Assembly: GCF_900114835.1 (NCBI RefSeq)
Contig: NZ_FOUJ01000001.1
Location: forward strand, 310,001-374,000
DNA: 64,000 bases
Source: Methanolobus profundi
GTDB lineage: Archaea; Halobacteriota; Methanosarcinia; Methanosarcinales; Methanosarcinaceae
Direction of reading: 5' to 3'
Every line of letters begins with the position of its first letter. The first letter of the stretch is position 1. This document shows positions 1 to 64,000 of the stretch, piece after piece. Below the pieces are notes generated by a model that saw only the letters and a list, made by a program, of their open reading frames with translations, had not been told where the DNA came from and made no database searches. The position numbers and the translations under genes were made by a program.

Positions 1-1
1 T

Positions 2-67
2 AAATATCTTCCTGAAACTGCGGATCTGTTCGAAGTTATGGTGTATTTCTCAAAAATGACATTATGA
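2..67 (+). CDS. 3' end of an unidentified protein, cut by the window edge
   Basis: An open frame enters from the left edge and ends at a TGA at 65-67. The visible tail reads KYLPETADLFEVMVYFSKM followed by Thr and Leu, which looks like ordinary protein. It would converge on the flavoprotein gene at 104-748 with a 36-base gap. Only 21 codons can be seen, so no family is assigned and the coding call is tentative. Confidence 0.4.
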   Translation, partial: KYLPETADLFEVMVYFSKMTL

Positions 68-103
68 TACGCTCTTTAATTGCCCGGCCAGATAATTTGT
101 CAA

Positions 104-748
104 TCAAAGAATAGAGTTCAATCTCATCTGATACCTTTCAAGTTCTTCGGTCACTCTTTCACTTGACATCTTCCCGGCTCCAAAGATCATATGGGTTTCA
201 AGTACTTCCATTCCTACGTATTCAAATGTACAATGGCTGATGTATCTCAACAGTTCATTGATATCTCCATGTCTTCCTTCACGGGAATACCAATCTTCTT
301 CTGCACCAGTACTTATCACCATCATTGCCTTCTTTCCTTTCAGAAGTCCGTTCTCGTAAACTCTGTCCTTTATTGGGCTGAAGGCAAAACCTGCTGCAAA
401 GGTCCTGTCTATCCATCCTTTCATAATTGCAGGCATTCCGGTGAAGTATATCGGGAAATGGAATATCAGGACATCTGCCCATTTTATCTTCTCCATCTCT
501 GACATGATATCATCAGAAAAAGTGCCTTCCTTACTTGCTGTGATCTGTTCAAGGAATGGGTTGAACAGGTCCGGGTCCTTGCGTTGCAAAAAATCACTCT
601 GGTCAAGAGCAGGCTTGAAACCCATGGAATACAGGTCAGAGAGCCTGATCTCATTACCTTTTTCTTCAATGGTCTTAATGGCCATCTCTTTCATTGCAGA
701 ATTGAACGACCTTGGTTCAGGATGCGCAAAAATGTATAATATATTCAT
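104..748 (-). CDS. Flavodoxin-fold NAD(P)H:quinone oxidoreductase-like protein
   Basis: A 214-residue protein of the MdaB/KefF/NQO1 flavodoxin-fold family, expected to bind FMN or FAD and use NAD(P)H to reduce quinones or related acceptors in the cytoplasm. The N-terminus (MNILYIFAHPEPRSFN) is the usual first strand with a phosphate-binding loop of this family. The segment around residues 90-115 (ADVLIFHFPIYFTGMPAIMK, then GWIDR) is the classical quinone-reductase signature, and a later STGA stretch fits the second flavin contact. The ATG at 748 has a GGGGAG ribosome binding site just upstream. It is monocistronic and has its own operator-like promoter. The substrate cannot be read from sequence. 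Confidence 0.85.
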   Translation of the reverse strand: MNILYIFAHPEPRSFNSAMKEMAIKTIEEKGNEIRLSDLYSMGFKPALDQSDFLQRKDPDLFNPFLEQITASKEGTFSDDIMSEMEKIKWADVLIFHFPIYFTGMPAIMKGWIDRTFAAGFAFSPIKDRVYENGLLKGKKAMMVISTGAEEDWYSREGRHGDINELLRYISHCTFEYVGMEVLETHMIFGAGKMSSERVTEELERYQMRLNSIL

Positions 749-791
749 AGTACTCCCCTATAGATCATTGATCAGGTAGTACTTATACATT
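749..791 (-). promoter_or_regulatory. Promoter and operator-like repeats of the quinone reductase gene
   Basis: On the minus strand a TATA-like ATGTATAAGT lies at 782-791. Between it and the GGGGAG ribosome binding site lies the inverted repeat GATCATTGATC (763-773), framed by two copies of the palindrome AGTACT (749-754 and 778-783). Paired GTACT elements around a redox flavoprotein promoter suggest a repressor site. The regulator is not identified and the reading is inference. Confidence 0.4.
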
Positions 792-803
792 TTTATGGTG
801 ACG

Positions 804-2747
804 TTACTTAAAAAGAGGAACTGTAAATGTAAAAACACTTCCTTTTCCAGGTTTGCTTTCTGCCCATATAGTACCACCATGCATTCTGACAAGTTCTTTT
901 GAGAGGGCAAGTCCAAGACCAGTACCTTCATATTTTCTTGATTCTGATGAGTCCAGCTGTACAAATGGATCAAAAAGTCTTTTCTGTTGTTCTGGTGGAA
1001 TGCCGATCCCTGTATCTCTCACAGAGATATGGATGTATCCATCCTTGAGTTCTGTACTGAGGGTTATAGAGCCTGTATTATCTGTAAATTTTATTGAATT
1101 GCCAACAAGGTTGAACAATATCTGCTTAAGCTTTGCTCTGTCAGCATATGCATATATCTCTTCGGGAACAGACTTCATTTCGATATGTATATCCTTTTTA
1201 TCAGCAAGATGATGTAATGTTGATATGACCTCGTTAAATATCTCGTACACTGGTACGTTATCCTTGAATATTTTCATGTTACCGGACTCTATCTTGGAGA
1301 TATCCAGTATATCATTGATTATATTGAGCAGGTGTTTTCCACTTCCTGAGATGTTCTCAAGATATGCTGATTGCTTTTCGTTGATATCTCCGGCAACTCC
1401 GTGAAGAATGATATCTGCAAATCCTATGACCGAATTCAGAGGTGTTCTCAGTTCATGGCTCATATTGGCAAGGAATTCGCTCTTGGTACGGTTAGCATTC
1501 TCAGCATCTATCTTTGCTTTTAGAAGAATATCCTCTGATCTCTTCTTTTCAGTGATATCGGTGCATATTGCAAGGTATCTGTTATTCGGAATCCTGACCG
1601 CCTGTACGTCCAGGTAAAAAACAGTTCCATCATTTTTTCTAAAAGGCATCTCTTCTGACATCTTTCCCTCATTGGTCAGCTTTTCAAAATTAAGTGTGTA
1701 AAGCTGTTCGTTCCCCTCAACGAAAAAGTCTTGAGGGGTCATTTTGAGGATCTCTTCTTCAGAATAACCTGTAACATTGCAGGCAGCAGGATTTATATCT
1801 ACAAAATTCTCTGATCCGTCAATAACAAAAATAGGATGCGGGGATATATTCACATATGTTCTGTATTTCTCTTCTTTTTCCTGTAGGGCTTCCATTGCAA
1901 GTTTTTCATTATGGACATCGACAGCGATCTCGAATCGCACCATGCGACCATCAGGCCATTCTATTGCTTTATCGATGCAGCGATACCATCGCTGATTTTT
2001 GGAATTCCTGAACTCCCATATGTGTGTTCTTCCGAGCTTCTCTCCAAAGATAAGGTGATTTGTACAGAATGGACAGGGTGAATCCATATCTTGAAGTATC
2101 TCATAACACTTCTTTCCAATAATGTCATTACCCATCTGTTCTTTGATAATTCTATTTGCGAACAGTAGCTCATAGGTCTCGGGATCGGCAACATAAGCAG
2201 GTTGATCAAAGGCTTCAAGTATAGATATTAGCTGTTCGTGTGATCTTATCAGCTCTTCTTCTTTTTCCTTCTGCAATGTGATGTCCCGGCTAACCCCAAG
2301 TAAGCCTATACAATTACCCTGTTTTGTATAGAGCGGTGCCTTGTATGTTTCAAGGAACATTCTCTTTCCATTGGCAAATGTGGTCCATTCTTCATTTCTG
2401 ATATCTTTCCTCTGCTCCATGACCATTTTGTCTATCGAAGAGAAATGGTCTGCTTCTTCTTTACTATGCAGATCATAGTCATTCTTTCCAATTATGTCTT
2501 CAATTGAAAGCTTAAAAGAGTCAGCATAAGCAACGTTGCATGCGATAAATCTTCCGTCCTTGTCCTTAAAGAATACAAGTTCGGGTACAGAGTTCAATAA
2601 TCCTTCAAAAAGAGTGATATTACTATGTATCTTTGCTTCCTTTTCTATCTCGAGAACGTTCAATGAATGTTCCAGCTCATGGATACGCTCTCTTAATGAT
2701 CTATTCTATTCTTCAAGTTCTTCTCTGGCTACGATCTCTTTTTCCAT
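804..2747 (-). CDS. Three-PAS sensor histidine kinase with an in-frame UAG at codon 14
   Basis: A soluble hybrid-free sensor kinase. From the TTG at 2663 (619 residues) it shows three PAS domains (roughly 20-130, 145-255 with a CPFC pair, 265-375), then HisKA with the H-box NMSHELRTPLNSVIGF near residue 400, an N-box (LFNLVGNSIKFT), G1 (DTGIGIP) and G2 (GTGLGLAL). No transmembrane segment or receiver domain is seen. No ATG precedes the first PAS domain after the stop, and neither TTG 2663 nor ATG 2747 has a good ribosome binding site. The same frame, however, runs back to ATG 2747 through one TAG (2706-2708), and the added residues (MEKEIVAREELEE, UAG, NRSLRERIHELEHS) form a clean heptad-type coiled coil. 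Either UAG is decoded as pyrrolysine, as in many Methanosarcinaceae, or translation begins at TTG 2663. A 41-base gap follows the 303-residue gene upstream, so the two are probably co-transcribed. Confidence 0.8.
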
Positions 2748-2788
2748 GTTCGGTCAAAATAGTTCAATTTATCCGATCGTCCGGGATA

Positions 2789-3700
2789 TCATTGTTTCAT
2801 GAAATCTATCATGTCAGTGAGCAGGTCCATTATCTCTTCTATCCTGTATGCCAGCAGATTTTCCTGCGTGGGTATGGTAAGGAATGAGTGTGATCCGGGT
2901 TTTGTTTCCGGCTCCATTGTACATATCATTTCTACAAGATGCTCGATAGCTTCGGGGTTAAGATCAAGGTCATCCTTCCTTTCCCTAATGGTCAGTGCCA
3001 GTGTCCTTAGTTCCTTATGGCAATTGTTATTGATGTCATAGTAGATGGATACGTTTTCCTCTGACCTTGGTGGGAACTGGATCCTGATCATATCAAGAAG
3101 CAGGTTCCTTATTAGCTCTCTTGACAATACGAAAGCTGACATGGTGAAACCACGTTTGAAGTTGGAATTTATCTCAGTTCTCATCGAGTTATAGTGCTCA
3201 TCGTAGAAGTCGTGATCTATAAGTTTATCCTGCCTTGTCAGTGAATGTGAAGGTTGTGAGCGTATCGGGTTGATCTTTACAAAGCGTTCCATATCAAAAG
3301 AGAAGTCGGTTATCCGGGGGAGTGCAGCCTTTAATATGGAATTTTGTTCTCTGACCCTCTTAGTAGTAATGTTGTCTGTGTAGCTCTTTGGCTTGTCCTT
3401 GAAGTATATTCCCTGAATATAATCCTGGACAGTGTATGTGTATTCATTTGTCCCTGAACGGTTATTCGTATGGTACAGGCTTTCGAACCTTATTGCCTTG
3501 TCTGGGACCATACTTCTTATTATTGGAAGGCAACGAGAGTACCATTTGTTGTACTCTCCAATGAACATATTACGTTTTTTCTGGTATCCTTTTTCATCTA
3601 CTTCACTATTATCTTCAAGCAGATCAAGGAGTACATTCCCTATTCTTATCAGGTCGGATATCTCATCCTTTGAAATATCAATATTATTTTGTCCGCTCAC
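2789..3700 (-). CDS. Uncharacterised 303-residue protein upstream of the histidine kinase
   Basis: I do not recognise the family. The protein is soluble, charged and apparently helical, with no signal peptide, membrane helix or cysteine cluster. The region FTMSAFVLSRELIRNLLLDM (about residues 190-210) resembles the core of HEPN/DUF4145-like helical domains, but the RxxxxH motif is not present, so this is only a weak hint. The start is a GTG at 3700; an AT-rich divergent promoter region follows. It lies 41 bases before the histidine kinase frame in the same direction, which suggests a two-gene transcript and possibly a role in the same signalling process. Confidence 0.75.
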   Translation of the reverse strand: MSGQNNIDISKDEISDLIRIGNVLLDLLEDNSEVDEKGYQKKRNMFIGEYNKWYSRCLPIIRSMVPDKAIRFESLYHTNNRSGTNEYTYTVQDYIQGIYFKDKPKSYTDNITTKRVREQNSILKAALPRITDFSFDMERFVKINPIRSQPSHSLTRQDKLIDHDFYDEHYNSMRTEINSNFKRGFTMSAFVLSRELIRNLLLDMIRIQFPPRSEENVSIYYDINNNCHKELRTLALTIRERKDDLDLNPEAIEHLVEMICTMEPETKPGSHSFLTIPTQENLLAYRIEEIMDLLTDMIDFMKQ

Positions 3701-3719
3701 AAAATAATATTATGGATGG

Positions 3720-3810
3720 TATTATATATAATATTATATATTCAGATTGGATCTAATGAACAGGATTTTATTCTATCGAGCTAAACATATTATATATCTT
3801 TTAAGGAGTG
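3720..3810. promoter_or_regulatory. AT-rich divergent promoter region with palindrome
   Basis: A 14-bp perfect palindrome (TATTATATATAATA, 3720-3733) sits in a block of nearly pure A/T between the 303-residue gene (minus) and the dehydrogenase gene (plus). On the plus strand a TATA element near 3786-3796 is followed by the ribosome binding site AAGGAGTG at 3803-3810, 7 bases before ATG 3818. Confidence 0.5.
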
Positions 3811-3817
3811 AGTTTAA

Positions 3818-4798
3818 ATGGATGTCCTGTGGCTTGAGCAATCAGAAGTTAAAAGTGTTATTGATATGCCTTTGACCCTGTCAGCGGTAGAAAATGGTTT
3901 CAGGGAGCATGGATTAAAAAAGGTTCAGATGCCTCCGAAATCCTATCTTTATTTTGATAAGCATAATGGTGATCTGCGAACGATGCCATCTTTTATGGAA
4001 GGGGAGGATATTGCAGGTGTTAAGATCGTTAATGTTCATCCTGATAACAGGGAAAAAGGGCTTCCGACGGTCATGGCGGTCATAGTTCTCAATTCCACGG
4101 AAACGGGTGCTCCTATTGCTATGATGGATGGTACTCATATAACTGATATGAGGACAGGAGCTGCTGGAGGTGTTGCTGCAAAATATCTGGCACGACCTGA
4201 TCCCCATGTAGTGGGTATGGTAGGAACAGGTGAACAGGCACGTACCCAGTTGCTGGCACTTGCTGAGGTAATGGATATCGAAGAAGTGAAGATCACCAGC
4301 AGGAATGTGTCTCACTGTGATGCCTTTGAGAAAGATATGAAGCAGTATATCAGTTGTGACTTCACGAAGAAAGCTAACATTCGAGACGTATGTGATTGTG
4401 ATGTTCTTGTAACGACCACGCCTGTAAGGGAACCTGTGGTAATGTCAGAGTGGATCAATGAAGGAACCCACATCAATGCCATAGGTGCTGATGCTATGGG
4501 TAAACAGGAACTGGAGTCTGCCCTTCTGAAAAGGTCAAGGATAATCGTTGATGATATCGTGCAGGCATCTCATTCAGGTGAGATCAATGTGCCAATGTCT
4601 TCCGGGGATATATCAGAGTCAGATATTTCCGCAGAGCTTGGAGAAGTGGTTGCCGGTGTAAAGACAGGAAGGAGATCAGATGAGGACATCACGATATTCG
4701 ATTCTACAGGTCTTGCTGTTCAGGATCTTGTGACAGCGAACATGGTCTACAGGAAAGCTCTTGAGATGGGCATTGGTAAAAGAATAAAATTGTTCTGA
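3818..4798 (+). CDS. Alanine dehydrogenase / ornithine cyclodeaminase family protein
   Basis: A 326-residue NAD-dependent enzyme of the ornithine cyclodeaminase/mu-crystallin superfamily. Archaeal members of this length are commonly alanine dehydrogenases, interconverting alanine and pyruvate plus ammonia; others are ornithine cyclodeaminases, and sequence alone does not settle which. Visible hallmarks are the substrate segment with KIVNVHPDN (about 70), DGTHITDMRTGAAGGVAA (about 105-125), the Rossmann glycine motif VGMVGTGEQARTQLLAL (about 132-148) and the C-terminal ITIFDSTGLAVQDLVTA. The length is normal for the family. The start at ATG 3818 is set by the strong AAGGAGTG upstream. The gene is followed by its own terminator. 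Confidence 0.85.
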   Translation: MDVLWLEQSEVKSVIDMPLTLSAVENGFREHGLKKVQMPPKSYLYFDKHNGDLRTMPSFMEGEDIAGVKIVNVHPDNREKGLPTVMAVIVLNSTETGAPIAMMDGTHITDMRTGAAGGVAAKYLARPDPHVVGMVGTGEQARTQLLALAEVMDIEEVKITSRNVSHCDAFEKDMKQYISCDFTKKANIRDVCDCDVLVTTTPVREPVVMSEWINEGTHINAIGADAMGKQELESALLKRSRIIVDDIVQASHSGEINVPMSSGDISESDISAELGEVVAGVKTGRRSDEDITIFDSTGLAVQDLVTANMVYRKALEMGIGKRIKLF

Positions 4799-4800
4799 TC

Positions 4801-4836
4801 ATGGTGATGGGAGAGATCACCATCTCTGTTCTTTTT
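4801..4836 (+). terminator. Hairpin terminator after the dehydrogenase gene
   Basis: Perfect 8-bp arms ATGGTGAT (4801-4808) and ATCACCAT (4816-4823) with a 7-base loop, followed by a T-rich tract. It lies between two convergent genes. Confidence 0.65.
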
Positions 4837-5153
4837 CAATAATTCTGGTAGATATCACCGGTATTGAGATTCTCTATCCTGTAGGCTACCATGACCATTC
4901 CTGAAATACCTACATTTTTTCCATGGTCCATGTCACCAATGATCCGAAGCCTGTCATCTCTTGCAACAGGACAGATGCCATTGTAGAGCACAACAAGTCT
5001 GTGTTCCTCATGTTCGACAGAAAAGATACTCACATATTTTGTCTTGATCCATCCGATCACTATGATTATGGGTATTCCCCAAAATGACCTGGTTCTGTAG
5101 GTTATGTTCGCATCTGTTACTGCATAGGCTTCAATGGTTCTTTCTTCTGGCAT
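4836..5153 (-). CDS. Uncharacterised 105-residue protein
   Basis: A small protein rich in beta-prone residues, with one hydrophobic stretch near residues 25-37 (FWGIPIIIVIGWI) too short to be called a membrane helix with confidence. The rest alternates charged and hydrophobic residues like a small beta-barrel. No family recognised. Start ATG 5153 opens with MPEERTIEAYAVTDANITYR. It converges on the dehydrogenase gene and is divergent from the membrane protein at 5217. Confidence 0.65.
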   Translation of the reverse strand: MPEERTIEAYAVTDANITYRTRSFWGIPIIIVIGWIKTKYVSIFSVEHEEHRLVVLYNGICPVARDDRLRIIGDMDHGKNVGISGMVMVAYRIENLNTGDIYQNY

Positions 5154-5216
5154 TTATTTATTGTACATCCTTATTTATTAAAAAAGTTTTCATGGTCCTG
5201 CTGATCGAATAAGACA

Positions 5217-5903
5217 TTGGACCTTAACAGGAAATTCTTATACGAGAAACAAAATAGAATAATTGTGGAAGAATTCGAAGAAGACAGTGAAGAGGAATTT
5301 GAGACCGAGAACTTCTCTGAGCTCATCAAATATACTTTTCCAGGTTATATCATAGGACTGATGACCGGTGTCCTGCTGGATGTATATGGGTACCAGCGCA
5401 GTCCAATTGGTCAATGGCTGGTGCGTACTCTTGCAGGTGAGGGAGAAAGCATATTCGAGGGTTTCTATTCCGTAAAGCAGCATTTCAAACCTTCAGCTCA
5501 GACCATGGCAGAGGCATATGGCTGGGGTAAGCTTTTCGGTATTGCTGTTCCATGGGTGATCGACCTTGGAAGCAGGCTTGCAGGTGTTGATGTCTATGGT
5601 ATTGAAGGCTTCTACATACCATATTTCTATTCTCTCAGTGACCAGATAGGTGCTAACATATCAGGAATGCTTTTTTTGAAGCGAAAGGAAGGTACATGGG
5701 ATGCTGCTTTTGAAAGGTACATCCGTCATCCTGTAATGCTTGCAAGCCTTGCTGTGATATTCATTGTTCCTCTGGGACTTTTGAGTTCACGTGTACTTGG
5801 TTTTAGTCCTACGACGCAGACCTTTACAGCTCTGGAGGCTATTGCTGCAAACCTGTGCTGGATACCACCTCTTGTTGGCTGGTATGTTGAAAGGAAAAAG
5901 TAA
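5217..5903 (+). CDS. Uncharacterised integral membrane protein
   Basis: A 228-residue protein with an acidic N-terminal cytoplasmic stretch ([19 protein letters not shown]) and several hydrophobic segments, clearest at about residues 43-58 ([17 protein letters not shown]), 101-117 ([17 protein letters not shown]), 176-196 and 208-222. A TGA at 5202-5204 closes the frame upstream, so the start must be TTG 5217 or the GTG at 5265; neither has a convincing ribosome binding site. No family recognised. It stands alone between a divergent and a separately promoted gene. Confidence 0.7.
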
Positions 5904-5987
5904 TATTTTTTTTCTTTATCTGGCAGTTCTCTTAATATATGTATCACAACTGCTGGAATTTAGCTTTCATTAGAAGTTCAACACAAG

Positions 5988-6036
5988 CTTTAAATAAAAC
6001 TCTCACATACATATGTAGTGTTAAGGCTACATATGC
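5988..6036 (+). promoter_or_regulatory. Promoter with CATATGTAG...CTACATATG inverted repeat
   Basis: A TATA element (TTTAAATA) near 5988-5996 is followed by a perfect 9-bp inverted repeat, CATATGTAG at 6010-6018 and CTACATATG at 6027-6035, with an 8-base spacer. The repeat lies where transcription should begin, about 40 bases before the start codon. It could be an operator or a 5' leader hairpin. CTACAT/ATGTAG half-sites recur at the FTR1 promoter (7967-7979). Confidence 0.55.
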
Positions 6037-6074
6037 AGGGAGTAAAATTCCTGCAATAAAGGAAGGTGTAAAAA

Positions 6075-6578
6075 ATGAAAAGAACAACATCAATACTCCT
6101 TGCTGGTATGCTCATTGCAGCTATTGCAGGGATCGGTATAGTAAGTGCAGCGGTGGATGACACCGATGAAACATTCTTCGGACAGATGTCCAGATGGGCT
6201 GGCCATGGAATGATGTATGCAAGTGGATATGCAAATGGTTACGGATATGCTGACTGTCCTGTTTATGGATCATATGCAGCTGATGGAACAACAGTTGAGA
6301 TCGAGGTAGAGACTGCTGATGAAGCAATAGCACTTGCAGAAAGTGTGATCGATGAAGATGTTGAAGATATCTACCAGATGAACAGATGGTGGGTATTCAC
6401 CTATACAGAGGATGATACCACAAAGCAGGGACGCATCGATGCCTACACCGGTGAGGTCATAGAGGACTTCTACACAAGCTCTTCATATCAGGGTCAGTAT
6501 TACCAGGGCGGACGTGGAATGCGTGGCGGTAGCTATGGTGGATATGGCGGCTGTGGAGGAGCAGGCTATAGGTACTGA
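6075..6578 (+). CDS. Secreted PepSY-like protein with Gly/Tyr-rich tail
   Basis: A 167-residue exported protein. An N-terminal signal peptide (KRTTSILLAGMLIAAIAGIG, probable cleavage after VSA) precedes a Met/Gly/Tyr-rich stretch, then a PepSY-like fold at about 75-135: TADEAIALAESVI, an aromatic strand (NRWWVFTYTEDD) and GRIDAYTGEVIEDF. The last 30 residues are Gly, Tyr and Gln rich. PepSY-like modules often bind or inhibit partner proteins outside the membrane; the function here is unknown. The start at ATG 6075 fits the AAGG of the leader. Placed in a patch with a small membrane protein, an ArsR regulator and the iron permease, a role in metal or redox response at the cell surface is possible but inferred. 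Confidence 0.75.
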   Translation: MKRTTSILLAGMLIAAIAGIGIVSAAVDDTDETFFGQMSRWAGHGMMYASGYANGYGYADCPVYGSYAADGTTVEIEVETADEAIALAESVIDEDVEDIYQMNRWWVFTYTEDDTTKQGRIDAYTGEVIEDFYTSSSYQGQYYQGGRGMRGGSYGGYGGCGGAGYRY

Positions 6579-6675
6579 TATCGCTCAATAGAGAATGATA
6601 ATCAAACAGGGAAGGTCGAAAACTAATAATACATCCCTTCCTATATACTCTTTATTAAAAATATAATTTTTAAGG

Positions 6676-6900
6676 GTGAATTATAATATGATGGGCAGCA
6701 GCATGTATGGTTATGGTATCTGGGGTCTTCTTTTGAACATACTTATCGTTCTTTTAGTTGTATGGGTGACGGTCACACTTCTTAATCGCTCAGGTTCTGA
6801 AGGTTCCGGGAATAATGAACGTATTGCCAGGGTAGAAAAGGATGTTGAAGACATCAAGAATATGGTCAGGGATATAAAGGATAAACTTGACGAGATCTAA
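6676..6900 (+). CDS. Small membrane protein with C-terminal coiled coil
   Basis: 74 residues: a Met/Gly/Tyr start (MNYNMMGSSMYGYG), one transmembrane helix (about 16-37, LLLNILIVLLVVWVTVTLL) and a charged coiled-coil tail (IARVEKDVEDIKNMVRDIKD). The layout resembles small membrane proteins often placed beside metal or copper genes, but no family is asserted. A GTG at 6676 follows AAGG; ATG 6688 is an alternative. Its stop lies 38 bases before the preferred ATG of the regulator that follows, so the two are probably co-transcribed. Confidence 0.7.
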   Translation: MNYNMMGSSMYGYGIWGLLLNILIVLLVVWVTVTLLNRSGSEGSGNNERIARVEKDVEDIKNMVRDIKDKLDEI

Positions 6901-6937
6901 ATCCTATAAGATCAACCGAAAAACAGCAGGATCACAG

Positions 6938-7231
6938 ATGACGATGACACTTCAGCAGATAACAACCCTGGGAGAGGCGATCTCACATCCGGTGAGGTTA
7001 AAGCTCCTGTATCTTCTCTCAGAGAGGGAAAGGTATGTGTATGATCTAGCCAAGGATCTGGATCTCTCACGTCAGGTCGTCCAGCTGCATCTGAAGAGGC
7101 TGGAAAAGGCTGGATTTGTTGAAAGTGATCTCAGACTTGAAGATAATGATAACAGAGCTAAGAAATTCTTCAAGTTGAAGGAATTCGATGTCAATCTTGG
7201 GATCGATGATCTGATACGGATATTTGGTTGA
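6938..7231 (+). CDS. ArsR-family winged-helix transcriptional regulator
   Basis: A 97-residue single-domain DNA-binding protein. The winged helix is clear: ISHPVRLKLLYLLSERERYV, then DLAKDLDLSRQVVQLHLKRL as the recognition helix pair, then GFVESDLRLED in the wing. A longer reading from TTG 6887 would overlap the previous gene, but ATG 6938 gives the usual N-terminus and is preferred. No cysteine metal site is visible, so if it senses a metal it does so by another route. It lies directly after the small membrane protein and is a natural candidate to regulate that gene and the PepSY gene. Its TGA abuts the stop of the convergent methyltransferase gene. Confidence 0.8.
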   Translation: MTMTLQQITTLGEAISHPVRLKLLYLLSERERYVYDLAKDLDLSRQVVQLHLKRLEKAGFVESDLRLEDNDNRAKKFFKLKEFDVNLGIDDLIRIFG

Positions 7232-7831
7232 TCAGGGTCTTGACCTTATCAGCCTGAAAACATCTTTTAATGCCATATTCTTTACATCATTAACATTAAG
7301 ACCTGCTTTTTTTACATTCTCTACTGTTTCTCTATTGATGTTCACACCAGTAGTTGCTTTTGTTATTGGATTGAAGAGGTCTTCTATAGTTGCAATTAAC
7401 CTGTTGTCACTTTTCATGTGTTCAAGGTTGATGACCATTCCATCTGGTTTACAGACACGTTTCATTTCTTCAAGTGCAGCAACAGGTTCTGGTATCGAGC
7501 ATAATACAAAGGTAGTGACAATATGATCAAAGCTGTCATCCTTAAATCCAAGATTCTCCGCATCCATCTGGAACAGTGATATATTATTCCTCTCGTTTGC
7601 TTTCTTCTTCGCATGGGAAAGCATCTTATCACTTATATCAACTCCAACAACCTCACATGTATCAGGATAATGGGGTATGTTCTTTCCTGTACCTATGCCA
7701 ACATCCAGTACTCTTCCCGATAATCCTATTAGGATCTCCTCTCTCCATTTACCAAATCGCATGGTTTCCATGGGGAGTTCCATCATGTCGAACACAGGTG
7801 ATATTCTGTTGTACTTGGAAATTATTGACAT
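7232..7831 (-). CDS. Class I SAM-dependent methyltransferase (UbiE/PEMT-like)
   Basis: 199 residues. The Rossmann methyltransferase motifs are all present: motif I VLDVGIGTGKNIPHYP (about 42-57), the acidic ribose contact VVGVDISDKML (about 62-72), motif II MDAENLGFKDDSFDHIVTTF (about 89-108) and motif III with VCKPDGMVINLEHMKSDN. The N-terminal YNRISPVFDMMELPME is typical of the phospholipid or menaquinone methyltransferase group. The substrate is unknown; lipid head groups are the commonest substrates for such archaeal proteins. Divergent from the FTR1 gene, and convergent with zero spacing on the ArsR gene. Confidence 0.85.
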   Translation of the reverse strand: MSIISKYNRISPVFDMMELPMETMRFGKWREEILIGLSGRVLDVGIGTGKNIPHYPDTCEVVGVDISDKMLSHAKKKANERNNISLFQMDAENLGFKDDSFDHIVTTFVLCSIPEPVAALEEMKRVCKPDGMVINLEHMKSDNRLIATIEDLFNPITKATTGVNINRETVENVKKAGLNVNDVKNMALKDVFRLIRSRP

Positions 7832-7951
7832 ACAATTTTCTTTGATCTCATTGTTTAAACTGTCTGTGGTATCTTTGGAGCAGATATTATTCTCTTTTAT
7901 TTGTATTGCTGTGTTTTTTCATTAAGCAGTAATATTTGCCCCTATCTTTGC

Positions 7952-7988
7952 ATATTTATATCTCTGCTACATTATGTAGGCTAGCCTA
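7952..7988 (+). promoter_or_regulatory. FTR1 promoter with overlapping palindromes, DtxR/IdeR-box-like
   Basis: A TATA-like ATTTATATC near 7952-7962 is followed by two overlapping palindromes: CTACATTATGTAG (7967-7979) and TAGGCTAGCCTA (7977-7988). The second closely resembles the core of the DtxR/IdeR consensus, TTAGG-TTAGCCTAA-type boxes that repress iron uptake genes when iron is bound. Its place between TATA box and start codon (ATG 8014) suits repression. The sequence is direct; the regulator identity is inference. Confidence 0.6.
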
Positions 7989-8013
7989 ATATAAAAAACG
8001 GTGACTAACAATT

Positions 8014-8823
8014 ATGTTTACAAGTTTCATGATAACATTTAGAGAAGGTCTGGAAGCATTCCTCATTGTGGGGATCATACTTGCTTATCTTACACAGACA
8101 AAGAGAGAAGAACTCAAGCATCATGTATTCACAGGTACTGGCTTGGGTATCCTGGCGAGTATCGTTGCAGCAGTAGCGTTCAACATCCTTGCGATCCAAT
8201 TCGAAGGGCGTAATGAAGAGATATTCGAAGGCATTGTAATGCTCTTCGCTGCCCTTATCCTTACATCAATGATCATATGGATGGCAAGGGAAAGCAAGAA
8301 CGTGAGTTCTTCGATCATTCAAAAGATCGATAACAACAAGAAATATGGTATTCTTGCACTTGTGTTCATTTCAGTTTTCAGGGAAGGTATTGAAACTGTA
8401 TTGTTCCTTGGAGCAGCGGCAATGAACACAGATAACACTTCAGTGCTCTACGGAGGGCTTCTGGGTATTTCTACATCACTGGTTATTGCTTATGCAGTGT
8501 TCAGGTACTCTTCACACACGGAGATACATAAGTTCTTCAGGGTTACAAGTATCTTCCTCATACTGTTCGCAGCAGGTTTGACCGCGCATGGTGTACATGA
8601 ACTCCAGGAAGGCGGTGTCATTCCAATAATTGTTGAACATGTATGGGACATAAACCATATTCTTGATGAGAAGGGAGTTGCAGGTTCAGTGATGAAATCA
8701 TTGTTCGGGTACAATGGGAATCCTTCATTGCTTGAAGTGATCTCCTATGCAGGATATTACCTTGCAGTTGGTATCGGCCTGAACATTCCACGCAAGAACT
8801 CTCCGGCAGCACTGGCTGCCTGA
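8014..8823 (+). CDS. FTR1-family high-affinity iron permease
   Basis: A 269-residue polytopic membrane protein that moves iron into the cell. It has the two diagnostic REGxE motifs in membrane helices: REGLE at residues 10-14 and REGIE at residues 123-127, whose Arg and Glu residues handle the iron ion in the family. Seven hydrophobic helices can be traced, and the length is normal. The start at ATG 8014 lacks a strong ribosome binding site; the leader is short. The iron-box-like palindrome upstream argues for iron-dependent regulation. No periplasmic EfeO/EfeB-type partner gene is adjacent, although the secreted PepSY-like protein at 6075 shares the CTACAT promoter half-site. Confidence 0.9.
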   Translation: MFTSFMITFREGLEAFLIVGIILAYLTQTKREELKHHVFTGTGLGILASIVAAVAFNILAIQFEGRNEEIFEGIVMLFAALILTSMIIWMARESKNVSSSIIQKIDNNKKYGILALVFISVFREGIETVLFLGAAAMNTDNTSVLYGGLLGISTSLVIAYAVFRYSSHTEIHKFFRVTSIFLILFAAGLTAHGVHELQEGGVIPIIVEHVWDINHILDEKGVAGSVMKSLFGYNGNPSLLEVISYAGYYLAVGIGLNIPRKNSPAALAA

Positions 8824-8873
8824 GTCTCTTTTCCTATTCATTTCAATATCCTCTCTTTTTTCTTTTTTTAAAA
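8824..8873 (+). terminator. T-rich terminator after FTR1
   Basis: Successive T tracts (CTCTTTTCC, then CTCTCTTTTTTC and TTTTTTTAAAAG) follow the stop codon without a stable hairpin, the usual form of archaeal factor-independent termination. Confidence 0.5.
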
Positions 8874-8930
8874 GCCCTCATATAACATGAGCTATTAACT
8901 TTCAGAAGGAAGTGTAAAAGGAAGGATAGC

Positions 8931-9359
8931 ATGGTAGCAAAGCAGGAGGAATTCTGGGAAAGGGACAATTTCCTGGTAATAACGGATGGCACTAAACCTG
9001 CCATTAAATGGACCATAGATGAACTCAGGAAAAGATCAAAGGCAATAAGTGTGCTTGACCTATCTGATAAACCCATGGAAGGTTCGGTGAGTGATATTGA
9101 CTCTGTACCGGACACTGTTAAGAATGTCATAATAGGCATTACAAGAACCGAACCGGCAAGGGTCATCGAAAAGCTGGCTGAAAAAGGTATTGTTGATTTC
9201 TGGGTGCACTGGAAGACAGATACCTGTGATGTCAATCATCTTGAATATGACCCAAAATTCAGTATAATAACCGGCAGATGTCCGATGCTGTATCTTGGAA
9301 GTGGTGCTAGCATCCACGGTTTTCACAGACTTATAGCAAAGACACTGGGAAAGTACTAA
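8931..9359 (+). CDS. CoA-binding-domain-like protein
   Basis: 142 residues resembling the stand-alone CoA-binding (Rossmann) domain group. Visible features are a strand with VIIGITRTEPARVIEKLAEK, then GIVDFWVHWKT, then CDVNHLEYDP and ITGRCPMLYLG, matching the pattern in which the second half carries the conserved RCP/RCI ligand loop. These small proteins bind CoA or related nucleotides; the physiological role is unknown. The start is ATG 8931 after AAGGAAGG-like purines. A T-rich terminator (TTTTTATTTTTC) follows. Monocistronic. Confidence 0.65.
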   Translation: MVAKQEEFWERDNFLVITDGTKPAIKWTIDELRKRSKAISVLDLSDKPMEGSVSDIDSVPDTVKNVIIGITRTEPARVIEKLAEKGIVDFWVHWKTDTCDVNHLEYDPKFSIITGRCPMLYLGSGASIHGFHRLIAKTLGKY

Positions 9360-9448
9360 TATCTCGAATTTTTATTTTTCATCTCTGCATCCTCCAAAAA
9401 TATAAGAAGAAATAGTTTCATTCTTTATATTGGTGTGAGGATGTCAGG

Positions 9449-10507
9449 ATGGTAAACACTCTATCTCATCTGGGGATCGGGTTACTGATAGCAGCAGTTG
9501 CAGGACTAAGCAGCAGACAGATAAAGATAGTTGCCTTCATGGCAATTCTACCTGACCTTGATTTTATACTTAATACGCTATTACTGGCAGTTGACCAGAA
9601 CTTGAACCATCAGATGTACAATTCCATGTACTATTTGCTGGGGCATCGTGAGTTCATGCATTCCATCATTTTTGTATCCTTTGTGACCATCTATGTATGG
9701 ATAAGGGAGAAGGACCGAACATTGTTAATAGCTTCTGCTGCGGCTATATTCAGTCACATCTATCTTGACTATATCACAAGCTGGAAGATGCGACCTTTCT
9801 TTCCATTTGTAACAGAGGCTTCAACAATAGGTGCAATTGATTTCTTTGATCCTGTGGTCACTTTGATCTCATTTATTCCTATAGTTCATATCCTGATCGA
9901 CCGTGCAAAAAAGAATGGTATCAGAAATGGTTTTCTCAATGGAGGGAACGATTGGTTCAGGGCTCTTATTTCGGGAAACCACTCAAAACTATACCGACAA
10001 CTTCTGGTCATATTCACTATCTGGTGCTTGTTCAATCCCATTGCAAAAATATTTCTGGTAAGTGCCATAGAGGATGTTGAAGGTCACAACATAGATTATC
10101 AGGGCTCTTATCCGGTGTCTCCCGGTAAGTTCCTTTCAGCTTATTCTTATAACGATACACATTACAGGATACTGGTGTCCAGCTACTGGTCCGGGGTTGA
10201 GAAGAGTACCTTTGTTCCTGTCTATTCCGGCGACACAAGTGAGTTCATGCCCTATGTATCCAGGGTGGAATTACTGTATGATTCAAGTCTTCCCGGTGAG
10301 GTTGACTATCCGGTATACAATGTATCTGCTTCCGGTACGAATGTGACCGTTATCCTCAGAGATGCACGGAATCCCTATTCTCAGTATTGGGCTTATTTTA
10401 AGACCGAATACGTTTTTGTATTTGATACAGAGGTCGGAGATTATCAGGTGTATATAGGAAGACATGGTCAGTACAGCGAACCAGTGCCTGTGAACCTGTT
10501 CGAGTGA
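9449..10507 (+). CDS. YdjM-type membrane-bound metal-dependent hydrolase (DUF457)
   Basis: 352 residues. The N-terminal half matches the YdjM/DUF457 family: LPDLDFILNTLL (about 31-42), the HRxxxHS motif GHREFMHSIIF (about 65-75) and HIYLDYITSWKMRPFFPF (about 107-124), whose His and Asp residues are the presumed metal ligands, all set among membrane helices. After a further helix near 195-215 comes a C-terminal region of about 130 residues, probably extracytoplasmic and beta-rich. Predicted to be a membrane hydrolase of lipid-like phosphodiester or phosphomonoester substrates; the substrate is not known. Start ATG 9449 follows GAGG. Confidence 0.8.
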   Translation: MVNTLSHLGIGLLIAAVAGLSSRQIKIVAFMAILPDLDFILNTLLLAVDQNLNHQMYNSMYYLLGHREFMHSIIFVSFVTIYVWIREKDRTLLIASAAAIFSHIYLDYITSWKMRPFFPFVTEASTIGAIDFFDPVVTLISFIPIVHILIDRAKKNGIRNGFLNGGNDWFRALISGNHSKLYRQLLVIFTIWCLFNPIAKIFLVSAIEDVEGHNIDYQGSYPVSPGKFLSAYSYNDTHYRILVSSYWSGVEKSTFVPVYSGDTSEFMPYVSRVELLYDSSLPGEVDYPVYNVSASGTNVTVILRDARNPYSQYWAYFKTEYVFVFDTEVGDYQVYIGRHGQYSEPVPVNLFE

Positions 10508-10643
10508 ATCTATGTACATGGGGTTCCATATTACGTACATGCTAATTTTATTCATGGCCATCTTTCTAAAAATACCTACAAACTGCTTTTATATGAGTTC
10601 ATGTAAAGTAGGGATTGCAGTCAATTACAAGGAGATTGTAACT

Positions 10644-10991
10644 TTGAGGGAAGATGAAAGTAATTTGGTTATGGATATTAAAGTTCATGAATTCGTTAAC
10701 AAGGATACATGGCAATTGCACCTTGCTCTGCACGCAAATGGCGTGCTGATCGGTGTGGCATTTGCAAATCCTGGTAATACGAAGTACGATAATGAGACCG
10801 TGGTAGCTGCAATGCAGAGCCTCAAGAATGATTATTACGAGGCTATTGGTTCTCCCATGAGGTACCAGGAAGGTAAACTTACATTCCTGCCTGCAGACCA
10901 GGGTCTGATCGCAAAAAGGTCACATATGACACCCGAAATGGAGATGGAACATGCTTCACATACAGGTAAAACAGTGGCTTTATCACATTAA
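10644..10991 (+). CDS. Uncharacterised 115-residue protein
   Basis: No family recognised. The frame is open from 10512, but the first 44 codons read as poor protein. A GGAG at 10631-10634 sits 9 bases before TTG 10644, giving MREDESNLVMDIKVHEFVNK; ATG 10671 (MDIKVHEFVN) is an alternative. The core LHLALHANGVLIGVAFANPG and the tail with MTPEMEMEHASHTGKTVALS suggest a small soluble alpha/beta protein with several histidines near the C-terminus. Nothing in the neighbourhood fixes a role. Confidence 0.6.
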   Translation: MREDESNLVMDIKVHEFVNKDTWQLHLALHANGVLIGVAFANPGNTKYDNETVVAAMQSLKNDYYEAIGSPMRYQEGKLTFLPADQGLIAKRSHMTPEMEMEHASHTGKTVALSH

Positions 10992-11227
10992 TATGGATGC
11001 TGGCTCCAACGATCCCCTCAGATGATGCAACCCTCTTGCATTAATAAAATTGTTTGCTTTCAACAATGCCAGCATTCGTATTTTCTCTAATATCTCTAAA
11101 GAAAGCAAGCATCTGATACTATTTTTGTTTCTACTCCTGTTACTAATTTCTACTCTTATTCACCGAAAGGTCCGGCACAATACTTTTTATAATATCCTTT
11201 CATACGTGTTTTAGGAGGAGTCGGAAT

Positions 11228-11524
11228 ATGCTGGATGACGATGAACTGGATAGTTTGATAGATGCAAGACCATCTGAAAGGGAACGTGTAAAAGCTGAAC
11301 ATGAACTTATACATAAGGCAGCTTCTCATCCTGTAAGAAGACAACTTATAAAGGAGATCGGGGCTTTTGGTTCCAGGAAAAATGATATCCTTGAGAGTAC
11401 GGGGCTTGATGAAAAGGTCTTCACATATCATACCGAGTTCCTGATCAACGGGGAATTCCTGAACATTATCGAGGACAAGTATTTCCTGACCGACAAAGGT
11501 CTTGACCTGCTGGCCAATATCTGA
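11228..11524 (+). CDS. Winged-helix (ArsR-like) regulator
   Basis: 98 residues. After an acidic N-terminus comes a winged helix: HKAASHPVRRQLIKEIGAFG (about 35-54), RKNDILESTGLDEKVFTYHT (recognition helix region) and a wing ending FLTDKGLDLLANI. The start ATG 11228 is set by an excellent AGGAGGA ribosome binding site. It lies 18 bases before the molybdopterin-domain lipoprotein gene, with ccmA-ccmB beyond, so it may regulate that group. No metal-binding cysteines are present. Confidence 0.75.
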   Translation: MLDDDELDSLIDARPSERERVKAEHELIHKAASHPVRRQLIKEIGAFGSRKNDILESTGLDEKVFTYHTEFLINGEFLNIIEDKYFLTDKGLDLLANI

Positions 11525-11542
11525 TCAATGGGGGGATCATCT

Positions 11543-12217
11543 ATGTTCCATAAAGAAAAGGAAATGACCATGTTAATCAGGGTCTCTTCGATCCTTCTTT
11601 TTTTGATACTTATCTCTGGCTGTACTGAAGAACCACAGGTTATTGTGAACACTTCCAATGAGGCAACGGTGTTCGAAGGCAAAACACTGACACCTATTGA
11701 AGAGCAACGGAACAATGGGATCGAAGGTACCCAGTATATAGATGAGGATACGTATGAACTGTACATTTACGGAGAGGTGGATGAACCTGTTCGTCTTAGC
11801 TATGATGAGTTGCTTGCATATCCTTCAGTTTCAAGGTTCGTTCGTCTGGACTGTGTTGAAGGATGGGGATTCGATGCCAAGTGGACCGGTGTGACGCTGA
11901 ACACACTGTTCAACGAGACAGGTCTAAGCAATAATGCAACTACGGTTATATTCTATTGTGAAGATGGCTATACCACATCTCTTGAGCTGGATTATCTTGT
12001 CGAGAATGATATTATGCTCGCCTACGAGCTCAATGACATCACCCTGCCTGCTGACAGGGGTTTCCCACTACAACTTGTAGCTGAGGACAAATATGGATAC
12101 AAGTGGGCTAAATGGATCACTTCGATCGAGGTCACTGATGAGCCATACAAGGGGTACTGGGAAACTGCAGGTTACAGCAATAGTGCAGATGTTGGCGGGT
12201 CTGCTTTTGAGAATTAG
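11543..12217 (+). CDS. Molybdopterin-binding-domain lipoprotein (sulfite oxidase/MsrP fold)
   Basis: 224 residues from ATG 11543, chosen because GGGGGAT lies just upstream of it rather than before ATG 11528. A lipobox (LLFLILISGC) marks the protein as a surface lipoprotein. Residues about 75-205 follow the oxidoreductase molybdopterin-binding domain: YTYTYG-like entry strands, RLDCVEGWGFDAKWTGVTLN with the Cys that ligates molybdenum in catalytic relatives, then GYTTSLELDYL, LPADRGFPLQLVAEDKYGYK and AKWITSIEV. Catalytic relatives reduce or oxidise sulfur compounds; whether this short form carries the cofactor is uncertain. It sits beside cytochrome c maturation genes, so an extracytoplasmic redox role with a c-type cytochrome is a reasonable inference. 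It ends in TAG. Confidence 0.75.
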   Translation: MFHKEKEMTMLIRVSSILLFLILISGCTEEPQVIVNTSNEATVFEGKTLTPIEEQRNNGIEGTQYIDEDTYELYIYGEVDEPVRLSYDELLAYPSVSRFVRLDCVEGWGFDAKWTGVTLNTLFNETGLSNNATTVIFYCEDGYTTSLELDYLVENDIMLAYELNDITLPADRGFPLQLVAEDKYGYKWAKWITSIEVTDEPYKGYWETAGYSNSADVGGSAFEN

Positions 12218-12316
12218 TCAGTGTGATCAACAGGGATGATCCCATTCCATTTTTTTCCTGAATTTATAACTTTGAGGACAAAACGTTAATCTATATCGGC
12301 AGTAAATATAGCTGCA

Positions 12317-13072
12317 ATGGCTCAAATGGACAGTATCATCTCACTTACCGGTCTTTCAAAGAGCTTCGGACGCAGAAAGGCGCTGAACAACATCGACCTT
12401 GTGATAGGAAAAGGTGAGTTCGTTGCTATTTTTGGTCCCAACGGTGCCGGAAAGACCACGCTTCTTAAGATAATGTCCACGATAATCGAGCCTACTAAGG
12501 GAAATGTACTTATTAATGGTATCGACAGCAAGAAAGATCCTTCTAAGATCAGAGGGATGATCGGTGCCATATCTCATGAAACATACCTCTATGATGAGCT
12601 TACTGCACGGGAGAATCTTGAATTCTTCGCACATATGTATGATATAGATAAGGATCACATCGATGACAGGATAGATGATATCCTGAAAAATGTCAACCTT
12701 TTTCAGCGTGCAGATGAGAGAGCCGGTTCTTTCTCGCGTGGAATGAAACAGAGGCTTTCGATCGCCAGGGCTCTGCTTCATCAGCCTTCTATATTGTTGA
12801 TGGACGAACCATATACAGGACTTGACCAGCATGCTGCTGCTAATTTTGAACGTGTCCTCATGGGTACTGGAAATTCTGATGTTACAAGGATAATGATAAC
12901 CCACAACATCGAACGTGCTTTCGAACTCTGTGACCGCATGCTCATTATGGATAGGGGAGAGCTACGGTTCGATAAACTAAAAACTGATATTGAAAGCGTG
13001 GAAGAGTTCAAAGAACAATACCTTTCCATAGTGGAAAAGGATACGGATGCAGAGGGCATAAGCAACTTCTAA
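12317..13072 (+). CDS. ccmA: Cytochrome c maturation ABC ATPase CcmA
   Basis: 251-residue ATP-binding subunit. Walker A GPNGAGKTTLL (about 38-48), ABC signature SRGMKQRLSIARAL (about 140-153), Walker B ILLMDEPYTGLD (about 158-169) and the H-loop ITHN are intact. With CcmB and CcmC it forms the complex that releases holo-CcmE during haem delivery to c-type cytochromes. ATG 12317 lies about 27 bp after a TATA element near 12288-12295, so the mRNA may be leaderless. ccmB follows closely, which separates this from generic ABC-2 exporters. Confidence 0.85.
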   Translation: MAQMDSIISLTGLSKSFGRRKALNNIDLVIGKGEFVAIFGPNGAGKTTLLKIMSTIIEPTKGNVLINGIDSKKDPSKIRGMIGAISHETYLYDELTARENLEFFAHMYDIDKDHIDDRIDDILKNVNLFQRADERAGSFSRGMKQRLSIARALLHQPSILLMDEPYTGLDQHAAANFERVLMGTGNSDVTRIMITHNIERAFELCDRMLIMDRGELRFDKLKTDIESVEEFKEQYLSIVEKDTDAEGISNF

Positions 13073-13091
13073 GTTGGTATGGGTGAGATCA

Positions 13092-13766
13092 ATGAAAAAG
13101 AGCCTCTATATTGCAGCAAAGGACCTGAGGTCGGAGTTCCGTACAAAACAGATGCTCAATTCCATGCTCATCTTCTCGCTGATAGTCATGGTCATATTCA
13201 GCATCTCCTTCGGTGATGTTCTCGGTCAGACCGAACTGGTAGGAAAACTTGCTCCCGGTGTTCTCTGGGTAGCTTTCACTTTTGCAGGTACCCTTGGACT
13301 TTCACGTTCCTTTGCAGGTGAGATGGAGAATGGATGTCTTGAAGGATTGAAGCTCTCACCGATCGACAGGAGTTCTATCTACATTGGGAAGACGATATCT
13401 AATGTATTATTGATGTTCATTGTGGAATTGCTCACAATACCGATCTTCATAGTCCTCTTCAACTACAACATCAGTGGCATTCCGGGACTTGCACTGGTTA
13501 TCTTTCTGGGAACATTCGGTTTTGTCAGTGTCGGAACCCTGCTTTCAGCACTTTCGGCCAGTACAAGAGCGAGGGAGATCATGCTCCCGGTACTTTTGCT
13601 TCCATTGATAATTCCTGTGATAATTCCGGCTGTTATGGCAACAGGAACAATACTCGCTGATGGTAGCATTGGTGATATCTCTTCGGAACTCAGGTTGCTT
13701 ATAGTGTATGACCTGATATTCTTTGTAGTTGGACAGCTTGTGTTTGAATATACTGTGATGGATTAG
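13092..13766 (+). CDS. ccmB: Cytochrome c maturation membrane subunit CcmB
   Basis: About 224 residues with six membrane helices, beginning MKKSLYIAAKDLRSEFRTKQ, which is typical of CcmB. The helices include GVLWVAFTFAGTLGLSRSFA with the following EMENGCLEGL loop, characteristic of this family. The upstream TTG 13074 also opens the frame but ATG 13092, preceded by GGGTGAGATC, is preferred. It follows ccmA by 19 bases. It ends in TAG. The expected partner ccmC is not next; it lies 5.5 kb away beyond an importer operon on the opposite strand. Confidence 0.85.
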   Translation: MKKSLYIAAKDLRSEFRTKQMLNSMLIFSLIVMVIFSISFGDVLGQTELVGKLAPGVLWVAFTFAGTLGLSRSFAGEMENGCLEGLKLSPIDRSSIYIGKTISNVLLMFIVELLTIPIFIVLFNYNISGIPGLALVIFLGTFGFVSVGTLLSALSASTRAREIMLPVLLLPLIIPVIIPAVMATGTILADGSIGDISSELRLLIVYDLIFFVVGQLVFEYTVMD

Positions 13767-13806
13767 AATTCTGAATTATTAGAATTGGTCCCCATCACAT
13801 TAAAAT

Positions 13807-14418
13807 TCAGCATCCATTAAGATCAGACATATACAGAACATCATGGCATAATCTGTCTATCAGACTTTTATCGTGGCTTACAACAAGAACTCCGATGTCC
13901 AGTTCTTCAACGATGCCTAAAATGCTCTCCCATATCTGAGCCTGGGTGATGGCATCCACCATAGTTGTGATCTCATCAGCTATCAGGAATTTTGTTTTTG
14001 GTCCCAGTGCTCTTGCAAGAGCAAATCTCTGAAGCTCTCCACCTGAAAGCTCATTAGGCCACCTGTTCAGCCAGTTCTCCTTTATTCCAAAAGCTTCCAG
14101 AATGTCCTGTGAAACATCATGCCCTTCTTTCAGGATATCTTTCATTTTCCATTTAGGATTAACAGCTTTTTCAGGGTGCTGAAATATCAGCTGGACCGGA
14201 TTATATCCATTTGATGATATTTTGCTTCCATCTACACTTACGTTCCCACTGTAGTTCTTCTCATATCCTGCCAGTATCTTGCTTAAGGTTGATTTTCCAC
14301 ATCCGCTGTCTCCTGCCAGTCCCAATACTTCTCCGCTCCCCAGGGAAATATCCACATCCTTTAAGATCAAATTGTTTTCTTTGTAGCCGAAACTTATATT
14401 CTCGCCTTTAAGATACAT
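13807..14418 (-). CDS. ABC importer ATPase, NikE/DppF type
   Basis: A 203-residue ATPase of the nickel/oligopeptide transporter class. Walker A AGDSGCGKSTLSKIL (about 34-48), signature ELSGGELQRFALARAL (about 118-133) and Walker B FLIADEITTMVD (about 139-150) are intact. It is shorter than DppF/OppF because it ends soon after the H-loop and lacks the C-terminal peptide-transporter extension, as in NikE-like proteins. Last gene of the operon; it overlaps the preceding ATPase gene by 11 bases, so translation is probably coupled. Confidence 0.85.
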   Translation of the reverse strand: MYLKGENISFGYKENNLILKDVDISLGSGEVLGLAGDSGCGKSTLSKILAGYEKNYSGNVSVDGSKISSNGYNPVQLIFQHPEKAVNPKWKMKDILKEGHDVSQDILEAFGIKENWLNRWPNELSGGELQRFALARALGPKTKFLIADEITTMVDAITQAQIWESILGIVEELDIGVLVVSHDKSLIDRLCHDVLYMSDLNGC

Positions 14419-15385
14419 TATTGCACCTCACCATTCCACCGTTGAACAATTTTAGCTCAGGAACACATTTTGAGCAAACTTCACCTCTTGTAGTGCATCT
14501 TTCATAAAAGAAGCAGCCATCAAGTACTTCATCCTGCATGGGTTGATGACCTTTTATAGCCCGGAACTTGTTCTGTGGAAGTGCATTCCATAGTGCTTTT
14601 GTGTATTGATGCCTTAATTTTTCCCCTTCACCTGAAAAGTCATCTGTGTTTGCAATTTCCAGGATCGTGCCAGCGTAAAAGATAGCGATCTTGTCAGAGA
14701 TCTTCAATGCAGCTTCTATGTCATGAGTGATGAGAATGACTGCATATCCTTTGCTTGCCATATCTTTAAAATAGCTCAATGTTTCATTCAGATTTTTTTC
14801 ATCCAGTCCGGGTGTTGGCTCGTCTGCTATCACTATCTTTGAAGAATTCATCACAGCAGTGGAAACAAGAACTCTTCTGATCATTCCTCCCGAAAGTTCA
14901 TGAGGGAACATCTTTTCAACTTCAGGTTTGAGGTCATATTTCTGGAATATCTCTCTCTGAAGCTTCTTTCTGGAATCTTTATTTTTCTCTTCAACATTTC
15001 CTATGACCTGACTGGAGATTCTCATCAAAGGGTCAAGGTATGTAGTTGACTGGGGAATGAGGACTATCTCTTTGCCTCTGAGTTCTTCTTTTTTCTTCTG
15101 GCTCAGGTCATGACCATTGTATTCCATAGTGCCACTAAGTTTTGCGTTCGACGGGAGAATACCTAATATTGCATGTGCAAGGAGACTTTTTCCGGAACCG
15201 CTGGAACCTACAACAGCTAATATCTCACCACTGTAAGCTTCCATGCTCAAATTGGATATCACTTTTAGTTCAGTTTGCCTGAGTCCAGATGCATATTGAA
15301 TGAAAGAAAGGGAAATATCCTTTACCTTTAACAGGGCTTCTGACCTCTCCTTTTCTTCATCGGATTTTTGAGATGTATCTGTCAT
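14408..15385 (-). CDS. ABC importer ATPase, NikD/DppD type
   Basis: 325 residues. Walker A VVGSSGSGKSLLAHAIL (about 57-73), signature ELSGGMIRRVLVSTAV, Walker B IVIADEPTPGLDE and H-loop ITHD are intact. The C-terminal extension contains FFYERCTTRGEVCSKCVPEL, the cysteine-rich oligopeptide/dipeptide transporter motif that binds an iron-sulfur cluster in some relatives. It pairs with the shorter ATPase that overlaps its end to energise the permease pair upstream. Confidence 0.88.
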   Translation of the reverse strand: MTDTSQKSDEEKERSEALLKVKDISLSFIQYASGLRQTELKVISNLSMEAYSGEILAVVGSSGSGKSLLAHAILGILPSNAKLSGTMEYNGHDLSQKKKEELRGKEIVLIPQSTTYLDPLMRISSQVIGNVEEKNKDSRKKLQREIFQKYDLKPEVEKMFPHELSGGMIRRVLVSTAVMNSSKIVIADEPTPGLDEKNLNETLSYFKDMASKGYAVILITHDIEAALKISDKIAIFYAGTILEIANTDDFSGEGEKLRHQYTKALWNALPQNKFRAIKGHQPMQDEVLDGCFFYERCTTRGEVCSKCVPELKLFNGGMVRCNNVS

Positions 15386-15432
15386 ACTTCACCTCTTTAT
15401 TGTTCGATCGATCTTGTCAATTTGATCATCAT

Positions 15433-16290
15433 TTATTCGTGTGCTCTTTTCGGGTCCAGTATCTTACCCATATTCTCTCCGATCATATCAAATGCAAGAA
15501 TTACGATCAGAAGTGATAGTCCGGGGAAGAAAGCAAGCCACCAGTATCCTGCTGACAGGTATTTCATTGATTCTGAGAGGATAATGCCGATAGCCGGCTG
15601 ATGTGGAGATAGCCCGAAACCAAGGAAAGTCACTGAAGCCTCATGCAGGATCGCATGTGGGAACATTACGATCGTACCCAGTACGAATTGAGGGACCAGG
15701 TGGGGTAGAATATGATTTTTTGCTATCCACCATCTGGATCTGCCAAAATTCCTTGATATATGGATGTAGTCCTGGGTCTTTATCTGCTTGATCTCTGCCC
15801 TTACAACACGTGTAAGGCTTGTCCAATGCGATAATGCAACAGCTATGATCACTCCAGTTGCTCCTCCGCCAAGTCCTATTGATATCAAAATTATCAAGAG
15901 CAGATGTGGTATTGAAAGGAACAGGTCTACAAGCCATGAGACAATTGAATCCTCGATCTTGCCGATGCTTGAAAGCAAACCTAAGATCACACTCATCACA
16001 GTACTAATAGAAGAAGCCAGAGCTCCGATCACTATGCTTAGGCCAAGTCCGCCAAGAGTTCGTATGAACATATCTCTTCCCATCCAGTCGGTCCCAAATG
16101 GATGTTCAAGGGAAGGAGCAAGGTTCTTTGATCTAAAATCTGTGGACAATGCATTATCATCTATGAACGTACTGGAAACCACAATTGCAAGTAACAACAC
16201 CGACAAACAGCTTATTAGCAAAATTGTCTTCTGCCTCAGGTTGAACCCTTTGAACAGTCCTCTGTTAGCAGTTACAGCAGCAGTGCTCAT
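15433..16290 (-). CDS. ABC importer permease, NikC/DppC type
   Basis: 285 residues with an N-terminal anchor helix and five further helices; the FGTDWMGRDMFIRTLGGLGL segment (about 66-85) and the EAA loop (HASVTFLGFGLSP region, about 215-235) are hallmarks of the DppC class. Its start overlaps the stop of the NikB-type permease gene by 4 bases (16287-16290), indicating coupled translation. Confidence 0.88.
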   Translation of the reverse strand: MSTAAVTANRGLFKGFNLRQKTILLISCLSVLLLAIVVSSTFIDDNALSTDFRSKNLAPSLEHPFGTDWMGRDMFIRTLGGLGLSIVIGALASSISTVMSVILGLLSSIGKIEDSIVSWLVDLFLSIPHLLLIILISIGLGGGATGVIIAVALSHWTSLTRVVRAEIKQIKTQDYIHISRNFGRSRWWIAKNHILPHLVPQFVLGTIVMFPHAILHEASVTFLGFGLSPHQPAIGIILSESMKYLSAGYWWLAFFPGLSLLIVILAFDMIGENMGKILDPKRAHE

Positions 16291-17276
16291 GTTCTCATCT
16301 CCTGCTGTTTTATTCTAGGGTCAACGAACTCGTAGATCATATCTGCTATCAGGTTTCCTGAATAGACGAACACGGCGCTGACGATAACAATTGCCAAAAG
16401 CAGAGGTACATCTGATCTTAGACCTGCTGCCACTGCAGCCTGACCTATACCAGGATACGAGAACACCTGCTCAACCAGAACAGCACCACCAAACAATTCA
16501 CTGAATCCTAAGAACTGCAATGTAATGGCTGGAAGTGCAACATTTCTGATCCCATGTCTTTTTACAAGGGTAGATCCTTTTTCACCTCTTGCTTTTGCAA
16601 ACAGCACGTAATCACTTTCCATTACCTCTATCAGTTTTTCACGGGTGAACATCGCGATCGAGGCAACTCCAAGTAAGCTCAGGGTCACAGTCGGAAGTAT
16701 CAAATGATGGATACGGTCAAAAAAGGTCACATCTTCACTTGCAACGCCAATAGGCACACTAAGTCCCACAGGGAACCATCCTAAATTCACTGCAAATATC
16801 AATAAGAAGATCAATGCCAGCCAGAATGTTGGAGCGGCAAGCAAAATGTAGCAGTAAACCTTTATCGCTTTATCGATGAGGGTTCCATTTTTCATTCCTG
16901 CTATTATTCCTAAAACAAAACCCAGAACTCCTGATAGCAGCCATGAAGATGCCATGAGCACCAGGGAAGCTGCAAACCGCTCTTTAACAACATCTGTCAC
17001 AGGCATCCTGTATATCAGTGAAGTGCCAAGATCTCCTTTGAGTAGATTCTCAGCCCAGTTCAGGAATTTTTCGTGTGCAGGTGTATTAACTCCCCAGTAT
17101 TCTTCCAGCTTTGCCTTTTGTTCCGGCTGAATGCTCATTTCCCCTATATAGGCCCTGACCGGGTCAATGGGTGACTGTTCTACTATCCAGAAGCTGGCTA
17201 TACAAACAACAATTAAAAGGAAAACTAATTTGAGGGCTTTTTTCCCCATAAAAATACTTAATTTCCTGTAATTCAC
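16287..17276 (-). CDS. ABC importer permease, NikB/DppB type
   Basis: 329 residues. The N-terminal IASFWIVEQSPIDPVRAYIG and LGTSLIYRMPVTDVVKERF, and the C-terminal GGAVLVEQVFSYPGIGQAAV, are characteristic of the DppB class. The start is a GTG at 17276 placed 9 bases after a perfect GGAGG (17286-17290). A hairpin between this gene and the binding-protein gene probably tunes their ratio. Confidence 0.88.
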   Translation of the reverse strand: MNYRKLSIFMGKKALKLVFLLIVVCIASFWIVEQSPIDPVRAYIGEMSIQPEQKAKLEEYWGVNTPAHEKFLNWAENLLKGDLGTSLIYRMPVTDVVKERFAASLVLMASSWLLSGVLGFVLGIIAGMKNGTLIDKAIKVYCYILLAAPTFWLALIFLLIFAVNLGWFPVGLSVPIGVASEDVTFFDRIHHLILPTVTLSLLGVASIAMFTREKLIEVMESDYVLFAKARGEKGSTLVKRHGIRNVALPAITLQFLGFSELFGGAVLVEQVFSYPGIGQAAVAAGLRSDVPLLLAIVIVSAVFVYSGNLIADMIYEFVDPRIKQQEMRT

Positions 17277-17358
17277 AATTTTTAACCTCCAATATCTATT
17301 CCAGCAAGTTTGTGGTTTCTTGTGGTTTCAGATCTTTTGAAAAGCCAATTAAATGATC

Positions 17359-17391
17359 AAAAAAGGTTGAAATGAGGATAATTTATCCTCA
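17359..17391 (-). terminator. Attenuator-like hairpin between binding protein and permease genes
   Basis: On the minus strand a nearly perfect palindrome with 9-bp arms TGAGGATAA / TTATCCTCA (17373-17391) follows the binding-protein stop and is trailed by a T tract (17359-17364). In importer operons such partial terminators raise expression of the binding protein over the membrane parts. Confidence 0.55.
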
Positions 17392-17410
17392 GTTCCATGA
17401 AACCTCAAAT

Positions 17411-19033
17411 TTAGTTCTCTGTGCGCTTCCATTCCAGGATATTACCGAAAATATCAGCACCATGTGGCTGTATCTTTGGGGTTCCTATGTCAAGGTCCTC
17501 GTCCATGATATAGAGGTAATCAAGTGTTGCCATCCACATCCATGTAGCATCGCCCTTTGGAGAGAATCCGGTTTCGCCATCCCATGCTGCCATTTGCCAG
17601 TTCTCATTTGCAGTATCCTGGTCTGAACTGGTTATTGCAGCTCTTAAATAGGAGTCAACGGTCGGATTGCTGTACATTATTATGTTGTTGTAGCTTGAAG
17701 GATCATAGCTTTCACTGTAGTATTTCAGGTACAGGTCGGTCGGGTCAAGTGAACCATAACCAAAAACAACCGGAGTTGAAAGAGCAAGTGTATCGATCTT
17801 GTCCCAGCTTGCACCCTCAGGTATTATATTGATCCCCAGTTCTTTTGCTTCCTCTGAAACAGCAACAGCCAGAGCCTGTCTTTCCTGTGCGCTGGCAGCG
17901 TATAGAAGAGTGAATTCAGCCTTGACACCGTCCTTTTCTACAATGCCGTCACCATCGGTATCTTCCCATCCGGCATCGCTTAGGATCTTCTTAGCTTCTT
18001 CAACATTTCCATCTTCAATAATAGCTTCTTCATTTCCCCATGGTAGCTTGTCAACACCTGTGAATTCCTCTTCACCCTGTCCGTTCAGTGCACCATCTAC
18101 CAGTGTCTGCCTGTCAATTCCGATGTTCAGTGCTTTTCTGATCGCAACGTCAGATGTCACATCATTCCCGATTGCGTATCCATCCTCGGATTTTTCACCT
18201 GTATCGGGCTGTGTCGGGAAACTGATCCCGCGGGCGTCAATGGATTCAAGAGCCACTATCTTCATTCCCTCGACTTCCTGACCTGCGTAGGATGCCGGAA
18301 TTTCAGCCAGGTCTATCTGACCTGATCTGGCGGCTGCAAAAGCAGTATCTGATTCCATGAATACAATAGTAAGTTTTTGGAAGTAAGGTTCATCTCCATA
18401 GTAATCCTGATCTGCTTCCAGAATTACCTGCTGACCTTTGTCCCACTGTACAAATTCATAAGGACCGGAACCGATCGGGTTCTGACCATAGTTCTCATCG
18501 TATGCATGTTCAGGGACAATTCCGATCACTGCAAGTTTGTTGATAAATGTGGCCTGATCATCGTTCAACTCGAATTCAACGGTATATTCATCTGTAGCTG
18601 TAGCTTTTTCAAGCATGGAAAGGTCCACACTTCCACCAGCTTCTGATGCGGTGTTGAATGTGAATGCTACATCCTCAGCTGTCAGAGCTTCTCCGTCGTG
18701 GAATGTTACATCGTCTCTTATTGTAACAGTCCATGTAATGCCATCTTCACTAACGGAGTGATCTGTTGCAAGATCATTTATAAGAGCTCCATTACTGTCT
18801 TTCTTAAAAAGAGTGCTCTGAATTAGCGGTTCGTGGTTGTATCCCCAGCCAGTTATTGGATTAAAACCAGATTCAGGTTCTCCCCCATGTGTGCCGACCG
18901 CTGCGATCAATTCATTCGTTGTTATTTCTTCTGTACCTGCTATTTCCATTTTAGTGTCTGTGCATCCGGAAATTGCAACTGCCCCTACTAATAGCATTCC
19001 TGCCAGTAAAATGCTCAATGATCTTTTCATCAC
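17411..19033 (-). CDS. Solute-binding lipoprotein of a nickel/peptide ABC importer
   Basis: 540 residues, family 5 extracellular solute-binding protein. The signal ends in a lipobox (VAISGCTD), so it is membrane-anchored outside the cell. Visible family segments are WTVTIRDDVTFHDGEALTAE (about 95-114), GSGPYEFVQWDKGQQVIL and VAIRKALNIGIDRQTLV. The start ATG 19033 has CAGGAG 8 bases upstream. In methanogens this class usually serves nickel, needed for F430 and hydrogenases, but peptide or haem specificity cannot be excluded because no conserved metal-binding His cluster can be judged by eye. First gene of a five-gene operon with two permeases and two ATPases. Confidence 0.85.
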   Translation of the reverse strand: MMKRSLSILLAGMLLVGAVAISGCTDTKMEIAGTEEITTNELIAAVGTHGGEPESGFNPITGWGYNHEPLIQSTLFKKDSNGALINDLATDHSVSEDGITWTVTIRDDVTFHDGEALTAEDVAFTFNTASEAGGSVDLSMLEKATATDEYTVEFELNDDQATFINKLAVIGIVPEHAYDENYGQNPIGSGPYEFVQWDKGQQVILEADQDYYGDEPYFQKLTIVFMESDTAFAAARSGQIDLAEIPASYAGQEVEGMKIVALESIDARGISFPTQPDTGEKSEDGYAIGNDVTSDVAIRKALNIGIDRQTLVDGALNGQGEEEFTGVDKLPWGNEEAIIEDGNVEEAKKILSDAGWEDTDGDGIVEKDGVKAEFTLLYAASAQERQALAVAVSEEAKELGINIIPEGASWDKIDTLALSTPVVFGYGSLDPTDLYLKYYSESYDPSSYNNIIMYSNPTVDSYLRAAITSSDQDTANENWQMAAWDGETGFSPKGDATWMWMATLDYLYIMDEDLDIGTPKIQPHGADIFGNILEWKRTEN

Positions 19034-19333
19034 AAATGCTCCTGTATAAATTCTCCAGCTTCAACTTGTTTTTCTGCACCCTCACAATTTAGTCTGGAAC
19101 TAAAATTCAGATATCAGGGAATCATGGTAATACAAGTTGGATGATTTGTTATATCTATTATACGATTTGTGAAACAATTATCTTTGTATTTAATACTTTT
19201 GTTTTAATTAGTAACACTCAATTATGTTGGTATTATTTTAGCTATTCAATTCTGTCTTCAAATGCCTCGAACAATCGTTTAAGCCTATGAAAAGCATTTA
19301 AACAAGGAGTTTTAATAAAGCAGAGGAACAAGT
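19034..19333. promoter_or_regulatory. Divergent promoter region of the importer operon and ccmC
   Basis: 300 bases without a gene. On the minus strand a TATA element (GTATAATAGATATAAC, 19148-19163) would start a leader of roughly 100 bases before the binding-protein gene. On the plus strand the ccmC side has GAGG 9 bases before ATG 19334. No NikR-type operator could be recognised with confidence. Confidence 0.4.
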
Positions 19334-20035
19334 ATGCTCATTGACAGGAAAAAAGAGAGGATAATTGCAGCTATCACGGTCCCTGTTATGCTAATTGCCA
19401 TCTGGATGGTATTTTTCTATGTGCCCCAGATGAAAGGGAATGCCGGTGAGATACTTGACAGCAGTTTCAAGATATTCTATTTTCATCTGCCAATAGCCAT
19501 GGTAGCTTATCTTGCGTTCACGGTGGTCTTCATTGCCAGTATACTGCACCTCAAAGGAAATAGCAGTAAATGGGACATTGTTGCTCATTCCGCCGCCGAG
19601 GTAGGTGTGGTATTTGCATTCCTTGTACTTATTACAGGTTCCATATGGGCCAAAGCAACATGGGGCTGGTACTGGATATGGGAACCAAGGCTCACGACTT
19701 CACTTGCACTTTTCCTTGTATATCTCGCCTATCTGATGCTTCGTCAGGCACTTGAGGAACCTGAGAAGAGAGCACGTCTTGCGGCTGTCTTTGGAATTGT
19801 AGGTTTCATGTCAGTTCCACTCAGTTTCTTATCGATCAGATTGTGGCGTTCAGCTCATCCGTTGATGTTCGGTGGCTCTTCATATGGAAGCAGTGGCGGT
19901 GGACTTGAAGGAACATCACTTCAGTTGACACTTGTTGTTAACATGCTGGCATTTGGTTTGCTATTTGCTTCAATGCTGGTCTACAGGATTAATAATGAAT
20001 CTCTGAAAGAAGAGCTTGAAGAAATGAAGTACTAG
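19334..20035 (+). CDS. ccmC: Cytochrome c maturation haem-handling protein CcmC
   Basis: 233 residues, six membrane helices. The haem-binding tryptophan-rich WWD segment is plain: ATWGWYWIWEPRLTTSLALF (about 113-132). Conserved histidines flank it: FHLPIAMVAYLAF near residue 55 and SAHPLMFGGSS near 180. CcmC loads haem onto CcmE together with CcmA and CcmB, whose genes lie 5.5 kb upstream in the same direction. It ends in TAG. Start ATG 19334 follows GAGGAACAAGT. Confidence 0.88.
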   Translation: MLIDRKKERIIAAITVPVMLIAIWMVFFYVPQMKGNAGEILDSSFKIFYFHLPIAMVAYLAFTVVFIASILHLKGNSSKWDIVAHSAAEVGVVFAFLVLITGSIWAKATWGWYWIWEPRLTTSLALFLVYLAYLMLRQALEEPEKRARLAAVFGIVGFMSVPLSFLSIRLWRSAHPLMFGGSSYGSSGGGLEGTSLQLTLVVNMLAFGLLFASMLVYRINNESLKEELEEMKY

Positions 20036-20397
20036 CATTCCTAAAACTATCAATTTGATTTATGAATGTCTGTAAAAATCCTGTTAATTGCAACTTCGAA
20101 CTTAGCAATTTTCCATAACTGTATTATTTCAGTAGCCTTTAGAGTAGTAGTGACGGAACATGCCGCCTGCGGCGGGTGGTCGTATTGTTCTTTTTCCCCA
20201 CTAATTCTTTGCAGAGCTATCATGAACACAAGTGCGCAGGAACCACTAAGTTTGACTAATTGATGATTATGAATACTAAAACAGTCCCGTAGGGTCCCGG
20301 CGAAGCCGGCACAATCCGAAAATAATGAATTAAATTATATGTTGCATATACTTTGCTTCTACATTTAAATGAGGACTTCTACAAAGCCAAATATTCT
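20036..20397. other. Gene-free stretch with three short GC-rich hairpins
   Basis: This 362-base region is A+T rich except for compact G+C-rich palindromes: GCCGCCTGCGGC at 20162-20173, CCCGTAGGG at 20286-20294 and CCGGCGAAGCCGG at 20297-20309. No convincing ORF or tRNA is present. The hairpins could be REP-like elements, remnants of a mobile element or part of a small RNA; nothing decides between them. Confidence 0.4.
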
Positions 20398-20802
20398 TTA
20401 AATTTCTAAATTTTGTTGAAGTGCATTTATGTAGATATCTGCTTTTTCAGGAGATAATTTTCCCATGAATTCTGCAAGTTCTCCGTAATCCTCATCCACA
20501 TAGTTATCCCATAACAAAGGAGCTTCTAATTCTGCCACAACACTTGTAATTGATTCATAGTTTTCTTCACAGTAATCACACCACTCAGACACCATCACGA
20601 ATTTAGCCCATCTTGCTATGTCTAATTCTGAAACATCATTTCGCTTATATTTCTCTAAAACGCTTATTACGTGTTCTTTACAAACAATCACTGAATTGGA
20701 GTAATTAGGTGGAGCAAATGCATGCATATCTATAACCTTAGATAACTGTTCAATTGAAATTGATAAATCAATATATTGTTCAATTATTCGAGGTATATCC
20801 AT
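20398..20802 (-). CDS. Uncharacterised acidic 134-residue protein
   Basis: A small, acidic, probably all-helical cytoplasmic protein (MDIPRIIEQYIDLSISIEQL at the start, FMGKLSPEKADIYINALQQ at the end). Start ATG 20802 follows AAGGGATTAGA. Higher A+T than its neighbours. Size and composition resemble immunity or contact-system accessory proteins, but no family motif is recognisable and no partner gene is adjacent. Confidence 0.6.
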   Translation of the reverse strand: MDIPRIIEQYIDLSISIEQLSKVIDMHAFAPPNYSNSVIVCKEHVISVLEKYKRNDVSELDIARWAKFVMVSEWCDYCEENYESITSVVAELEAPLLWDNYVDEDYGELAEFMGKLSPEKADIYINALQQNLEI

Positions 20803-20934
20803 TTCTAATCCCTTCTTTTATCTCTTATTTTCTCTATATTTGAATTGATAGTTCCTTTGTTCATGTATTTACAATTATGTAATTTATTATTGAGCTTAAT
20901 TATGTTCCTGTAATTATTCATGAGCTAAGAAAAG

Positions 20935-20942
20935 CATATAAG
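20935..20942 (+). promoter_or_regulatory. TATA box of the Old Yellow Enzyme gene, leaderless start
   Basis: CATATAAG lies 22-29 bp upstream of ATG 20965, the normal archaeal distance to the transcription start. There is no ribosome binding site, so the transcript is probably leaderless. Confidence 0.55.
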
Positions 20943-20964
20943 CTCCTGCTATCAATACTCTTGC

Positions 20965-22065
20965 ATGTTGTTTACACCTATAATACTTGGAAATATGGAA
21001 GTTCCGAATCGTTTTGTACGTTCTGCTACTCACGAGTGGATGGCACAGCCGGATGGTACTCCCACTGACAGGATCGGTGATATGTATGAAGAGCTTGCAC
21101 GTGGTGAAGTAGGGCTCATCATCACCGGATATGCATACGTGAATCCAAATGGAAAAAGTGACGATCTCCAGCAGGGGATCTATGATGACAGGTTCATCGA
21201 ACCTTACAGGAAGATCGTCTCAAGAGTACATGAACACGGGAGCAAGATCGTGGTGCAGATAGTTCATGGTGGCAGGCAGACCATGATGACCGCCGAGAAT
21301 CCTGTAATTCTTGCACCTTCTGCTGTTACCAACAAGAGGAACGGTGTCACTCCTGAGGAAATGACCGAAGAGGAGGTTCTTCAGACCATCGAGGACTTTG
21401 CCAATGCTGCCAGAAGGGTGAAGGAAGCAGGTTTTGACGGAGTTCAGTTACATGTTGCTCATGGTTTTCTGCTCAGCAATTTCATCTCCCCATACACTAA
21501 CAGGCGTAAGGACAGGTGGGGTGGTTCCACAGAGAAGAGGACACAGATCATCCTTGACATTATCACAAGGATACATGAGATGATAGGGGATGAGTTCCCG
21601 ATACTTGTCAAGCTGAATGCAACCGATGGTTTCCCGGAAGGTACAAAGAATACTCTTGATGCTCCTGAATGTGTAGAGATAGCAAAGATCCTTGCTGCAA
21701 ACGGTGTCTGTGCCATCGAGGTCAGCGGCGGTATTGTCGAGGCAGGACAGCAGATGTTCAGAACAAAGATCAATGATGCTGATTCAGAGGCATATTACAG
21801 GAATTATTCTAAGATGATAAAGGAAGCAGTGGATGTGCCTGTAATTGTAGTAGGCGGTATACGCTCAAAAGATGTTATGGAAAAGATGCTTGATGAAGGA
21901 TATGCTGATATGGTGTCCCTGTGCCGACCTCTCATCTGTGAACCTGATCTTGTGGCAAAGATAAGAAAAGGCGAGACCGAGGTCGCAAAATGTGTATCAT
22001 GCAACCTGTGTTCCGATGAGAGCGGCATAAAGTGTAATTACGATTTTGACCGAAGGCAGTCGTAA
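20965..22065 (+). CDS. Old Yellow Enzyme-family NADH:flavin oxidoreductase
   Basis: 366 residues, single-domain FMN TIM barrel. Hallmarks: NRFVRSATHEWMA (about 15-27), QIVHGGRQTM (about 93-102), DGVQLHVAHGFLLSNFISPY (about 158-177), NRRKDRWGGSTEKR and the FMN phosphate site PVIVVGGIRSKDVMEKML (about 290-307). The C-terminus adds CVSCNLC..., a cysteine cluster seen in some relatives that bind an iron-sulfur cluster, but without the extra flavin/NAD domain of larger 2,4-dienoyl-CoA reductase proteins. Probably reduces activated alkenes or related electrophiles. Its last 28 bases overlap the convergent HAD phosphatase gene. Confidence 0.88.
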   Translation: MLFTPIILGNMEVPNRFVRSATHEWMAQPDGTPTDRIGDMYEELARGEVGLIITGYAYVNPNGKSDDLQQGIYDDRFIEPYRKIVSRVHEHGSKIVVQIVHGGRQTMMTAENPVILAPSAVTNKRNGVTPEEMTEEEVLQTIEDFANAARRVKEAGFDGVQLHVAHGFLLSNFISPYTNRRKDRWGGSTEKRTQIILDIITRIHEMIGDEFPILVKLNATDGFPEGTKNTLDAPECVEIAKILAANGVCAIEVSGGIVEAGQQMFRTKINDADSEAYYRNYSKMIKEAVDVPVIVVGGIRSKDVMEKMLDEGYADMVSLCRPLICEPDLVAKIRKGETEVAKCVSCNLCSDESGIKCNYDFDRRQS

Positions 22066-22733
22066 GAGGGTTCCAGTCCTTTCAGGAACTCTACAAGGCG
22101 GGTGTGGTCCTCAATGACCATGTCTGCCTGATGGAACTTTTCAGCATCCAGGTATGTTGGTACTGCCACACAACACAAACCTGCTTTTTTGGCAGATTCA
22201 ACTCCCATGGGTGCATTCTCCACCACTATTGCTTCGTGACTTGATATCCCAAGCATTTCTATTGCTTTGAGATATGGGTCAGGTTCAGGTTTTCCACGTT
22301 GCACATCATCGGCTGTAACAAGCCCCATGAATATGTTGGGATATTTTGCTTCTACGATATCCAGAACGATAGGTCTGTCAGAACCTGATACCACCGCAAG
22401 GCTGAATCTGTCTTTAAGACCGGAAAGACATTCCTGCATCCCATCGAATACTTTGAGTTCCACTATCCGGTTGAACTCAGCAATGTATCTCTCGACTATG
22501 TCCGGTATATCGTACTTCGATGCATCACCTGTTCCTTTCTCAAGCAGGAATTCAACGATATCCACGGTCCTCTCACCTTCTCTCTCGAAGATGTCCTGCT
22601 TATCCATCTCAACGCCTATCTCATCGAAGATGTGCTGGACCGCCTCCGCATGATATGACATCGAATCAACGAGCACACCATCCATATCGAATATTACTGC
22701 CTTTAACAAATGATCACCATTTGGAGGAAGCAT
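22038..22733 (-). CDS. HAD-superfamily phosphatase (phosphoglucomutase/sugar phosphatase-like)
   Basis: About 231 residues from ATG 22733. Motif I VIFDMDGVLVDSM carries both catalytic aspartates; motif II VVSGSDRP, motif III with GKPEPDPYLKAIE and motif IV VVENAPMGVESAKKAG are all present, with a helical cap inserted after motif I (subclass I). Members act on phosphosugars such as 2-deoxyglucose-6-phosphate or beta-glucose-1-phosphate. The frame extends to a GTG at 22787, but a TATA element near 22773-22782 and the usual family start favour ATG 22733. It overlaps the Old Yellow Enzyme gene tail to tail by 28 bases. Confidence 0.85.
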   Translation of the reverse strand: MLPPNGDHLLKAVIFDMDGVLVDSMSYHAEAVQHIFDEIGVEMDKQDIFEREGERTVDIVEFLLEKGTGDASKYDIPDIVERYIAEFNRIVELKVFDGMQECLSGLKDRFSLAVVSGSDRPIVLDIVEAKYPNIFMGLVTADDVQRGKPEPDPYLKAIEMLGISSHEAIVVENAPMGVESAKKAGLCCVAVPTYLDAEKFHQADMVIEDHTRLVEFLKGLEPSYDCLRSKS

Positions 22734-22908
22734 CGGTTTGCATTCTATAAACCTGTTTTGTGAATTTAGGTTTTGTATATATACCACATAGTATTTTTAT
22801 GATATTATCTAGAAAAAAAGGTACTAATATCAAAAAAAGTGATAAACTTGCAAACACAGACCCACAAAAATCAATCAATATAAATAATACCATATAGATG
22901 CATTAATT

Positions 22909-24423
22909 ATGGGTGATGAGAAAATCTTAGAACCATCTGATAAAGAAAAACATAATCTTAAAAATAAGCTATCCATCTTTATTTTTTGTTTATTTTTAAT
23001 ATTGCCTTTATACGTGGTGATTTCTTATCAAAATAATGAATATAACAAATATTATATTCTCTTATATAGCCTCATTAGTTTTGCTATGATATTCATCTTT
23101 ACTTGTCTAAGTTTAGCATTATTTGAAGCAAAATTTAGATGGAAAACTATTAAGCAAAAGATAGTTTCATTTATTGTATTAATTCTAATATATTATTTCT
23201 CGGTCTCATTTTTAGCTATAGGGACATATAGTATTTTAAATAGCTTTTTTCCTAAAACGACATGGGAAATATATCCTGAATATGGTACTTACATGATACC
23301 TTCATTTTGTTTATCAATTTTACTTTTATATCGTATATTGTATTTACTAGAACTTCATGGAAAAGAGTTTTCCTTGTTTGATTCGCTGGAATTACCTTTT
23401 GAGATAAAAATCCCAAGACAAATAAAGGAAATAAAAGATATTTTAAAAGGTTTTATCGTAGGAATATTATTAGTGTCTTTTTCTGTTGTTGCTTTTAGTA
23501 AATCTCAGATTTCAATTGTTACATCTAATATCGGTGAGTTTCATTTATTTTCACTTGTATCATCAATAATAGTTGCTTTTATAGAGTTTTCTGTACTGTT
23601 TATGATAGTTCATTTTCCATCCGCACCTTTAAAGAGCCAAAATGAAATATATCCTATAAGAGAAAATCAACGAAGCAAGTATATAAGGATACTAGATGAA
23701 AATAAAAAAGTTAGATATGCCTTTTATTTTGTATCACTTTTATTAGTTGTTGCATTACTATTTTTATCTCCAAACGAAGTCGTTGAGCAAGTACAGAATG
23801 TTACTGTTCTTGAAATCAATTTCCAAGTAATAAACAGTAATGTGTCTCATACTTCAATTAGTAATATGGGTTCTATTGTTCCTTTAGTATTTGTTAATGA
23901 AAAACAAAAACCATTGACTGAAAGGATGACTGGTCTAATGGAAAATAATTTAGGAGATATTAGTTATTCAGGCAAGGCTTTAGAAATCACCACAATTAAT
24001 ACTATTATGCCATTGACGCTAAAAGTACGCAATAATCTTGCGGATAAAACAATAGACATGAGTAATAGCTTAAACACATTTCCTTCAGACTATGATACTG
24101 CAATAATTTACTCTTTTTACAATACAGGATACAACAAATGTTATTCTGTCAGTACTTTTCAAGATTCTGGTACAATGGTATCTGCAAATAAAATCTTTTT
24201 TAGTTTTGATGAAGAAGATAACATTGCAGTTTTTTTAGATGCTGAGGGCACTACACTTGCAGTTTATGATTATGATGTAACAATTGTGACACTAAATCAG
24301 ACTATAGGAACTGAAGTAAAAGATAATCTTGAATATGATAGAAATACAGCAAGTATTAGGCTACTACTATCTGATCCTACTGAGCTTAAAATTTTTAATA
24401 CTTCAAGAACATCAAGCTTATGA
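22909..24423 (+). CDS. Uncharacterised seven-helix membrane protein
   Basis: 504 residues. Seven hydrophobic helices can be traced (about 20-42, 47-70, 84-110, 128-146, 186-206, 214-240, 268-290), followed by a C-terminal domain of about 210 residues that should lie outside the membrane if the N-terminus is cytoplasmic. That domain has alternating strands such as ITTINTIMPLTLKVRNN and AVFLDAEGTTLAVYDYDVTI. No family recognised. Base composition is far more A+T rich than the flanking housekeeping genes, and codon choice follows. It is followed after 132 bases by a HEPN-like gene of the same composition; the pair looks recently acquired. Confidence 0.75.
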   Translation: MGDEKILEPSDKEKHNLKNKLSIFIFCLFLILPLYVVISYQNNEYNKYYILLYSLISFAMIFIFTCLSLALFEAKFRWKTIKQKIVSFIVLILIYYFSVSFLAIGTYSILNSFFPKTTWEIYPEYGTYMIPSFCLSILLLYRILYLLELHGKEFSLFDSLELPFEIKIPRQIKEIKDILKGFIVGILLVSFSVVAFSKSQISIVTSNIGEFHLFSLVSSIIVAFIEFSVLFMIVHFPSAPLKSQNEIYPIRENQRSKYIRILDENKKVRYAFYFVSLLLVVALLFLSPNEVVEQVQNVTVLEINFQVINSNVSHTSISNMGSIVPLVFVNEKQKPLTERMTGLMENNLGDISYSGKALEITTINTIMPLTLKVRNNLADKTIDMSNSLNTFPSDYDTAIIYSFYNTGYNKCYSVSTFQDSGTMVSANKIFFSFDEEDNIAVFLDAEGTTLAVYDYDVTIVTLNQTIGTEVKDNLEYDRNTASIRLLLSDPTELKIFNTSRTSSL

Positions 24424-24555
24424 ATTATTTTGATTAAGATATGATTGCTATTTTGAATATATCTTTTAAGGCCACATATTAAAAAGAACAATTAATATAA
24501 TTATATGTGCAATTATATGTGTATAATTTGTCAATATTTTAGGTGAGTGCATAAT

Positions 24556-25263
24556 TTGTCTTCAAAGAAAAACGATAACATCAAAATTGATAGATATCTT
24601 GATCTAAATAGGATTTGCAACGAGCATAGAGTTTTTCATAATGATTATAGTGTGTTTGATAACTTCAAGGATGAAGATAAAGAGAATTTTCTAAATGATA
24701 ACATGAAAGTGTTTTCTAAATATCTTTATCTGATAGAGGTTGCAGAGAATAGAGAATTTATGGATATGAAGATAACTTACACGTTATTTGGTGTAGCATA
24801 TGAATATCTTCTAAAAATTTGTTCTTTAAAGATAAATTGGGATGCTTATCTTAGTTTGTACAGAGCTGATTCTAAAGATGAAAGTAATCGTGGAAACCGT
24901 TCATTTGAAACTGCAAAAATCTATGTATTAAAAGACTTAAAATTAAAATTATCTTCATATCAACATAAGCGTTCACGTGAAATACTTGACTTCGTACAAC
25001 ATCAAAGAAATCATTTTGCTCATAATCCGTTCAAAGGTATGGATCACTATGCTGTCACAAAACAGATTTATGAATTAATGGCGGTTTTAATTGTAACATA
25101 TAAGTTGAAATTACCAAAAGAGACTGTTGAGTTAATAACAGAAGGCATCGCTAATAATAGAGTTCATTCAGGAATGGACTTTAAAGATGTAGAATTTCAA
25201 AAATACATGGATAACTTGAATGACTGTGCTCTAGATATTCCTCTTTTCCCTGAACGTTGGTAA
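24556..25263 (+). CDS. HEPN-like protein
   Basis: About 235 residues from TTG 24556, selected because GGTGAG ends 8 bases before it (a GTG at 24547 would leave no spacing). Highly helical and A+T rich. The segment QHQRNHFAHNPFKG (about residues 148-161) has an RxxxxH pair, the signature of HEPN-fold proteins, many of which are RNases in toxin-antitoxin and defence systems; an upstream helix (FGVAYEYLLKICSLK) is also HEPN-like. Family placement is a motif-level judgement. Its neighbour is the seven-helix membrane protein, which may be its partner. Confidence 0.65.
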   Translation: MSSKKNDNIKIDRYLDLNRICNEHRVFHNDYSVFDNFKDEDKENFLNDNMKVFSKYLYLIEVAENREFMDMKITYTLFGVAYEYLLKICSLKINWDAYLSLYRADSKDESNRGNRSFETAKIYVLKDLKLKLSSYQHKRSREILDFVQHQRNHFAHNPFKGMDHYAVTKQIYELMAVLIVTYKLKLPKETVELITEGIANNRVHSGMDFKDVEFQKYMDNLNDCALDIPLFPERW

Positions 25264-25369
25264 CAAAATAAATTCCATGATATTAAAACAAATTCTGCTT
25301 ATGAATCTTAAAGATGGCAAAATGATAGTAAACAGTAATTTTACTGTTTTTCCATTTGAAGTTAACAAA

Positions 25370-26284
25370 TCAATTTAATTCATCATCAGATGACCAGTAG
25401 GCAGCAAGGGCAGATCCTGAAATATTATGCCAGATGCTGAACAGAGCACCTGGAAGAGCCGAGAGCGCAGAAAAATACTTCACAGCAAGTGCAACGCTCA
25501 GTCCGGAATTCTGCATTCCTACTTCTATTGCTATGGTCCTGGCCTCCTTTTCATCAAGTCCCAGTTTCTTTGAAAGCAGGTACCCACTGGCAAGTCCGAA
25601 TCCGTTGTGAAGAATTACTGCAACAATCACCATTTCTCCGGCAACAAGGATGCTTTCTTTGTTAAGGGCGATTATTATCGCAATGATGAAAACTATCGTG
25701 GCTACAGATAGTGCAGGGAAGGCATGCCTGAATCGTTCTATGTGTTTGTCAAAGAATGTGTTCAGGATAATTCCAAGTGCCACAGGCACAAGAACAATTT
25801 TTACGATACTCAGCATCATGCTGCCAACTGCAACAGGTACAGCCTGTCCTATGTAGATCCATGTAAGTGCAGGTGTCAGGATGAAAGCAAGCAATGTGGA
25901 AACCGATGTGAGCGTTATGGACAGTGCCACATCACCTTTTGCCAGATAGCATATCACATTCGATGCTGTTCCTCCGGGGCAGGCTCCAAGGAGTACCATT
26001 CCTGCCATGATCTCAAGGGGAAGGTCCAGTAAGTATGAAAGGATGAATGCGATAAGTGGCATCAGGATATACTGCAATGCAGTTCCAAGAACAATGACCT
26101 TCGGTCTTTTGAGCACAAGCAGGAAATCATTTGCTGAAAGGGTGATCCCCATACCGAACATCACAACTCCCAGAAGCGGGGTTATGGCACTTTTGTATGA
26201 TGAGAAAATGGAAGGGTAGATGAAAGCCACAACTGAAAGCAATATGGCCCAAAGCGGGAAGAGGGAGGTGAATTTCTTTATCAT
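25370..26284 (-). CDS. Bile acid:sodium symporter-family transporter
   Basis: 304 residues, about ten membrane helices. Family features include LLGVVMFGMGITLSANDF (about 36-53), the crossover segment VLLGACPGGTASNVICYLAKG (about 97-117) and the second crossover AIEVGMQNSGLSVALAVKY near 247-265; the Glu and Asn residues there bind sodium in structures of relatives. Probable sodium-coupled uptake of an organic anion; the substrate is unknown. Start ATG 26284; divergent from the TlyA-like gene. Confidence 0.88.
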   Translation of the reverse strand: MIKKFTSLFPLWAILLSVVAFIYPSIFSSYKSAITPLLGVVMFGMGITLSANDFLLVLKRPKVIVLGTALQYILMPLIAFILSYLLDLPLEIMAGMVLLGACPGGTASNVICYLAKGDVALSITLTSVSTLLAFILTPALTWIYIGQAVPVAVGSMMLSIVKIVLVPVALGIILNTFFDKHIERFRHAFPALSVATIVFIIAIIIALNKESILVAGEMVIVAVILHNGFGLASGYLLSKKLGLDEKEARTIAIEVGMQNSGLSVALAVKYFSALSALPGALFSIWHNISGSALAAYWSSDDELN

Positions 26285-26375
26285 TGTATCGTTCCTGAGA
26301 AATGCATCTCTTGCGAAACTTTCCGTTCAATGTGGAACTACAATATAAATAGTACGTTCCCTTATTAATTGAACC

Positions 26376-27050
26376 ATGAGACTGGATGCATATCTTGTGG
26401 AAATGGGCCTGTTCAAGTCACGGGGAAGGGCCAAAACTGCTATTCTTAACGGAAGTGTCAGGGTCGATGGCAATGTTATCAAAAAGCCTTCCCGGGATAT
26501 CAGTGCTGATTCTGATGTCGATGTGGACGAAGGACTTGATATGCCCAGAGGTTACTTCAAGCTCAAAAGGATACAGGACGAGACAGGTATGATAGCCGAG
26601 GGTGACCGTGTGCTTGATCTGGGCTCCAGCGCCGGTGGTTTTCTCATGATGGCATCTGAGGTCGCTGGATCTGTTAAGGGTGTTGAGTTCAGCAGGGATT
26701 TTGATACTGAGCTTGAAAAGGTCGTTCAGGAAAAGGATAATGTCTCGGTCATGTTCGGGGACGTGTTCAAGATACCTCTTGAGGAGATGGCACCGGAGCC
26801 TGTTGATGTTATTCTCAGTGACATGACCCTTGAACCAATGGATTCGCTGGCAGCTCTTGAAAGGGTTCTGCCGCTTCTAAAGGACAATGGGAAACTGCTC
26901 CAGGTGATCAAGATGGGAAAAGAGAAGAACAGTAAACCCATACTTGCTAAGGTAGGGTCCATGGGACTGAAGGTCCTCAATGTTCTGGATTCGGACAGGC
27001 AGGAGATCTACATCATTGCACAGAAGACCTCACAGCCCGGTTCGGACTGA
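26376..27050 (+). CDS. S4-domain FtsJ/TlyA-like RNA methyltransferase
   Basis: 224 residues: an S4 RNA-binding domain (residues 1-50, RLDAYLVEMGLFKSRGRAKT then GSVRVDGNVIKKPS) fused to a SAM-dependent methyltransferase domain with motif I VLDLGSSAGGFLMMAS (about 79-94), acidic loop VKGVEFSRDF and motif IV ILSDMTLEP. The layout matches TlyA-type 2'-O-methyltransferases that modify rRNA. The S4 and FtsJ-like arrangement is direct; the exact target is not. ATATAAATA 27-35 bp upstream suggests a very short or absent leader. Confidence 0.85.
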   Translation: MRLDAYLVEMGLFKSRGRAKTAILNGSVRVDGNVIKKPSRDISADSDVDVDEGLDMPRGYFKLKRIQDETGMIAEGDRVLDLGSSAGGFLMMASEVAGSVKGVEFSRDFDTELEKVVQEKDNVSVMFGDVFKIPLEEMAPEPVDVILSDMTLEPMDSLAALERVLPLLKDNGKLLQVIKMGKEKNSKPILAKVGSMGLKVLNVLDSDRQEIYIIAQKTSQPGSD

Positions 27051-27089
27051 GATGGAATCGTATACTACTATTATAGAATTAGAGTGAGC

Positions 27090-27686
27090 ATGTCATACAG
27101 GATACTTGGAGAAGGTGAACCTGTCAGGTTGTTCGTGGCGGGTCTTCACGGCGAGGAATGGAAGGATACAACGGATATCCTGGAGAACATCGAAGCTCCG
27201 AAGAAGGGAACACTTGTAGTGATACCTCTTGTGGACAGTGGGGACTATGTCTCTACCCTTGATGACAGTTATTTTACTAATGTCGGTACAGCCATTATTG
27301 AAGCTGTGGAAAAGCTCAGGCCGGATGTCTATATTGAGATCCATTCATATTCTGCGGAGAACCTTGAGAAACTCACAGGTGCCGAAAGATTGCAACGCAT
27401 CGGTGTACCGGCATTCAGCAGGCTTGACCACGATGTGCTTCTGGGCTCAGTGGCACCTTATATCAGAAGGAAATATTTCCCACAGGATGCACTCTGCCTG
27501 ACCTTTGAGATACAGAAAGGAAATGCCCTTTCAAAAGAGTATGCAACCAGACTGATCAACCGGATGAAGGAGTTCACTTCAAGGGATGAGTTCCTCAATT
27601 GTATGCTTGAAAAATATCCAAAACAGGCTAGAAAGGCCATTGATGACTATAAGAAATTCTATGGTCTTTCAGATGATGAACTCTGA
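27090..27686 (+). CDS. DUF2119 protein, zinc-carboxypeptidase-like
   Basis: About 198 residues of an archaea-specific uncharacterised family. The N-terminal AGLHGEEWKDT (about 19-29) and the later VYIEIHSYSAENLEK (about 83-97) together give an HxxE plus H pattern like the zinc ligands of M14-type peptidases and succinylglutamate desuccinylases, so a metal hydrolase is likely though unproven. A TATA element (27061-27067) lies about 27 bp before GTG 27084/ATG 27090, so the message may be leaderless. Just downstream begins the tandem repeat array. Confidence 0.75.
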   Translation: MSYRILGEGEPVRLFVAGLHGEEWKDTTDILENIEAPKKGTLVVIPLVDSGDYVSTLDDSYFTNVGTAIIEAVEKLRPDVYIEIHSYSAENLEKLTGAERLQRIGVPAFSRLDHDVLLGSVAPYIRRKYFPQDALCLTFEIQKGNALSKEYATRLINRMKEFTSRDEFLNCMLEKYPKQARKAIDDYKKFYGLSDDEL

Positions 27687-27737
27687 TAAGATGTAATTTT
27701 GGAACCAAGAAAAGTAAAGTAGGATTGGAGGAAAAGG

Positions 27738-27860
27738 ATAATTAAAATTGATCCATGGCAGATCACAGATCATGCCATGATAGAATGGAATACCAGCATT
27801 GCAGTAGCAAGTGCAGTCATCATTCCGGCAAATTTACTAAGATCTATGTTGTTGTTGTAG
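27738..27860 (+). pseudogene. Repeat copy 1 small ORF, start codon lost
   Basis: Aligned codon by codon with the other two copies, but the ATG is ATA at 27738-27740. The remaining frame is intact (DPWQITDHAMIEWNTSIAVA, then SAVIIPANLLRSMLLL) to TAG at 27858-27860, and the GGAGG site is kept. It may be silent, or start at ATA/ATT or at the internal ATG of codon 14. Several substitutions fall at synonymous third positions. Confidence 0.5.
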
Positions 27861-27870
27861 TAGTGTTCTG

Positions 27871-27940
27871 TCATGATTTATCATGATATACAAGCAATTA
27901 ATAGTATATAACGGTTTTGCAATCTATCATGATTAATCAT
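27871..27940 (+). promoter_or_regulatory. TATA box flanked by TCATGAT motifs, in repeat copy 1 (leader of copy 2)
   Basis: TCATGAT occurs at 27871-27877, 27881-27887 (10 bp, one helical turn apart) and 27927-27933, the last inside the palindrome ATGATTAATCAT (27929-27940). TATATAA lies between them at 27905-27911. The same layout and spacing recur at 28260/28270/28316 and at 28635/28645/28691. This is what a repressor or activator site bracketing a promoter would look like; the transcript would begin near the third motif and carry a leader of roughly 190 bases to the next ORF. Confidence 0.55.
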
Positions 27941-28126
27941 TTTCAAATATGTTATGTTCTTTTACTCTAAAAGGAATTCAGGTCCATCTCAAAGACCTAA
28001 CGGTCTTCTAGGTCTCTTTATTAACTTATCCAGTTGGAAGAATGGTCCTGTGGATATTCAAAATGAATGTGGGAAAAAATGAATATAGAAATTAAGAACA
28101 TGAAAAAGTAGGATTGGAGGAAAAGG

Positions 28127-28249
28127 ATGACTAAAATCTCTTCATGGCAGATAAGGGATCATGCCATGAGTGAATGGAATACCAGCATTGCAGTTGCAAG
28201 GGCTGTCATCATTCCGGCAAACTTACTAAGATCAATGTTGTTGTTGTAG
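28127..28249 (+). CDS. Small 40-residue protein, tandem copy 2
   Basis: ATG 28127 lies 6 bases after GGAGG (28116-28120). The product starts MTKISSWQIRDHAMSEWNTS and ends IAVARAVIIPANLLRSMLLL: a polar, Trp-containing first half and a hydrophobic second half long enough for a short membrane helix or amphipathic insertion. It ends in TAG TAG (28247-28252). Compared with copies 1 and 3, many differences are synonymous, which supports translation. No homologue is recognised. Tandem repeats of tiny hydrophobic proteins are known for bacterial type I toxins such as Ldr and Ibs, but the likeness is only architectural. Confidence 0.65.
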   Translation: MTKISSWQIRDHAMSEWNTSIAVARAVIIPANLLRSMLLL

Positions 28250-28501
28250 TAGTGTTCTGTCATGATTTATCATGATATACAAGCAATTAATAGTATATAA
28301 TGATTTTGCAATCTATCATGATTAATCATTTTCAAATGTGCTATGTTCTTTTACTCTAAAAGGAATTCAGGTCCATCTCAAAGACCTAACGTTTTTCTGG
28401 GTCTCTTTGTGTTCTTATCTGGTAGAAAGAATAATTCTATGGCTATTCAGAACAGATCATAAGGAATTAATAACAGGAAAAAGTGGGATTGGAGGAAAAG
28501 A

Positions 28502-28624
28502 ATGACTAAAATATTCTCATGGCAGATAAGGGATCATGCCATGAGTGAATGGAATACCAGCATTGCGGTTGCAAGGGCTGTCATCATTCCGGCAAACTTA
28601 CTAAGATCTATGTTGTTGTTGTAG
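28502..28624 (+). CDS. Small 40-residue protein, tandem copy 3
   Basis: ATG 28502, again after GGAGG (28491-28495). The product differs from copy 2 by one residue: MTKIFSWQIRDHAMSEWNTS, then IAVARAVIIPANLLRSMLLL. Changes such as GCA to GCG and TCA to TCT are silent. TAG TAG at 28622-28627 is conserved. Downstream it keeps the TCATGAT/TATA block but no fourth ORF follows, so that promoter is orphaned. Confidence 0.65.
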   Translation: MTKIFSWQIRDHAMSEWNTSIAVARAVIIPANLLRSMLLL

Positions 28625-28833
28625 TAGTGTTCTGTCATGATTTATCATGATATACAAGCAACTAATAGTATATAATGGTTTTGCAATCTATCATGATTAA
28701 TCATTTTTAATTATTCCCCAGTATATAATTAGCACTGAGGAGTGTAACAATAACATATAATTGCAACCGGCTCAGAAATCCGGTAAAAGACCTTTTTCAA
28801 GGAAATCGAATCTAATAAGATGATATTGGATAA

Positions 28834-28870
28834 GAAAAAAAAGAAGTGATAAAGAGGAATGTTCCTCTTT
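28834..28870 (-). terminator. Thermosome terminator
   Basis: On the minus strand a 9-bp perfect hairpin (arms AAAGAGGAA at 28851-28859 and TTCCTCTTT at 28862-28870, loop of 2) overlaps the stop codon and is followed by eight consecutive T (28834-28841). Confidence 0.7.
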
Positions 28871-30506
28871 ATAGCATACCTGTAGCGTCGTAGTTGTGGA
28901 CGTTGTGCTCAGGCTTTACATCCATCATGGCCTGTTCTCTTGCACGGAGCATATCGTCAACACGGAGAACTACAAGTGCTGCTTCTGCAGCAGATTTGAT
29001 AGCCTGTGTTTTGACTCTGAGTGGGTCAACGATGCCTTTATCCAGCATATCAACAACATCTCCGGTCTCAACATCCAGACCTGCATTCTTTACAGTTGCA
29101 TGTTTTGCACGCAGATCGATGATAGTGTCAATTGTGTCGAAACCACAGTTTCCTGCAATAGCTTTTGGAAGCTCTTCGATAGCATCTGCGAAAGCAATGA
29201 TAGCAAGCTGTTCACGTCCCTCTACTGATGATGCATAGTTCCTGAGTGCCATTGAGACCTCGATCTCTGATGCGCCACCGCCAGGTACGATAGTTCCATC
29301 TTCATATACGGATTTGACCACATGGAGAGCGTCATCGAATACACGCTCGATGTTGTCAGTTACATGCTCTGAACCGCCCTTGATGATGATAGTCATTGTC
29401 TTAGCATTCTTGAAGCCCTTGATGTAGGTCTTCTCTTCGTGCTCATCTTCCTGTTCAACGAGTTCTGCATATCCAAGATCGTCTGCTGTGATCTCGTTCA
29501 CGTTCCTTACAAGTGCTGCGCCGGTGGAGTATGAAAGTACTTCCATATCCTCATCCTTTACACGCCTTGTAGCATACATGTTAGCTTCCTTGAAGAAGTG
29601 TAGTGCATAATCGTCTATCTTCTTTGAACAGAATACTACATTTGCTCCGGTGTCGATTATCTTCTGGATAATTGCTCTGAAGTTTGCTTTTTCCTGCTCT
29701 TTGAAGTCAAATAACTGCTCAGCACTGTCCACATGGAGCTTGGAAGTTGTGGTTGTCTTAGCAAATATTAGCTCAGTATCAATAAGAGCGATCTTCGCAT
29801 TCTCTATGCGGCGTGGCATCTCATTGTGAAGTGCTTCCTTCCTAATTGAAATACCGTTGATAAGCTCGGTGTCGTGGAGAGTTCCTCCAACTTCCTTTGC
29901 TATTACAATATCCTTGTCAACGTCTACCTTTCCATCGTTCTCGATAGCATAGACCGCGTTAACACAGATCGCTGCAAGCTGTTCGCCCGCCATCTCTGAT
30001 GCCTTTCCTGTTATAGAGGTGTTAGCGATCTTCTCAAGCATTTCCTTGTCTGTCCTCTCTACTGTCACAGCATAGTCATTGAGGGTCTGAAGAGCCTTTT
30101 CAGTGGCCATTGTGTAACCCTTTACAAGAACAGTTGGGTGTACACCTGTCTCAATGAGCTTCTGTGCCTTACCAAGAAGAGCACCTGCCAGAACAACTGC
30201 ACTGGTAGTTCCGTCGCCTGCCATTTTCTCCTGGGTCTTTGCAACCTCGACGATCATCCTTGCGGTAGGGTGCTCGATCTCCATCTCTTCAAGGATGGTT
30301 GCACCGTCGTTGGTGAGGGTTATGTCACCCATTATGTTGACCATCATCTTGTCCATACCTTTTGGACCAAGGGTTGTTTTTACAATGCTTGCAACTGCCT
30401 GTGCAGAAGCTATGTTCATTGATAATGCATCTCTTCCTGTCGTGCGCTGTTTACTTGGATCAACGATGATTAAGGGTTGTTGCGGTTGATTGCCATATCC
30501 TGCCAT
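28869..30506 (-). CDS. Thermosome subunit (group II chaperonin)
   Basis: About 545 residues, full length for a group II chaperonin subunit that folds proteins in a double-ring ATPase. Diagnostic segments: VKTTLGPKGMDKMMVN (about 43-58), the ATP site GDGTTSAVVLAGALL (about 91-105), GGSEHVTDNIERV and the C-terminal VVPGGGASEIEVSMAL-type ATP-binding loop. The C-terminus ends NYDATGML rather than the usual Gly/Met tail. The frame opens at 30521, but ATG 30506, with GGAGGTC shortly upstream, gives the normal start MAGYGNQPQQPL. The promoter region is shared with divergent dphB. Confidence 0.95.
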   Translation of the reverse strand: MAGYGNQPQQPLIIVDPSKQRTTGRDALSMNIASAQAVASIVKTTLGPKGMDKMMVNIMGDITLTNDGATILEEMEIEHPTARMIVEVAKTQEKMAGDGTTSAVVLAGALLGKAQKLIETGVHPTVLVKGYTMATEKALQTLNDYAVTVERTDKEMLEKIANTSITGKASEMAGEQLAAICVNAVYAIENDGKVDVDKDIVIAKEVGGTLHDTELINGISIRKEALHNEMPRRIENAKIALIDTELIFAKTTTTSKLHVDSAEQLFDFKEQEKANFRAIIQKIIDTGANVVFCSKKIDDYALHFFKEANMYATRRVKDEDMEVLSYSTGAALVRNVNEITADDLGYAELVEQEDEHEEKTYIKGFKNAKTMTIIIKGGSEHVTDNIERVFDDALHVVKSVYEDGTIVPGGGASEIEVSMALRNYASSVEGREQLAIIAFADAIEELPKAIAGNCGFDTIDTIIDLRAKHATVKNAGLDVETGDVVDMLDKGIVDPLRVKTQAIKSAAEAALVVLRVDDMLRAREQAMMDVKPEHNVHNYDATGML

Positions 30507-30691
30507 GAATTCGACCTCCAATAGTATAATTACAGTAAATTATAGTAAGTAATTTTGTATATTATGAGTGAAACTAACTGTATGTGGTTCTATAAAAACA
30601 TTTCGAGTCTTATCCTGTTCCACACATGCATTTATTAACACACTGCTATCATTCTCAAAGCATATAACCCATAAGGACATATGAGCAGATC

Positions 30692-31495
30692 ATGCTTACT
30701 TTCATAGGACTTGGCCTTTTTGACGAGAATGATATCTCCCTGAAAGGACTTGAAGCTATAAAAAATGCTGATATGGTATTTGCAGAATTCTACACATCAT
30801 GCCTGATGGGTAGTAATATAGAAAGACTCGAAGAGCTCTACGGTAAGAAGGTCAATGTACTTTCAAGGGAGGATGTTGAGATCTCCCCTGACTGGCTTGC
30901 CGAGGCAAAGGATAAGAATGTAGTATTCCTGACAGGTGGGGACACCATGGTATCCACCACCCACGTTGATCTTCGTCTTCGTGCAAAGGACCTTGGAATA
31001 GACACAAAGCTCATACATGGAGCTTCCATTGCTTCAGCTATCTGCGGACTCTCGGGATTGCAGAACTACAGGTTTGGGAAGTCATCCACAATACCACATC
31101 CGTATACCAGCAGTCGTGGTGTAACGGTCATCTCAGAGACCCCTTATGATACTATCAAGCTCAACAAAGAGCACAATATGCATACCACCGTTTTCCTTGA
31201 TATCGACAAGGACAAAGGCTACATGACAGTGAACCAGGCACTTGAGCTTCTCCTTAAGGTAGAGGACAAGAGGGGAGAGGGTGTTATGGAGGATGCTATT
31301 GTCGTGGGAATTGCAAGGGCAGGATCTGATGTACCTGTGGTAAAAGCAGGATATGCCCATACTCTAAAAGATGAGGATCTTGGTGAACCTTTACATATAT
31401 TAGTGGTTCCTGCTTCATTGCACTTCATCGAGGCAGAGGCCCTTGTCAAACTTGCCGGTGCTCCGGAGAGTATCCTTGAAGGTCTTGATGACTGA
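30692..31495 (+). CDS. dphB: Diphthine synthase
   Basis: 267 residues, normal for archaeal DphB/Dph5. This SAM-dependent enzyme trimethylates the modified histidine of elongation factor 2 in diphthamide synthesis. Family marks: MLTFIGLGLFDENDISLKGL (1-20), VFLTGGDTMVSTTHVDLRLR (about 76-95), HGASIASAICGLSGLQNYRF (about 108-127) and the C-terminal ILVVPASLHFIEAEAL. A TATA element (CATATAACC, about 30660) lies close enough that the 5' leader must be very short. Confidence 0.95.
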   Translation: MLTFIGLGLFDENDISLKGLEAIKNADMVFAEFYTSCLMGSNIERLEELYGKKVNVLSREDVEISPDWLAEAKDKNVVFLTGGDTMVSTTHVDLRLRAKDLGIDTKLIHGASIASAICGLSGLQNYRFGKSSTIPHPYTSSRGVTVISETPYDTIKLNKEHNMHTTVFLDIDKDKGYMTVNQALELLLKVEDKRGEGVMEDAIVVGIARAGSDVPVVKAGYAHTLKDEDLGEPLHILVVPASLHFIEAEALVKLAGAPESILEGLDD

Positions 31496-31557
31496 GGGAA
31501 GATATAATAACACATAATAAACATAATACCGAAGACCATGAATTTGAGGGATGAAAA

Positions 31558-33318
31558 ATGGTAAGAGGTTCAGTAGGCGTAATTTTTGGAGAGACCGGAA
31601 CCTTTGAGTTCAAAGTGATGGTTCTCGACAGTTCTAAAGTGTATAGAGGAGCATACGTCAAAGTATGGCATGATGCTTCCTCGGATGAGAAGGACCATAC
31701 CTGGGTACTCGGACAGGTAATGGCGATAAAAAGATACAGTGACTCATTTTCCATAGAAGAGGCCATGAAAGGTCAGCGTACCGATAAGAGCGATGATAAG
31801 ATCGTTGCAGAGATTATGATAATCGGTTCAAGGGATGAGCTCGGTATGCTCAGGGCACCTGTGATCCCGTTCAGTCCCGGAAGTCCGATATTTGCAGCAG
31901 ATGAAGGGCTGACAAGGTCTGTTCTTGGACTTACCGGTAATGAGATGAGCATCGGTCTGCTGGAAGGGACCAATATCAAGGTCCAGCTCAGTGTGAACAG
32001 TCTTGTGCAGAAACACTGTAGCATACTTGCAAAGACCGGTAGTGGTAAATCATATACTGCATCGGTATTGCTCGAAGAATTGCTTGACCATAATATTCCG
32101 CTTCTTATTCTGGACCCTCACAGTGAGTACTCTTCACTGAAGGTTGAAGGCGAGGGTAGTCAAGAGGATTTTTCCCGTTTCGGTGTCAAACCAAAAGGAT
32201 ATGGTTCGAACATAACGGTATACACACCTGCCAACAAGGCGCTTAATCCTGATGCTGATGAACTTTTCAGATTGAACGGGATGAATTTAACGGTCAATGA
32301 CCTGACAGCGATCTTCCCGGATAATTTCTCGACCACACATACCGGTATACTGTACGAGGCCATACAGAAGGTACGTACAGAGCTGGAGACATACACCATA
32401 GATGATATCATATTCGAGGTTGGTAATGATAAGAGCAAAGCAAAGTGGATCGTTATCAATGCCCTCGAACAGATAAGGGATACCAATATACTTTCACCTA
32501 ATCCCACATCAATTGAGGAACTGTTCCAGAAGGGAAAGGCATCAGTTATCGATTTCAAGGGAGTTGCACCTGAGCTCCAGAGCATGATAGTGGCCAGTCT
32601 CTGTTCAAGTCTTTTCGAGTCACGTAAGCTCAACCGTATCCCGCCGGGTATGCTTGTGGTAGAGGAAGCTCACAACTATGCACCTGAAAAGGGATTCAGT
32701 AAGACCACAAGTACAGATATCCTCAGGACGATCGCATCAGAAGGAAGGAAGTTCGGTCTTGGTATGATGGTCATCTCCCAGAGACCTGCGAGGATTGACA
32801 AGAACGTGCTTTCTCAGTGTGGTACACAGGTCATTATGAAGGTCACAAACCCTAACGACCTGAAGGCTATCAGTAAGGGTCTTGAAGGTGTTACTTCCTA
32901 TGTTGAGGAAGAACTTATGCGTCTGCCACCTGGTGTTGCCATGCTTGTGAGCAATGAGATAGAACGTCCGGTGCTTGTAGATATAAGGATAAGGAAATCC
33001 AAACACGGCGGTGAGTCTGTCAATGTTCTCAAGGCCGCAAGGACCGTCACACCACCTCCGCCACCAGAGATCACGTATAATGAACCTGAACCTTCCACCC
33101 CTGCTCCGGTCCGAAGGGAAATGCCACCTGTAAGTGTGCCGGTAGCTGCCAATGAAAATGCTACAATGGTCGATGTGCCTGTCATGGAAGTTCCCGGTAA
33201 GGAAAAGGACCTTGCTCCTCCTCCAAAGAGAAAACCATCAAGAGCACCCCGTAATGAGGCTGGCAATGAGGCTGGCGGTAAGTTATTCAAGAAGTTGTTC
33301 GGGCGAACAGATAATTAA
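31558..33318 (+). CDS. herA: HerA-type hexameric DNA translocase
   Basis: 586 residues. An N-terminal HAS-barrel-like beta domain (1-105) precedes the RecA-like motor: Walker A ILAKTGSGKSYTASVLLEEL (about 155-174), Walker B MLVVEEAHNYAPEKGF (about 362-377), an arginine-finger region around TIASEGRKFGLGMMVISQRP, and the family motif TNPNDLKAI. The last 90 residues are a Pro-rich, low-complexity tail ending in a basic KKLFGRTDN. HerA normally works with NurA nuclease in end resection beside Mre11-Rad50; none of those genes is adjacent here. A GAGGG precedes ATG 31558. Confidence 0.88.
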   Translation: MVRGSVGVIFGETGTFEFKVMVLDSSKVYRGAYVKVWHDASSDEKDHTWVLGQVMAIKRYSDSFSIEEAMKGQRTDKSDDKIVAEIMIIGSRDELGMLRAPVIPFSPGSPIFAADEGLTRSVLGLTGNEMSIGLLEGTNIKVQLSVNSLVQKHCSILAKTGSGKSYTASVLLEELLDHNIPLLILDPHSEYSSLKVEGEGSQEDFSRFGVKPKGYGSNITVYTPANKALNPDADELFRLNGMNLTVNDLTAIFPDNFSTTHTGILYEAIQKVRTELETYTIDDIIFEVGNDKSKAKWIVINALEQIRDTNILSPNPTSIEELFQKGKASVIDFKGVAPELQSMIVASLCSSLFESRKLNRIPPGMLVVEEAHNYAPEKGFSKTTSTDILRTIASEGRKFGLGMMVISQRPARIDKNVLSQCGTQVIMKVTNPNDLKAISKGLEGVTSYVEEELMRLPPGVAMLVSNEIERPVLVDIRIRKSKHGGESVNVLKAARTVTPPPPPEITYNEPEPSTPAPVRREMPPVSVPVAANENATMVDVPVMEVPGKEKDLAPPPKRKPSRAPRNEAGNEAGGKLFKKLFGRTDN

Positions 33319-33340
33319 CTATGAGGCTGTTGAGGCATGT

Positions 33341-33631
33341 GTGGTTACTATGGCTGCTGACCTGAATGAAAAAGTTAAGAGATATGAGCGACTATTAAGG
33401 GAAGCTCTGGAAAAGGCAAAATTCGCCCCGATCCCTCAATCACACATGTACAAAGTTGCCGGTGACTACCACAATATGGCAAGTTCATACTATAATGATG
33501 GGTTACATTTCGTTGAATCGGATGACCCTGTGAATGCACTTGTCTGCTTCAGTTACGGTCATGCATGGCTTGATGCGGGAGCAAGACTTGGCCTGTTCGA
33601 TGTTGATGACGATGTGTTATTCACGATCTAG
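33341..33631 (+). CDS. DUF357 protein
   Basis: About 96 residues of an archaeal conserved family with a two- or three-helix core: NEKVKRYERLLREALEKAKF, then AGDYHNMASSYYNDGLHFVE and CFSYGHAWLDAGARLGLFDV. Function unknown; the fold is TPR/SAM-adjacent helical. Starts at GTG 33341 (GAGG 5 bases upstream) or ATG 33350. It follows herA by 22 bases in the same transcript. It ends in TAG. Confidence 0.8.
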   Translation: MVTMAADLNEKVKRYERLLREALEKAKFAPIPQSHMYKVAGDYHNMASSYYNDGLHFVESDDPVNALVCFSYGHAWLDAGARLGLFDVDDDVLFTI

Positions 33632-33706
33632 GTCAATAAGGACGAATTTAATATTGAATTTACTTGAAAATTGAAGAAGAAATGAAGTATATATCGGAGA
33701 GATCTA

Positions 33707-34048
33707 ATGTCAAATTATCATGTTACACTTGAAGCCGCCTGGTTGGTCAGAGACGTAAAATCAGCAGACGATGCAATAGGCGTCGCTATATCTGAGGCGG
33801 GAAAGCGCCTTAATCCTAAACTTGACTATGTCGAGGTAGATATCGGAACAACATTCTGTCCTGCATGTGAAGAACCTTTCAGCAGTGTGTTCATTGCTGC
33901 AAATACCGCTATAGTCGGTCTTGTTCTTGAGATGAAGGTATTCGATGCAGAAAGTCCTGAACACGCAGCAAGGATCGCTAAGTCAGTTATCGGCAGAGCA
34001 CTTAGGGATGTACCGCTCGCAGTTGTGGATGTCGGAGAATTCGAGTAA
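33707..34048 (+). CDS. DUF555 (UPF0212) protein
   Basis: 113 residues, an archaea-only family of unknown function. The [20 protein letters not shown] segment (about 45-64) carries a CPxC pair likely to bind metal, followed by [18 protein letters not shown]. Full family length. Start ATG 33707 follows GGAGAG. Thirteen bases separate it from the sugar kinase start. Confidence 0.85.
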
Positions 34049-34061
34049 GGACGTATCTGAG

Positions 34062-34961
34062 ATGGACAGGACGATCACTGTTGTAGGCCATGCTGCCATA
34101 GACCTGCTCTTCGATGTTGAGAACATCGCTATCCACAATGAATCCCATCCCATAATAGACTATAACCAGTATTATGGGGGCGGAGCTGCCAATATCGCTA
34201 TTGCCATTGCCATCCTTGGTGGTAATGCACAGTTGATATCTGCAGTTGGCGGAGACTTTGCATCATCAGGCTATGAGGCAGAACTTGAGAAGCACAGTGT
34301 TGACCTTTCCCTTTTATACCGTTTCCCTGAGGAAAAGAGCACAAGAGCTTTTGTGTTCACTGACAGGGACCACCATCAGAGCACGTATTTCCATTGGGGA
34401 GCATCCATAAAGCTCAAAGAACTGGAACCACCTGAAGTTGACTTTGTTCATCTTGCAACATCTGATTCCACATACAATGCAAGGATCGCTAAAAAAGCAG
34501 GCTTTGTTTCCTTTGATCCGGGACAGGATCTTGTCACTTATTCAAAGGAGAATCTCGAAAGCATCCTTGAGAACACCAATATCCTTTTCACTAACAAGCA
34601 TGAGATCCAGCGTGTCTGCGATATGACAGGCAGGTCACTTGAGGACATTCTTGCTATGATCGAGACCGTTGTTGTGACCTATGATGCCAGTGGCAGTAAG
34701 ATCTACAATGGAGGAACTGAGGTCACTATACCTGTAGTTCCTGTAAAGGCTCTTGATCCTACTGGTGCAGGAGATGCTTACAGAGCAGGTTTCCTGCTTG
34801 CATACACTCGTGGATACCCACTGGAAGCATGTGGCAGGATCGGTTCAACAGTAGCTTCTTTTGCAGTTCAGAACATAGGTTGTCAGACAGACCTTCCAAC
34901 ATGGGATGTCATGAAGGCAAGATATGAAGAGAACTTTGGTACATTTCCTGAAATTGAGTGA
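34062..34961 (+). CDS. PfkB-family carbohydrate/nucleoside kinase
   Basis: 299 residues. Both PfkB signatures are present: GGGAANIAIAIAILGGNAQL (about 37-56) and the C-terminal DPTGAGDAYRAGFLLAYTRG (about 231-250) with the catalytic Asp and anion hole. Ribokinase fold; the phosphate acceptor could be a sugar or nucleoside. The frame extends upstream inside DUF555, but ATG 34062 gives the natural start MDRTITVVGHAAIDLLFDV. Followed by a clear terminator, so it is the last gene of the herA-DUF357-DUF555 series. Confidence 0.88.
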   Translation: MDRTITVVGHAAIDLLFDVENIAIHNESHPIIDYNQYYGGGAANIAIAIAILGGNAQLISAVGGDFASSGYEAELEKHSVDLSLLYRFPEEKSTRAFVFTDRDHHQSTYFHWGASIKLKELEPPEVDFVHLATSDSTYNARIAKKAGFVSFDPGQDLVTYSKENLESILENTNILFTNKHEIQRVCDMTGRSLEDILAMIETVVVTYDASGSKIYNGGTEVTIPVVPVKALDPTGAGDAYRAGFLLAYTRGYPLEACGRIGSTVASFAVQNIGCQTDLPTWDVMKARYEENFGTFPEIE

Positions 34962-34989
34962 TCCCTTCCAGGGATACCCTTCTTTTTTA
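34961..34989 (+). terminator. Terminator after the PfkB gene
   Basis: Hairpin ATCCCT (34961-34966) / AGGGAT (34970-34975), 3-base loop, then CTTCTTTTTTAT. Confidence 0.65.
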
Positions 34990-35048
34990 TAAGATCCAAT
35001 TTTAGTATTTGCTATTCTGCGGCGATATTATATATTATAGATATCAAA

Positions 35049-35082
35049 GACTTTTTATATACATAGCATTATATAATAATCG
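35049..35082 (+). promoter_or_regulatory. TATA box of the pilus/secretion operon, leaderless start
   Basis: CTTTTTATATAC (about 35050-35060) lies 22-32 bp before ATG 35083, with no ribosome binding site between, so the first gene is probably translated from a leaderless mRNA. The surrounding DNA is nearly all A/T. Confidence 0.5.
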
Positions 35083-36774
35083 ATGATGGAACTTGGATCA
35101 GTTGCTGACAATACAGGAACAACAAATTCAGATGATGTGTCTGGTAACAATGTTGATAAAAGGTCCGTATTTTCCTCTCTGGTCGACAGCATCAAGGCAG
35201 GCATTCATTTTATTCGATATCCACGTACCAGTCTTCCTGTCTACGACCCTGAAGAGCATGGAACACTTGTAGAATTCGAGATCCCTGAAGGTTTTACCGA
35301 AGTAGAGCGATACTGGGTAAATGAGCCTTATTCTTTTGTTTCTATCATTGAAAGAGGTAATATCTATAGATATTATGTAGTGGAACCCACACTAACAGCT
35401 TATGAGAAAGATATTCTTGAAAGGGTGTATGATGATTTGCAGGATATCCTGAGCCTTGGTGGTGTAAATTCCCGAAAGGGTAAAGAAACAGTGCTTATGG
35501 AAAATGCACTGATACTTTTCAACAGATACCATGCCAGTCTGGGTATGCCCTCTACTTTTCGTATCCTTTACTATCTGAAACGTAATTTTCTGGGTTTTGA
35601 CCGTATCAATTCTCTCATGCTCGACCCTAACATAGAGGATATCTCCTGTGATGGTATCGGTATACCCATCTTCATGTATCATAACAGGTACAGGAACATC
35701 AAGACAAATGTGTCCTTCAAGGAAGAGGAACTCAATTCTCTTGTAATAAAGCTCTGCCAGAAAAGTGGAAAACACATATCTGTGAGTGAGCCAATGGTCG
35801 ATGCGACCCTGCCGGAAGGTTCCCGTTTGCAGGCAACCCTGGGTAAGGAAATAACCACAAGAGGAAGTTCTTTTACCATCAGGAAGTTCAGGGGTGACCC
35901 TATAACTCCGATCGATCTTATCAATTATAATACTTGTAACGTTGAGATGATGGCATATTTCTGGCTTGCCATCGAGAATGGGGATTGTGCCATCTTTGCA
36001 GGTGGTACTGCATCTGGTAAGACCTCATTGCTCAACGCTGTCTCACTTTTCATCCCGCCTCTTTCCAAAGTGGTCTCCATAGAGGATACAAGGGAATTGA
36101 CCCTTCATCATGATAACTGGATAGCCGGTGTTACCCGTAAGCCATTGAACATAGCTAATGCAGGTGAGGTTTCAATGTACGATCTGCTTCGCTCTGCACT
36201 CAGGCAAAGACCTGAATACATACTTGTAGGTGAGATCAGGGGTGAAGAGGCACTTACGCTTTTCCAGGCCATATCAACTGGTCATGCAACCTACTCCACC
36301 ATGCATGCCGGTGATGTGCAGACCGTTGTTAACAGGCTTGACAGTCCTCCTCTGAATGTTCCTCATGTGATGCTACAATCCCTGGATATACTCAGCATAC
36401 AGATACAGACCTTCGTGAACAATGAAAGAGTACGCAGGACACAGAGTCTTGTGGAGTTCACAGGAATAGATACAAAGACCGGATATATACGCATAAATGA
36501 GCTATACAGATGGGACCCGGTAACTGATACTTTCATCAGCAACGGTGATTCGTATACTCTCAATAAGATCATGGTAGCAAGGGGTTGGGACAGGGGCAGA
36601 TTATCAGAAGAACTTGATAACAGGGCCCGTATACTTGCTTATCTCCGTGACAATGGTATCAGGGACTATGTGCGTATATCGCTTGTTGTACAGGCATATG
36701 ATGCCAATCCGGAAAATGTCCTCGAAGCTATCGGGAACGATACACTGGTATCGCTGCTCGAGCAGAATTTGTAG
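35083..36774 (+). CDS. Type II/IV secretion-type ATPase (archaeal pilus motor)
   Basis: 563 residues, GspE/PilB/ArlI superfamily. N-terminal 170 residues are specific to archaeal members; then LMLDPNIEDISCDGIGIPIF (about 184-203), Walker A FAGGTASGKTSLLNAVSLFI (about 306-325), the Asp box SIEDTRELTLHHDNW, Walker B YILVGEIRGEEALTLFQAIS (about 381-400) and the His box TGHATYSTMHAGD are intact. It powers assembly of a type IV pilus-like fibre or secretion through the membrane platform encoded next, 8 bases downstream. It ends in TAG. Confidence 0.9.
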   Translation: MMELGSVADNTGTTNSDDVSGNNVDKRSVFSSLVDSIKAGIHFIRYPRTSLPVYDPEEHGTLVEFEIPEGFTEVERYWVNEPYSFVSIIERGNIYRYYVVEPTLTAYEKDILERVYDDLQDILSLGGVNSRKGKETVLMENALILFNRYHASLGMPSTFRILYYLKRNFLGFDRINSLMLDPNIEDISCDGIGIPIFMYHNRYRNIKTNVSFKEEELNSLVIKLCQKSGKHISVSEPMVDATLPEGSRLQATLGKEITTRGSSFTIRKFRGDPITPIDLINYNTCNVEMMAYFWLAIENGDCAIFAGGTASGKTSLLNAVSLFIPPLSKVVSIEDTRELTLHHDNWIAGVTRKPLNIANAGEVSMYDLLRSALRQRPEYILVGEIRGEEALTLFQAISTGHATYSTMHAGDVQTVVNRLDSPPLNVPHVMLQSLDILSIQIQTFVNNERVRRTQSLVEFTGIDTKTGYIRINELYRWDPVTDTFISNGDSYTLNKIMVARGWDRGRLSEELDNRARILAYLRDNGIRDYVRISLVVQAYDANPENVLEAIGNDTLVSLLEQNL

Positions 36775-36782
36775 GTGCCTGT

Positions 36783-38729
36783 ATGGATATCATTGATTCT
36801 GTATCATATCTTATCTTCGGAAAATATGTCCGCAAACATATTCATCGTTATGATTACCAGAGGGCATTGATCCGTAAGGCGGGAATGGGTATACTCATTG
36901 AGCAGTATATTGCCCAGATCTATCTGTTATCATCTTTAATGGCTTTACTTGCAGGGTTTGCAGGTCTTCTGACCGGATACTTCTTCCTGGGAGATGTCAC
37001 TCCTGAAGTCCTTGGTCTTGAAAATACATATCCTGTGATACTTTCGAATTTCCATTTCTTCATCAGTATTGTTGTTGCTGTTATGTGTTCTCTGGTAGTA
37101 TCTTATCTTACCTATTTCATATTCATATCCATACCTGAGGTACAGGCCAATGTACGAAGTACTCTCATAAATCAATCACTACCACATACAACTGCCTATC
37201 TCTATGCGATGAGCAGAGGTGGTGGAATGAACCTTCTGGATATTATGAAGTCCCTGTCTGAGAACTACTATATCTACGGTGCATCTGCTGAAGAGGTAGG
37301 GTTCATAGTAAAGGACATGGAGTATTATGGCACTGATCTTCTGGATGCATTCGACAGGGCAGGGCAGCGTACATCATCCAAGAAGTTCAAGGACTTTCTC
37401 GATGGTATGACCTCCGTTGTGACCAGTGGTGGAGACATCACTTCATATTTAAAGGCAAAGAATGACCAGTATCGTTTGACAGCCACTAAGGAACAGAAGA
37501 TCTTCTTTGAGACCCTTGGAGTTCTCGCAGAAGTGTATATCTCTGCTTTTGTGGCAGGTCCTCTTTTCCTTATCACTATACTTGTAGTACTGGGTCTTGT
37601 AAATCCGAACTCTGCCAGTATCCTTGATTTTATTGTCTATATCGTTATTCCTATAGGTACTGTGTTCTTCCTCATTCTCCTTAATTCACTAGCTAATGAT
37701 AATCCCAAGGTTCCAGATTATTACACCGTGGAGAAAAAACTAGATGTTTTCTCAGAGGTACCTCTAAAAGAGGGTGATGAAGATGAAGAACAAAAAAGGA
37801 AGATGATCAGATATTACATGCTCTTTGTAAAGACAATGGATAAAGTTATGCATCCGTTGAGCTTCTTTACAAGTAAGCCATCATATGTCTTCTTTATCAC
37901 TGTGCCTCTTGCTTCTATATACGCTTTTTTCACTGTGAGCGAATATGTGCGGATCGCCAATATAATCTACTTCAGGAATTTCAATACTCTAACAGCGAGT
38001 ATCGTAGATGATCACATATTCATTGCCATACTCATCCTGTTGATACCTTTTGTTATATTTGATGAGCTTCGTACATATCGTATCAAGCAGATAGAGTCAA
38101 GTATCCCTGATTTCCTCAACAATCTGGCAAGTATCAATGAAGCAGGTATCCTTCTTGTCGATGCTATAATCATGAGCATGCAGTTGAAGATAGGTGTTCT
38201 TCATTCAGAGGTAAGGCGGCTTGTTAATGACATATCATGGGGTACAAAACTTGATGATGCATTGAAGAAGTTCGAATATCGCATCCGAACTGATATGACA
38301 AGACGTATAATTACACTTATTATCAAGGCCAATGAGGCAACCAGTGACATTAAGACCGTTCTGACAATAGCAGCACACGATGCTGATATGCAGAGGCAGC
38401 TCAAAAAGGAACGTAATGCAGAGATGTTCGTTTACGTTTTCATCATCTATATAGCATTCATGGTGTTCCTGTTCATTGTTTACATACTTGCAGCTTATTT
38501 CCTTCCGGCTATGCCTGCATCTACCGAGAATGCCATGGCCGGAGCATCTCTTATAATTGATTTCGATCTCGAGAAATATACTTTGTTATTCTTCCATGCT
38601 GCTATGATCCAGGGATTCTGTTCAGGCCTTGTTGCAGGTAAGATGGGCAGCGGTACTATCCAGTCAGGGCTCAAACATTCTATTATGATGATGTCAATAT
38701 CTTATATTATATTCACAGTACTTATCTGA
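36783..38729 (+). CDS. Pilus assembly membrane platform protein with two T2SSF domains
   Basis: 648 residues of the TadC/ArlJ class. Two copies of the type II secretion F domain can be seen (about 110-270 with SLPHTTAYLYAMSRGGGMNL, and about 440-590 with IPDFLNNLASINEAGILLVD), each followed by membrane helices; nine or so helices in all. Archaeal double-domain length. Lies between the ATPase and pilin-like genes with 8- and 9-base gaps, so the three are one operon. Confidence 0.88.
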   Translation: MDIIDSVSYLIFGKYVRKHIHRYDYQRALIRKAGMGILIEQYIAQIYLLSSLMALLAGFAGLLTGYFFLGDVTPEVLGLENTYPVILSNFHFFISIVVAVMCSLVVSYLTYFIFISIPEVQANVRSTLINQSLPHTTAYLYAMSRGGGMNLLDIMKSLSENYYIYGASAEEVGFIVKDMEYYGTDLLDAFDRAGQRTSSKKFKDFLDGMTSVVTSGGDITSYLKAKNDQYRLTATKEQKIFFETLGVLAEVYISAFVAGPLFLITILVVLGLVNPNSASILDFIVYIVIPIGTVFFLILLNSLANDNPKVPDYYTVEKKLDVFSEVPLKEGDEDEEQKRKMIRYYMLFVKTMDKVMHPLSFFTSKPSYVFFITVPLASIYAFFTVSEYVRIANIIYFRNFNTLTASIVDDHIFIAILILLIPFVIFDELRTYRIKQIESSIPDFLNNLASINEAGILLVDAIIMSMQLKIGVLHSEVRRLVNDISWGTKLDDALKKFEYRIRTDMTRRIITLIIKANEATSDIKTVLTIAAHDADMQRQLKKERNAEMFVYVFIIYIAFMVFLFIVYILAAYFLPAMPASTENAMAGASLIIDFDLEKYTLLFFHAAMIQGFCSGLVAGKMGSGTIQSGLKHSIMMMSISYIIFTVLI

Positions 38730-38738
38730 GGCCAACAT

Positions 38739-39656
38739 ATGAGAACACAGAAAAGGGAGAATATCATGGAAATAAAAAGAATGGGCAATTGTGACAGTGC
38801 CATTTCCAGTGTGGTATCAGCTGTGCTTCTTCTTGGTATCGTTGTATCTTTGATCACTGTTGTGAATGTACAATATGTTCCTGAATGGAAGACCACTGCT
38901 GAACAGGTGCATATGGATGATGTTTTCTATGATATGGCTGAGATGAAGAACGAGGTTGACATATTATCGGCATATTCTCTGACAGAACCTTCAACAACCC
39001 TTGCAGTGAGTGTACCTGTCAAAATGGGCGGTGGATCCATCCCAATTTTCGCATCAGGTAAGTCCAGTGGCAGGCTGGCGATAAATGATGAGGACTTTGA
39101 TATGAGCATAGTAGCGATGACACCGGGTCTATACTATAATAGTGATCCTTTGCTGCTGGACCTTGGTACTATCACTTATGTATCCAATAACAATTATTTT
39201 GTGGACCAGGTATTTACATATGAGAATGGTGCTCTTATTGTTTCCCAAAATGATAATTCACTGATGAGACTTGAACCACAGATGTCTATGAAAAGGACGG
39301 AAAATGGTACCAATATCACGATGTATGTCAATGCACTGGATATCAATGGTCCTACTAGAAGTATCAGCAGTAGTTCTGTTGAAGAACTTAATTTCAGGAC
39401 AAATGGTTCCGATTCCCTTTACTGGGAGGGCCTGCTATTCTCAGATATGACTATGACCCTGAGAACATCACATCCGTCCTCATGGGTAACTTTCTTTGAG
39501 ACAATGACAGATGATTCCGGGATCGATGCTGCGGACTATTCAATAAGTTACAATGATTCTGTGGTGGTCTTCTTCCTGGAAGGTGATGCAGGAGAGGATA
39601 TTAAGCTCAATGTGACAAAATCCATCTTTGATGTGAACCTGAACCTTCTGACATGA
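38739..39656 (+). CDS. Archaeal pilin-like / DUF1628-type secreted protein
   Basis: 305 residues. A short polar N-terminus (GNCDSAISSVVSAVLLLGIV...) runs straight into a hydrophobic helix, as in archaeal type IV pilins, followed by a large extracellular beta-rich domain with many Asn-x-Ser/Thr sites that could be N-glycosylated. Two starts are possible: ATG 38739 (TGAGG upstream) or ATG 38766 (GGGAG 6 bases upstream). The large size suggests a minor pilin or adhesin rather than the main subunit, and no second small pilin gene is seen nearby. Confidence 0.75.
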   Translation: MRTQKRENIMEIKRMGNCDSAISSVVSAVLLLGIVVSLITVVNVQYVPEWKTTAEQVHMDDVFYDMAEMKNEVDILSAYSLTEPSTTLAVSVPVKMGGGSIPIFASGKSSGRLAINDEDFDMSIVAMTPGLYYNSDPLLLDLGTITYVSNNNYFVDQVFTYENGALIVSQNDNSLMRLEPQMSMKRTENGTNITMYVNALDINGPTRSISSSSVEELNFRTNGSDSLYWEGLLFSDMTMTLRTSHPSSWVTFFETMTDDSGIDAADYSISYNDSVVVFFLEGDAGEDIKLNVTKSIFDVNLNLLT

Positions 39657-39766
39657 AAATGTTCTTTTTAATCAGGTCACATTGTTCATTTTTAGTATTC
39701 GTTCTGATATCGTTCAATACTTAACTTAATCAGTGATCAAGGCAAATCTTCTATTGGGTGCCATTT

Positions 39767-40783
39767 ATGATCAGAGAGGCGATGCTTTATGACAGGCTTG
39801 AAGGTGGAAAGGTCCAGTGTAGACTTTGTAGTCACAGGTGCAGGATATCTCTGGGTAAGAGGGGATTATGTGCTGTGAGGGAGAACAGGGAAGGGGTCCT
39901 GTATACCCTGAACTATAATGTTGTATCCAGTGAGGCTGTAGACCCGATCGAGAAGAAGCCGCTCTTCCATTTCCGTCCGGGCTCGCTTGCCTATTCCCTT
40001 GGGACGATCGGTTGTAATTTCAGGTGCAAGCATTGCCAGAACTGGACGATATCACAGATAGATATAGATGAGTCCAATGCTATCGAGATGAGTCCCGAGG
40101 TGGCTGTTGAAAGAGCTCTGGCCTCCGGGGCCGAGGTTATCGCATGGACGTATAATGAGCCTACTATATGGTTCGAGTATACCTATGACTGTGCAAAGCT
40201 GGCAAAGGAAGCCGGACTTGGGACCGTGTATGTAACGAATGGATATATCACAAGGGAAGGACTGGAGATGATAGCTCCGTATCTTGATGCTTTCAGGGTG
40301 GATATCAAGGCATTCACGGAGAAGTTCTATCATGATATCGCAGGTGCGAAGCTGGCACCTGTCCTTGAGTCTGCAAAGCTTGCAAGGGAACTTGGAATGC
40401 ATGTTGAGGTCATCAACCTTATCATTCCGACACTCAATGACTCGCCTGATGAGATTAGGGAGATGTGTGTATGGATACGTGAGAACCTTGGTCGTGAGAC
40501 TCCAGTTCATTTCACTCGCTTCCATCCATATTATAAGTTGCAGAACCTCCCATCCACACCGCTGGTAACTCTTGAAAGGGCATATGATATTGCAAGGGAG
40601 GAAGACCTGCAATATGTCTATGTTGGTAATGTACCGGGAACCGAGTATGAGAATACCTTTTGTCCTCAATGTGGAGAATTGCTTATAAAGAGGGGAATGT
40701 TCAGTGTTGAGCTTAACAGGATGACCGATGAGCGCACTTGCCCACGTTGCGGCAGGCAAATTGCCATTGTGACCGGGCATTGA
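39767..40783 (+). CDS. amrS: AmmeMemoRadiSam-system radical SAM enzyme
   Basis: About 338 residues (COG1180). N-terminal cysteines VQCRLCSHRCRISLGKRGLC, then the radical SAM cluster motif IGCNFRCKHCQNWTISQ (CX3CX2C, about 85-101), EVIAWTYNEPTIWFEYTYDC, and a C-terminal zinc-ribbon-like pair CPQCGELLIKR and CPRCGRQI. The family generates a 5'-deoxyadenosyl radical; it co-occurs with AmmeMemoRadiSam proteins A and B, which are not in the window, and its substrate is unknown. ATG 39767 is preferred over GTG 39758. Confidence 0.85.
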   Translation: MIREAMLYDRLEGGKVQCRLCSHRCRISLGKRGLCAVRENREGVLYTLNYNVVSSEAVDPIEKKPLFHFRPGSLAYSLGTIGCNFRCKHCQNWTISQIDIDESNAIEMSPEVAVERALASGAEVIAWTYNEPTIWFEYTYDCAKLAKEAGLGTVYVTNGYITREGLEMIAPYLDAFRVDIKAFTEKFYHDIAGAKLAPVLESAKLARELGMHVEVINLIIPTLNDSPDEIREMCVWIRENLGRETPVHFTRFHPYYKLQNLPSTPLVTLERAYDIAREEDLQYVYVGNVPGTEYENTFCPQCGELLIKRGMFSVELNRMTDERTCPRCGRQIAIVTGH

Positions 40784-41001
40784 GGCATTTATTCATCACC
40801 CCTAGCAGCAAACTTCTTTTATATTTATTTTATTATGTAACTACTATAGGTTACCTTTATCTACGTTAGGTCCGTTTCAACCCCTTTGTTTCTACTGGAA
40901 CATATACATTTAACCATATATTATAATCATCATTATGATGACTCCATTTTGAAGGCCTAAAAATGAGGAAAAATGGGGTAAAATGCCCGTGCAATCAAAA
41001 G

Positions 41002-41010
41002 GTTTAAAAG
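41002..41010 (+). promoter_or_regulatory. TATA box of the tRNA pair
   Basis: GTTTAAAAG lies about 50 bp before tRNA-Asn, leaving a short precursor leader that includes GCGCCTAAGCGC. Both tRNAs are probably one transcript. Confidence 0.45.
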
Positions 41011-41055
41011 CAATAACTGCATTAGAGGAATTCGCGCCTAAGCGCCTTGCTGAGA

Positions 41056-41128
41056 GCCGCAATAACTCAGTTGGTAGAGTGTCTGGCTGTTAACCAGAAT
41101 GTCACAGGTTCGAGCCCTGTTTGCGGCG
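41056..41128 (+). tRNA. tRNA-Asn (GTT)
   Basis: Full cloverleaf: acceptor GCCGCAA/TTGCGGC, anticodon stem TCTGG/CCAGA around CTGTTAA, T arm ACAGG-TTCGAGC-CCTGT, discriminator G. The 3' CCA is not encoded. Confidence 0.95.
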
Positions 41129-41148
41129 CTTCATACTCTTCTCGTATT

Positions 41149-41223
41149 GGGCCTGTAGCTTAGCCAGGTTAGAGCGCTCGGCTCATAACCGAGCGGCCAC
41201 CGGTTCGAATCCGGTTAGGCCCA
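41149..41223 (+). tRNA. tRNA with CAT anticodon (Met elongator, or Ile2)
   Basis: Full cloverleaf: acceptor GGGCCTG/TAGGCCC, anticodon stem CTCGG/CCGAG around CTCATAA, T arm ACCGG-TTCGAAT-CCGGT, discriminator A, no encoded CCA. The CAT anticodon fits elongator Met, or the Ile tRNA whose first anticodon base is changed to agmatidine; the sequence alone does not settle this. It is the last core feature before the defence island. Confidence 0.9.
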
Positions 41224-41482
41224 CTTAAAAACTTTCAATAGTCCTAGTATGGCTGTATTTTTTGAGCGATTTTCTAGGATGATTTGTCTCTTTATTTCTA
41301 TCCTTTTGTGGGCAACTCTAAATAGTGAATATTTTTATTCAAAATCAATGTTTGTTATTAACAAATAGTTAGTAGCTTTTTTACTTTTCTTCTTAGTAAG
41401 TATCTCTATATTTATGTTAAATATTTATATTTTAATATCTTGTTATCTCCTAGAAAACTTTAAGGGATTTATAGGGATTAGA

Positions 41483-42019
41483 ATGAAATCAAAAGAAAAA
41501 ATAGAATGGGAGCTTACAATATTAAAACGCAAAAGACCCTTATTTGTCGATTTAAAAAGGAAAACATCCGGGTCTTGCATATCTTTTAATGATTTTGTCA
41601 TAGAAGGAAGGATTATTGCATTAGAATGGGTATTAGGTTCTCCTTCTTTTGAAACTAAGCATAGGATGGATACTACTGATTGGATACTAACTGAAATAGA
41701 TCTCTGTAACTTTGTTAGTAAAGGAATGAGATCAACAAAGGAAGTTTACAGAGAAATATCCAAAGTAAAGAAAAATCTCGGTCCTTATAAAACAGTATTA
41801 AATGATGAAATGACTGCATTTGAAAGAATAAATGCTAAAATGGTTCCATATGGTGATCAACCTATTGCCTATATTATGATAGGGATGAAAATTGCACTTG
41901 ATTGGGTGGTACTATCTCCATTTAAGGAATCAAAGGACAGGGCAAAGCGTAATAGAAATACACCCAGAACAGCAGGTAGCTATCCAATGAGGGAATGTTA
42001 CATCAAACCAAGAAGGTGA
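41483..42019 (+). CDS. Uncharacterised 178-residue protein at island start
   Basis: About 178 residues from ATG 41483 (AGGGATTAGA upstream); the frame continues to 41414 but the extra part reads as a poor, hydrophobic leader. Two similar sub-segments (GRIIALEWVLGSPSFETKHR at about 41-60 and MKIALDWVVLSPFKESKDR near 140) indicate an internal duplication. Basic, A+T rich, no recognised family. It is the first gene after the tRNAs, in the direction of the helicase. Confidence 0.6.
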   Translation: MKSKEKIEWELTILKRKRPLFVDLKRKTSGSCISFNDFVIEGRIIALEWVLGSPSFETKHRMDTTDWILTEIDLCNFVSKGMRSTKEVYREISKVKKNLGPYKTVLNDEMTAFERINAKMVPYGDQPIAYIMIGMKIALDWVVLSPFKESKDRAKRNRNTPRTAGSYPMRECYIKPRR

Positions 42020-42205
42020 ATCTCTCTCTTATACTTGAAAACAGACAGATTTTCATTCACGGATTAGAAAAAATCATATGACAAAATCAAAAGAACTTAA
42101 TTGTATCAACTATATTAATAATTAAAAGCTGATGTTTTCTAATTAAACTAGTAGATGGGATGAAAGTGAAATTGAAGATTTGACTTTTAATAAGGAGAGA
42201 TAAGA

Positions 42206-45200
42206 TTGGGTGAAGCAAAATTAAATTCCAGGCAATTAGATGCAGTTTCATATACAACAGGACCATTACTTATTTTGGCAGGTCCGGGTTCGGGAAAGAC
42301 TTTCACAATCACCGAAAAGGTCGTACAATTAATAGAAAAAGGTCTGGTTCCTGAAAGGATACTTGCATTGACCTTCTCTGAAAAAGCTGCTGGAGAAATG
42401 GAGGAAAGGATTGAGAATATAATTGGTACTGGAAGCAGCATCAATGTATCCACATTTCACTCATTTTGTAACAATCTTATCAAAGAATTCTCCTTTGATT
42501 TAGGTACAAATTCTAATGCAAAGATCATCTCTAAAGAACATGCAAATGTATGGGGGATAGAAAATGTGGATTCCTTCGGATTTGAAACTATTATTATCCC
42601 TCCTACTCCTTATGACCTTATAGACAGCCTGCTTGAAGGTGTTTCTCAATTCCAGGATCATCTCATCCTGCCTTCGGCTGTTCATGATTATGTTGATGCT
42701 CATTTAGCTTCAGGTACAGAACTTGATGAAGAGAAAGTCGATATTCTTCTGAAATTAAGGGATTTTGCTAGATTCTATGATCAATACCAGCAATATAAGC
42801 ATAACAATAGCTTCCTTGATTATGGTGACATGATCTCAAAGACATGTCTACTACTAGAGTCTAATGATGTTGTCAGAAATAAGGTAAAAAGCAACTATGA
42901 TTACATTCTTGTAGATGAATTCCAGGACACAAACTATTCTCAGCTATATCTGGTCAGTCTACTAGCAGACGGTAATAACTTGACATGCGTGGCTGATGAT
43001 GATCAGTGTATTTACAGATTCCGTGGTGCCTACCTTTCCAATATCAAACAGTTACAGGAGTATTATCCTGAACTTAATAAGATAGCTCTTGAAATGAATT
43101 ATCGCTCCAGTTCTCAGATAGTTGATCTTTCAAGAGAACTAATTGGTTTAAATCCAGAAAGGGAAGCAAAGGAAATTGTTTCACATAATGGTGATGGTTC
43201 AAATGTCAAGGTTGTAAAGGCACCAGATGATGTAAGTGAAGCCGAGTGGGTAGCATCAGAGATCAACCAATTTGTCAATGAACAGGGATTGGAACCTAAA
43301 GACATTTACATACTGACAAGGAAACGTGCTGACGGTAAAAAATTCAGTGATGCACTCCATAAGTACCTCATACCTTCAGAATATGTTGGCTCATTGCAGT
43401 TGAATCAATTCCCTATAGTTCAGGAAGCAATTGCCTATATGCGAGTGGTGGCAGACCCATTTAATAATGGTGTTGCCTTTGCAAAGATATTTGGCAGAGA
43501 AGGCTTAAGTGAACATAATCTTCAGAAGATTAATACGCTCGCACGCAAGTTAACTAAAGAAGAGGATAGCCAGGGTGATGGAATCTATTCTGTTCTGTTA
43601 CATCATCTTGAAGAAGCTGGTATTACCCAGGAACCTCTTGTAAGATCCATTATTACAAGACTTGATGAGCTTACTAAATTTAAGAAAAATCATCTACCTT
43701 CTGACACTGTCAAATACCTGCTTACAGATATGACAGATATTTATCGGTCACAACTAAAAGAGGACACTGTTCAATCCAGAAAGAATATCAAAATCCTTAA
43801 TTCTCTAGTGTCCATGGTCGAAGATCTTGAACTTATCAATGGTGGTTCTGAGTTTGAGATGGTCATTGAACATTTAGACCTTGTTTTTAATCTTGAAATT
43901 GAAGATGGAGAGTCCAGTGATGACAATTCTGTCAAGATAATGACGATACACCAGTCAAAAGGTAAGGAAGCAAAGGTTGTTTTTGTATGTGATATGGCTG
44001 CAAGGCATCTTCCACTTCAGCTCACACGTAAGAAGTTTACTGTTCCTACTGAGCTGGCAAAGGGTGTGCAAAGAGATGCTAATGACAAAACCTTGCACCT
44101 TGAAGAGGAACGAAGGCTTGCATATGTGGCAATGACAAGGGCAAAGGAACAACTTTACCTTGTATTTCCTGAGAGGTATACAGGTAATAAGCGTGGTGTG
44201 AAACCAAGCGAGTTCCTTGAGGATATTGGATATATGGACAATCCACTTGTGACTTTCATTGAAGCTCCCTACTATGAGGAGAACTGCGATGTCGTTGAGG
44301 ATTCTACATTGAAAAGGAAAAAGGACGAACTTGAACGCCTTGTAAGAACATATACTTGTCAGGGACAGATAAAACAGGCTATTGAGTCTTTGATTATGCT
44401 TGCTCAGATCAGGGAACTTGAGTCAAATGGTAACCTTCAAGCTTTTGATGCTTCAGAGCTTCTGCGTTTAAATCCAGTTCCTTCAGGCGAATTGGAATTA
44501 ATGGTTGATGGCAAGTTACCTCCATTGGTTAAAGATGATATGCGTTTTTCTGCATCAGCTATTAAGATGTATGAAGACTGTCCGCTTAAGTTCAAGTATA
44601 GTTATGTGCTCAAAATACCAACACCACAAAAGACCTTCTTCCAGGTAGGTACGGATGTTCATGCAGTTTATGAGCAAATGTCCAGGTTGATGATGCAGGG
44701 AGAAAGCCCTGATATTTCTGTAGCGAGAGGACTACTTAAGTCTATATGGGATCCTTCTGGTTTTGATTCTGAAACACAGGAACATCAGGAACATGACAAA
44801 ATGCAAAAGATGCTTGATTTCTGGATGTATTTTGAAAGTACTAATCCCAATGAGACGATTGAAGTCGAGAAATGGTTCGATTTGAGTCTTGATGGTGCTA
44901 AGTTTGGAGGTTCCATTGACCGTTTAGATGTGACACCTGATGGGGATTATATTGTCATCGATTACAAGACAAATAAGACTCCTTATTCCAGGAATAAGTT
45001 GCTTGATGATGTCCAGATAGCTCTTTATTGCACTGCTGTAAGGGAAATGTATGGTAAGTTACCAGTGAAGGCAGGTCATATGTATGTGAATCCTGGTGTT
45101 GCAGAGATGAGATTAATTGATGTGAGCGAGGAGGGTGTTGGGGTTGTTGTTGATAGAATTAAGGATATTGTAGGTCGGATACTGGAAGAAGACTTTGAAG

Positions 45201-45256
45201 TGAAGGAGAAGCCGAATTGTCGGTTCTGTGATTATAAGGGAATATGTGGTTATTAG
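42206..45256 (+). CDS. UvrD/PcrA-type helicase fused to PD-(D/E)XK Fe-S nuclease
   Basis: 1016 residues. Superfamily 1A motifs: Walker A LAGPGSGKTFTITEKV (about 24-39), motif Ia, motif II ILVDEFQDTNYSQLYL, motif III VADDDQCIYRFRGA, motif IV/V LTRKRADGKKF and IMTIHQSKGKEAK, motif VI LAYVAMTRAKEQLYLVF. The last 240 residues form an AddB/Cas4-type nuclease: YEDCPLKFKY gives the first iron-sulfur cysteine, GGSIDRLDVTPDGDYIVIDY-KTNK the catalytic Asp and Lys, and CRFCDYKGIC the other three cysteines. Start TTG 42206 has AAGGAGAG 8 bases upstream. Probably processes DNA ends, in repair or as part of the adjacent defence locus. It ends in TAG. Confidence 0.88.
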   Translation: MGEAKLNSRQLDAVSYTTGPLLILAGPGSGKTFTITEKVVQLIEKGLVPERILALTFSEKAAGEMEERIENIIGTGSSINVSTFHSFCNNLIKEFSFDLGTNSNAKIISKEHANVWGIENVDSFGFETIIIPPTPYDLIDSLLEGVSQFQDHLILPSAVHDYVDAHLASGTELDEEKVDILLKLRDFARFYDQYQQYKHNNSFLDYGDMISKTCLLLESNDVVRNKVKSNYDYILVDEFQDTNYSQLYLVSLLADGNNLTCVADDDQCIYRFRGAYLSNIKQLQEYYPELNKIALEMNYRSSSQIVDLSRELIGLNPEREAKEIVSHNGDGSNVKVVKAPDDVSEAEWVASEINQFVNEQGLEPKDIYILTRKRADGKKFSDALHKYLIPSEYVGSLQLNQFPIVQEAIAYMRVVADPFNNGVAFAKIFGREGLSEHNLQKINTLARKLTKEEDSQGDGIYSVLLHHLEEAGITQEPLVRSIITRLDELTKFKKNHLPSDTVKYLLTDMTDIYRSQLKEDTVQSRKNIKILNSLVSMVEDLELINGGSEFEMVIEHLDLVFNLEIEDGESSDDNSVKIMTIHQSKGKEAKVVFVCDMAARHLPLQLTRKKFTVPTELAKGVQRDANDKTLHLEEERRLAYVAMTRAKEQLYLVFPERYTGNKRGVKPSEFLEDIGYMDNPLVTFIEAPYYEENCDVVEDSTLKRKKDELERLVRTYTCQGQIKQAIESLIMLAQIRELESNGNLQAFDASELLRLNPVPSGELELMVDGKLPPLVKDDMRFSASAIKMYEDCPLKFKYSYVLKIPTPQKTFFQVGTDVHAVYEQMSRLMMQGESPDISVARGLLKSIWDPSGFDSETQEHQEHDKMQKMLDFWMYFESTNPNETIEVEKWFDLSLDGAKFGGSIDRLDVTPDGDYIVIDYKTNKTPYSRNKLLDDVQIALYCTAVREMYGKLPVKAGHMYVNPGVAEMRLIDVSEEGVGVVVDRIKDIVGRILEEDFEVKEKPNCRFCDYKGICGY

Positions 45257-45410
45257 AATGGTATTACCAGGATAATATTTTATTTTAAGAATATTATAGA
45301 AGGGACTGTATAGTAAAACCGCTAGTTATTTAAATTACAGATTAAAAATTAATATTAAATGCACAAAAGTATAGTAGCGGTTTAAGTATACACAATGGAG
45401 TGATGACAAA

Positions 45411-46067
45411 ATGTGGGTAGCACCTGAAGATTTTAGTGATGGTACCGGACTTGGATCAGGGAATATTAGTAAATACATTGAACATAAATTCGAAATATTT
45501 TGCTTTATTCTTTATGGTACAGGGGAATCACACAGAATATTGGCTGAATATTTGTACGAGAATGGGGGACATATACATGCAGTCAGTGGCGATAAATGTC
45601 TTATTATTTTATTTGAAAACCCAAAAAACTGGGGTAAATTTTGGGAAAAAAGATGGAAGGATCTCCTTGGTTCAGATTATAATCAAATAAAAGAGGAGTG
45701 GGATAATATTGACATCAGTTATAGGGATGTATCATATGATATCGCTGAAAAATGGGGTATTAGAAGAAGAGAACTGCCATGTATGGTTTTTGTACAAAAC
45801 TTTGAAAGTGAAGACAGCGCAATATTCCAATTTTTGAAAACTGAAAATAATTATGAAAAAGTCTTCGATGAAATATTTGATTGTGTTAACAAAGTCCTTA
45901 ATATGGATATAAGCGAAGATGAATACATTGAAGAATTAAACAAAAAATTTAACCAAATTGAAAGATGGCATTTTACAAAGTCCAAGTGTCATTCTATAAA
46001 GGGTGGAGTTAGTAAAGTAGCATCTTTTATTGGAACAGTTCCCATTGTTAAGATTTTAATTGGTTAA
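45411..46067 (+). CDS. Uncharacterised 218-residue protein beside BREX
   Basis: No family recognised. A+T rich. The N-terminal half looks alpha/beta (KFEIFCFILYGTGESHRILA, HAVSGDKCLIILFENP), the middle is Trp and Asp rich (FWEKRWKDLLGSDYNQIKEE), and the C-terminus ends in SKVASFIGTVPIVKILIG, possibly membrane-associating. It converges on brxL, 98 bases apart. As an orphan gene in a defence island it could be an accessory or immunity gene, but this is inference from position only. Confidence 0.6.
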   Translation: MWVAPEDFSDGTGLGSGNISKYIEHKFEIFCFILYGTGESHRILAEYLYENGGHIHAVSGDKCLIILFENPKNWGKFWEKRWKDLLGSDYNQIKEEWDNIDISYRDVSYDIAEKWGIRRRELPCMVFVQNFESEDSAIFQFLKTENNYEKVFDEIFDCVNKVLNMDISEDEYIEELNKKFNQIERWHFTKSKCHSIKGGVSKVASFIGTVPIVKILIG

Positions 46068-46165
46068 TCCTCAGTAGAGTTCTTATCTATATACAAATTT
46101 TTTATTGTTTCTCTTTGTGTTGAACTGCTCATACTAAGGGTTTTTGCACATCGACAAAAAGCAAA

Positions 46166-48205
46166 TCACCCAAAGAACAAAGCCTTGTGCACAGCATCAA
46201 TCGGATCAGCATAAAACGCCAGCTGGAACTTACTCAACAAATCCGGTGGCACAGTTCCCAATTTAGATGTAGCAGATGCAGGAATCAGAACCTTCTTAGC
46301 ACCAGCATCAAGAGATACTTGCAGAAGGTCAGATAGATTATCTATATTCAAAATGGAACCACCTATGGTCATAGTCCCAATAATTGCTGTTTGTTCCTGA
46401 ACTGGTTTTTCAAGTGCTCCTGAGCAAAGACTGATGAAAGCAGCCAGTGACAGACCATCAGATATCCCTACTCCATAGACATCCTGCAGGCTCATGAAGT
46501 AATCCTTTTCTTTGGTTGAGATCGATTGGCTTATGGACTTGGCATTGGCCTTGAAATAATTGATTGCGGTCTTGACAGATTCCTTTGCTTTGGAGTTAGA
46601 ACTGAGACCGGAAGTTTCGTATTTCCCGGAACCTGAAACAACCTGGAGTTCACTCTTGTATATGCCTATCTTTCCTGAGTCTGTTGCAGCTACTCCATAG
46701 ACTTGACCTGGTTTTGTAAGACCTGGTGGTATTATCTTGTTTCCTCCGCTTTCAGGGACATTGACAAAGTGCTCTTCCATGTCATCGTTATCGATGTAGG
46801 AGAAATTCACATCAAAGAATTCCATACCACCAATCTTTTTCAACTGCTCTTTGACCCTTCGTCTTCCTACAAGTGCATATTCGAGTATTTCCTGAGCATC
46901 TTCTTTTGAGATATTCTCATCGGGATAGATGAGTTTTGCAAGCCCAGAGAATGTCTTTTTCACAGCAATTACGTCTCTCTGGTTGAGATTATTTCCGAAA
47001 CTGAAGTACTTGAATATTACATCACTGTAGGAGCGTTTTCTCATTTCTCTCAGGAATTCTGCCAAGTAATCTACGATGAAACCGTATTTGTCAGTGAAAT
47101 GTTCTGGTCTGAATTTTGGAACTTCCCATCCAGGTAAATAGTAATGTATCCTGTCGAAGAATGCACTGTCATTGTTCATTGCTTCAGGGAATGGTGAGAA
47201 TAAATGGGAGGTCTTGAGCAATGATGATATGCTCTGATTAACGTTACCTACGAAGGCAATGGATGCATTGGCGTTGATCTGGTCCTTGCCTCTTGCAAAG
47301 GAGCCAGAGGCCATAAAGTCTTTCAGTATCTGGATACCGTCTTTATCCTTGAAGCGGATTCCTGCTACCTCGTCAAAGGCTACAACATCCCAGAGTCCCA
47401 CTAAACCTACCTGACGTGTACCCATGTTGTAGAAGAGATTTGCAACGGTTGTCTGTCCACCGGATATCAGTATAGAATTCGGAGAGATCTCTTTGTAGAT
47501 ATGGGATTTTCCAGTACTGCGTGGACCCAGTTCACAGAGATTATAGTTGTTCTCAATAAGAGGGACCATACGCTCCAACAGATGCCATTTTGCTGAGTTC
47601 TCCAGTTGTGTTGGCTCCATACCTATGGATCTGAGAAGAACATCTATCCATTCGTCCTTGGTGAAGTTCTTACGTTGCTCAATAACTTCAGAGATATTGA
47701 TGTTTGGGATCTGGATGGGTTTTAGGCTTGATATGACAAATGGGGAAGGTACCATTTCTGGACTGTATTCCATTTTGATAATGCACCAGATTCCACCGCC
47801 CAGAAGCTTATCGTATTTTGTTACGTATTCCGGATCGATCTCCACTTTTGCTAGTCCGAGGTTGGAGAAGAGTGCCTCGTAGATATCCCTTTTTTCGTTA
47901 AGCTTGACAGTGATCTTATCGATGATTGTGTAGTAACCAGTTTCTCTTATCTTTGATTTTATCTTCTCGGCTTCATCGGGACGCACATAGTTGTCTGACA
48001 GGATGCTTTTGACTTTCTTGACACCCTGCTGTATAAGGTCCTCATCATTGGTGGCACAGTTAGCACCTAGCAGGTATTCCAGAACATAGACAGGGACATT
48101 ATGGCCTACTTTTACCAGTTTTGTCAGATCTTTCCTGACAACTCTTCCCTGGAAGTGCAAGTTCAGTTTCTCATCAGTTCCAATGTCTGCTTCTTCTGCC
48201 AGCAT
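46166..48205 (-). CDS. brxL: BREX AAA+/Lon-like protein BrxL
   Basis: 679 residues, the expected size. The N-terminal domain (LNLHFQGRVVRKDLTKLVKV at about 13-32, with LEYLLGANC) is typical of BrxL; the AAA+ motor has Walker A GPRSTGKSHIYKEISP (about 242-257) and Walker B LWDVVAFDEVAG. The C-terminal domain resembles Lon protease (DVYGVGISDGLSLAAFISLC, AGAKKVLIPASATSKLG). The Ser-like position is kept, but where Lon has its catalytic Lys (GGLKEK) this reads IDNLSDL, so peptidase activity is doubtful. BrxL forms ring assemblies on DNA and is needed for restriction in type 1 BREX. Last gene of the locus, 20 bases after pglZ. Confidence 0.93.
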   Translation of the reverse strand: MLAEEADIGTDEKLNLHFQGRVVRKDLTKLVKVGHNVPVYVLEYLLGANCATNDEDLIQQGVKKVKSILSDNYVRPDEAEKIKSKIRETGYYTIIDKITVKLNEKRDIYEALFSNLGLAKVEIDPEYVTKYDKLLGGGIWCIIKMEYSPEMVPSPFVISSLKPIQIPNINISEVIEQRKNFTKDEWIDVLLRSIGMEPTQLENSAKWHLLERMVPLIENNYNLCELGPRSTGKSHIYKEISPNSILISGGQTTVANLFYNMGTRQVGLVGLWDVVAFDEVAGIRFKDKDGIQILKDFMASGSFARGKDQINANASIAFVGNVNQSISSLLKTSHLFSPFPEAMNNDSAFFDRIHYYLPGWEVPKFRPEHFTDKYGFIVDYLAEFLREMRKRSYSDVIFKYFSFGNNLNQRDVIAVKKTFSGLAKLIYPDENISKEDAQEILEYALVGRRRVKEQLKKIGGMEFFDVNFSYIDNDDMEEHFVNVPESGGNKIIPPGLTKPGQVYGVAATDSGKIGIYKSELQVVSGSGKYETSGLSSNSKAKESVKTAINYFKANAKSISQSISTKEKDYFMSLQDVYGVGISDGLSLAAFISLCSGALEKPVQEQTAIIGTMTIGGSILNIDNLSDLLQVSLDAGAKKVLIPASATSKLGTVPPDLLSKFQLAFYADPIDAVHKALFFG

Positions 48206-48225
48206 GATATCCGCTCAATATGTTT

Positions 48226-50844
48226 TCAAAAATCATCCACAATTAACAGGTCTACTTCGAAAGGCATAGGGTCTATGATCTCCCTGTCAATATCGGTTGG
48301 CTCTTCATCTATCAATCTTACATAATATACCTTATTCTCAATCTCACCGGTCAATGTGAGAGTTACTTTGTACTGCCGGTCTGCAGCTTCATCTGACGTG
48401 CTTTCAGCAATTACAAGCTTTTCATCGCTCACCTTGAACTCATCGCCGTCCATGTCCCACAGTGCTATCCTGAACCTTCTTGGAAGCAACTTATCAGTGA
48501 CCTTCTCGGTCTGAAGAATATTAATTGAGAATGGGCTGCTTGTAATCTTCCTGCTTGCATTGATCACGGCTAAGCCTACTTTTCCGTGTTTTATACCTTT
48601 TCTTTCGAGATCAGCAGTCTTTTGGTATGAATACTTGAGCACTGGCACAACTATTTCCTGAGGAGCAGCTCCTCCGTGGACGAAGTTCTTGTTGGCTCCT
48701 TGCATCTTGAATCTAAGGTCAGCCTGGGGAACATAGGCAAACAACTCATTTTGGGATGGTGATTTTATAACATAGTTCATATTGAACTTATGTACGTTCA
48801 TAAGATCGATATCTTCTTCACTCAAAATAAAACGCTTACTTGAAGCAACTACTTTTTCCTTGTCAAAACTACTTGTTTCTACTTTATCATAGCTCTCCAA
48901 TGAATCTCTCTGATATAGGAACCCATGATCAGCTGTTACTATCAGGTTATTAATGATCTGGAAATTAGTTAGTTTTTCAATGATCATCTTCACATCTGAA
49001 ATGGTCTCTTCAGCTGCGTTAAAGACACTGTGTTCTGATGCAGAGTGATCACCTGTGGCATCTATTTTGTCATGATAGATATAGAAGAGTCTTATACCTT
49101 TGAACTTTTCACGGGCTTCATTTTGTTTTAAGTTCAGCAACTCTTCGTAATTTATGGCAATGGAATCAGGTGTCATTTTCCCCAGTATCTTACCACGGTT
49201 ATCTGTTCCTTCAGTGCTAATACTATCTGCAAAGACACTCTGATTCCTGTATTCCAGCTTTTCATGCGGGAGCAGGCTGGCCATTCCCAGTTTAGTATAA
49301 GATGGCAAGGAACTAGTCATATACTTGAGTTCAAGTGTACCCCTGGTGTCCTTGTTAAGGACGTCCTGAAGCTCTGCAGCGACCTCATAGCGCATGGCAT
49401 CGGAGATTATGACTGCTATCTTATCCTTGTCGTTACGGTTGATAATGTTCTTTATGTAGAGCTTGTAGAACTCGTCCTGCCGATCGATGAGTTCAATGTT
49501 CCATCGTCCGTTCATTTCAGTAGAGATGAGTTCACTCCACCGTGTGAGCAATTTGTCAAGAAGCCTGTTATTGTAGAGTTTCTCGATTCCTTCTCTTGTT
49601 GATTTCAGGTCTTCTTTTTCCCTGTCCTTATCATGATAGTAGTAGAACTTACGGTAGTAATAGTCCATCAGATAATAACGTTCAGTGTAGTTCCTGAAGA
49701 AGCGGTTGAGATTCTGGTCGCTGAGATTCTCTTCGTTGAACTCCTTTGCAAACTGGTACAGTCTTACAGCATATTCCAGAGCATTGTAGATGTTTTCGAA
49801 GTCAGGATACCAATGTTTTGTTTTCCTGCTGCCTATCCATTCAAGATAGCCGTCAAAGTCCTCTTTGTCGTTGTCCAGCTCATCAACTATCTTGTGGATG
49901 ATGTGCTTATCAAACAGAGCCAGAGATTCAGCTTCTATATAGTCAATGACATCATATTTTTGGACTTCAGTGTTAAGGTACTTTTTCAACTTGTCATCAC
50001 TTTCAAGCAGCATCCCACAATACTCATCAAAGATTCCTGAGTCTTTGGAGTTGTCCATCCAGCCTCTGATGAATATCTCACATTCGTTACTGAGGGAATT
50101 AGTGTAAGCCTTGTACTTCTTGAGGTTGATGTTCGTGTTCCTTGAGATATGAGTGATAAGAAAACTCAGGAAGAGTTTCTTCAATGTAGGTTCTTCGGAG
50201 CTATATCCAAAGTATCTGTTCACCATGTCCCAAAATTCTTCCACCAACTCGAATCTGACTATTTCCTCCCATACAGTGTTGGTGTTCTCGTCCAATGAGT
50301 TTATGAGTATCTTCCTGATAATCTCCTTAAGATCTGTAGTAGAGGAGCTGGAAAGCACCCCCAGGAACCCGAGTACGAACTCTTCTTTCCTCCAGTCGCT
50401 CTGGTACATCCTCTTAAGAGGTTCCACCCTTTTCTTGCTTGAAAAGAACTGCTGATGTTTTTCAAGGAAACCATCCAGGTCATAACCTTCAACCCCAAAC
50501 TCACTCTTGATATCAGATATCCTGCTGTTCTCGAACCTTCCAGAATACAACTGTATGTCCAGTAGCCAGTTCAGTGTCGGGTCTCTTTCAGCCTCAGCTG
50601 AATAAATTAGATAACTGGACTCTGTATCATCCTTCTCCAGCATTTTCTTGGTTGCAAAGAAGTTATTGTCCAGCACATGTAGCTTAATTCCCTTTTCTCC
50701 CAGAGCCTCGCGTATATATGATAGACCTTCTTCATCTGCCGTTGGGTCCTTATCATACCAGAAGACAATCTTCCTTTTCTCGAACTCGCCAAGTGTATCG
50801 AATTTCTTAAGTATGCTCTGAGTGGTCTTTTCGGGGTTTAACAT
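48226..50844 (-). CDS. pglZ: BREX alkaline-phosphatase-fold protein PglZ
   Basis: 872 residues, type A PglZ. N-terminal KRKIVFWYDKDPTADEEGLS (about 18-37) is the family start; the phosphatase core holds IAVIISDAMRYEVAAELQDV (about 464-483), SSLPSYTKLGMASLLPHE and LIVTADHGFLYQRD (about 632-645) with Asp and His residues typical of alkaline-phosphatase-fold metal sites. Essential for phage restriction and host DNA methylation in characterised BREX systems. The start lies 48 bases after rloB. Confidence 0.92.
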   Translation of the reverse strand: MLNPEKTTQSILKKFDTLGEFEKRKIVFWYDKDPTADEEGLSYIREALGEKGIKLHVLDNNFFATKKMLEKDDTESSYLIYSAEAERDPTLNWLLDIQLYSGRFENSRISDIKSEFGVEGYDLDGFLEKHQQFFSSKKRVEPLKRMYQSDWRKEEFVLGFLGVLSSSSTTDLKEIIRKILINSLDENTNTVWEEIVRFELVEEFWDMVNRYFGYSSEEPTLKKLFLSFLITHISRNTNINLKKYKAYTNSLSNECEIFIRGWMDNSKDSGIFDEYCGMLLESDDKLKKYLNTEVQKYDVIDYIEAESLALFDKHIIHKIVDELDNDKEDFDGYLEWIGSRKTKHWYPDFENIYNALEYAVRLYQFAKEFNEENLSDQNLNRFFRNYTERYYLMDYYYRKFYYYHDKDREKEDLKSTREGIEKLYNNRLLDKLLTRWSELISTEMNGRWNIELIDRQDEFYKLYIKNIINRNDKDKIAVIISDAMRYEVAAELQDVLNKDTRGTLELKYMTSSLPSYTKLGMASLLPHEKLEYRNQSVFADSISTEGTDNRGKILGKMTPDSIAINYEELLNLKQNEAREKFKGIRLFYIYHDKIDATGDHSASEHSVFNAAEETISDVKMIIEKLTNFQIINNLIVTADHGFLYQRDSLESYDKVETSSFDKEKVVASSKRFILSEEDIDLMNVHKFNMNYVIKSPSQNELFAYVPQADLRFKMQGANKNFVHGGAAPQEIVVPVLKYSYQKTADLERKGIKHGKVGLAVINASRKITSSPFSINILQTEKVTDKLLPRRFRIALWDMDGDEFKVSDEKLVIAESTSDEAADRQYKVTLTLTGEIENKVYYVRLIDEEPTDIDREIIDPMPFEVDLLIVDDF

Positions 50845-50892
50845 TGTTTGATATCCAGTATTGTTGAAATATGTGATAATTATTTTATAAGG

Positions 50893-51492
50893 TTATTTAT
50901 TGAAGTGTCTTATTACCTCAATTATTCTGTAAACTTGTGTTGATGGATTGCTTTGAGTACTATTTATATCAGTTCCATTATCAAGGTGGAGTTTTTCCAG
51001 TTTTTTAGCGTTTTTAACTGCTGTATCTGTTAGAGGCTCAAGAGTTTGAAAGTAATCTCTGCTCTTACTGTAATCTACAATCTGTCTTTTTAGAAGTTCT
51101 ATCAAACCTTCGTTTTGAAGTGATGCTTCTGTATAGCTAAAATGAAGAAGGAACCAGAGCTCAAAGGAGGGGTTTGAGAGACACATATTGATGGATCTTT
51201 CGGCATCCCTGTATGCTTTTGAGATATTGGCATCTGTGTTCTCGTCGCAATCAAAGACGCACCAGATGGAATCTCCACCATTGATATCCAAATCCGGTAC
51301 CTTCTTTTTGGCAAATTTAACAATGCTTCCTACATCTTTACGGCTTGATGGGATAGGAATGACATCGACGTTGTTCTGTGGGGTCCTATAATTTTCAAAG
51401 TACATTGGTTCGGTCTTTTCACCTTCACAGATGACGAGCATTTTATTCCTTGTAGGTCTTTGACCATGTTTTCTCCGGCTATAGTCTCGCAT
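50893..51492 (-). CDS. RloB/AbiLii-like TOPRIM protein
   Basis: 199 residues. LVICEGEKTEPMYFENYRTP (about 19-38), the acidic pair in WCVFDCDENTDANI (about 82-95) and CLSNPSFELWFLLHFSYTEA (about 114-133) define the RloB family, a TOPRIM-like nuclease fold. With the AAA ATPase immediately upstream (13-base gap) it forms a two-gene set like AbiLi/AbiLii, an abortive-infection-type defence unit. Placed inside the BREX operon between pglX and pglZ. Confidence 0.85.
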   Translation of the reverse strand: MRDYSRRKHGQRPTRNKMLVICEGEKTEPMYFENYRTPQNNVDVIPIPSSRKDVGSIVKFAKKKVPDLDINGGDSIWCVFDCDENTDANISKAYRDAERSINMCLSNPSFELWFLLHFSYTEASLQNEGLIELLKRQIVDYSKSRDYFQTLEPLTDTAVKNAKKLEKLHLDNGTDINSTQSNPSTQVYRIIEVIRHFNK

Positions 51493-51505
51493 GTCAATAA
51501 CCCTC

Positions 51506-52768
51506 TTAGGATGAGATGAATGGAAGTGCTCCGTATCTTCCCATCAGGTATCCTTTCAGGATATTCTGATCTTTGCGAACCTGGAATTCCAGAAGTGAAT
51601 AAAGATCGGTGTTCCCTGCATCCGTATCTTTTTCTGTGAACCATATCTGGTCTCTTCTAAAGAGCTCATCGTTAAGCAGGTTGGTGTTGTGAGTTGTTAT
51701 TATTAACTGGGCATTGTTCTTATTGTAACTCTTATCATGGAAGAGTTTTACCAGATGTTCACTAAGCATTGGATGCAGCTTTAGTTCCAGCTCATCTACA
51801 AACAAGACCTGCCCTTTATTCAGTGCATTGAGCCAGGGTCCTATTAGAGTGAAGAATCTCCTTGTACCATCGGATTCTTCGGTATTGAAATCAAATGAGA
51901 TACTGTGTTCCTTGCCATCTTTATCTTTTGCAAGGTGGAATGTGTTGATGTCTATCTTTTGCAACTTCCCACTGGCTTTCTCAAAGCTTCGTGGTAGATG
52001 GTTCATTATTTCAACAGGAAGTTCTGTTGGGTCTATATCTTCTATACTTGCAATAATATCCTTTAGACCAAGGTCTGCTCTTTCAAGTGATCTCAGGATG
52101 GCCTTTTTCGAGTCATCATCCTGATTGAGCATTCTGATTGTGTATTCACCCTGCTCTGATAATGTCCTTGCACCAATTACTCTTAGGTCTTCCCTGAACC
52201 ATTTGAAGGCTTCCAGGGTCTTATCGTAATTCTGTTGTGCTGAGTTGGAGAGATAAAGGACATTACTCAGAGTTCTCTTTGAGATATCATTCTGAACTCT
52301 TTTATCAATCGTGAATTTGAATTCAGTAGTATTCCTTCTTTCAAAGACAAGTGCTTCCCTGTTGTTAGGATAATAATACAGTTCTTCATCGATTATCTTT
52401 GTCCTGTCATATGATACAGCATACCTGTACCTGATGTTGTTCTTGATAAAAAACACACTGAACCTGCTGGGCTTTGACATACATTCCGGTGTCAGCTTAA
52501 ACGGTTCGAATGGAAGCAAATCTCCGTCCTGATTCTTGACCGATGTCATCACCAGATTTTGCAGGTTGAACATAGCTAAAAGAACATTGCTCTTTCCAGA
52601 TGCATTAGCCCCATAAATGACAGCACTTTTCACCAGCCTGTCATTCTTCTTCAAGGCATCCGGCTCGATCAGATTCTCCTCAAGCACCCTATCAGATGAT
52701 GCCAGTAAACTAAAAGTGATCTCATCCCTTATTGAGCGAAAGTTCTCAGCTTTGAATTCAATTAACAT
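51506..52768 (-). CDS. RloA/AbiLi-like AAA ATPase (OLD/SMC-type)
   Basis: 420 residues. MLIEFKAENFRSIRDEITFS is the usual start of AAA_15/AAA_21 ATPases; Walker A is IYGANASGKSNVLLAM (about 52-67), the signature region is FNTEESDGTRRFFTLIGPWL (about 292-311), Walker B QVLFVDELELKLHP (about 318-331) and the His switch IITTHNTNLL. It pairs with the RloB-like nuclease. Preceded by 146 non-coding bases after the second pglX gene, which may hold its own promoter (a TATA-like TTTAAATATAATC reads on the minus strand near 52843-52855). Confidence 0.87.
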   Translation of the reverse strand: MLIEFKAENFRSIRDEITFSLLASSDRVLEENLIEPDALKKNDRLVKSAVIYGANASGKSNVLLAMFNLQNLVMTSVKNQDGDLLPFEPFKLTPECMSKPSRFSVFFIKNNIRYRYAVSYDRTKIIDEELYYYPNNREALVFERRNTTEFKFTIDKRVQNDISKRTLSNVLYLSNSAQQNYDKTLEAFKWFREDLRVIGARTLSEQGEYTIRMLNQDDDSKKAILRSLERADLGLKDIIASIEDIDPTELPVEIMNHLPRSFEKASGKLQKIDINTFHLAKDKDGKEHSISFDFNTEESDGTRRFFTLIGPWLNALNKGQVLFVDELELKLHPMLSEHLVKLFHDKSYNKNNAQLIITTHNTNLLNDELFRRDQIWFTEKDTDAGNTDLYSLLEFQVRKDQNILKGYLMGRYGALPFISS

Positions 52769-52914
52769 GTCAATAACAACCTATTATGCTGATTTAATTG
52801 CAATTTTTGTGATTTTTACGTGTATATTGAAGATAAAACATGATTATATTTAAATTAATTGTTATTAGAGGAATCCAATGCTTCATTCAAACTCATACTT
52901 TACCTGCCATCCCA

Positions 52915-54627
52915 TCATATCTTCTCCACCAATCCCTCAAACCTCTCATAATTAACCTTCACCCCATCATCCAGATCGATCTCAATATACGCATCAGCCT
53001 TATTCTTCAGCACTTCATCATAAGCCATGAGTTCCTCGATCATTTTCCCCAACCTCGCCTTCTCTTGAGCATCCTTCCCAATATCCGACTGTATCATCTC
53101 TCTCTTAGCATCCAACTTCCCTTCAAGCTCCAGCAAGTAATCCGTCCTCATTACTGCAAGAGTGTCAGTTCGGTATCTGTGCATGTAAATGAGCGCATTG
53201 AATGCCTTTCCCTTCCCTGAACTGAACATCCAGTAGATTGGCCTTTTCTTGTACATCTTCAGATGATCTTTGTAGAACGATTTCAGGAAATAGTCCCTTA
53301 TCACAACCTCCGAGGACTTCTTACCGTTGCCACCCAGAGCCTCTGCAATGAAATCCAGATTCTCCGAAAGCGTATCCTCTCCAAAGGTCACTTTGAGAAA
53401 CTCCTTGAACCTGCCAACAATGTCATCCTCGAAGTATTCATCCTCAAGTATGGGTATGATGTTATCCGCATCAGGTATGAAGCTAGGTTCCGGCACTTGT
53501 TCCAGATAATCTCCTATCTTTTCACCCTGGTTTGCAAGCACCAGTCCCGGCTTATCCAGCGAATAACGTCCGAACATGCAGCCAACAGAATAGGAAATGA
53601 ACTCTTTTATCGTATCCGTAAGCAGCAATGCTTCCAGTTCTTCCTCGCTCCTGTCTCCATTATAGCGATAATATGGATTGCATGTTAGCGTAATCTCTGA
53701 AAGTGGCATATCTGGTGTAAGCTCGTCCTGCAGGCCGTAGGCTTCTAGGAAAATATGGTTGTTCTCTTCCTCCAGTCTCTGCATCTCCAGTGTCATTTCT
53801 TTCCAGTGGGTGCGGAGTTTGGTGTAGGTTTCGCGGAGGGTTGACGTGTAGTATTCGGGTTGGAGAAGTGGAAGAGTTGTGAAATTCCAAGAGGTTTCGT
53901 AGGAATCCCAATCAAACTTGGACAGTTCAATAATATCTTCTACACTTGTTGAAACCTCTGGAAGCAAAACAGGCATAGATGCCATATTGCCTGGTTGAAT
54001 GTTTAAAGTGGGATTGATAACACTCATATAAAAAGGCCCGACTTTGCTACATAAGTAACCAAGAATAGTATACATGTTAGAATAGTTATGAATCTGACAC
54101 AGTCCTGAAGCATCATCAAACAAAAATCCACTTGGAGAATATCGGAAATATGGAGTTCCTGAAGTTATTTTCGACCATACTAAAGCAGGTGAAAATATGT
54201 ACTCAAGATTGTGGTTAGTTGAATTACCTTTCCACCCAAGTTCTTCCATGTGAAGAAGCCTGTAACCATCATCTTCCCAATCAACAACACTTATGTGATT
54301 CCCATACCACTGTCTGAATTCTCCCCCTTTTTGATAGGGAAACCATCTTTTTTCAGATTTGATTGAATCTTCACGAGATTTACAGTCAAATCCTATTCTA
54401 CTAACTGCAACCTCTGACCAAGAACGAACAAAATAATCATTATCTCTGGTGCACATTCCTTTACGGGGAGTTGCTATCTTGTCAAGTGGTGTAGTCTTGT
54501 CTAAAATACTAAATGCTTCTTCTGAAAGCCAATAAGCAATCGGACTGCCGGGAATCTTCTTGAAATCAGCCGCAGAGGCGCGGTAGAAGTTGGGGACGGG
54601 GGTGGTTGATGAAGTGTTATTGGTCAT
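52915..54627 (-). CDS. pglX: C-terminal half of BREX methyltransferase PglX (specificity and C-terminal region)
   Basis: 570 residues that continue where the gene at 56146-58005 stops. The opening [20 protein letters not shown] (about 13-32) is the conserved PglX segment directly after the catalytic domain; then come a target-recognition-like region (about 45-260, with [20 protein letters not shown] and [20 protein letters not shown]) and the helical C-terminal part (YYIYFVGRMFG-like [37 protein letters not shown]). It has no SAM motif of its own. Together the two parts total 1189 residues, close to intact PglX of about 1200. Start ATG 54627 overlaps the nested AlbA_2 gene by 11 bases, so it is likely translated by coupling. 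Read as a functional S-like subunit rather than debris, because no stop or frameshift is present. Confidence 0.85.
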
Positions 54628-56149
54628 GTTTTGCTACCTCTTTAGTTAGGAAATTCCTGCCTTTGGGTGTCAGGCGGTATTTTTGGGTCGGGCTTTTTGG
54701 AGAATCAGGTTGTGTCATTTCAACAAGGCCGGCCTGAATGGCGGGCTGCAGATAATCATAAACAAATGTAGGGCGACTACTTATACCGATATATTGCATT
54801 GCTTCTCTTCTTCCTAATGACTTATCTTCAAGGCAGATGACCAAAGATGTTACTTGTTCGGTTACATGTTCGGTTACATGTTCGGTTACATGTTCGGTTA
54901 CATGTTCGGTTACATGTTCGGTTACATGTTCGGTTACTTGTTCACCTGACCAGCGTGCGTTTTCTTCTTTACCAACATGACTTTCTGTGGATACCCCAAT
55001 GGATTCTTCAAGATAGACAATGAACCTGACCCTCATTCCAATTTCAATGATCTCCGGTTGTGGAAGCCCTAGAATTTCCGCTTCCTTGAACATGCGGCGA
55101 ACACCACTGCCCCATTGCTCTATCAGGTCAAGCTCCCTGAATACACGCGCTATCACATGATTGCGTATCTTGGATGCACCCTGCAGCATATCCTCAATCG
55201 TCAGGCCCGGCAGCAGAATGCCCGGGTTTTCTATCTCGATGCGGTCGTCAAAAAAAGCAACTCTTATAGGGGCACCCCTTTGTGAATAATCCGAATGCAC
55301 AACTGCATTGATCACCGCCTCACGCAGGATCGTCAATGGGATGCTCCAGACATCCCTACGTCTCAATTCCGAAAAATCCGCACCCCTCATCGCATGTTTC
55401 TTGAGAAACTCCATTACCCTCTCAACAGCCACGGGGAGATGTTCATGAATATCTATATGATCTAAAATATCCGCCTTATCCTTGCCTACAAATCTTCCGC
55501 ACTGTATCCATGCATCCGGGAATATCATCTCCCGGTCCTTACCGAACAGCAGCATTCCGCCAACAGTAGGAACCAGATGTCCCTGATCTTCGGCAACAAG
55601 CCGCATAGATACCAGATCCTTTTCCACCAGCTTCCTGTGCCTTTCAAAACAAACCTTCGCAGCGTCAAAGTCCAGGTCATCTACAGTTCTGTCTACAAGA
55701 ACCTGTTCATCAAAAGAAATACCCGTAACTGTACGCTTCAGCTCTGCAATAAGTTCCCTGTCAGCCTTCCTGTTAGTAGAACCCAGCCGTACATAAACAC
55801 CTTCATCAGGTCCCTCCTTTCGCACCCAGTGAGGACGCTGACCGCTCGGATACACCTCTACAATCAGCAAAGTCTTATTCTCAACAGATATAAGCTCCAC
55901 ATTAGGCACCAGACGTGGAGCAATATTATCAGCAATGAGGCTGCAAAGCCGCTCTTCTTCATCAAGAGGATTCTCAACACCACGAACCTCTCTACTGTCA
56001 TCCTCAACCCCTATCAGCAAACGCCCTCCGGCAGTATTGGCAAACGCCACAAGCGTCTTGATAATGTTCTTTGGCGAGGATATATCACGCTTGAACTCAA
56101 GCGTCTTTCCTTCTTGCATGGAAATGAGTTGAGATGCTGGTAGGGTCAT
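54617..56149 (-). CDS. AlbA_2/Schlafen-type DNA-binding protein nested in pglX
   Basis: 510 residues. Residues about 8-135 form the AlbA_2/Schlafen domain ([60 protein letters not shown]). Residues about 235-380 resemble the RecG-like ATPase C-terminal (HATPase_c_4) domain: [38 protein letters not shown] and [20 protein letters not shown] repeat (about 402-433) leads to a winged helix at the C-terminus ([20 protein letters not shown]). Such proteins are often regulators or accessory defence factors. ATG 56149 overlaps the stop of the methyltransferase half by 4 bases and its end overlaps the specificity half by 11, so the three form a tightly coupled set. Confidence 0.87.
54849..54944 (-). 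repeat. 12-bp coding minisatellite, eight units
   Basis: Eight head-to-tail units of GTTAC(A/T)TGTTC(G/A) encode Glu-(Gln/Glu/His)-Val-Thr: one EQVT, six EHVT, one EQVT. The six middle units are identical at the DNA level, so copy number is likely to vary by slippage without shifting the frame, changing the linker length between the ATPase-like domain and the winged helix. Confidence 0.9.
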
Positions 56150-58005
56150 CGAACCTCCATACCATAAGCATCAGAGTTTCTTACCTGCATAACCACATCA
56201 CGTAGCATTCCATCCTTCTCTGCTTCACTGTTACCATCCACAAGTCGGATATAAGCTCCCTTATAATCCGGATGCTGGTCATTCTCAAGGACAAAAGCAG
56301 TGGTGGAAACAACCTCACCACCGATACTGTCAAAAGCCCGTGGTCCGAGATGTGCCATAGACAGTATTGTATGCTCATCCAGAATGCTCTCACGGAGTTT
56401 CTCAAAGGATGAAAGGAACATCCAGCTCTGCATAGTTATCATCGCAACCATTCCTTTCTTCATTGCAAGGTCAAGATTGCGGTCAATGAACATAGCAAAG
56501 AAATCAGATTTACTGTTGGGATAATTGTCCTTGGCAAATGTCTTAAGCCTGTCATTCATTCCCTTACCACCCATATAAGGTGGGTTTGCAACTACCACAT
56601 GGTATTTTGGACTTAGATAATCTGCCTGCTTCAGCACCTGCAGAACCTTTTGATGAGTATTTAAGATGGAAAGATTACCAGCAAGGTTCTTTGATCTGAG
56701 CAAGTTCAAAATATCTGTAACATCCTCTACCTTAGGGATGATAAGAGAACCGAAATTATCAGCCTCATCGAACTGGAGCAATGTAGCACGAATGTCGTTT
56801 GTGAACAACTCACGTCCGACAGCATCAGTATAAGCATTAAGTTCACCCTCCTCAAAAGAAACACTCTCCAGTGCACATATATTAGGCTGTACAGGGTTCT
56901 GGAAGAACTTGCGGTTCTTTCTCCTGGCCTTCATGGCAAGCGCAAAAGCCGCCAGCTCTTTGGCACGCTCGTCTATCTCGATGCCATAGAGATTATGGGT
57001 CAGTATCATCTCCGGGATCTCTGAATGGTCATAGCCCTCTTCCTCATAGATTGCATACAACAGGTCAAATGCATAGACCAGCATATGTCCTGAACCGCAT
57101 GCAGGGTCACACACCTTGATTTCCTCTGGGGAATTGACCTTCAGGAAATCCGTTTCAGGTTCCTCTGGCTTAATGTAATAATCCATTTGTTCATATAACC
57201 TGGAACTGGGTCTGTTAAGCATCCATAAGCGACCCAGTGAATTCTCCACAAGATAACGAACGATCCAGTGAGGAGTGAACAACTGGGTCGCTGCAGGGAT
57301 ATTCTCCTTACTGATCTTCACATTCTTTTTCAGCTTCTTGAAGACATCATCCTTTTTGGGAGCAATATAATACTGGTATATCCATCCGATGATCTCTACT
57401 TCCCTCCAGTGATCCTCAGGGATCATCTCATTGATATCTTTTACAATGGAATCAATATGTAACAAATTCTCAGGGAATAGGAGTTCGGTATAGTCCTCGA
57501 TCTTCTCGAACATGAAAGGCATGGTCTTGTTCAGGTAATTGCACAGTCTCAGTATCAAGTACTTGTACAATTCCTCATCCTTATTATCTGCCTTCATATC
57601 AAGCACAAGATTAGAATCAAGGTCCAAAAAATCCAGCTCAATAGCATGTGTAATAATTCCAGGCTCGGTCCTTTCAGCATCATCTGCAGTGAACACCTTT
57701 ACCGGAATATAATCGTTTACCTCCATGAACTTCAGGGCAGCAAAACGGTTGAACCATGTGTAAGTGACCTCGTCCATCACCTGCTCATAGCCCTTGTGAT
57801 TAACCTCTTTGACCAGACGTTCACGCTGGTCTTTGATCTTCCTGTTGAAGACCTTACCGCCAATAACAATGGAATCCGAGTGTTCAGAGTCAACTGGGAG
57901 TGTTTCTTTTGGATGGATGCCATAGAACGCAGCCCTCGCCTTCACTTCATGCAGGAGCTTTTCACGCACAGTATCTGAGAATTTAATGATTTTTGCATTG
58001 TCCAT
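56146..58005 (-). CDS. pglX: N-terminal half of BREX methyltransferase PglX (catalytic region)
   Basis: 619 residues. The N-terminus ARAAFYGIHPKETLPVDSEH and VTYTWFNRFAALKFMEVNDY (about 84-103) are PglX hallmarks. The adenine methyltransferase has motif I VCDPACGSGHMLVYAFDLLY (about 303-322), the X segment LTHNLYGIEIDERAKELAAF, and catalytic motif IV VVANPPYMGGKGMN (about 475-488). It ends shortly after IRLVDGNSEAEKDGMLRDVV, precisely where intact PglX continues into FYRASAxDF; the remainder is the gene at 52915-54627. It starts 2 bases after the brxC stop codon. Provides the N6-adenine methylation that marks host DNA in BREX. Confidence 0.9.
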   Translation of the reverse strand: MDNAKIIKFSDTVREKLLHEVKARAAFYGIHPKETLPVDSEHSDSIVIGGKVFNRKIKDQRERLVKEVNHKGYEQVMDEVTYTWFNRFAALKFMEVNDYIPVKVFTADDAERTEPGIITHAIELDFLDLDSNLVLDMKADNKDEELYKYLILRLCNYLNKTMPFMFEKIEDYTELLFPENLLHIDSIVKDINEMIPEDHWREVEIIGWIYQYYIAPKKDDVFKKLKKNVKISKENIPAATQLFTPHWIVRYLVENSLGRLWMLNRPSSRLYEQMDYYIKPEEPETDFLKVNSPEEIKVCDPACGSGHMLVYAFDLLYAIYEEEGYDHSEIPEMILTHNLYGIEIDERAKELAAFALAMKARRKNRKFFQNPVQPNICALESVSFEEGELNAYTDAVGRELFTNDIRATLLQFDEADNFGSLIIPKVEDVTDILNLLRSKNLAGNLSILNTHQKVLQVLKQADYLSPKYHVVVANPPYMGGKGMNDRLKTFAKDNYPNSKSDFFAMFIDRNLDLAMKKGMVAMITMQSWMFLSSFEKLRESILDEHTILSMAHLGPRAFDSIGGEVVSTTAFVLENDQHPDYKGAYIRLVDGNSEAEKDGMLRDVVMQVRNSDAYGMEVR

Positions 58006-58007
58006 GA

Positions 58008-61000
58008 TCAGAACAACCTGATATCGTTTTCTTCTAGTAACTTAAGCAGAGATGCACGCAGTTCTTTGAGGTATTTGTCAAGTTCCTCTTCAGATTTGAT
58101 CGTCTCTCTTGTTTTGAAAACGGAAGTGTCTTTTACAATTTTAGTAGATCTTACGGGAATTGGAACCTCATCATGATCAGTTTCTTTTTCTCTAAGAGTC
58201 TGCAACTGATTGTTTATTCTGCTGTAAGCCTCACTGTGAAGAGCATCTAGGGTGGTTGCTTGTGCCTGCACGAACACACAATCCTCAGCTTCTGAGATAC
58301 GTGTCTTGAGGTCATGGAATGGTTTCAGAACAGAATCCATGAAGTCCTGGGTAAGTACTGCATGCGTCCCCATCTCTATTTCCAGTTCCGAAGTAATCGT
58401 ATCTATCTGCTTAAAAGTCTCTTCCTTAAGTTCAGATAGGATTTCTGAAAGGGCATTTTCAATCTCATTTTCCAAAGGCGGTAGTGATTTAATATCTGAA
58501 TACGGCTCCTCTGAATCGAGAATTTTTTCAATTATCTGCACTTTGGACTTGATCTCTTCATCCATAAATTGCAGGTCTCGTTTGAAAACATCAAGCTTCC
58601 TAAGCACTCTTCTGAATATCTCTACCTTATTGCCTCCAAAGAATGCAGTAACAGGCTCAACCTCATCACGTAAGCGGATCAGTTCATCCTTTTCTTCGGC
58701 AATATTCTGAAGGAAAGCAGAAGGATCAGTAATGTTCAAGACAGCATTTAGGTAGGAAGCATATTCCTTAATTTTCTCTCTTCCAGGGAACCTTGGCTCC
58801 TCTTTATATCTGCCTTCAATTTGTTCGAGTGCTCTGTACTCGCTAGTGAATAATGAATGTGTAAACTCAAAAAGATCATTTTCCTTGTCAGGGATATTCA
58901 TCTTTTCAAAAACTTCTCTCAAAATCGCTCTAACAGCCTTGATCACTTCAATATTTGTCTTTTCCCTGATTTCCAGAACAAGCTTATCTGCTGAATCCTT
59001 CCTTATCAGGTATCTTACAATTTCCTCAGCAGTCTCTTTCTTAAGGACCAAATATGTTTTCTGGAATCTTAGCTTGATCTCATCTCGTGCAAACAAAGTA
59101 GCTACAAGACCGGATATAGTCATTTCACTCCAGCCATAGGGTTTGCGTTTAAACCTGTCTTTGATTTCCTGAAGTACTACAACATCGTTCTTTTGATGTT
59201 TTATGTTCAGATAATCCAGTACTTCCCTAAGTGCAAGCTGGTTCGTCTCTGAAGTCTCAGCACCAAACTTTTCCAGATCATCTGCTTTAAGTATCCTCAG
59301 GATGTCGCTGTCACTTCCAATGTTGTTGGTCACATAGTTGGCTTTCTTGTAGACGTTTTCAAATAGAAGATCCAGGCCTTCCTTAATCCTTTCTTTAGGA
59401 TTCTTCTTTTCAATACTTGTGACCTCTTTACCATCAACGAATATCCTTGCCTCTGAAATGCCCTCTTCCATTGACTTCTTAGATGCTTCCAGAAGTTTGT
59501 CTGCATCGATTCTTTTTCCACTATGGATATCTTTTATCTCTCCAACATTCGTATTGGAAGTGTTTTGGTTAAGGTACTTGTTGATCTTCAGGTAATTACG
59601 TATCTGATCAACAAACTCCACATCATTTGGGAATACAAAAAGAAGAGTATCAGTAGAATCAATATTGCTCAGATTCTCTCCACTTAAAGACCTCTGTCCA
59701 CTTCCTCTTAGCACATCATCTGAAAGAGGTGTCAGGAACTTAACAGTAAGATCTGCACCGGATGCAGAATCTACTTTATCATCGATAGATTTGTTGAATT
59801 TGTAATCCTTGTATTTAGAAGGACAAACATCATTGAAAATGTGCTTTGAAATATCATCAAGGATCTTGTGTTTCTCAATAACAACATTCTTTATTTCCCG
59901 ATTGATCTCCTGTTCTTCGTTAGTAAGGAAATAGTACTTGTCCCCTGATTTTTGGATAAGTGTCTGTGTCTCAAGACGTTGAAGTGAAGCAGCAATTTTT
60001 TCCTTCAATTTCCTTTTATCTTCATCAACATGTGATATCGAAAGTACAACAAGATTATCTAAGCTTGGCTGCAGTACATTCACATGCCTTATCATGAAAA
60101 GAATTTTCAAGATATTACAGTCTTCCTCTTCAAGGAAATCATTGTCCATAGCCTGTGCAATTGTACGTTTAATAATTGGGTCCAGGAAGCTTTCTATAGT
60201 GCTATAGAAAATATGGAAAGGTACAAGTGTCCCAAGTTCACTATCTGCGTACTTCTCACTAGCTTCCTTGAAAGCACTGAGCATGGAACGCTCACCCTTT
60301 GCAAGATGTTTTCCAGTAAAGCCAGTCAATCTGATTTTATCAAAGACCTTTTGCAGCACAAAGAACTGATAAGGAACAAAAGGATAGACAGCAACAAAAT
60401 CCTCTTCTCCCTTGTAGAGTTTCATCTCAGCTCCGCCAGGAGAGAATGTCAGAAGATTTTTCAATATTGTCTTTTTGTCAGAATAATATGAGGTCAAAGA
60501 CTCTTCATATACTTTGTTTTTAGCTAAAATCCTTTTTTTGATAACTTCATCTACATTGGCACTTGAAAGACTTAAGCGAGTATTAAATCGTCCCTGGATT
60601 TTAGAGAAATCGTCTTTAACTTGATTCTTGGTGATACTATCAATGTCTGCCTGAGACGTGACAGCAATCCACGCTTTTCCTGCAAGTTTAGTTCCCAATT
60701 CCTCAACAATTGTCTGAAGATTAAGCATTAGATTATTGTTTTCGCCAATGTACTGGCCAATCTCATCAATTAGGAATATTACCTGATGATCTTTGCCTTT
60801 AGATTCACAGTATTTCTTTACCTTATCGGCAAATTTTTCATTACTAAAATGATAACTGCTACCATCGCTTTCAAATAATCTGATAAGAGATTCTTTGCTC
60901 TGGTATTCGCAATTAACAAGAGCTTCAATTATGTCATCCTGCTCAAAAGCATAAGTATCACGTTTCTCTTCCCACGAAGCACCGTTTATCCTTCTGAACT

Positions 61001-61562
61001 CATCCTTGAACTTTTCATAAAGACCCTTGTCTGTCAGATCTTCTTCCATTTCAGCAATCCAGAGCACATCGCCAAAAAACCCCCTCTTTTCATTGAATAC
61101 CCTCATAAGGATATTCACAATAAGCTCATCGCCATGGCCTAGGGTGTTCGCTTTAGAATCAATATTGAAAAGGATTACATCTTTGGTACCATAAGTTACT
61201 GCTTTTTCAATAGTAGTGAATAACAGAGGATCCTCTATTTTCTCTTCGAAAAACTCAAGTGCAGATTTGTCCCTAACAACTTTATTTTCCAGAAGATAGG
61301 ACAACATTTTGATGAAATGAGATTTACCCGATCCAAAAAAACCGGATATCCATACACCTATTTTATCTGTTGGATTCTCTATGGTACTAGAATAGTTATC
61401 AAAGAAAAGGTTAAGATGCTTCAGTGATTCTCTGGTGATGACATATTCATCAAGTTCAGTATACACATTCTGTTCATCATCCTGATCAACCTTGATGACA
61501 CCGTTGATTTCTCTTTTGATATCCTTTAAAAAGAGATTCTGAATTATCATTTCATTAGTCAT
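58008..61562 (-). CDS. brxC: BREX P-loop ATPase BrxC/PglY
   Basis: 1184 residues, normal length. Walker A VWISGFFGSGKSHFIKMLSY (about 68-87), Walker B QVIFLIDEIGQYIGENNNLM (about 258-277) and the sensor region WIAVTSQADIDSITKNQVKD (about 294-313) are intact; the last 350 residues contain long charged coiled coils (LRDEVEPVTAF onward). BrxC is the large ATPase of the BREX complex. It follows brxB by 12 bases. Confidence 0.93.
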   Translation of the reverse strand: MTNEMIIQNLFLKDIKREINGVIKVDQDDEQNVYTELDEYVITRESLKHLNLFFDNYSSTIENPTDKIGVWISGFFGSGKSHFIKMLSYLLENKVVRDKSALEFFEEKIEDPLLFTTIEKAVTYGTKDVILFNIDSKANTLGHGDELIVNILMRVFNEKRGFFGDVLWIAEMEEDLTDKGLYEKFKDEFRRINGASWEEKRDTYAFEQDDIIEALVNCEYQSKESLIRLFESDGSSYHFSNEKFADKVKKYCESKGKDHQVIFLIDEIGQYIGENNNLMLNLQTIVEELGTKLAGKAWIAVTSQADIDSITKNQVKDDFSKIQGRFNTRLSLSSANVDEVIKKRILAKNKVYEESLTSYYSDKKTILKNLLTFSPGGAEMKLYKGEEDFVAVYPFVPYQFFVLQKVFDKIRLTGFTGKHLAKGERSMLSAFKEASEKYADSELGTLVPFHIFYSTIESFLDPIIKRTIAQAMDNDFLEEEDCNILKILFMIRHVNVLQPSLDNLVVLSISHVDEDKRKLKEKIAASLQRLETQTLIQKSGDKYYFLTNEEQEINREIKNVVIEKHKILDDISKHIFNDVCPSKYKDYKFNKSIDDKVDSASGADLTVKFLTPLSDDVLRGSGQRSLSGENLSNIDSTDTLLFVFPNDVEFVDQIRNYLKINKYLNQNTSNTNVGEIKDIHSGKRIDADKLLEASKKSMEEGISEARIFVDGKEVTSIEKKNPKERIKEGLDLLFENVYKKANYVTNNIGSDSDILRILKADDLEKFGAETSETNQLALREVLDYLNIKHQKNDVVVLQEIKDRFKRKPYGWSEMTISGLVATLFARDEIKLRFQKTYLVLKKETAEEIVRYLIRKDSADKLVLEIREKTNIEVIKAVRAILREVFEKMNIPDKENDLFEFTHSLFTSEYRALEQIEGRYKEEPRFPGREKIKEYASYLNAVLNITDPSAFLQNIAEEKDELIRLRDEVEPVTAFFGGNKVEIFRRVLRKLDVFKRDLQFMDEEIKSKVQIIEKILDSEEPYSDIKSLPPLENEIENALSEILSELKEETFKQIDTITSELEIEMGTHAVLTQDFMDSVLKPFHDLKTRISEAEDCVFVQAQATTLDALHSEAYSRINNQLQTLREKETDHDEVPIPVRSTKIVKDTSVFKTRETIKSEEELDKYLKELRASLLKLLEENDIRLF

Positions 61563-61574
61563 TTACTCAAACCC

Positions 61575-62162
61575 TTAACTTTGAGAAACATTATCTGTAT
61601 TAATAAGCCTGAAAGCACGATAGTAATTCGCATCCCGGAATTTCCCGAACAGGCTAAGATCAAAACCACTATACTTTCCAGGATAGAAGGTGACAAGCGG
61701 TATATTACCAAGAAGTGGTTGCAAATTATTTAGAACACTGTGAGAGCGGACCATTGGCCAGGCTTTACCCACGCCCGTTAAAAAGATCAGCTGGAAACCA
61801 TCATTCTCATTCATTTTTTGCTGGATGGCGTTTTTCAAAATGTCTGGTTTCAACATAAGCTTTAGTTTTTTGAGTAGCTCATCGGAGCCTTTATTTCCCT
61901 CAAAAGAACCGATCTTCTCTGCAGATATTTTCTTTTCTAGTATCTCTAGACACACATCATAAAGATCGATCTCAAGAACTTGAATTGATTTCTTTTCTAA
62001 AGCTGGTATTACCTTCGTGATCGTGTCTCGTACAAGCAATTCTTTTTCAGGAGGATAGTCAAATATCCAAAAAGGAACTTCGTTACCAAGACCCCTTGCT
62101 TTTAAGAAATCCTCTTTTTGGAGTTCTTCTTTTAGAAGTTCGAGTCTTTCTTCAAGTTTCAT
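61575..62162 (-). CDS. brxB: BREX protein BrxB (DUF1788)
   Basis: About 195 residues from ATG 62162, which gives the family's usual start (MKLEERLELLKEELQKEDFL); the frame stays open to ATG 62222 and TTG 62240. GLGNEVPFWIFDYPPEKELL (about 24-43), IFLTGVGKAWPMVRSHSVLN (about 126-145) and PLVTFYPGKYSG are the DUF1788 signatures. BrxB is a core component of type 1 BREX; it is normally preceded by brxA, which is absent here. Confidence 0.9.
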   Translation of the reverse strand: MKLEERLELLKEELQKEDFLKARGLGNEVPFWIFDYPPEKELLVRDTITKVIPALEKKSIQVLEIDLYDVCLEILEKKISAEKIGSFEGNKGSDELLKKLKLMLKPDILKNAIQQKMNENDGFQLIFLTGVGKAWPMVRSHSVLNNLQPLLGNIPLVTFYPGKYSGFDLSLFGKFRDANYYRAFRLINTDNVSQS

Positions 62163-62240
62163 AGTTGCCTGCTTATTATCTCTAAAATTATTTAAAGATG
62201 GTCTTTTTATTATATTGGCCATATTTGTTTTGACTTTCAA

Positions 62241-62444
62241 TTTATTCCGACGTTTTACTTTCTTTAGTTGTTGGCTAGTCCTTCAAAACCTGAATCATTG
62301 AATAAACAATCTAAGTCATTTTCTTTTTAAAATAGAAAATGTACATCAAGTATATATAATATTTTAGCATGTATGCTTCTAAAATTATTTGTTTTTCTTT
62401 TATTAGTACAGAATTCCAGATTTGTCAATTGAATAAAGTGGATT
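62241..62444. promoter_or_regulatory. Divergent promoter region between brxB and mcrC
   Basis: About 200 bases where brxA would be expected. On the plus strand AAGTATATATAATATT (62348-62362) is a strong TATA candidate; if used, the mcrC leader is about 60 bases. The minus-strand promoter may use the same AT-rich block. An inverted TTTTC...GAAAA repeat is present (about 62318-62339). No ORF of useful size lies here. Confidence 0.45.
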
Positions 62445-63743
62445 ATGATTTCCAACTCCCCAATAACTCTATTCGAATACGAATCCCTCTTCTACTCCGA
62501 TCCCAGACTCAGTTCCTACTCTAATCATCTCGACCTCATCGACCAACTCAACCAGTCAAACGGTGAACTCCTGACCTTGCACCGCAACAGTCTACAGGCA
62601 AAGCAGTATGTCGGGTTGATTCAGGTCAGGGATCTTTCTATAGAGATACTGCCAAAGATGTACAGGGATGGATTAACAGAGGCTGCACAGGTGGAGCATG
62701 CTCAGAGGAATCTGTTGTATCTGCTGCATTACTGTTATGACATACCGATCTATGAGAGTGAGATCGCTCATATGGAGTCCCGGAAGGCAAACTGGTTCGA
62801 GATACTGACCTTCATGTTCACCAGGACGCTTCAGGATATATTCAAGAAAGGGGCTCAGAAGCAGTATATCTCAGTAGAGGAGAATTTGCCTTACTTTAAG
62901 GGAAAGTGTTTGATACAGAAACATATCGCAGTCAATAGTTTCAAGAAACACCTGTTCTATGTCAACTATGATGAGTTCAGTCCGGATATTCCATTGAACC
63001 AGATGCTCAAGTTTGTTGTCAATAAGTTAAAGCTCAGGTCACAGGACCTTGAGAACAGAAGGAATCTGCATATTCTGGATCAGGAGATGGACGATATATC
63101 ATTGGTATCAAATCCTGCTCCATTGCTTGATAAGGTCATCTTCACGAGGTTGAATGAGAATTATAGGCCGGTATTCAATCTGGCAAAGATGTTCATAGAA
63201 GGGAATGTCGTTGAAACATCGGTCGGTTCTACAGGTGCGTTTGCATTCACTTTTGATATGAATCTGCTATTTGAGCGTTTTATTGCTCGTTTTCTTAAAG
63301 AACATCAGGATTCGATTCTACCTGAACACCTTCAGAACTGTGGAATCTATTCACAGGCCGGTGGTAGAGAGCTTGCCAGGAATTTAAAGGATAGTAAAGT
63401 GTTCTGGTTAAGACCTGATATTCTTCTTGAAGAAAGAGGGCAGGCAAAATTGATCATCGATACAAAGTACAAGAAGCTGAAAAAAGAGGACAGAAAACTT
63501 GGAATTTCTATTTCAGACATGTATCAGATGGCTGCCTATGCAAGCAGATACTGTTGTTCCAATATCATTTTACTTTACCCTCGTACTGCAGGAGGAAATG
63601 AATCAATCCTTGAGGAATATACACTACAAGGAACAGGTCACAAGGTTAGGATAGCAACCGTGGACCTGCGAGTTGATCTGACTAATCCAATTAACAAAAT
63701 GAAACTTATAAACGATCTGAAAGGGATACTAGGAGAGGTTTAA
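62445..63743 (+). CDS. mcrC: McrC-family restriction nuclease subunit
   Basis: 432 residues. N-terminal SLQAKQYVGLIQVRDLSIEI (about 49-68, with the LPKMY that follows) and YDIPIYESEIAHMESRKANW, and the C-terminal nuclease core VFWLRPDILLEERGQAKLII-DTKYKKL (about 320-346) with Asp and Asp-x-Lys residues of PD-(D/E)XK enzymes, mark McrC. It cleaves DNA with an McrB-type GTPase, usually at methylated or otherwise modified cytosines. The partner gene begins 2 bases after its stop, an order (C before B) reversed from classic mcrBC. Confidence 0.9.
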   Translation: MISNSPITLFEYESLFYSDPRLSSYSNHLDLIDQLNQSNGELLTLHRNSLQAKQYVGLIQVRDLSIEILPKMYRDGLTEAAQVEHAQRNLLYLLHYCYDIPIYESEIAHMESRKANWFEILTFMFTRTLQDIFKKGAQKQYISVEENLPYFKGKCLIQKHIAVNSFKKHLFYVNYDEFSPDIPLNQMLKFVVNKLKLRSQDLENRRNLHILDQEMDDISLVSNPAPLLDKVIFTRLNENYRPVFNLAKMFIEGNVVETSVGSTGAFAFTFDMNLLFERFIARFLKEHQDSILPEHLQNCGIYSQAGGRELARNLKDSKVFWLRPDILLEERGQAKLIIDTKYKKLKKEDRKLGISISDMYQMAAYASRYCCSNIILLYPRTAGGNESILEEYTLQGTGHKVRIATVDLRVDLTNPINKMKLINDLKGILGEV

Positions 63744-63745
63744 GA

Positions 63746-64000
63746 ATGGTGAATATATGGTTAATACGACCGGGTGAAGAAGCTCGTTTATGGGAAGAGT
63801 TCCAGAACAAAAAATGCATTGCAATCGGATGGGATGATGATAGTTACTCAAAGTATCAGTCTCTTGCAGATGTAAGGCTAGTACATCGTATGAACAATGC
63901 GAACTCTATCTGGTACTTCTACAAAAACATGAAAATAGGAGACATAGCTGTTGCTATCAAGGGTCAGAAGGGAATCCAGGGTATTGGCAAGATCACAAGC
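63746..64000 (+). CDS. EVE-like domain protein, start of a McrB-type GTPase (cut by window edge)
   Basis: 85 codons visible from ATG 63746, 7 bases after GGAGAGG. MVNIWLIRPGEEARLWEEFQ, CIAIGWDDDSYSKYQSL and IGDIAVAIKGQKGIQGIGKI match the EVE/PUA-like module that reads modified bases and often forms the N-terminus of McrB-type GTPases. The GTPase part, if present, lies beyond the window, so the McrB call rests on the domain and on the mcrC neighbour. Confidence 0.7.
   Translation, partial: MVNIWLIRPGEEARLWEEFQNKKCIAIGWDDDSYSKYQSLADVRLVHRMNNANSIWYFYKNMKIGDIAVAIKGQKGIQGIGKITS

Follow-up and report, generated by a model that had tools for sequence, protein, structure and literature searches.

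The type 1 BREX operon of the archaeon Methanolobus profundi carries pglX as two separate reading frames, with an AlbA_2/Schlafen gene between them. We consider it likely that the two frames encode a PglX (BrxX) of two polypeptides, cut at the hinge of the protein, and that auxiliary defence genes nest interchangeably in the gap between them. The operon lies on the minus strand of the window, the 64,000-nucleotide stretch of contig NZ_FOUJ01000001.1 analysed here, and runs brxB, brxC, pglX-N, the AlbA_2 gene, pglX-C, an AbiLi-like gene, a RloB/AbiLii-like gene, pglZ and brxL (Table 1).

A type 1 BREX locus with a divided pglX

The core genes of type 1 BREX are found together in a single locus (brxB, brxC, pglX, a type A pglZ and brxL), but in place of one PglX of about 1200 residues there are ORFs of 619 and 570 residues. 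Because all the other core genes and every PglX domain are present, we file the locus as a variant of type 1 BREX. No brxA gene lies between brxB and the divergent ORF at 62445 (62240-62445), and PF08849, the brxA family, found no match in the own genome but none in the control genomes either.

Several neighbouring genes deserve mention. The divergent gene that comes after the brxB end of the operon (62445-63743) is McrC-like, and a 218-aa ORF without a Pfam match (45411-46067) adjoins brxL. An AbiLi/RloB(AbiLii)-like pair (50893-52768) is embedded between pglX-C and pglZ, and the bacterial BREX loci L011, L031, L055, L067 and L079 have such pairs in the same interval, from pglX to pglZ.

Table 1. 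Genes, domains and junctions of the divided BREX operon, in coordinates of the window.
Feature	Position	Strand	Description
brxB	61575..62240	-	domain/profile matches
brxC	58008..61562	-	domain/profile matches
pglX-N	56146..58005	-	619 aa; N-terminal helical domain and N6-adenine methyltransferase; NPPY motif at residues 474-477
Junction 1	56146..56160	-	GGAGG in the last pglX-N codons, then 4-base ATGA stop/start overlap (56146-56149)
Nested gene	54617..56149	-	510 aa; SLFN_AlbA_2 13-129, HATPase_c_4 292-376, 4-residue repeat linker, Fic-like_C wHTH 431-494
Junction 2	54617..54645	-	GAGGT in the 3' end of the nested gene, 11-base overlap (54617-54627), pglX-C start
pglX-C	52915..54627	-	570 aa; target-recognition domain (TRD), spacer, PglX C-terminal domain (CTD)
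Hypervariable TRD	53893..54522	-	residues 36-245 of pglX-C
AbiLi-like AAA/OLD-type ATPase	51506..52768	-	additional embedded defence gene
RloB/AbiLii-like partner	50893..51492	-	domain/profile matches
pglZ (type A)	48226..50844	-	domain/profile matches
brxL	46166..48205	-	domain/profile matches

Position of the cut in PglX

A first-pass annotation of the sequence had placed the cut at the boundary between the catalytic and specificity parts of PglX, and both profile coverage and alignment to BrxX at the hinge bear this out. The NCBIfam model BREX_1_MTaseX (1210 positions) is matched from 2 to 649 by pglX-N and from 653 to 1209 by pglX-C, so that PglX is complete except for a few hinge residues. 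Two half-length PglX models of PADLOC, PDLC02525 (607 positions) and PDLC02516 (593 positions), match the halves almost end to end, and in the alignment with E. coli BrxX pglX-N corresponds to residues 63-636 and pglX-C to residues 644-1191. The flexible hinge loops of E. coli BrxX are residues 638-675, and the protein has two jaws, NTD+MTD and TRD+CTD (PMC11842806); in Salmonella PglX the hinge is at 654-659 (PMC11341690). Placed by alignment on the solved PglX structures, the two halves abut at the hinge between the methyltransferase and TRD domains.

In a comparison of hinge sequences, split N halves terminate in MLKEAIQ or a variant of this tail, and in split C halves a short leader not present in fused forms precedes (Y/F)(F/Y). 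AlphaFold models of pglX-C and of the AlbA_2 protein were poor (pLDDT 60 and 62, respectively) and unfit for a fold search. The C-terminal domain of Salmonella PglX could not be expressed alone (Went et al., PMC11341690), and for this reason the C-terminal part of PglX may need a partner.

Co-inheritance of the halves and exchange of the TRD

All three genes have dN/dS values well below one, about 0.07-0.09 for pglX-N, 0.10-0.20 for the AlbA_2 gene and 0.20-0.28 for pglX-C, where the higher value is attributable to the TRD. Compared with relatives from the same family, pglX-C is 20-60% identical per 50-residue block over residues 50-250 and 78-98% identical over residues 250-570. The identity of the N half is closely correlated with that of the CTD (r = 0.93 over 435 split pairs and 0.89 over 630 fused pairs, the pairs not being mutually independent), and TRD identity is uncorrelated with that of the N half (about 0) or of the CTD, in split and fused sets alike. 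The TRD of the window is 66% identical to that of a split PglX from Acidovorax, whose N half and CTD are 60% identical, and 40% identical to that of a locus from the same genus, L002, whose N half and CTD are 87% and 89% identical. These patterns indicate that TRD exchange goes on in split systems as it does in fused ones, and that the two halves are co-inherited.

The layout had earlier been likened to the separate M and S subunits of type I enzymes. Its methyltransferase and recognition parts are indeed separate, but judged from these identities it is the TRD within the C half that is exchanged as the specificity unit, and not the whole C half in the manner of HsdS. The whole C half was considered as an exchanged specificity subunit and rejected: the C-half tree seemed discordant with the N tree, dissection traced the discord to the TRD, and grouping the C halves of Chlorobiaceae in a single clade was not rejected by an AU test.

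We also considered whether the halves might no longer belong to one enzyme, the N half working with some other specificity protein or the C half persisting as a lone DNA-binding regulator. Separate polypeptides could in principle take new partners, but nothing specific to this effect was found, the N/CTD correlation across split systems argues against it, and the own genome holds no second PglX N half; we regard this reading as very improbable. The lock-step evolution of the N half and the CTD, together with purifying selection and TRD swapping of the kind that occurs in fused genes, makes a working two-subunit PglX likely. That the two halves form one enzyme thus has strong, though indirect, evidence behind it.

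The nested AlbA_2/Schlafen gene

The nested protein belongs to the AlbA_2 or bacterial Schlafen group, with SLFN_AlbA_2, HATPase_c_4 and a C-terminal wHTH, and is homologous to SLFN11 and to 2KYY. Among its relatives E18 is invariant, D50 is nearly invariant, and E13 is replaced by K in L002. By motif spacing E13, E18 and D50 are the presumed SLFN active-site carboxylates, E13 being the first, and its replacement in L002 makes nuclease activity of the nested protein uncertain.

Two parts of the protein are variable. A 12-bp tandem repeat (54849-54943; 7.9 copies, 97% match) encodes the TEHV repeat linker, and relatives have other 4-residue repeats at the same place (GEQV, SPTQ, LESR, VEAQ); with a unit of 4 residues or 12 bp, length changes preserve the frame. 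Among relatives in the same position, the C-terminal wHTH is about 14-54% identical per 50 residues, against about 75-90% for the N-terminal part, a pattern suggestive of exchange at a sensor end, and the wHTH end of the window's protein resembles that of Methanohalophilus (L080).

The first-pass annotation cast this protein as a third member, produced at a fixed ratio to both PglX halves. Such an obligatory subunit would fit the overlaps of 4 and 11 bases between the three minus-strand genes, with which the ORF coordinates agree, and the three-gene order itself, which was to be sought in other genomes and is shared by Methanolobus, Methanococcoides and several bacteria. We nonetheless find it very improbable, on several grounds. 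In L113, a single-contig genome of the same genus as the window, both halves are intact and lie 13 bases apart, and the AlbA_2 gene is absent. The leader of its pglX-C (GAGGTAGCAAAACATGACCAATAA) corresponds to the 3' end of the AlbA_2 gene in the window, which implies that an arrangement like the window's lost this gene and retained both halves. Elsewhere the slot is filled by unrelated genes. AlbA_2 relatives 70-79% identical adjoin a fused pglX in other Methanosarcinaceae (L080, L124 and, as a fragment, L122), an AlbA_2 gene adjoins a fused pglX in L185 as well, a 51% identical relative sits between brxC and a fused pglX on an Azotobacter plasmid, and other close relatives sit outside BREX. 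The history of the gene also differs from that of the halves, dS between L111 and L112 being 0.20 for AlbA_2 as against 0.94 for the N half and 0.81 for the C half. By these measures the AlbA_2 gene is exchanged independently of the pglX halves, and the nested gene is best described as replaceable cargo, dispensable to them.

Translation signals accompany the junctions. In the window pglX-C has its own GAGGT eight bases ahead of the ATG. The first nested gene overlaps the stop codon of the N half by 4 bases in 22 of 31 split loci, irrespective of which gene it is, and a strong SD word occurs in the last 24 bases of 20 of 43 split N tails, as against 2 of 22 fused hinges. Translational coupling across the junctions, as first proposed from the overlaps, is thus plausible, and the SD-like words fit it too; the fixed ratio proposed with it is not implied, because each downstream gene has an SD-like word of its own.

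Other occupants of the gap

Slot families were scanned on cluster representatives and then extended by blastp clustering. Between the halves of other split loci we found HEC-02A/B genes (12 loci in the A cluster and 8 in the B cluster), the RT_UG5-nitrilase reverse transcriptase (DRT; 8 loci), SIR2 (5 loci), Shedu (SduA; 3 loci) and HerA, along with AlbA_2 genes and genes without a family match.

Some slots hold further genes of note. Related proteins of 116-120 aa with no assigned family are encoded between the halves in two Chlorobiaceae loci (L061, 4714-5076, and L071, 2379-2729), in L071 as the only gene in the slot. The slot of L073 encodes a 751-aa protein (12657-14912), adjoining an AlbA_2 gene, that has no Pfam or PADLOC match and is a candidate defence gene. 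Read by eye, the slot of L118 (9200-11500) appears to contain a DUF1016-like gene, a fragment resembling RhuM and a remnant of the AlbA C-terminus.

Recurrence and origin of the split

Recurrence was assessed in the 80 best GTDB loci for pglX-N. Both halves are separate in 31 of these, cut within the same segment of about 7 residues; in 5 more (L012, L024, L040, L042 and L049) the N half ends at the same point and the contig runs out, and the remainder mostly have a fused pglX. The earlier remark that no BREX system built this way was known does not hold for genomes, and PADLOC already has models for each half. Within Halobacteriota, the genus of the window and two other groups have split-length frames, and pglX is fused in other genera of the family. 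Split-length N halves make up 1 of 9 matches in a Burkholderiales sample and 5 of 17, clearly, in a Pseudomonadaceae sample, where two further frames, of 656 and 677 aa, are unclear. Among 261 plasmid records found with pglX-C, the best 25 reach no more than about 49% identity and mostly carry the plain annotation pglX. The split is clustered, and is not general to type 1 BREX.

In the N-half tree, well-supported branches require at least 4 changes between split and fused states, and an AU test rejected a single clade of all split N halves (p = 6e-6), and with it a single origin of the split without later change. Either pglX would have undergone fission repeatedly, or the split junction would have spread by recombination into fused genes.

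Could pglX instead have been broken by an insertion, its ORFs being decaying remnants? In a cyanobacterium, pairs of truncated pglX genes that together make a full gene have been treated as truncated, and truncated or paired partial genes of this sort interpreted as loss of function (PMC9716671). Some relatives are in fact broken elsewhere in pglX (L021, L054, L121 and L130), at scattered positions, as expected of decay. At the hinge, in contrast, the cut point is identical in many phyla, the junctions carry start and SD signals, TRD diversification is ongoing with the N half and CTD in lock-step, and the frames are intact with dN/dS far below one in both halves, in agreement with the first impression that none of the genes is decaying. 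We find decay very improbable. Nor is the cut due to chance or faulty assembly, since it is the same in dozens of independent genomes, the single-contig assemblies G061, G257, G203 and G223 among them; we found no support for a sequencing or assembly artefact and give that idea almost no credence.

Proposed mechanism and implications

PglX is cut at the flexible hinge between a methyltransferase jaw and a DNA-recognition jaw, and we suggest that the two halves pair non-covalently, with BrxB, BrxC and PglZ, closing on the BREX site as fused BrxX would. Such pairing would keep methylation and defence. The nested AlbA_2/Schlafen protein would be made from the same mRNA, its start being within reach of ribosomes finishing pglX-N (GGAGG and ATGA), and would serve as a separate second line of defence rather than as a methylase subunit. 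It would most likely be a Schlafen-type nuclease that senses infection or the loss of BREX. Somewhat more cautiously, we favour the broader proposal that the PglX hinge is a site of convergent fission and nesting, at which an obligate two-subunit PglX would have arisen repeatedly across archaea and bacteria, with Schlafen, HEC-02, DRT, SIR2, HerA and Shedu modules swapped in the gap and translated in step with the methylase. If this is true, the docked modules are perhaps inherited with BREX and active when BREX is overcome.

Through the split systems nature has repeatedly tested which parts of PglX need covalent joining, and the hinge cut site should be a permissive place for engineering M- and S-like subunits. 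Pairs of pglX genes annotated as 'truncated' are often likely to be working systems, and may be scored as broken. The slot is also a place to seek new defence genes, candidates being the 116-120 aa genes of L061 and L071 and the 751-aa gene of L073.

Comparison with known systems

The divided enzyme shares all of its domains, the NPPY motif and the order brxB-brxC-pglX-pglZ-brxL with type 1 BREX PglX/BrxX, as known from E. coli HS (9EWZ) and Salmonella (8C45); it differs in being two hinge-separated polypeptides with a gene inside, and in having no brxA gene adjoining brxB. The halves themselves are already in databases, as PDLC02525 and PDLC02516, labelled only 'PglX'; in the literature searched we found neither the split nor nested cassettes described. 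In the same literature we found no paper on a recurrent functional hinge split of PglX or on the hinge as a cassette slot, and no description of AlbA_2 with pglX.

PglX-C resembles HsdS in fold (PMC11341690), and as in HsdM/HsdS the methyltransferase and recognition polypeptides are separate. Unlike in that pair, exchange affects the TRD alone, the remainder of the C half being kept together with its own N half, and there is no HsdR. The locus is not a type I restriction-modification (HsdMSR) system, its N half being PglX/Eco57I-like and its partners those of BREX.

According to a 2026 survey (PMC12839542), at least 1017 taxa have proteins composed of a Schlafen RNase, a minimal histidine kinase and a wHTH in the vicinity of BREX or BREX-related cores, and the survey suggests that these act as backup RNases. 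The nested gene has the same kind of domain set; a search of the survey's main text turned up neither a split BrxX nor a disrupted one.

The closest parallels to the nesting are DarTG2 (PMC12255303) and TgvAB (PMC11411939), defence genes located between hsdS and hsdR in type I restriction-modification operons. In both cases, as here, foreign defence genes lie inside another defence operon, but theirs sit between naturally separate subunit genes, whereas in the BREX loci the cut goes through the host gene, at a hinge between domains. The embedding of defences in defence operons is thus already known; what appears to be new, judging from the literature searched, is a host gene, pglX, cut at its hinge as a recurrent nesting slot.
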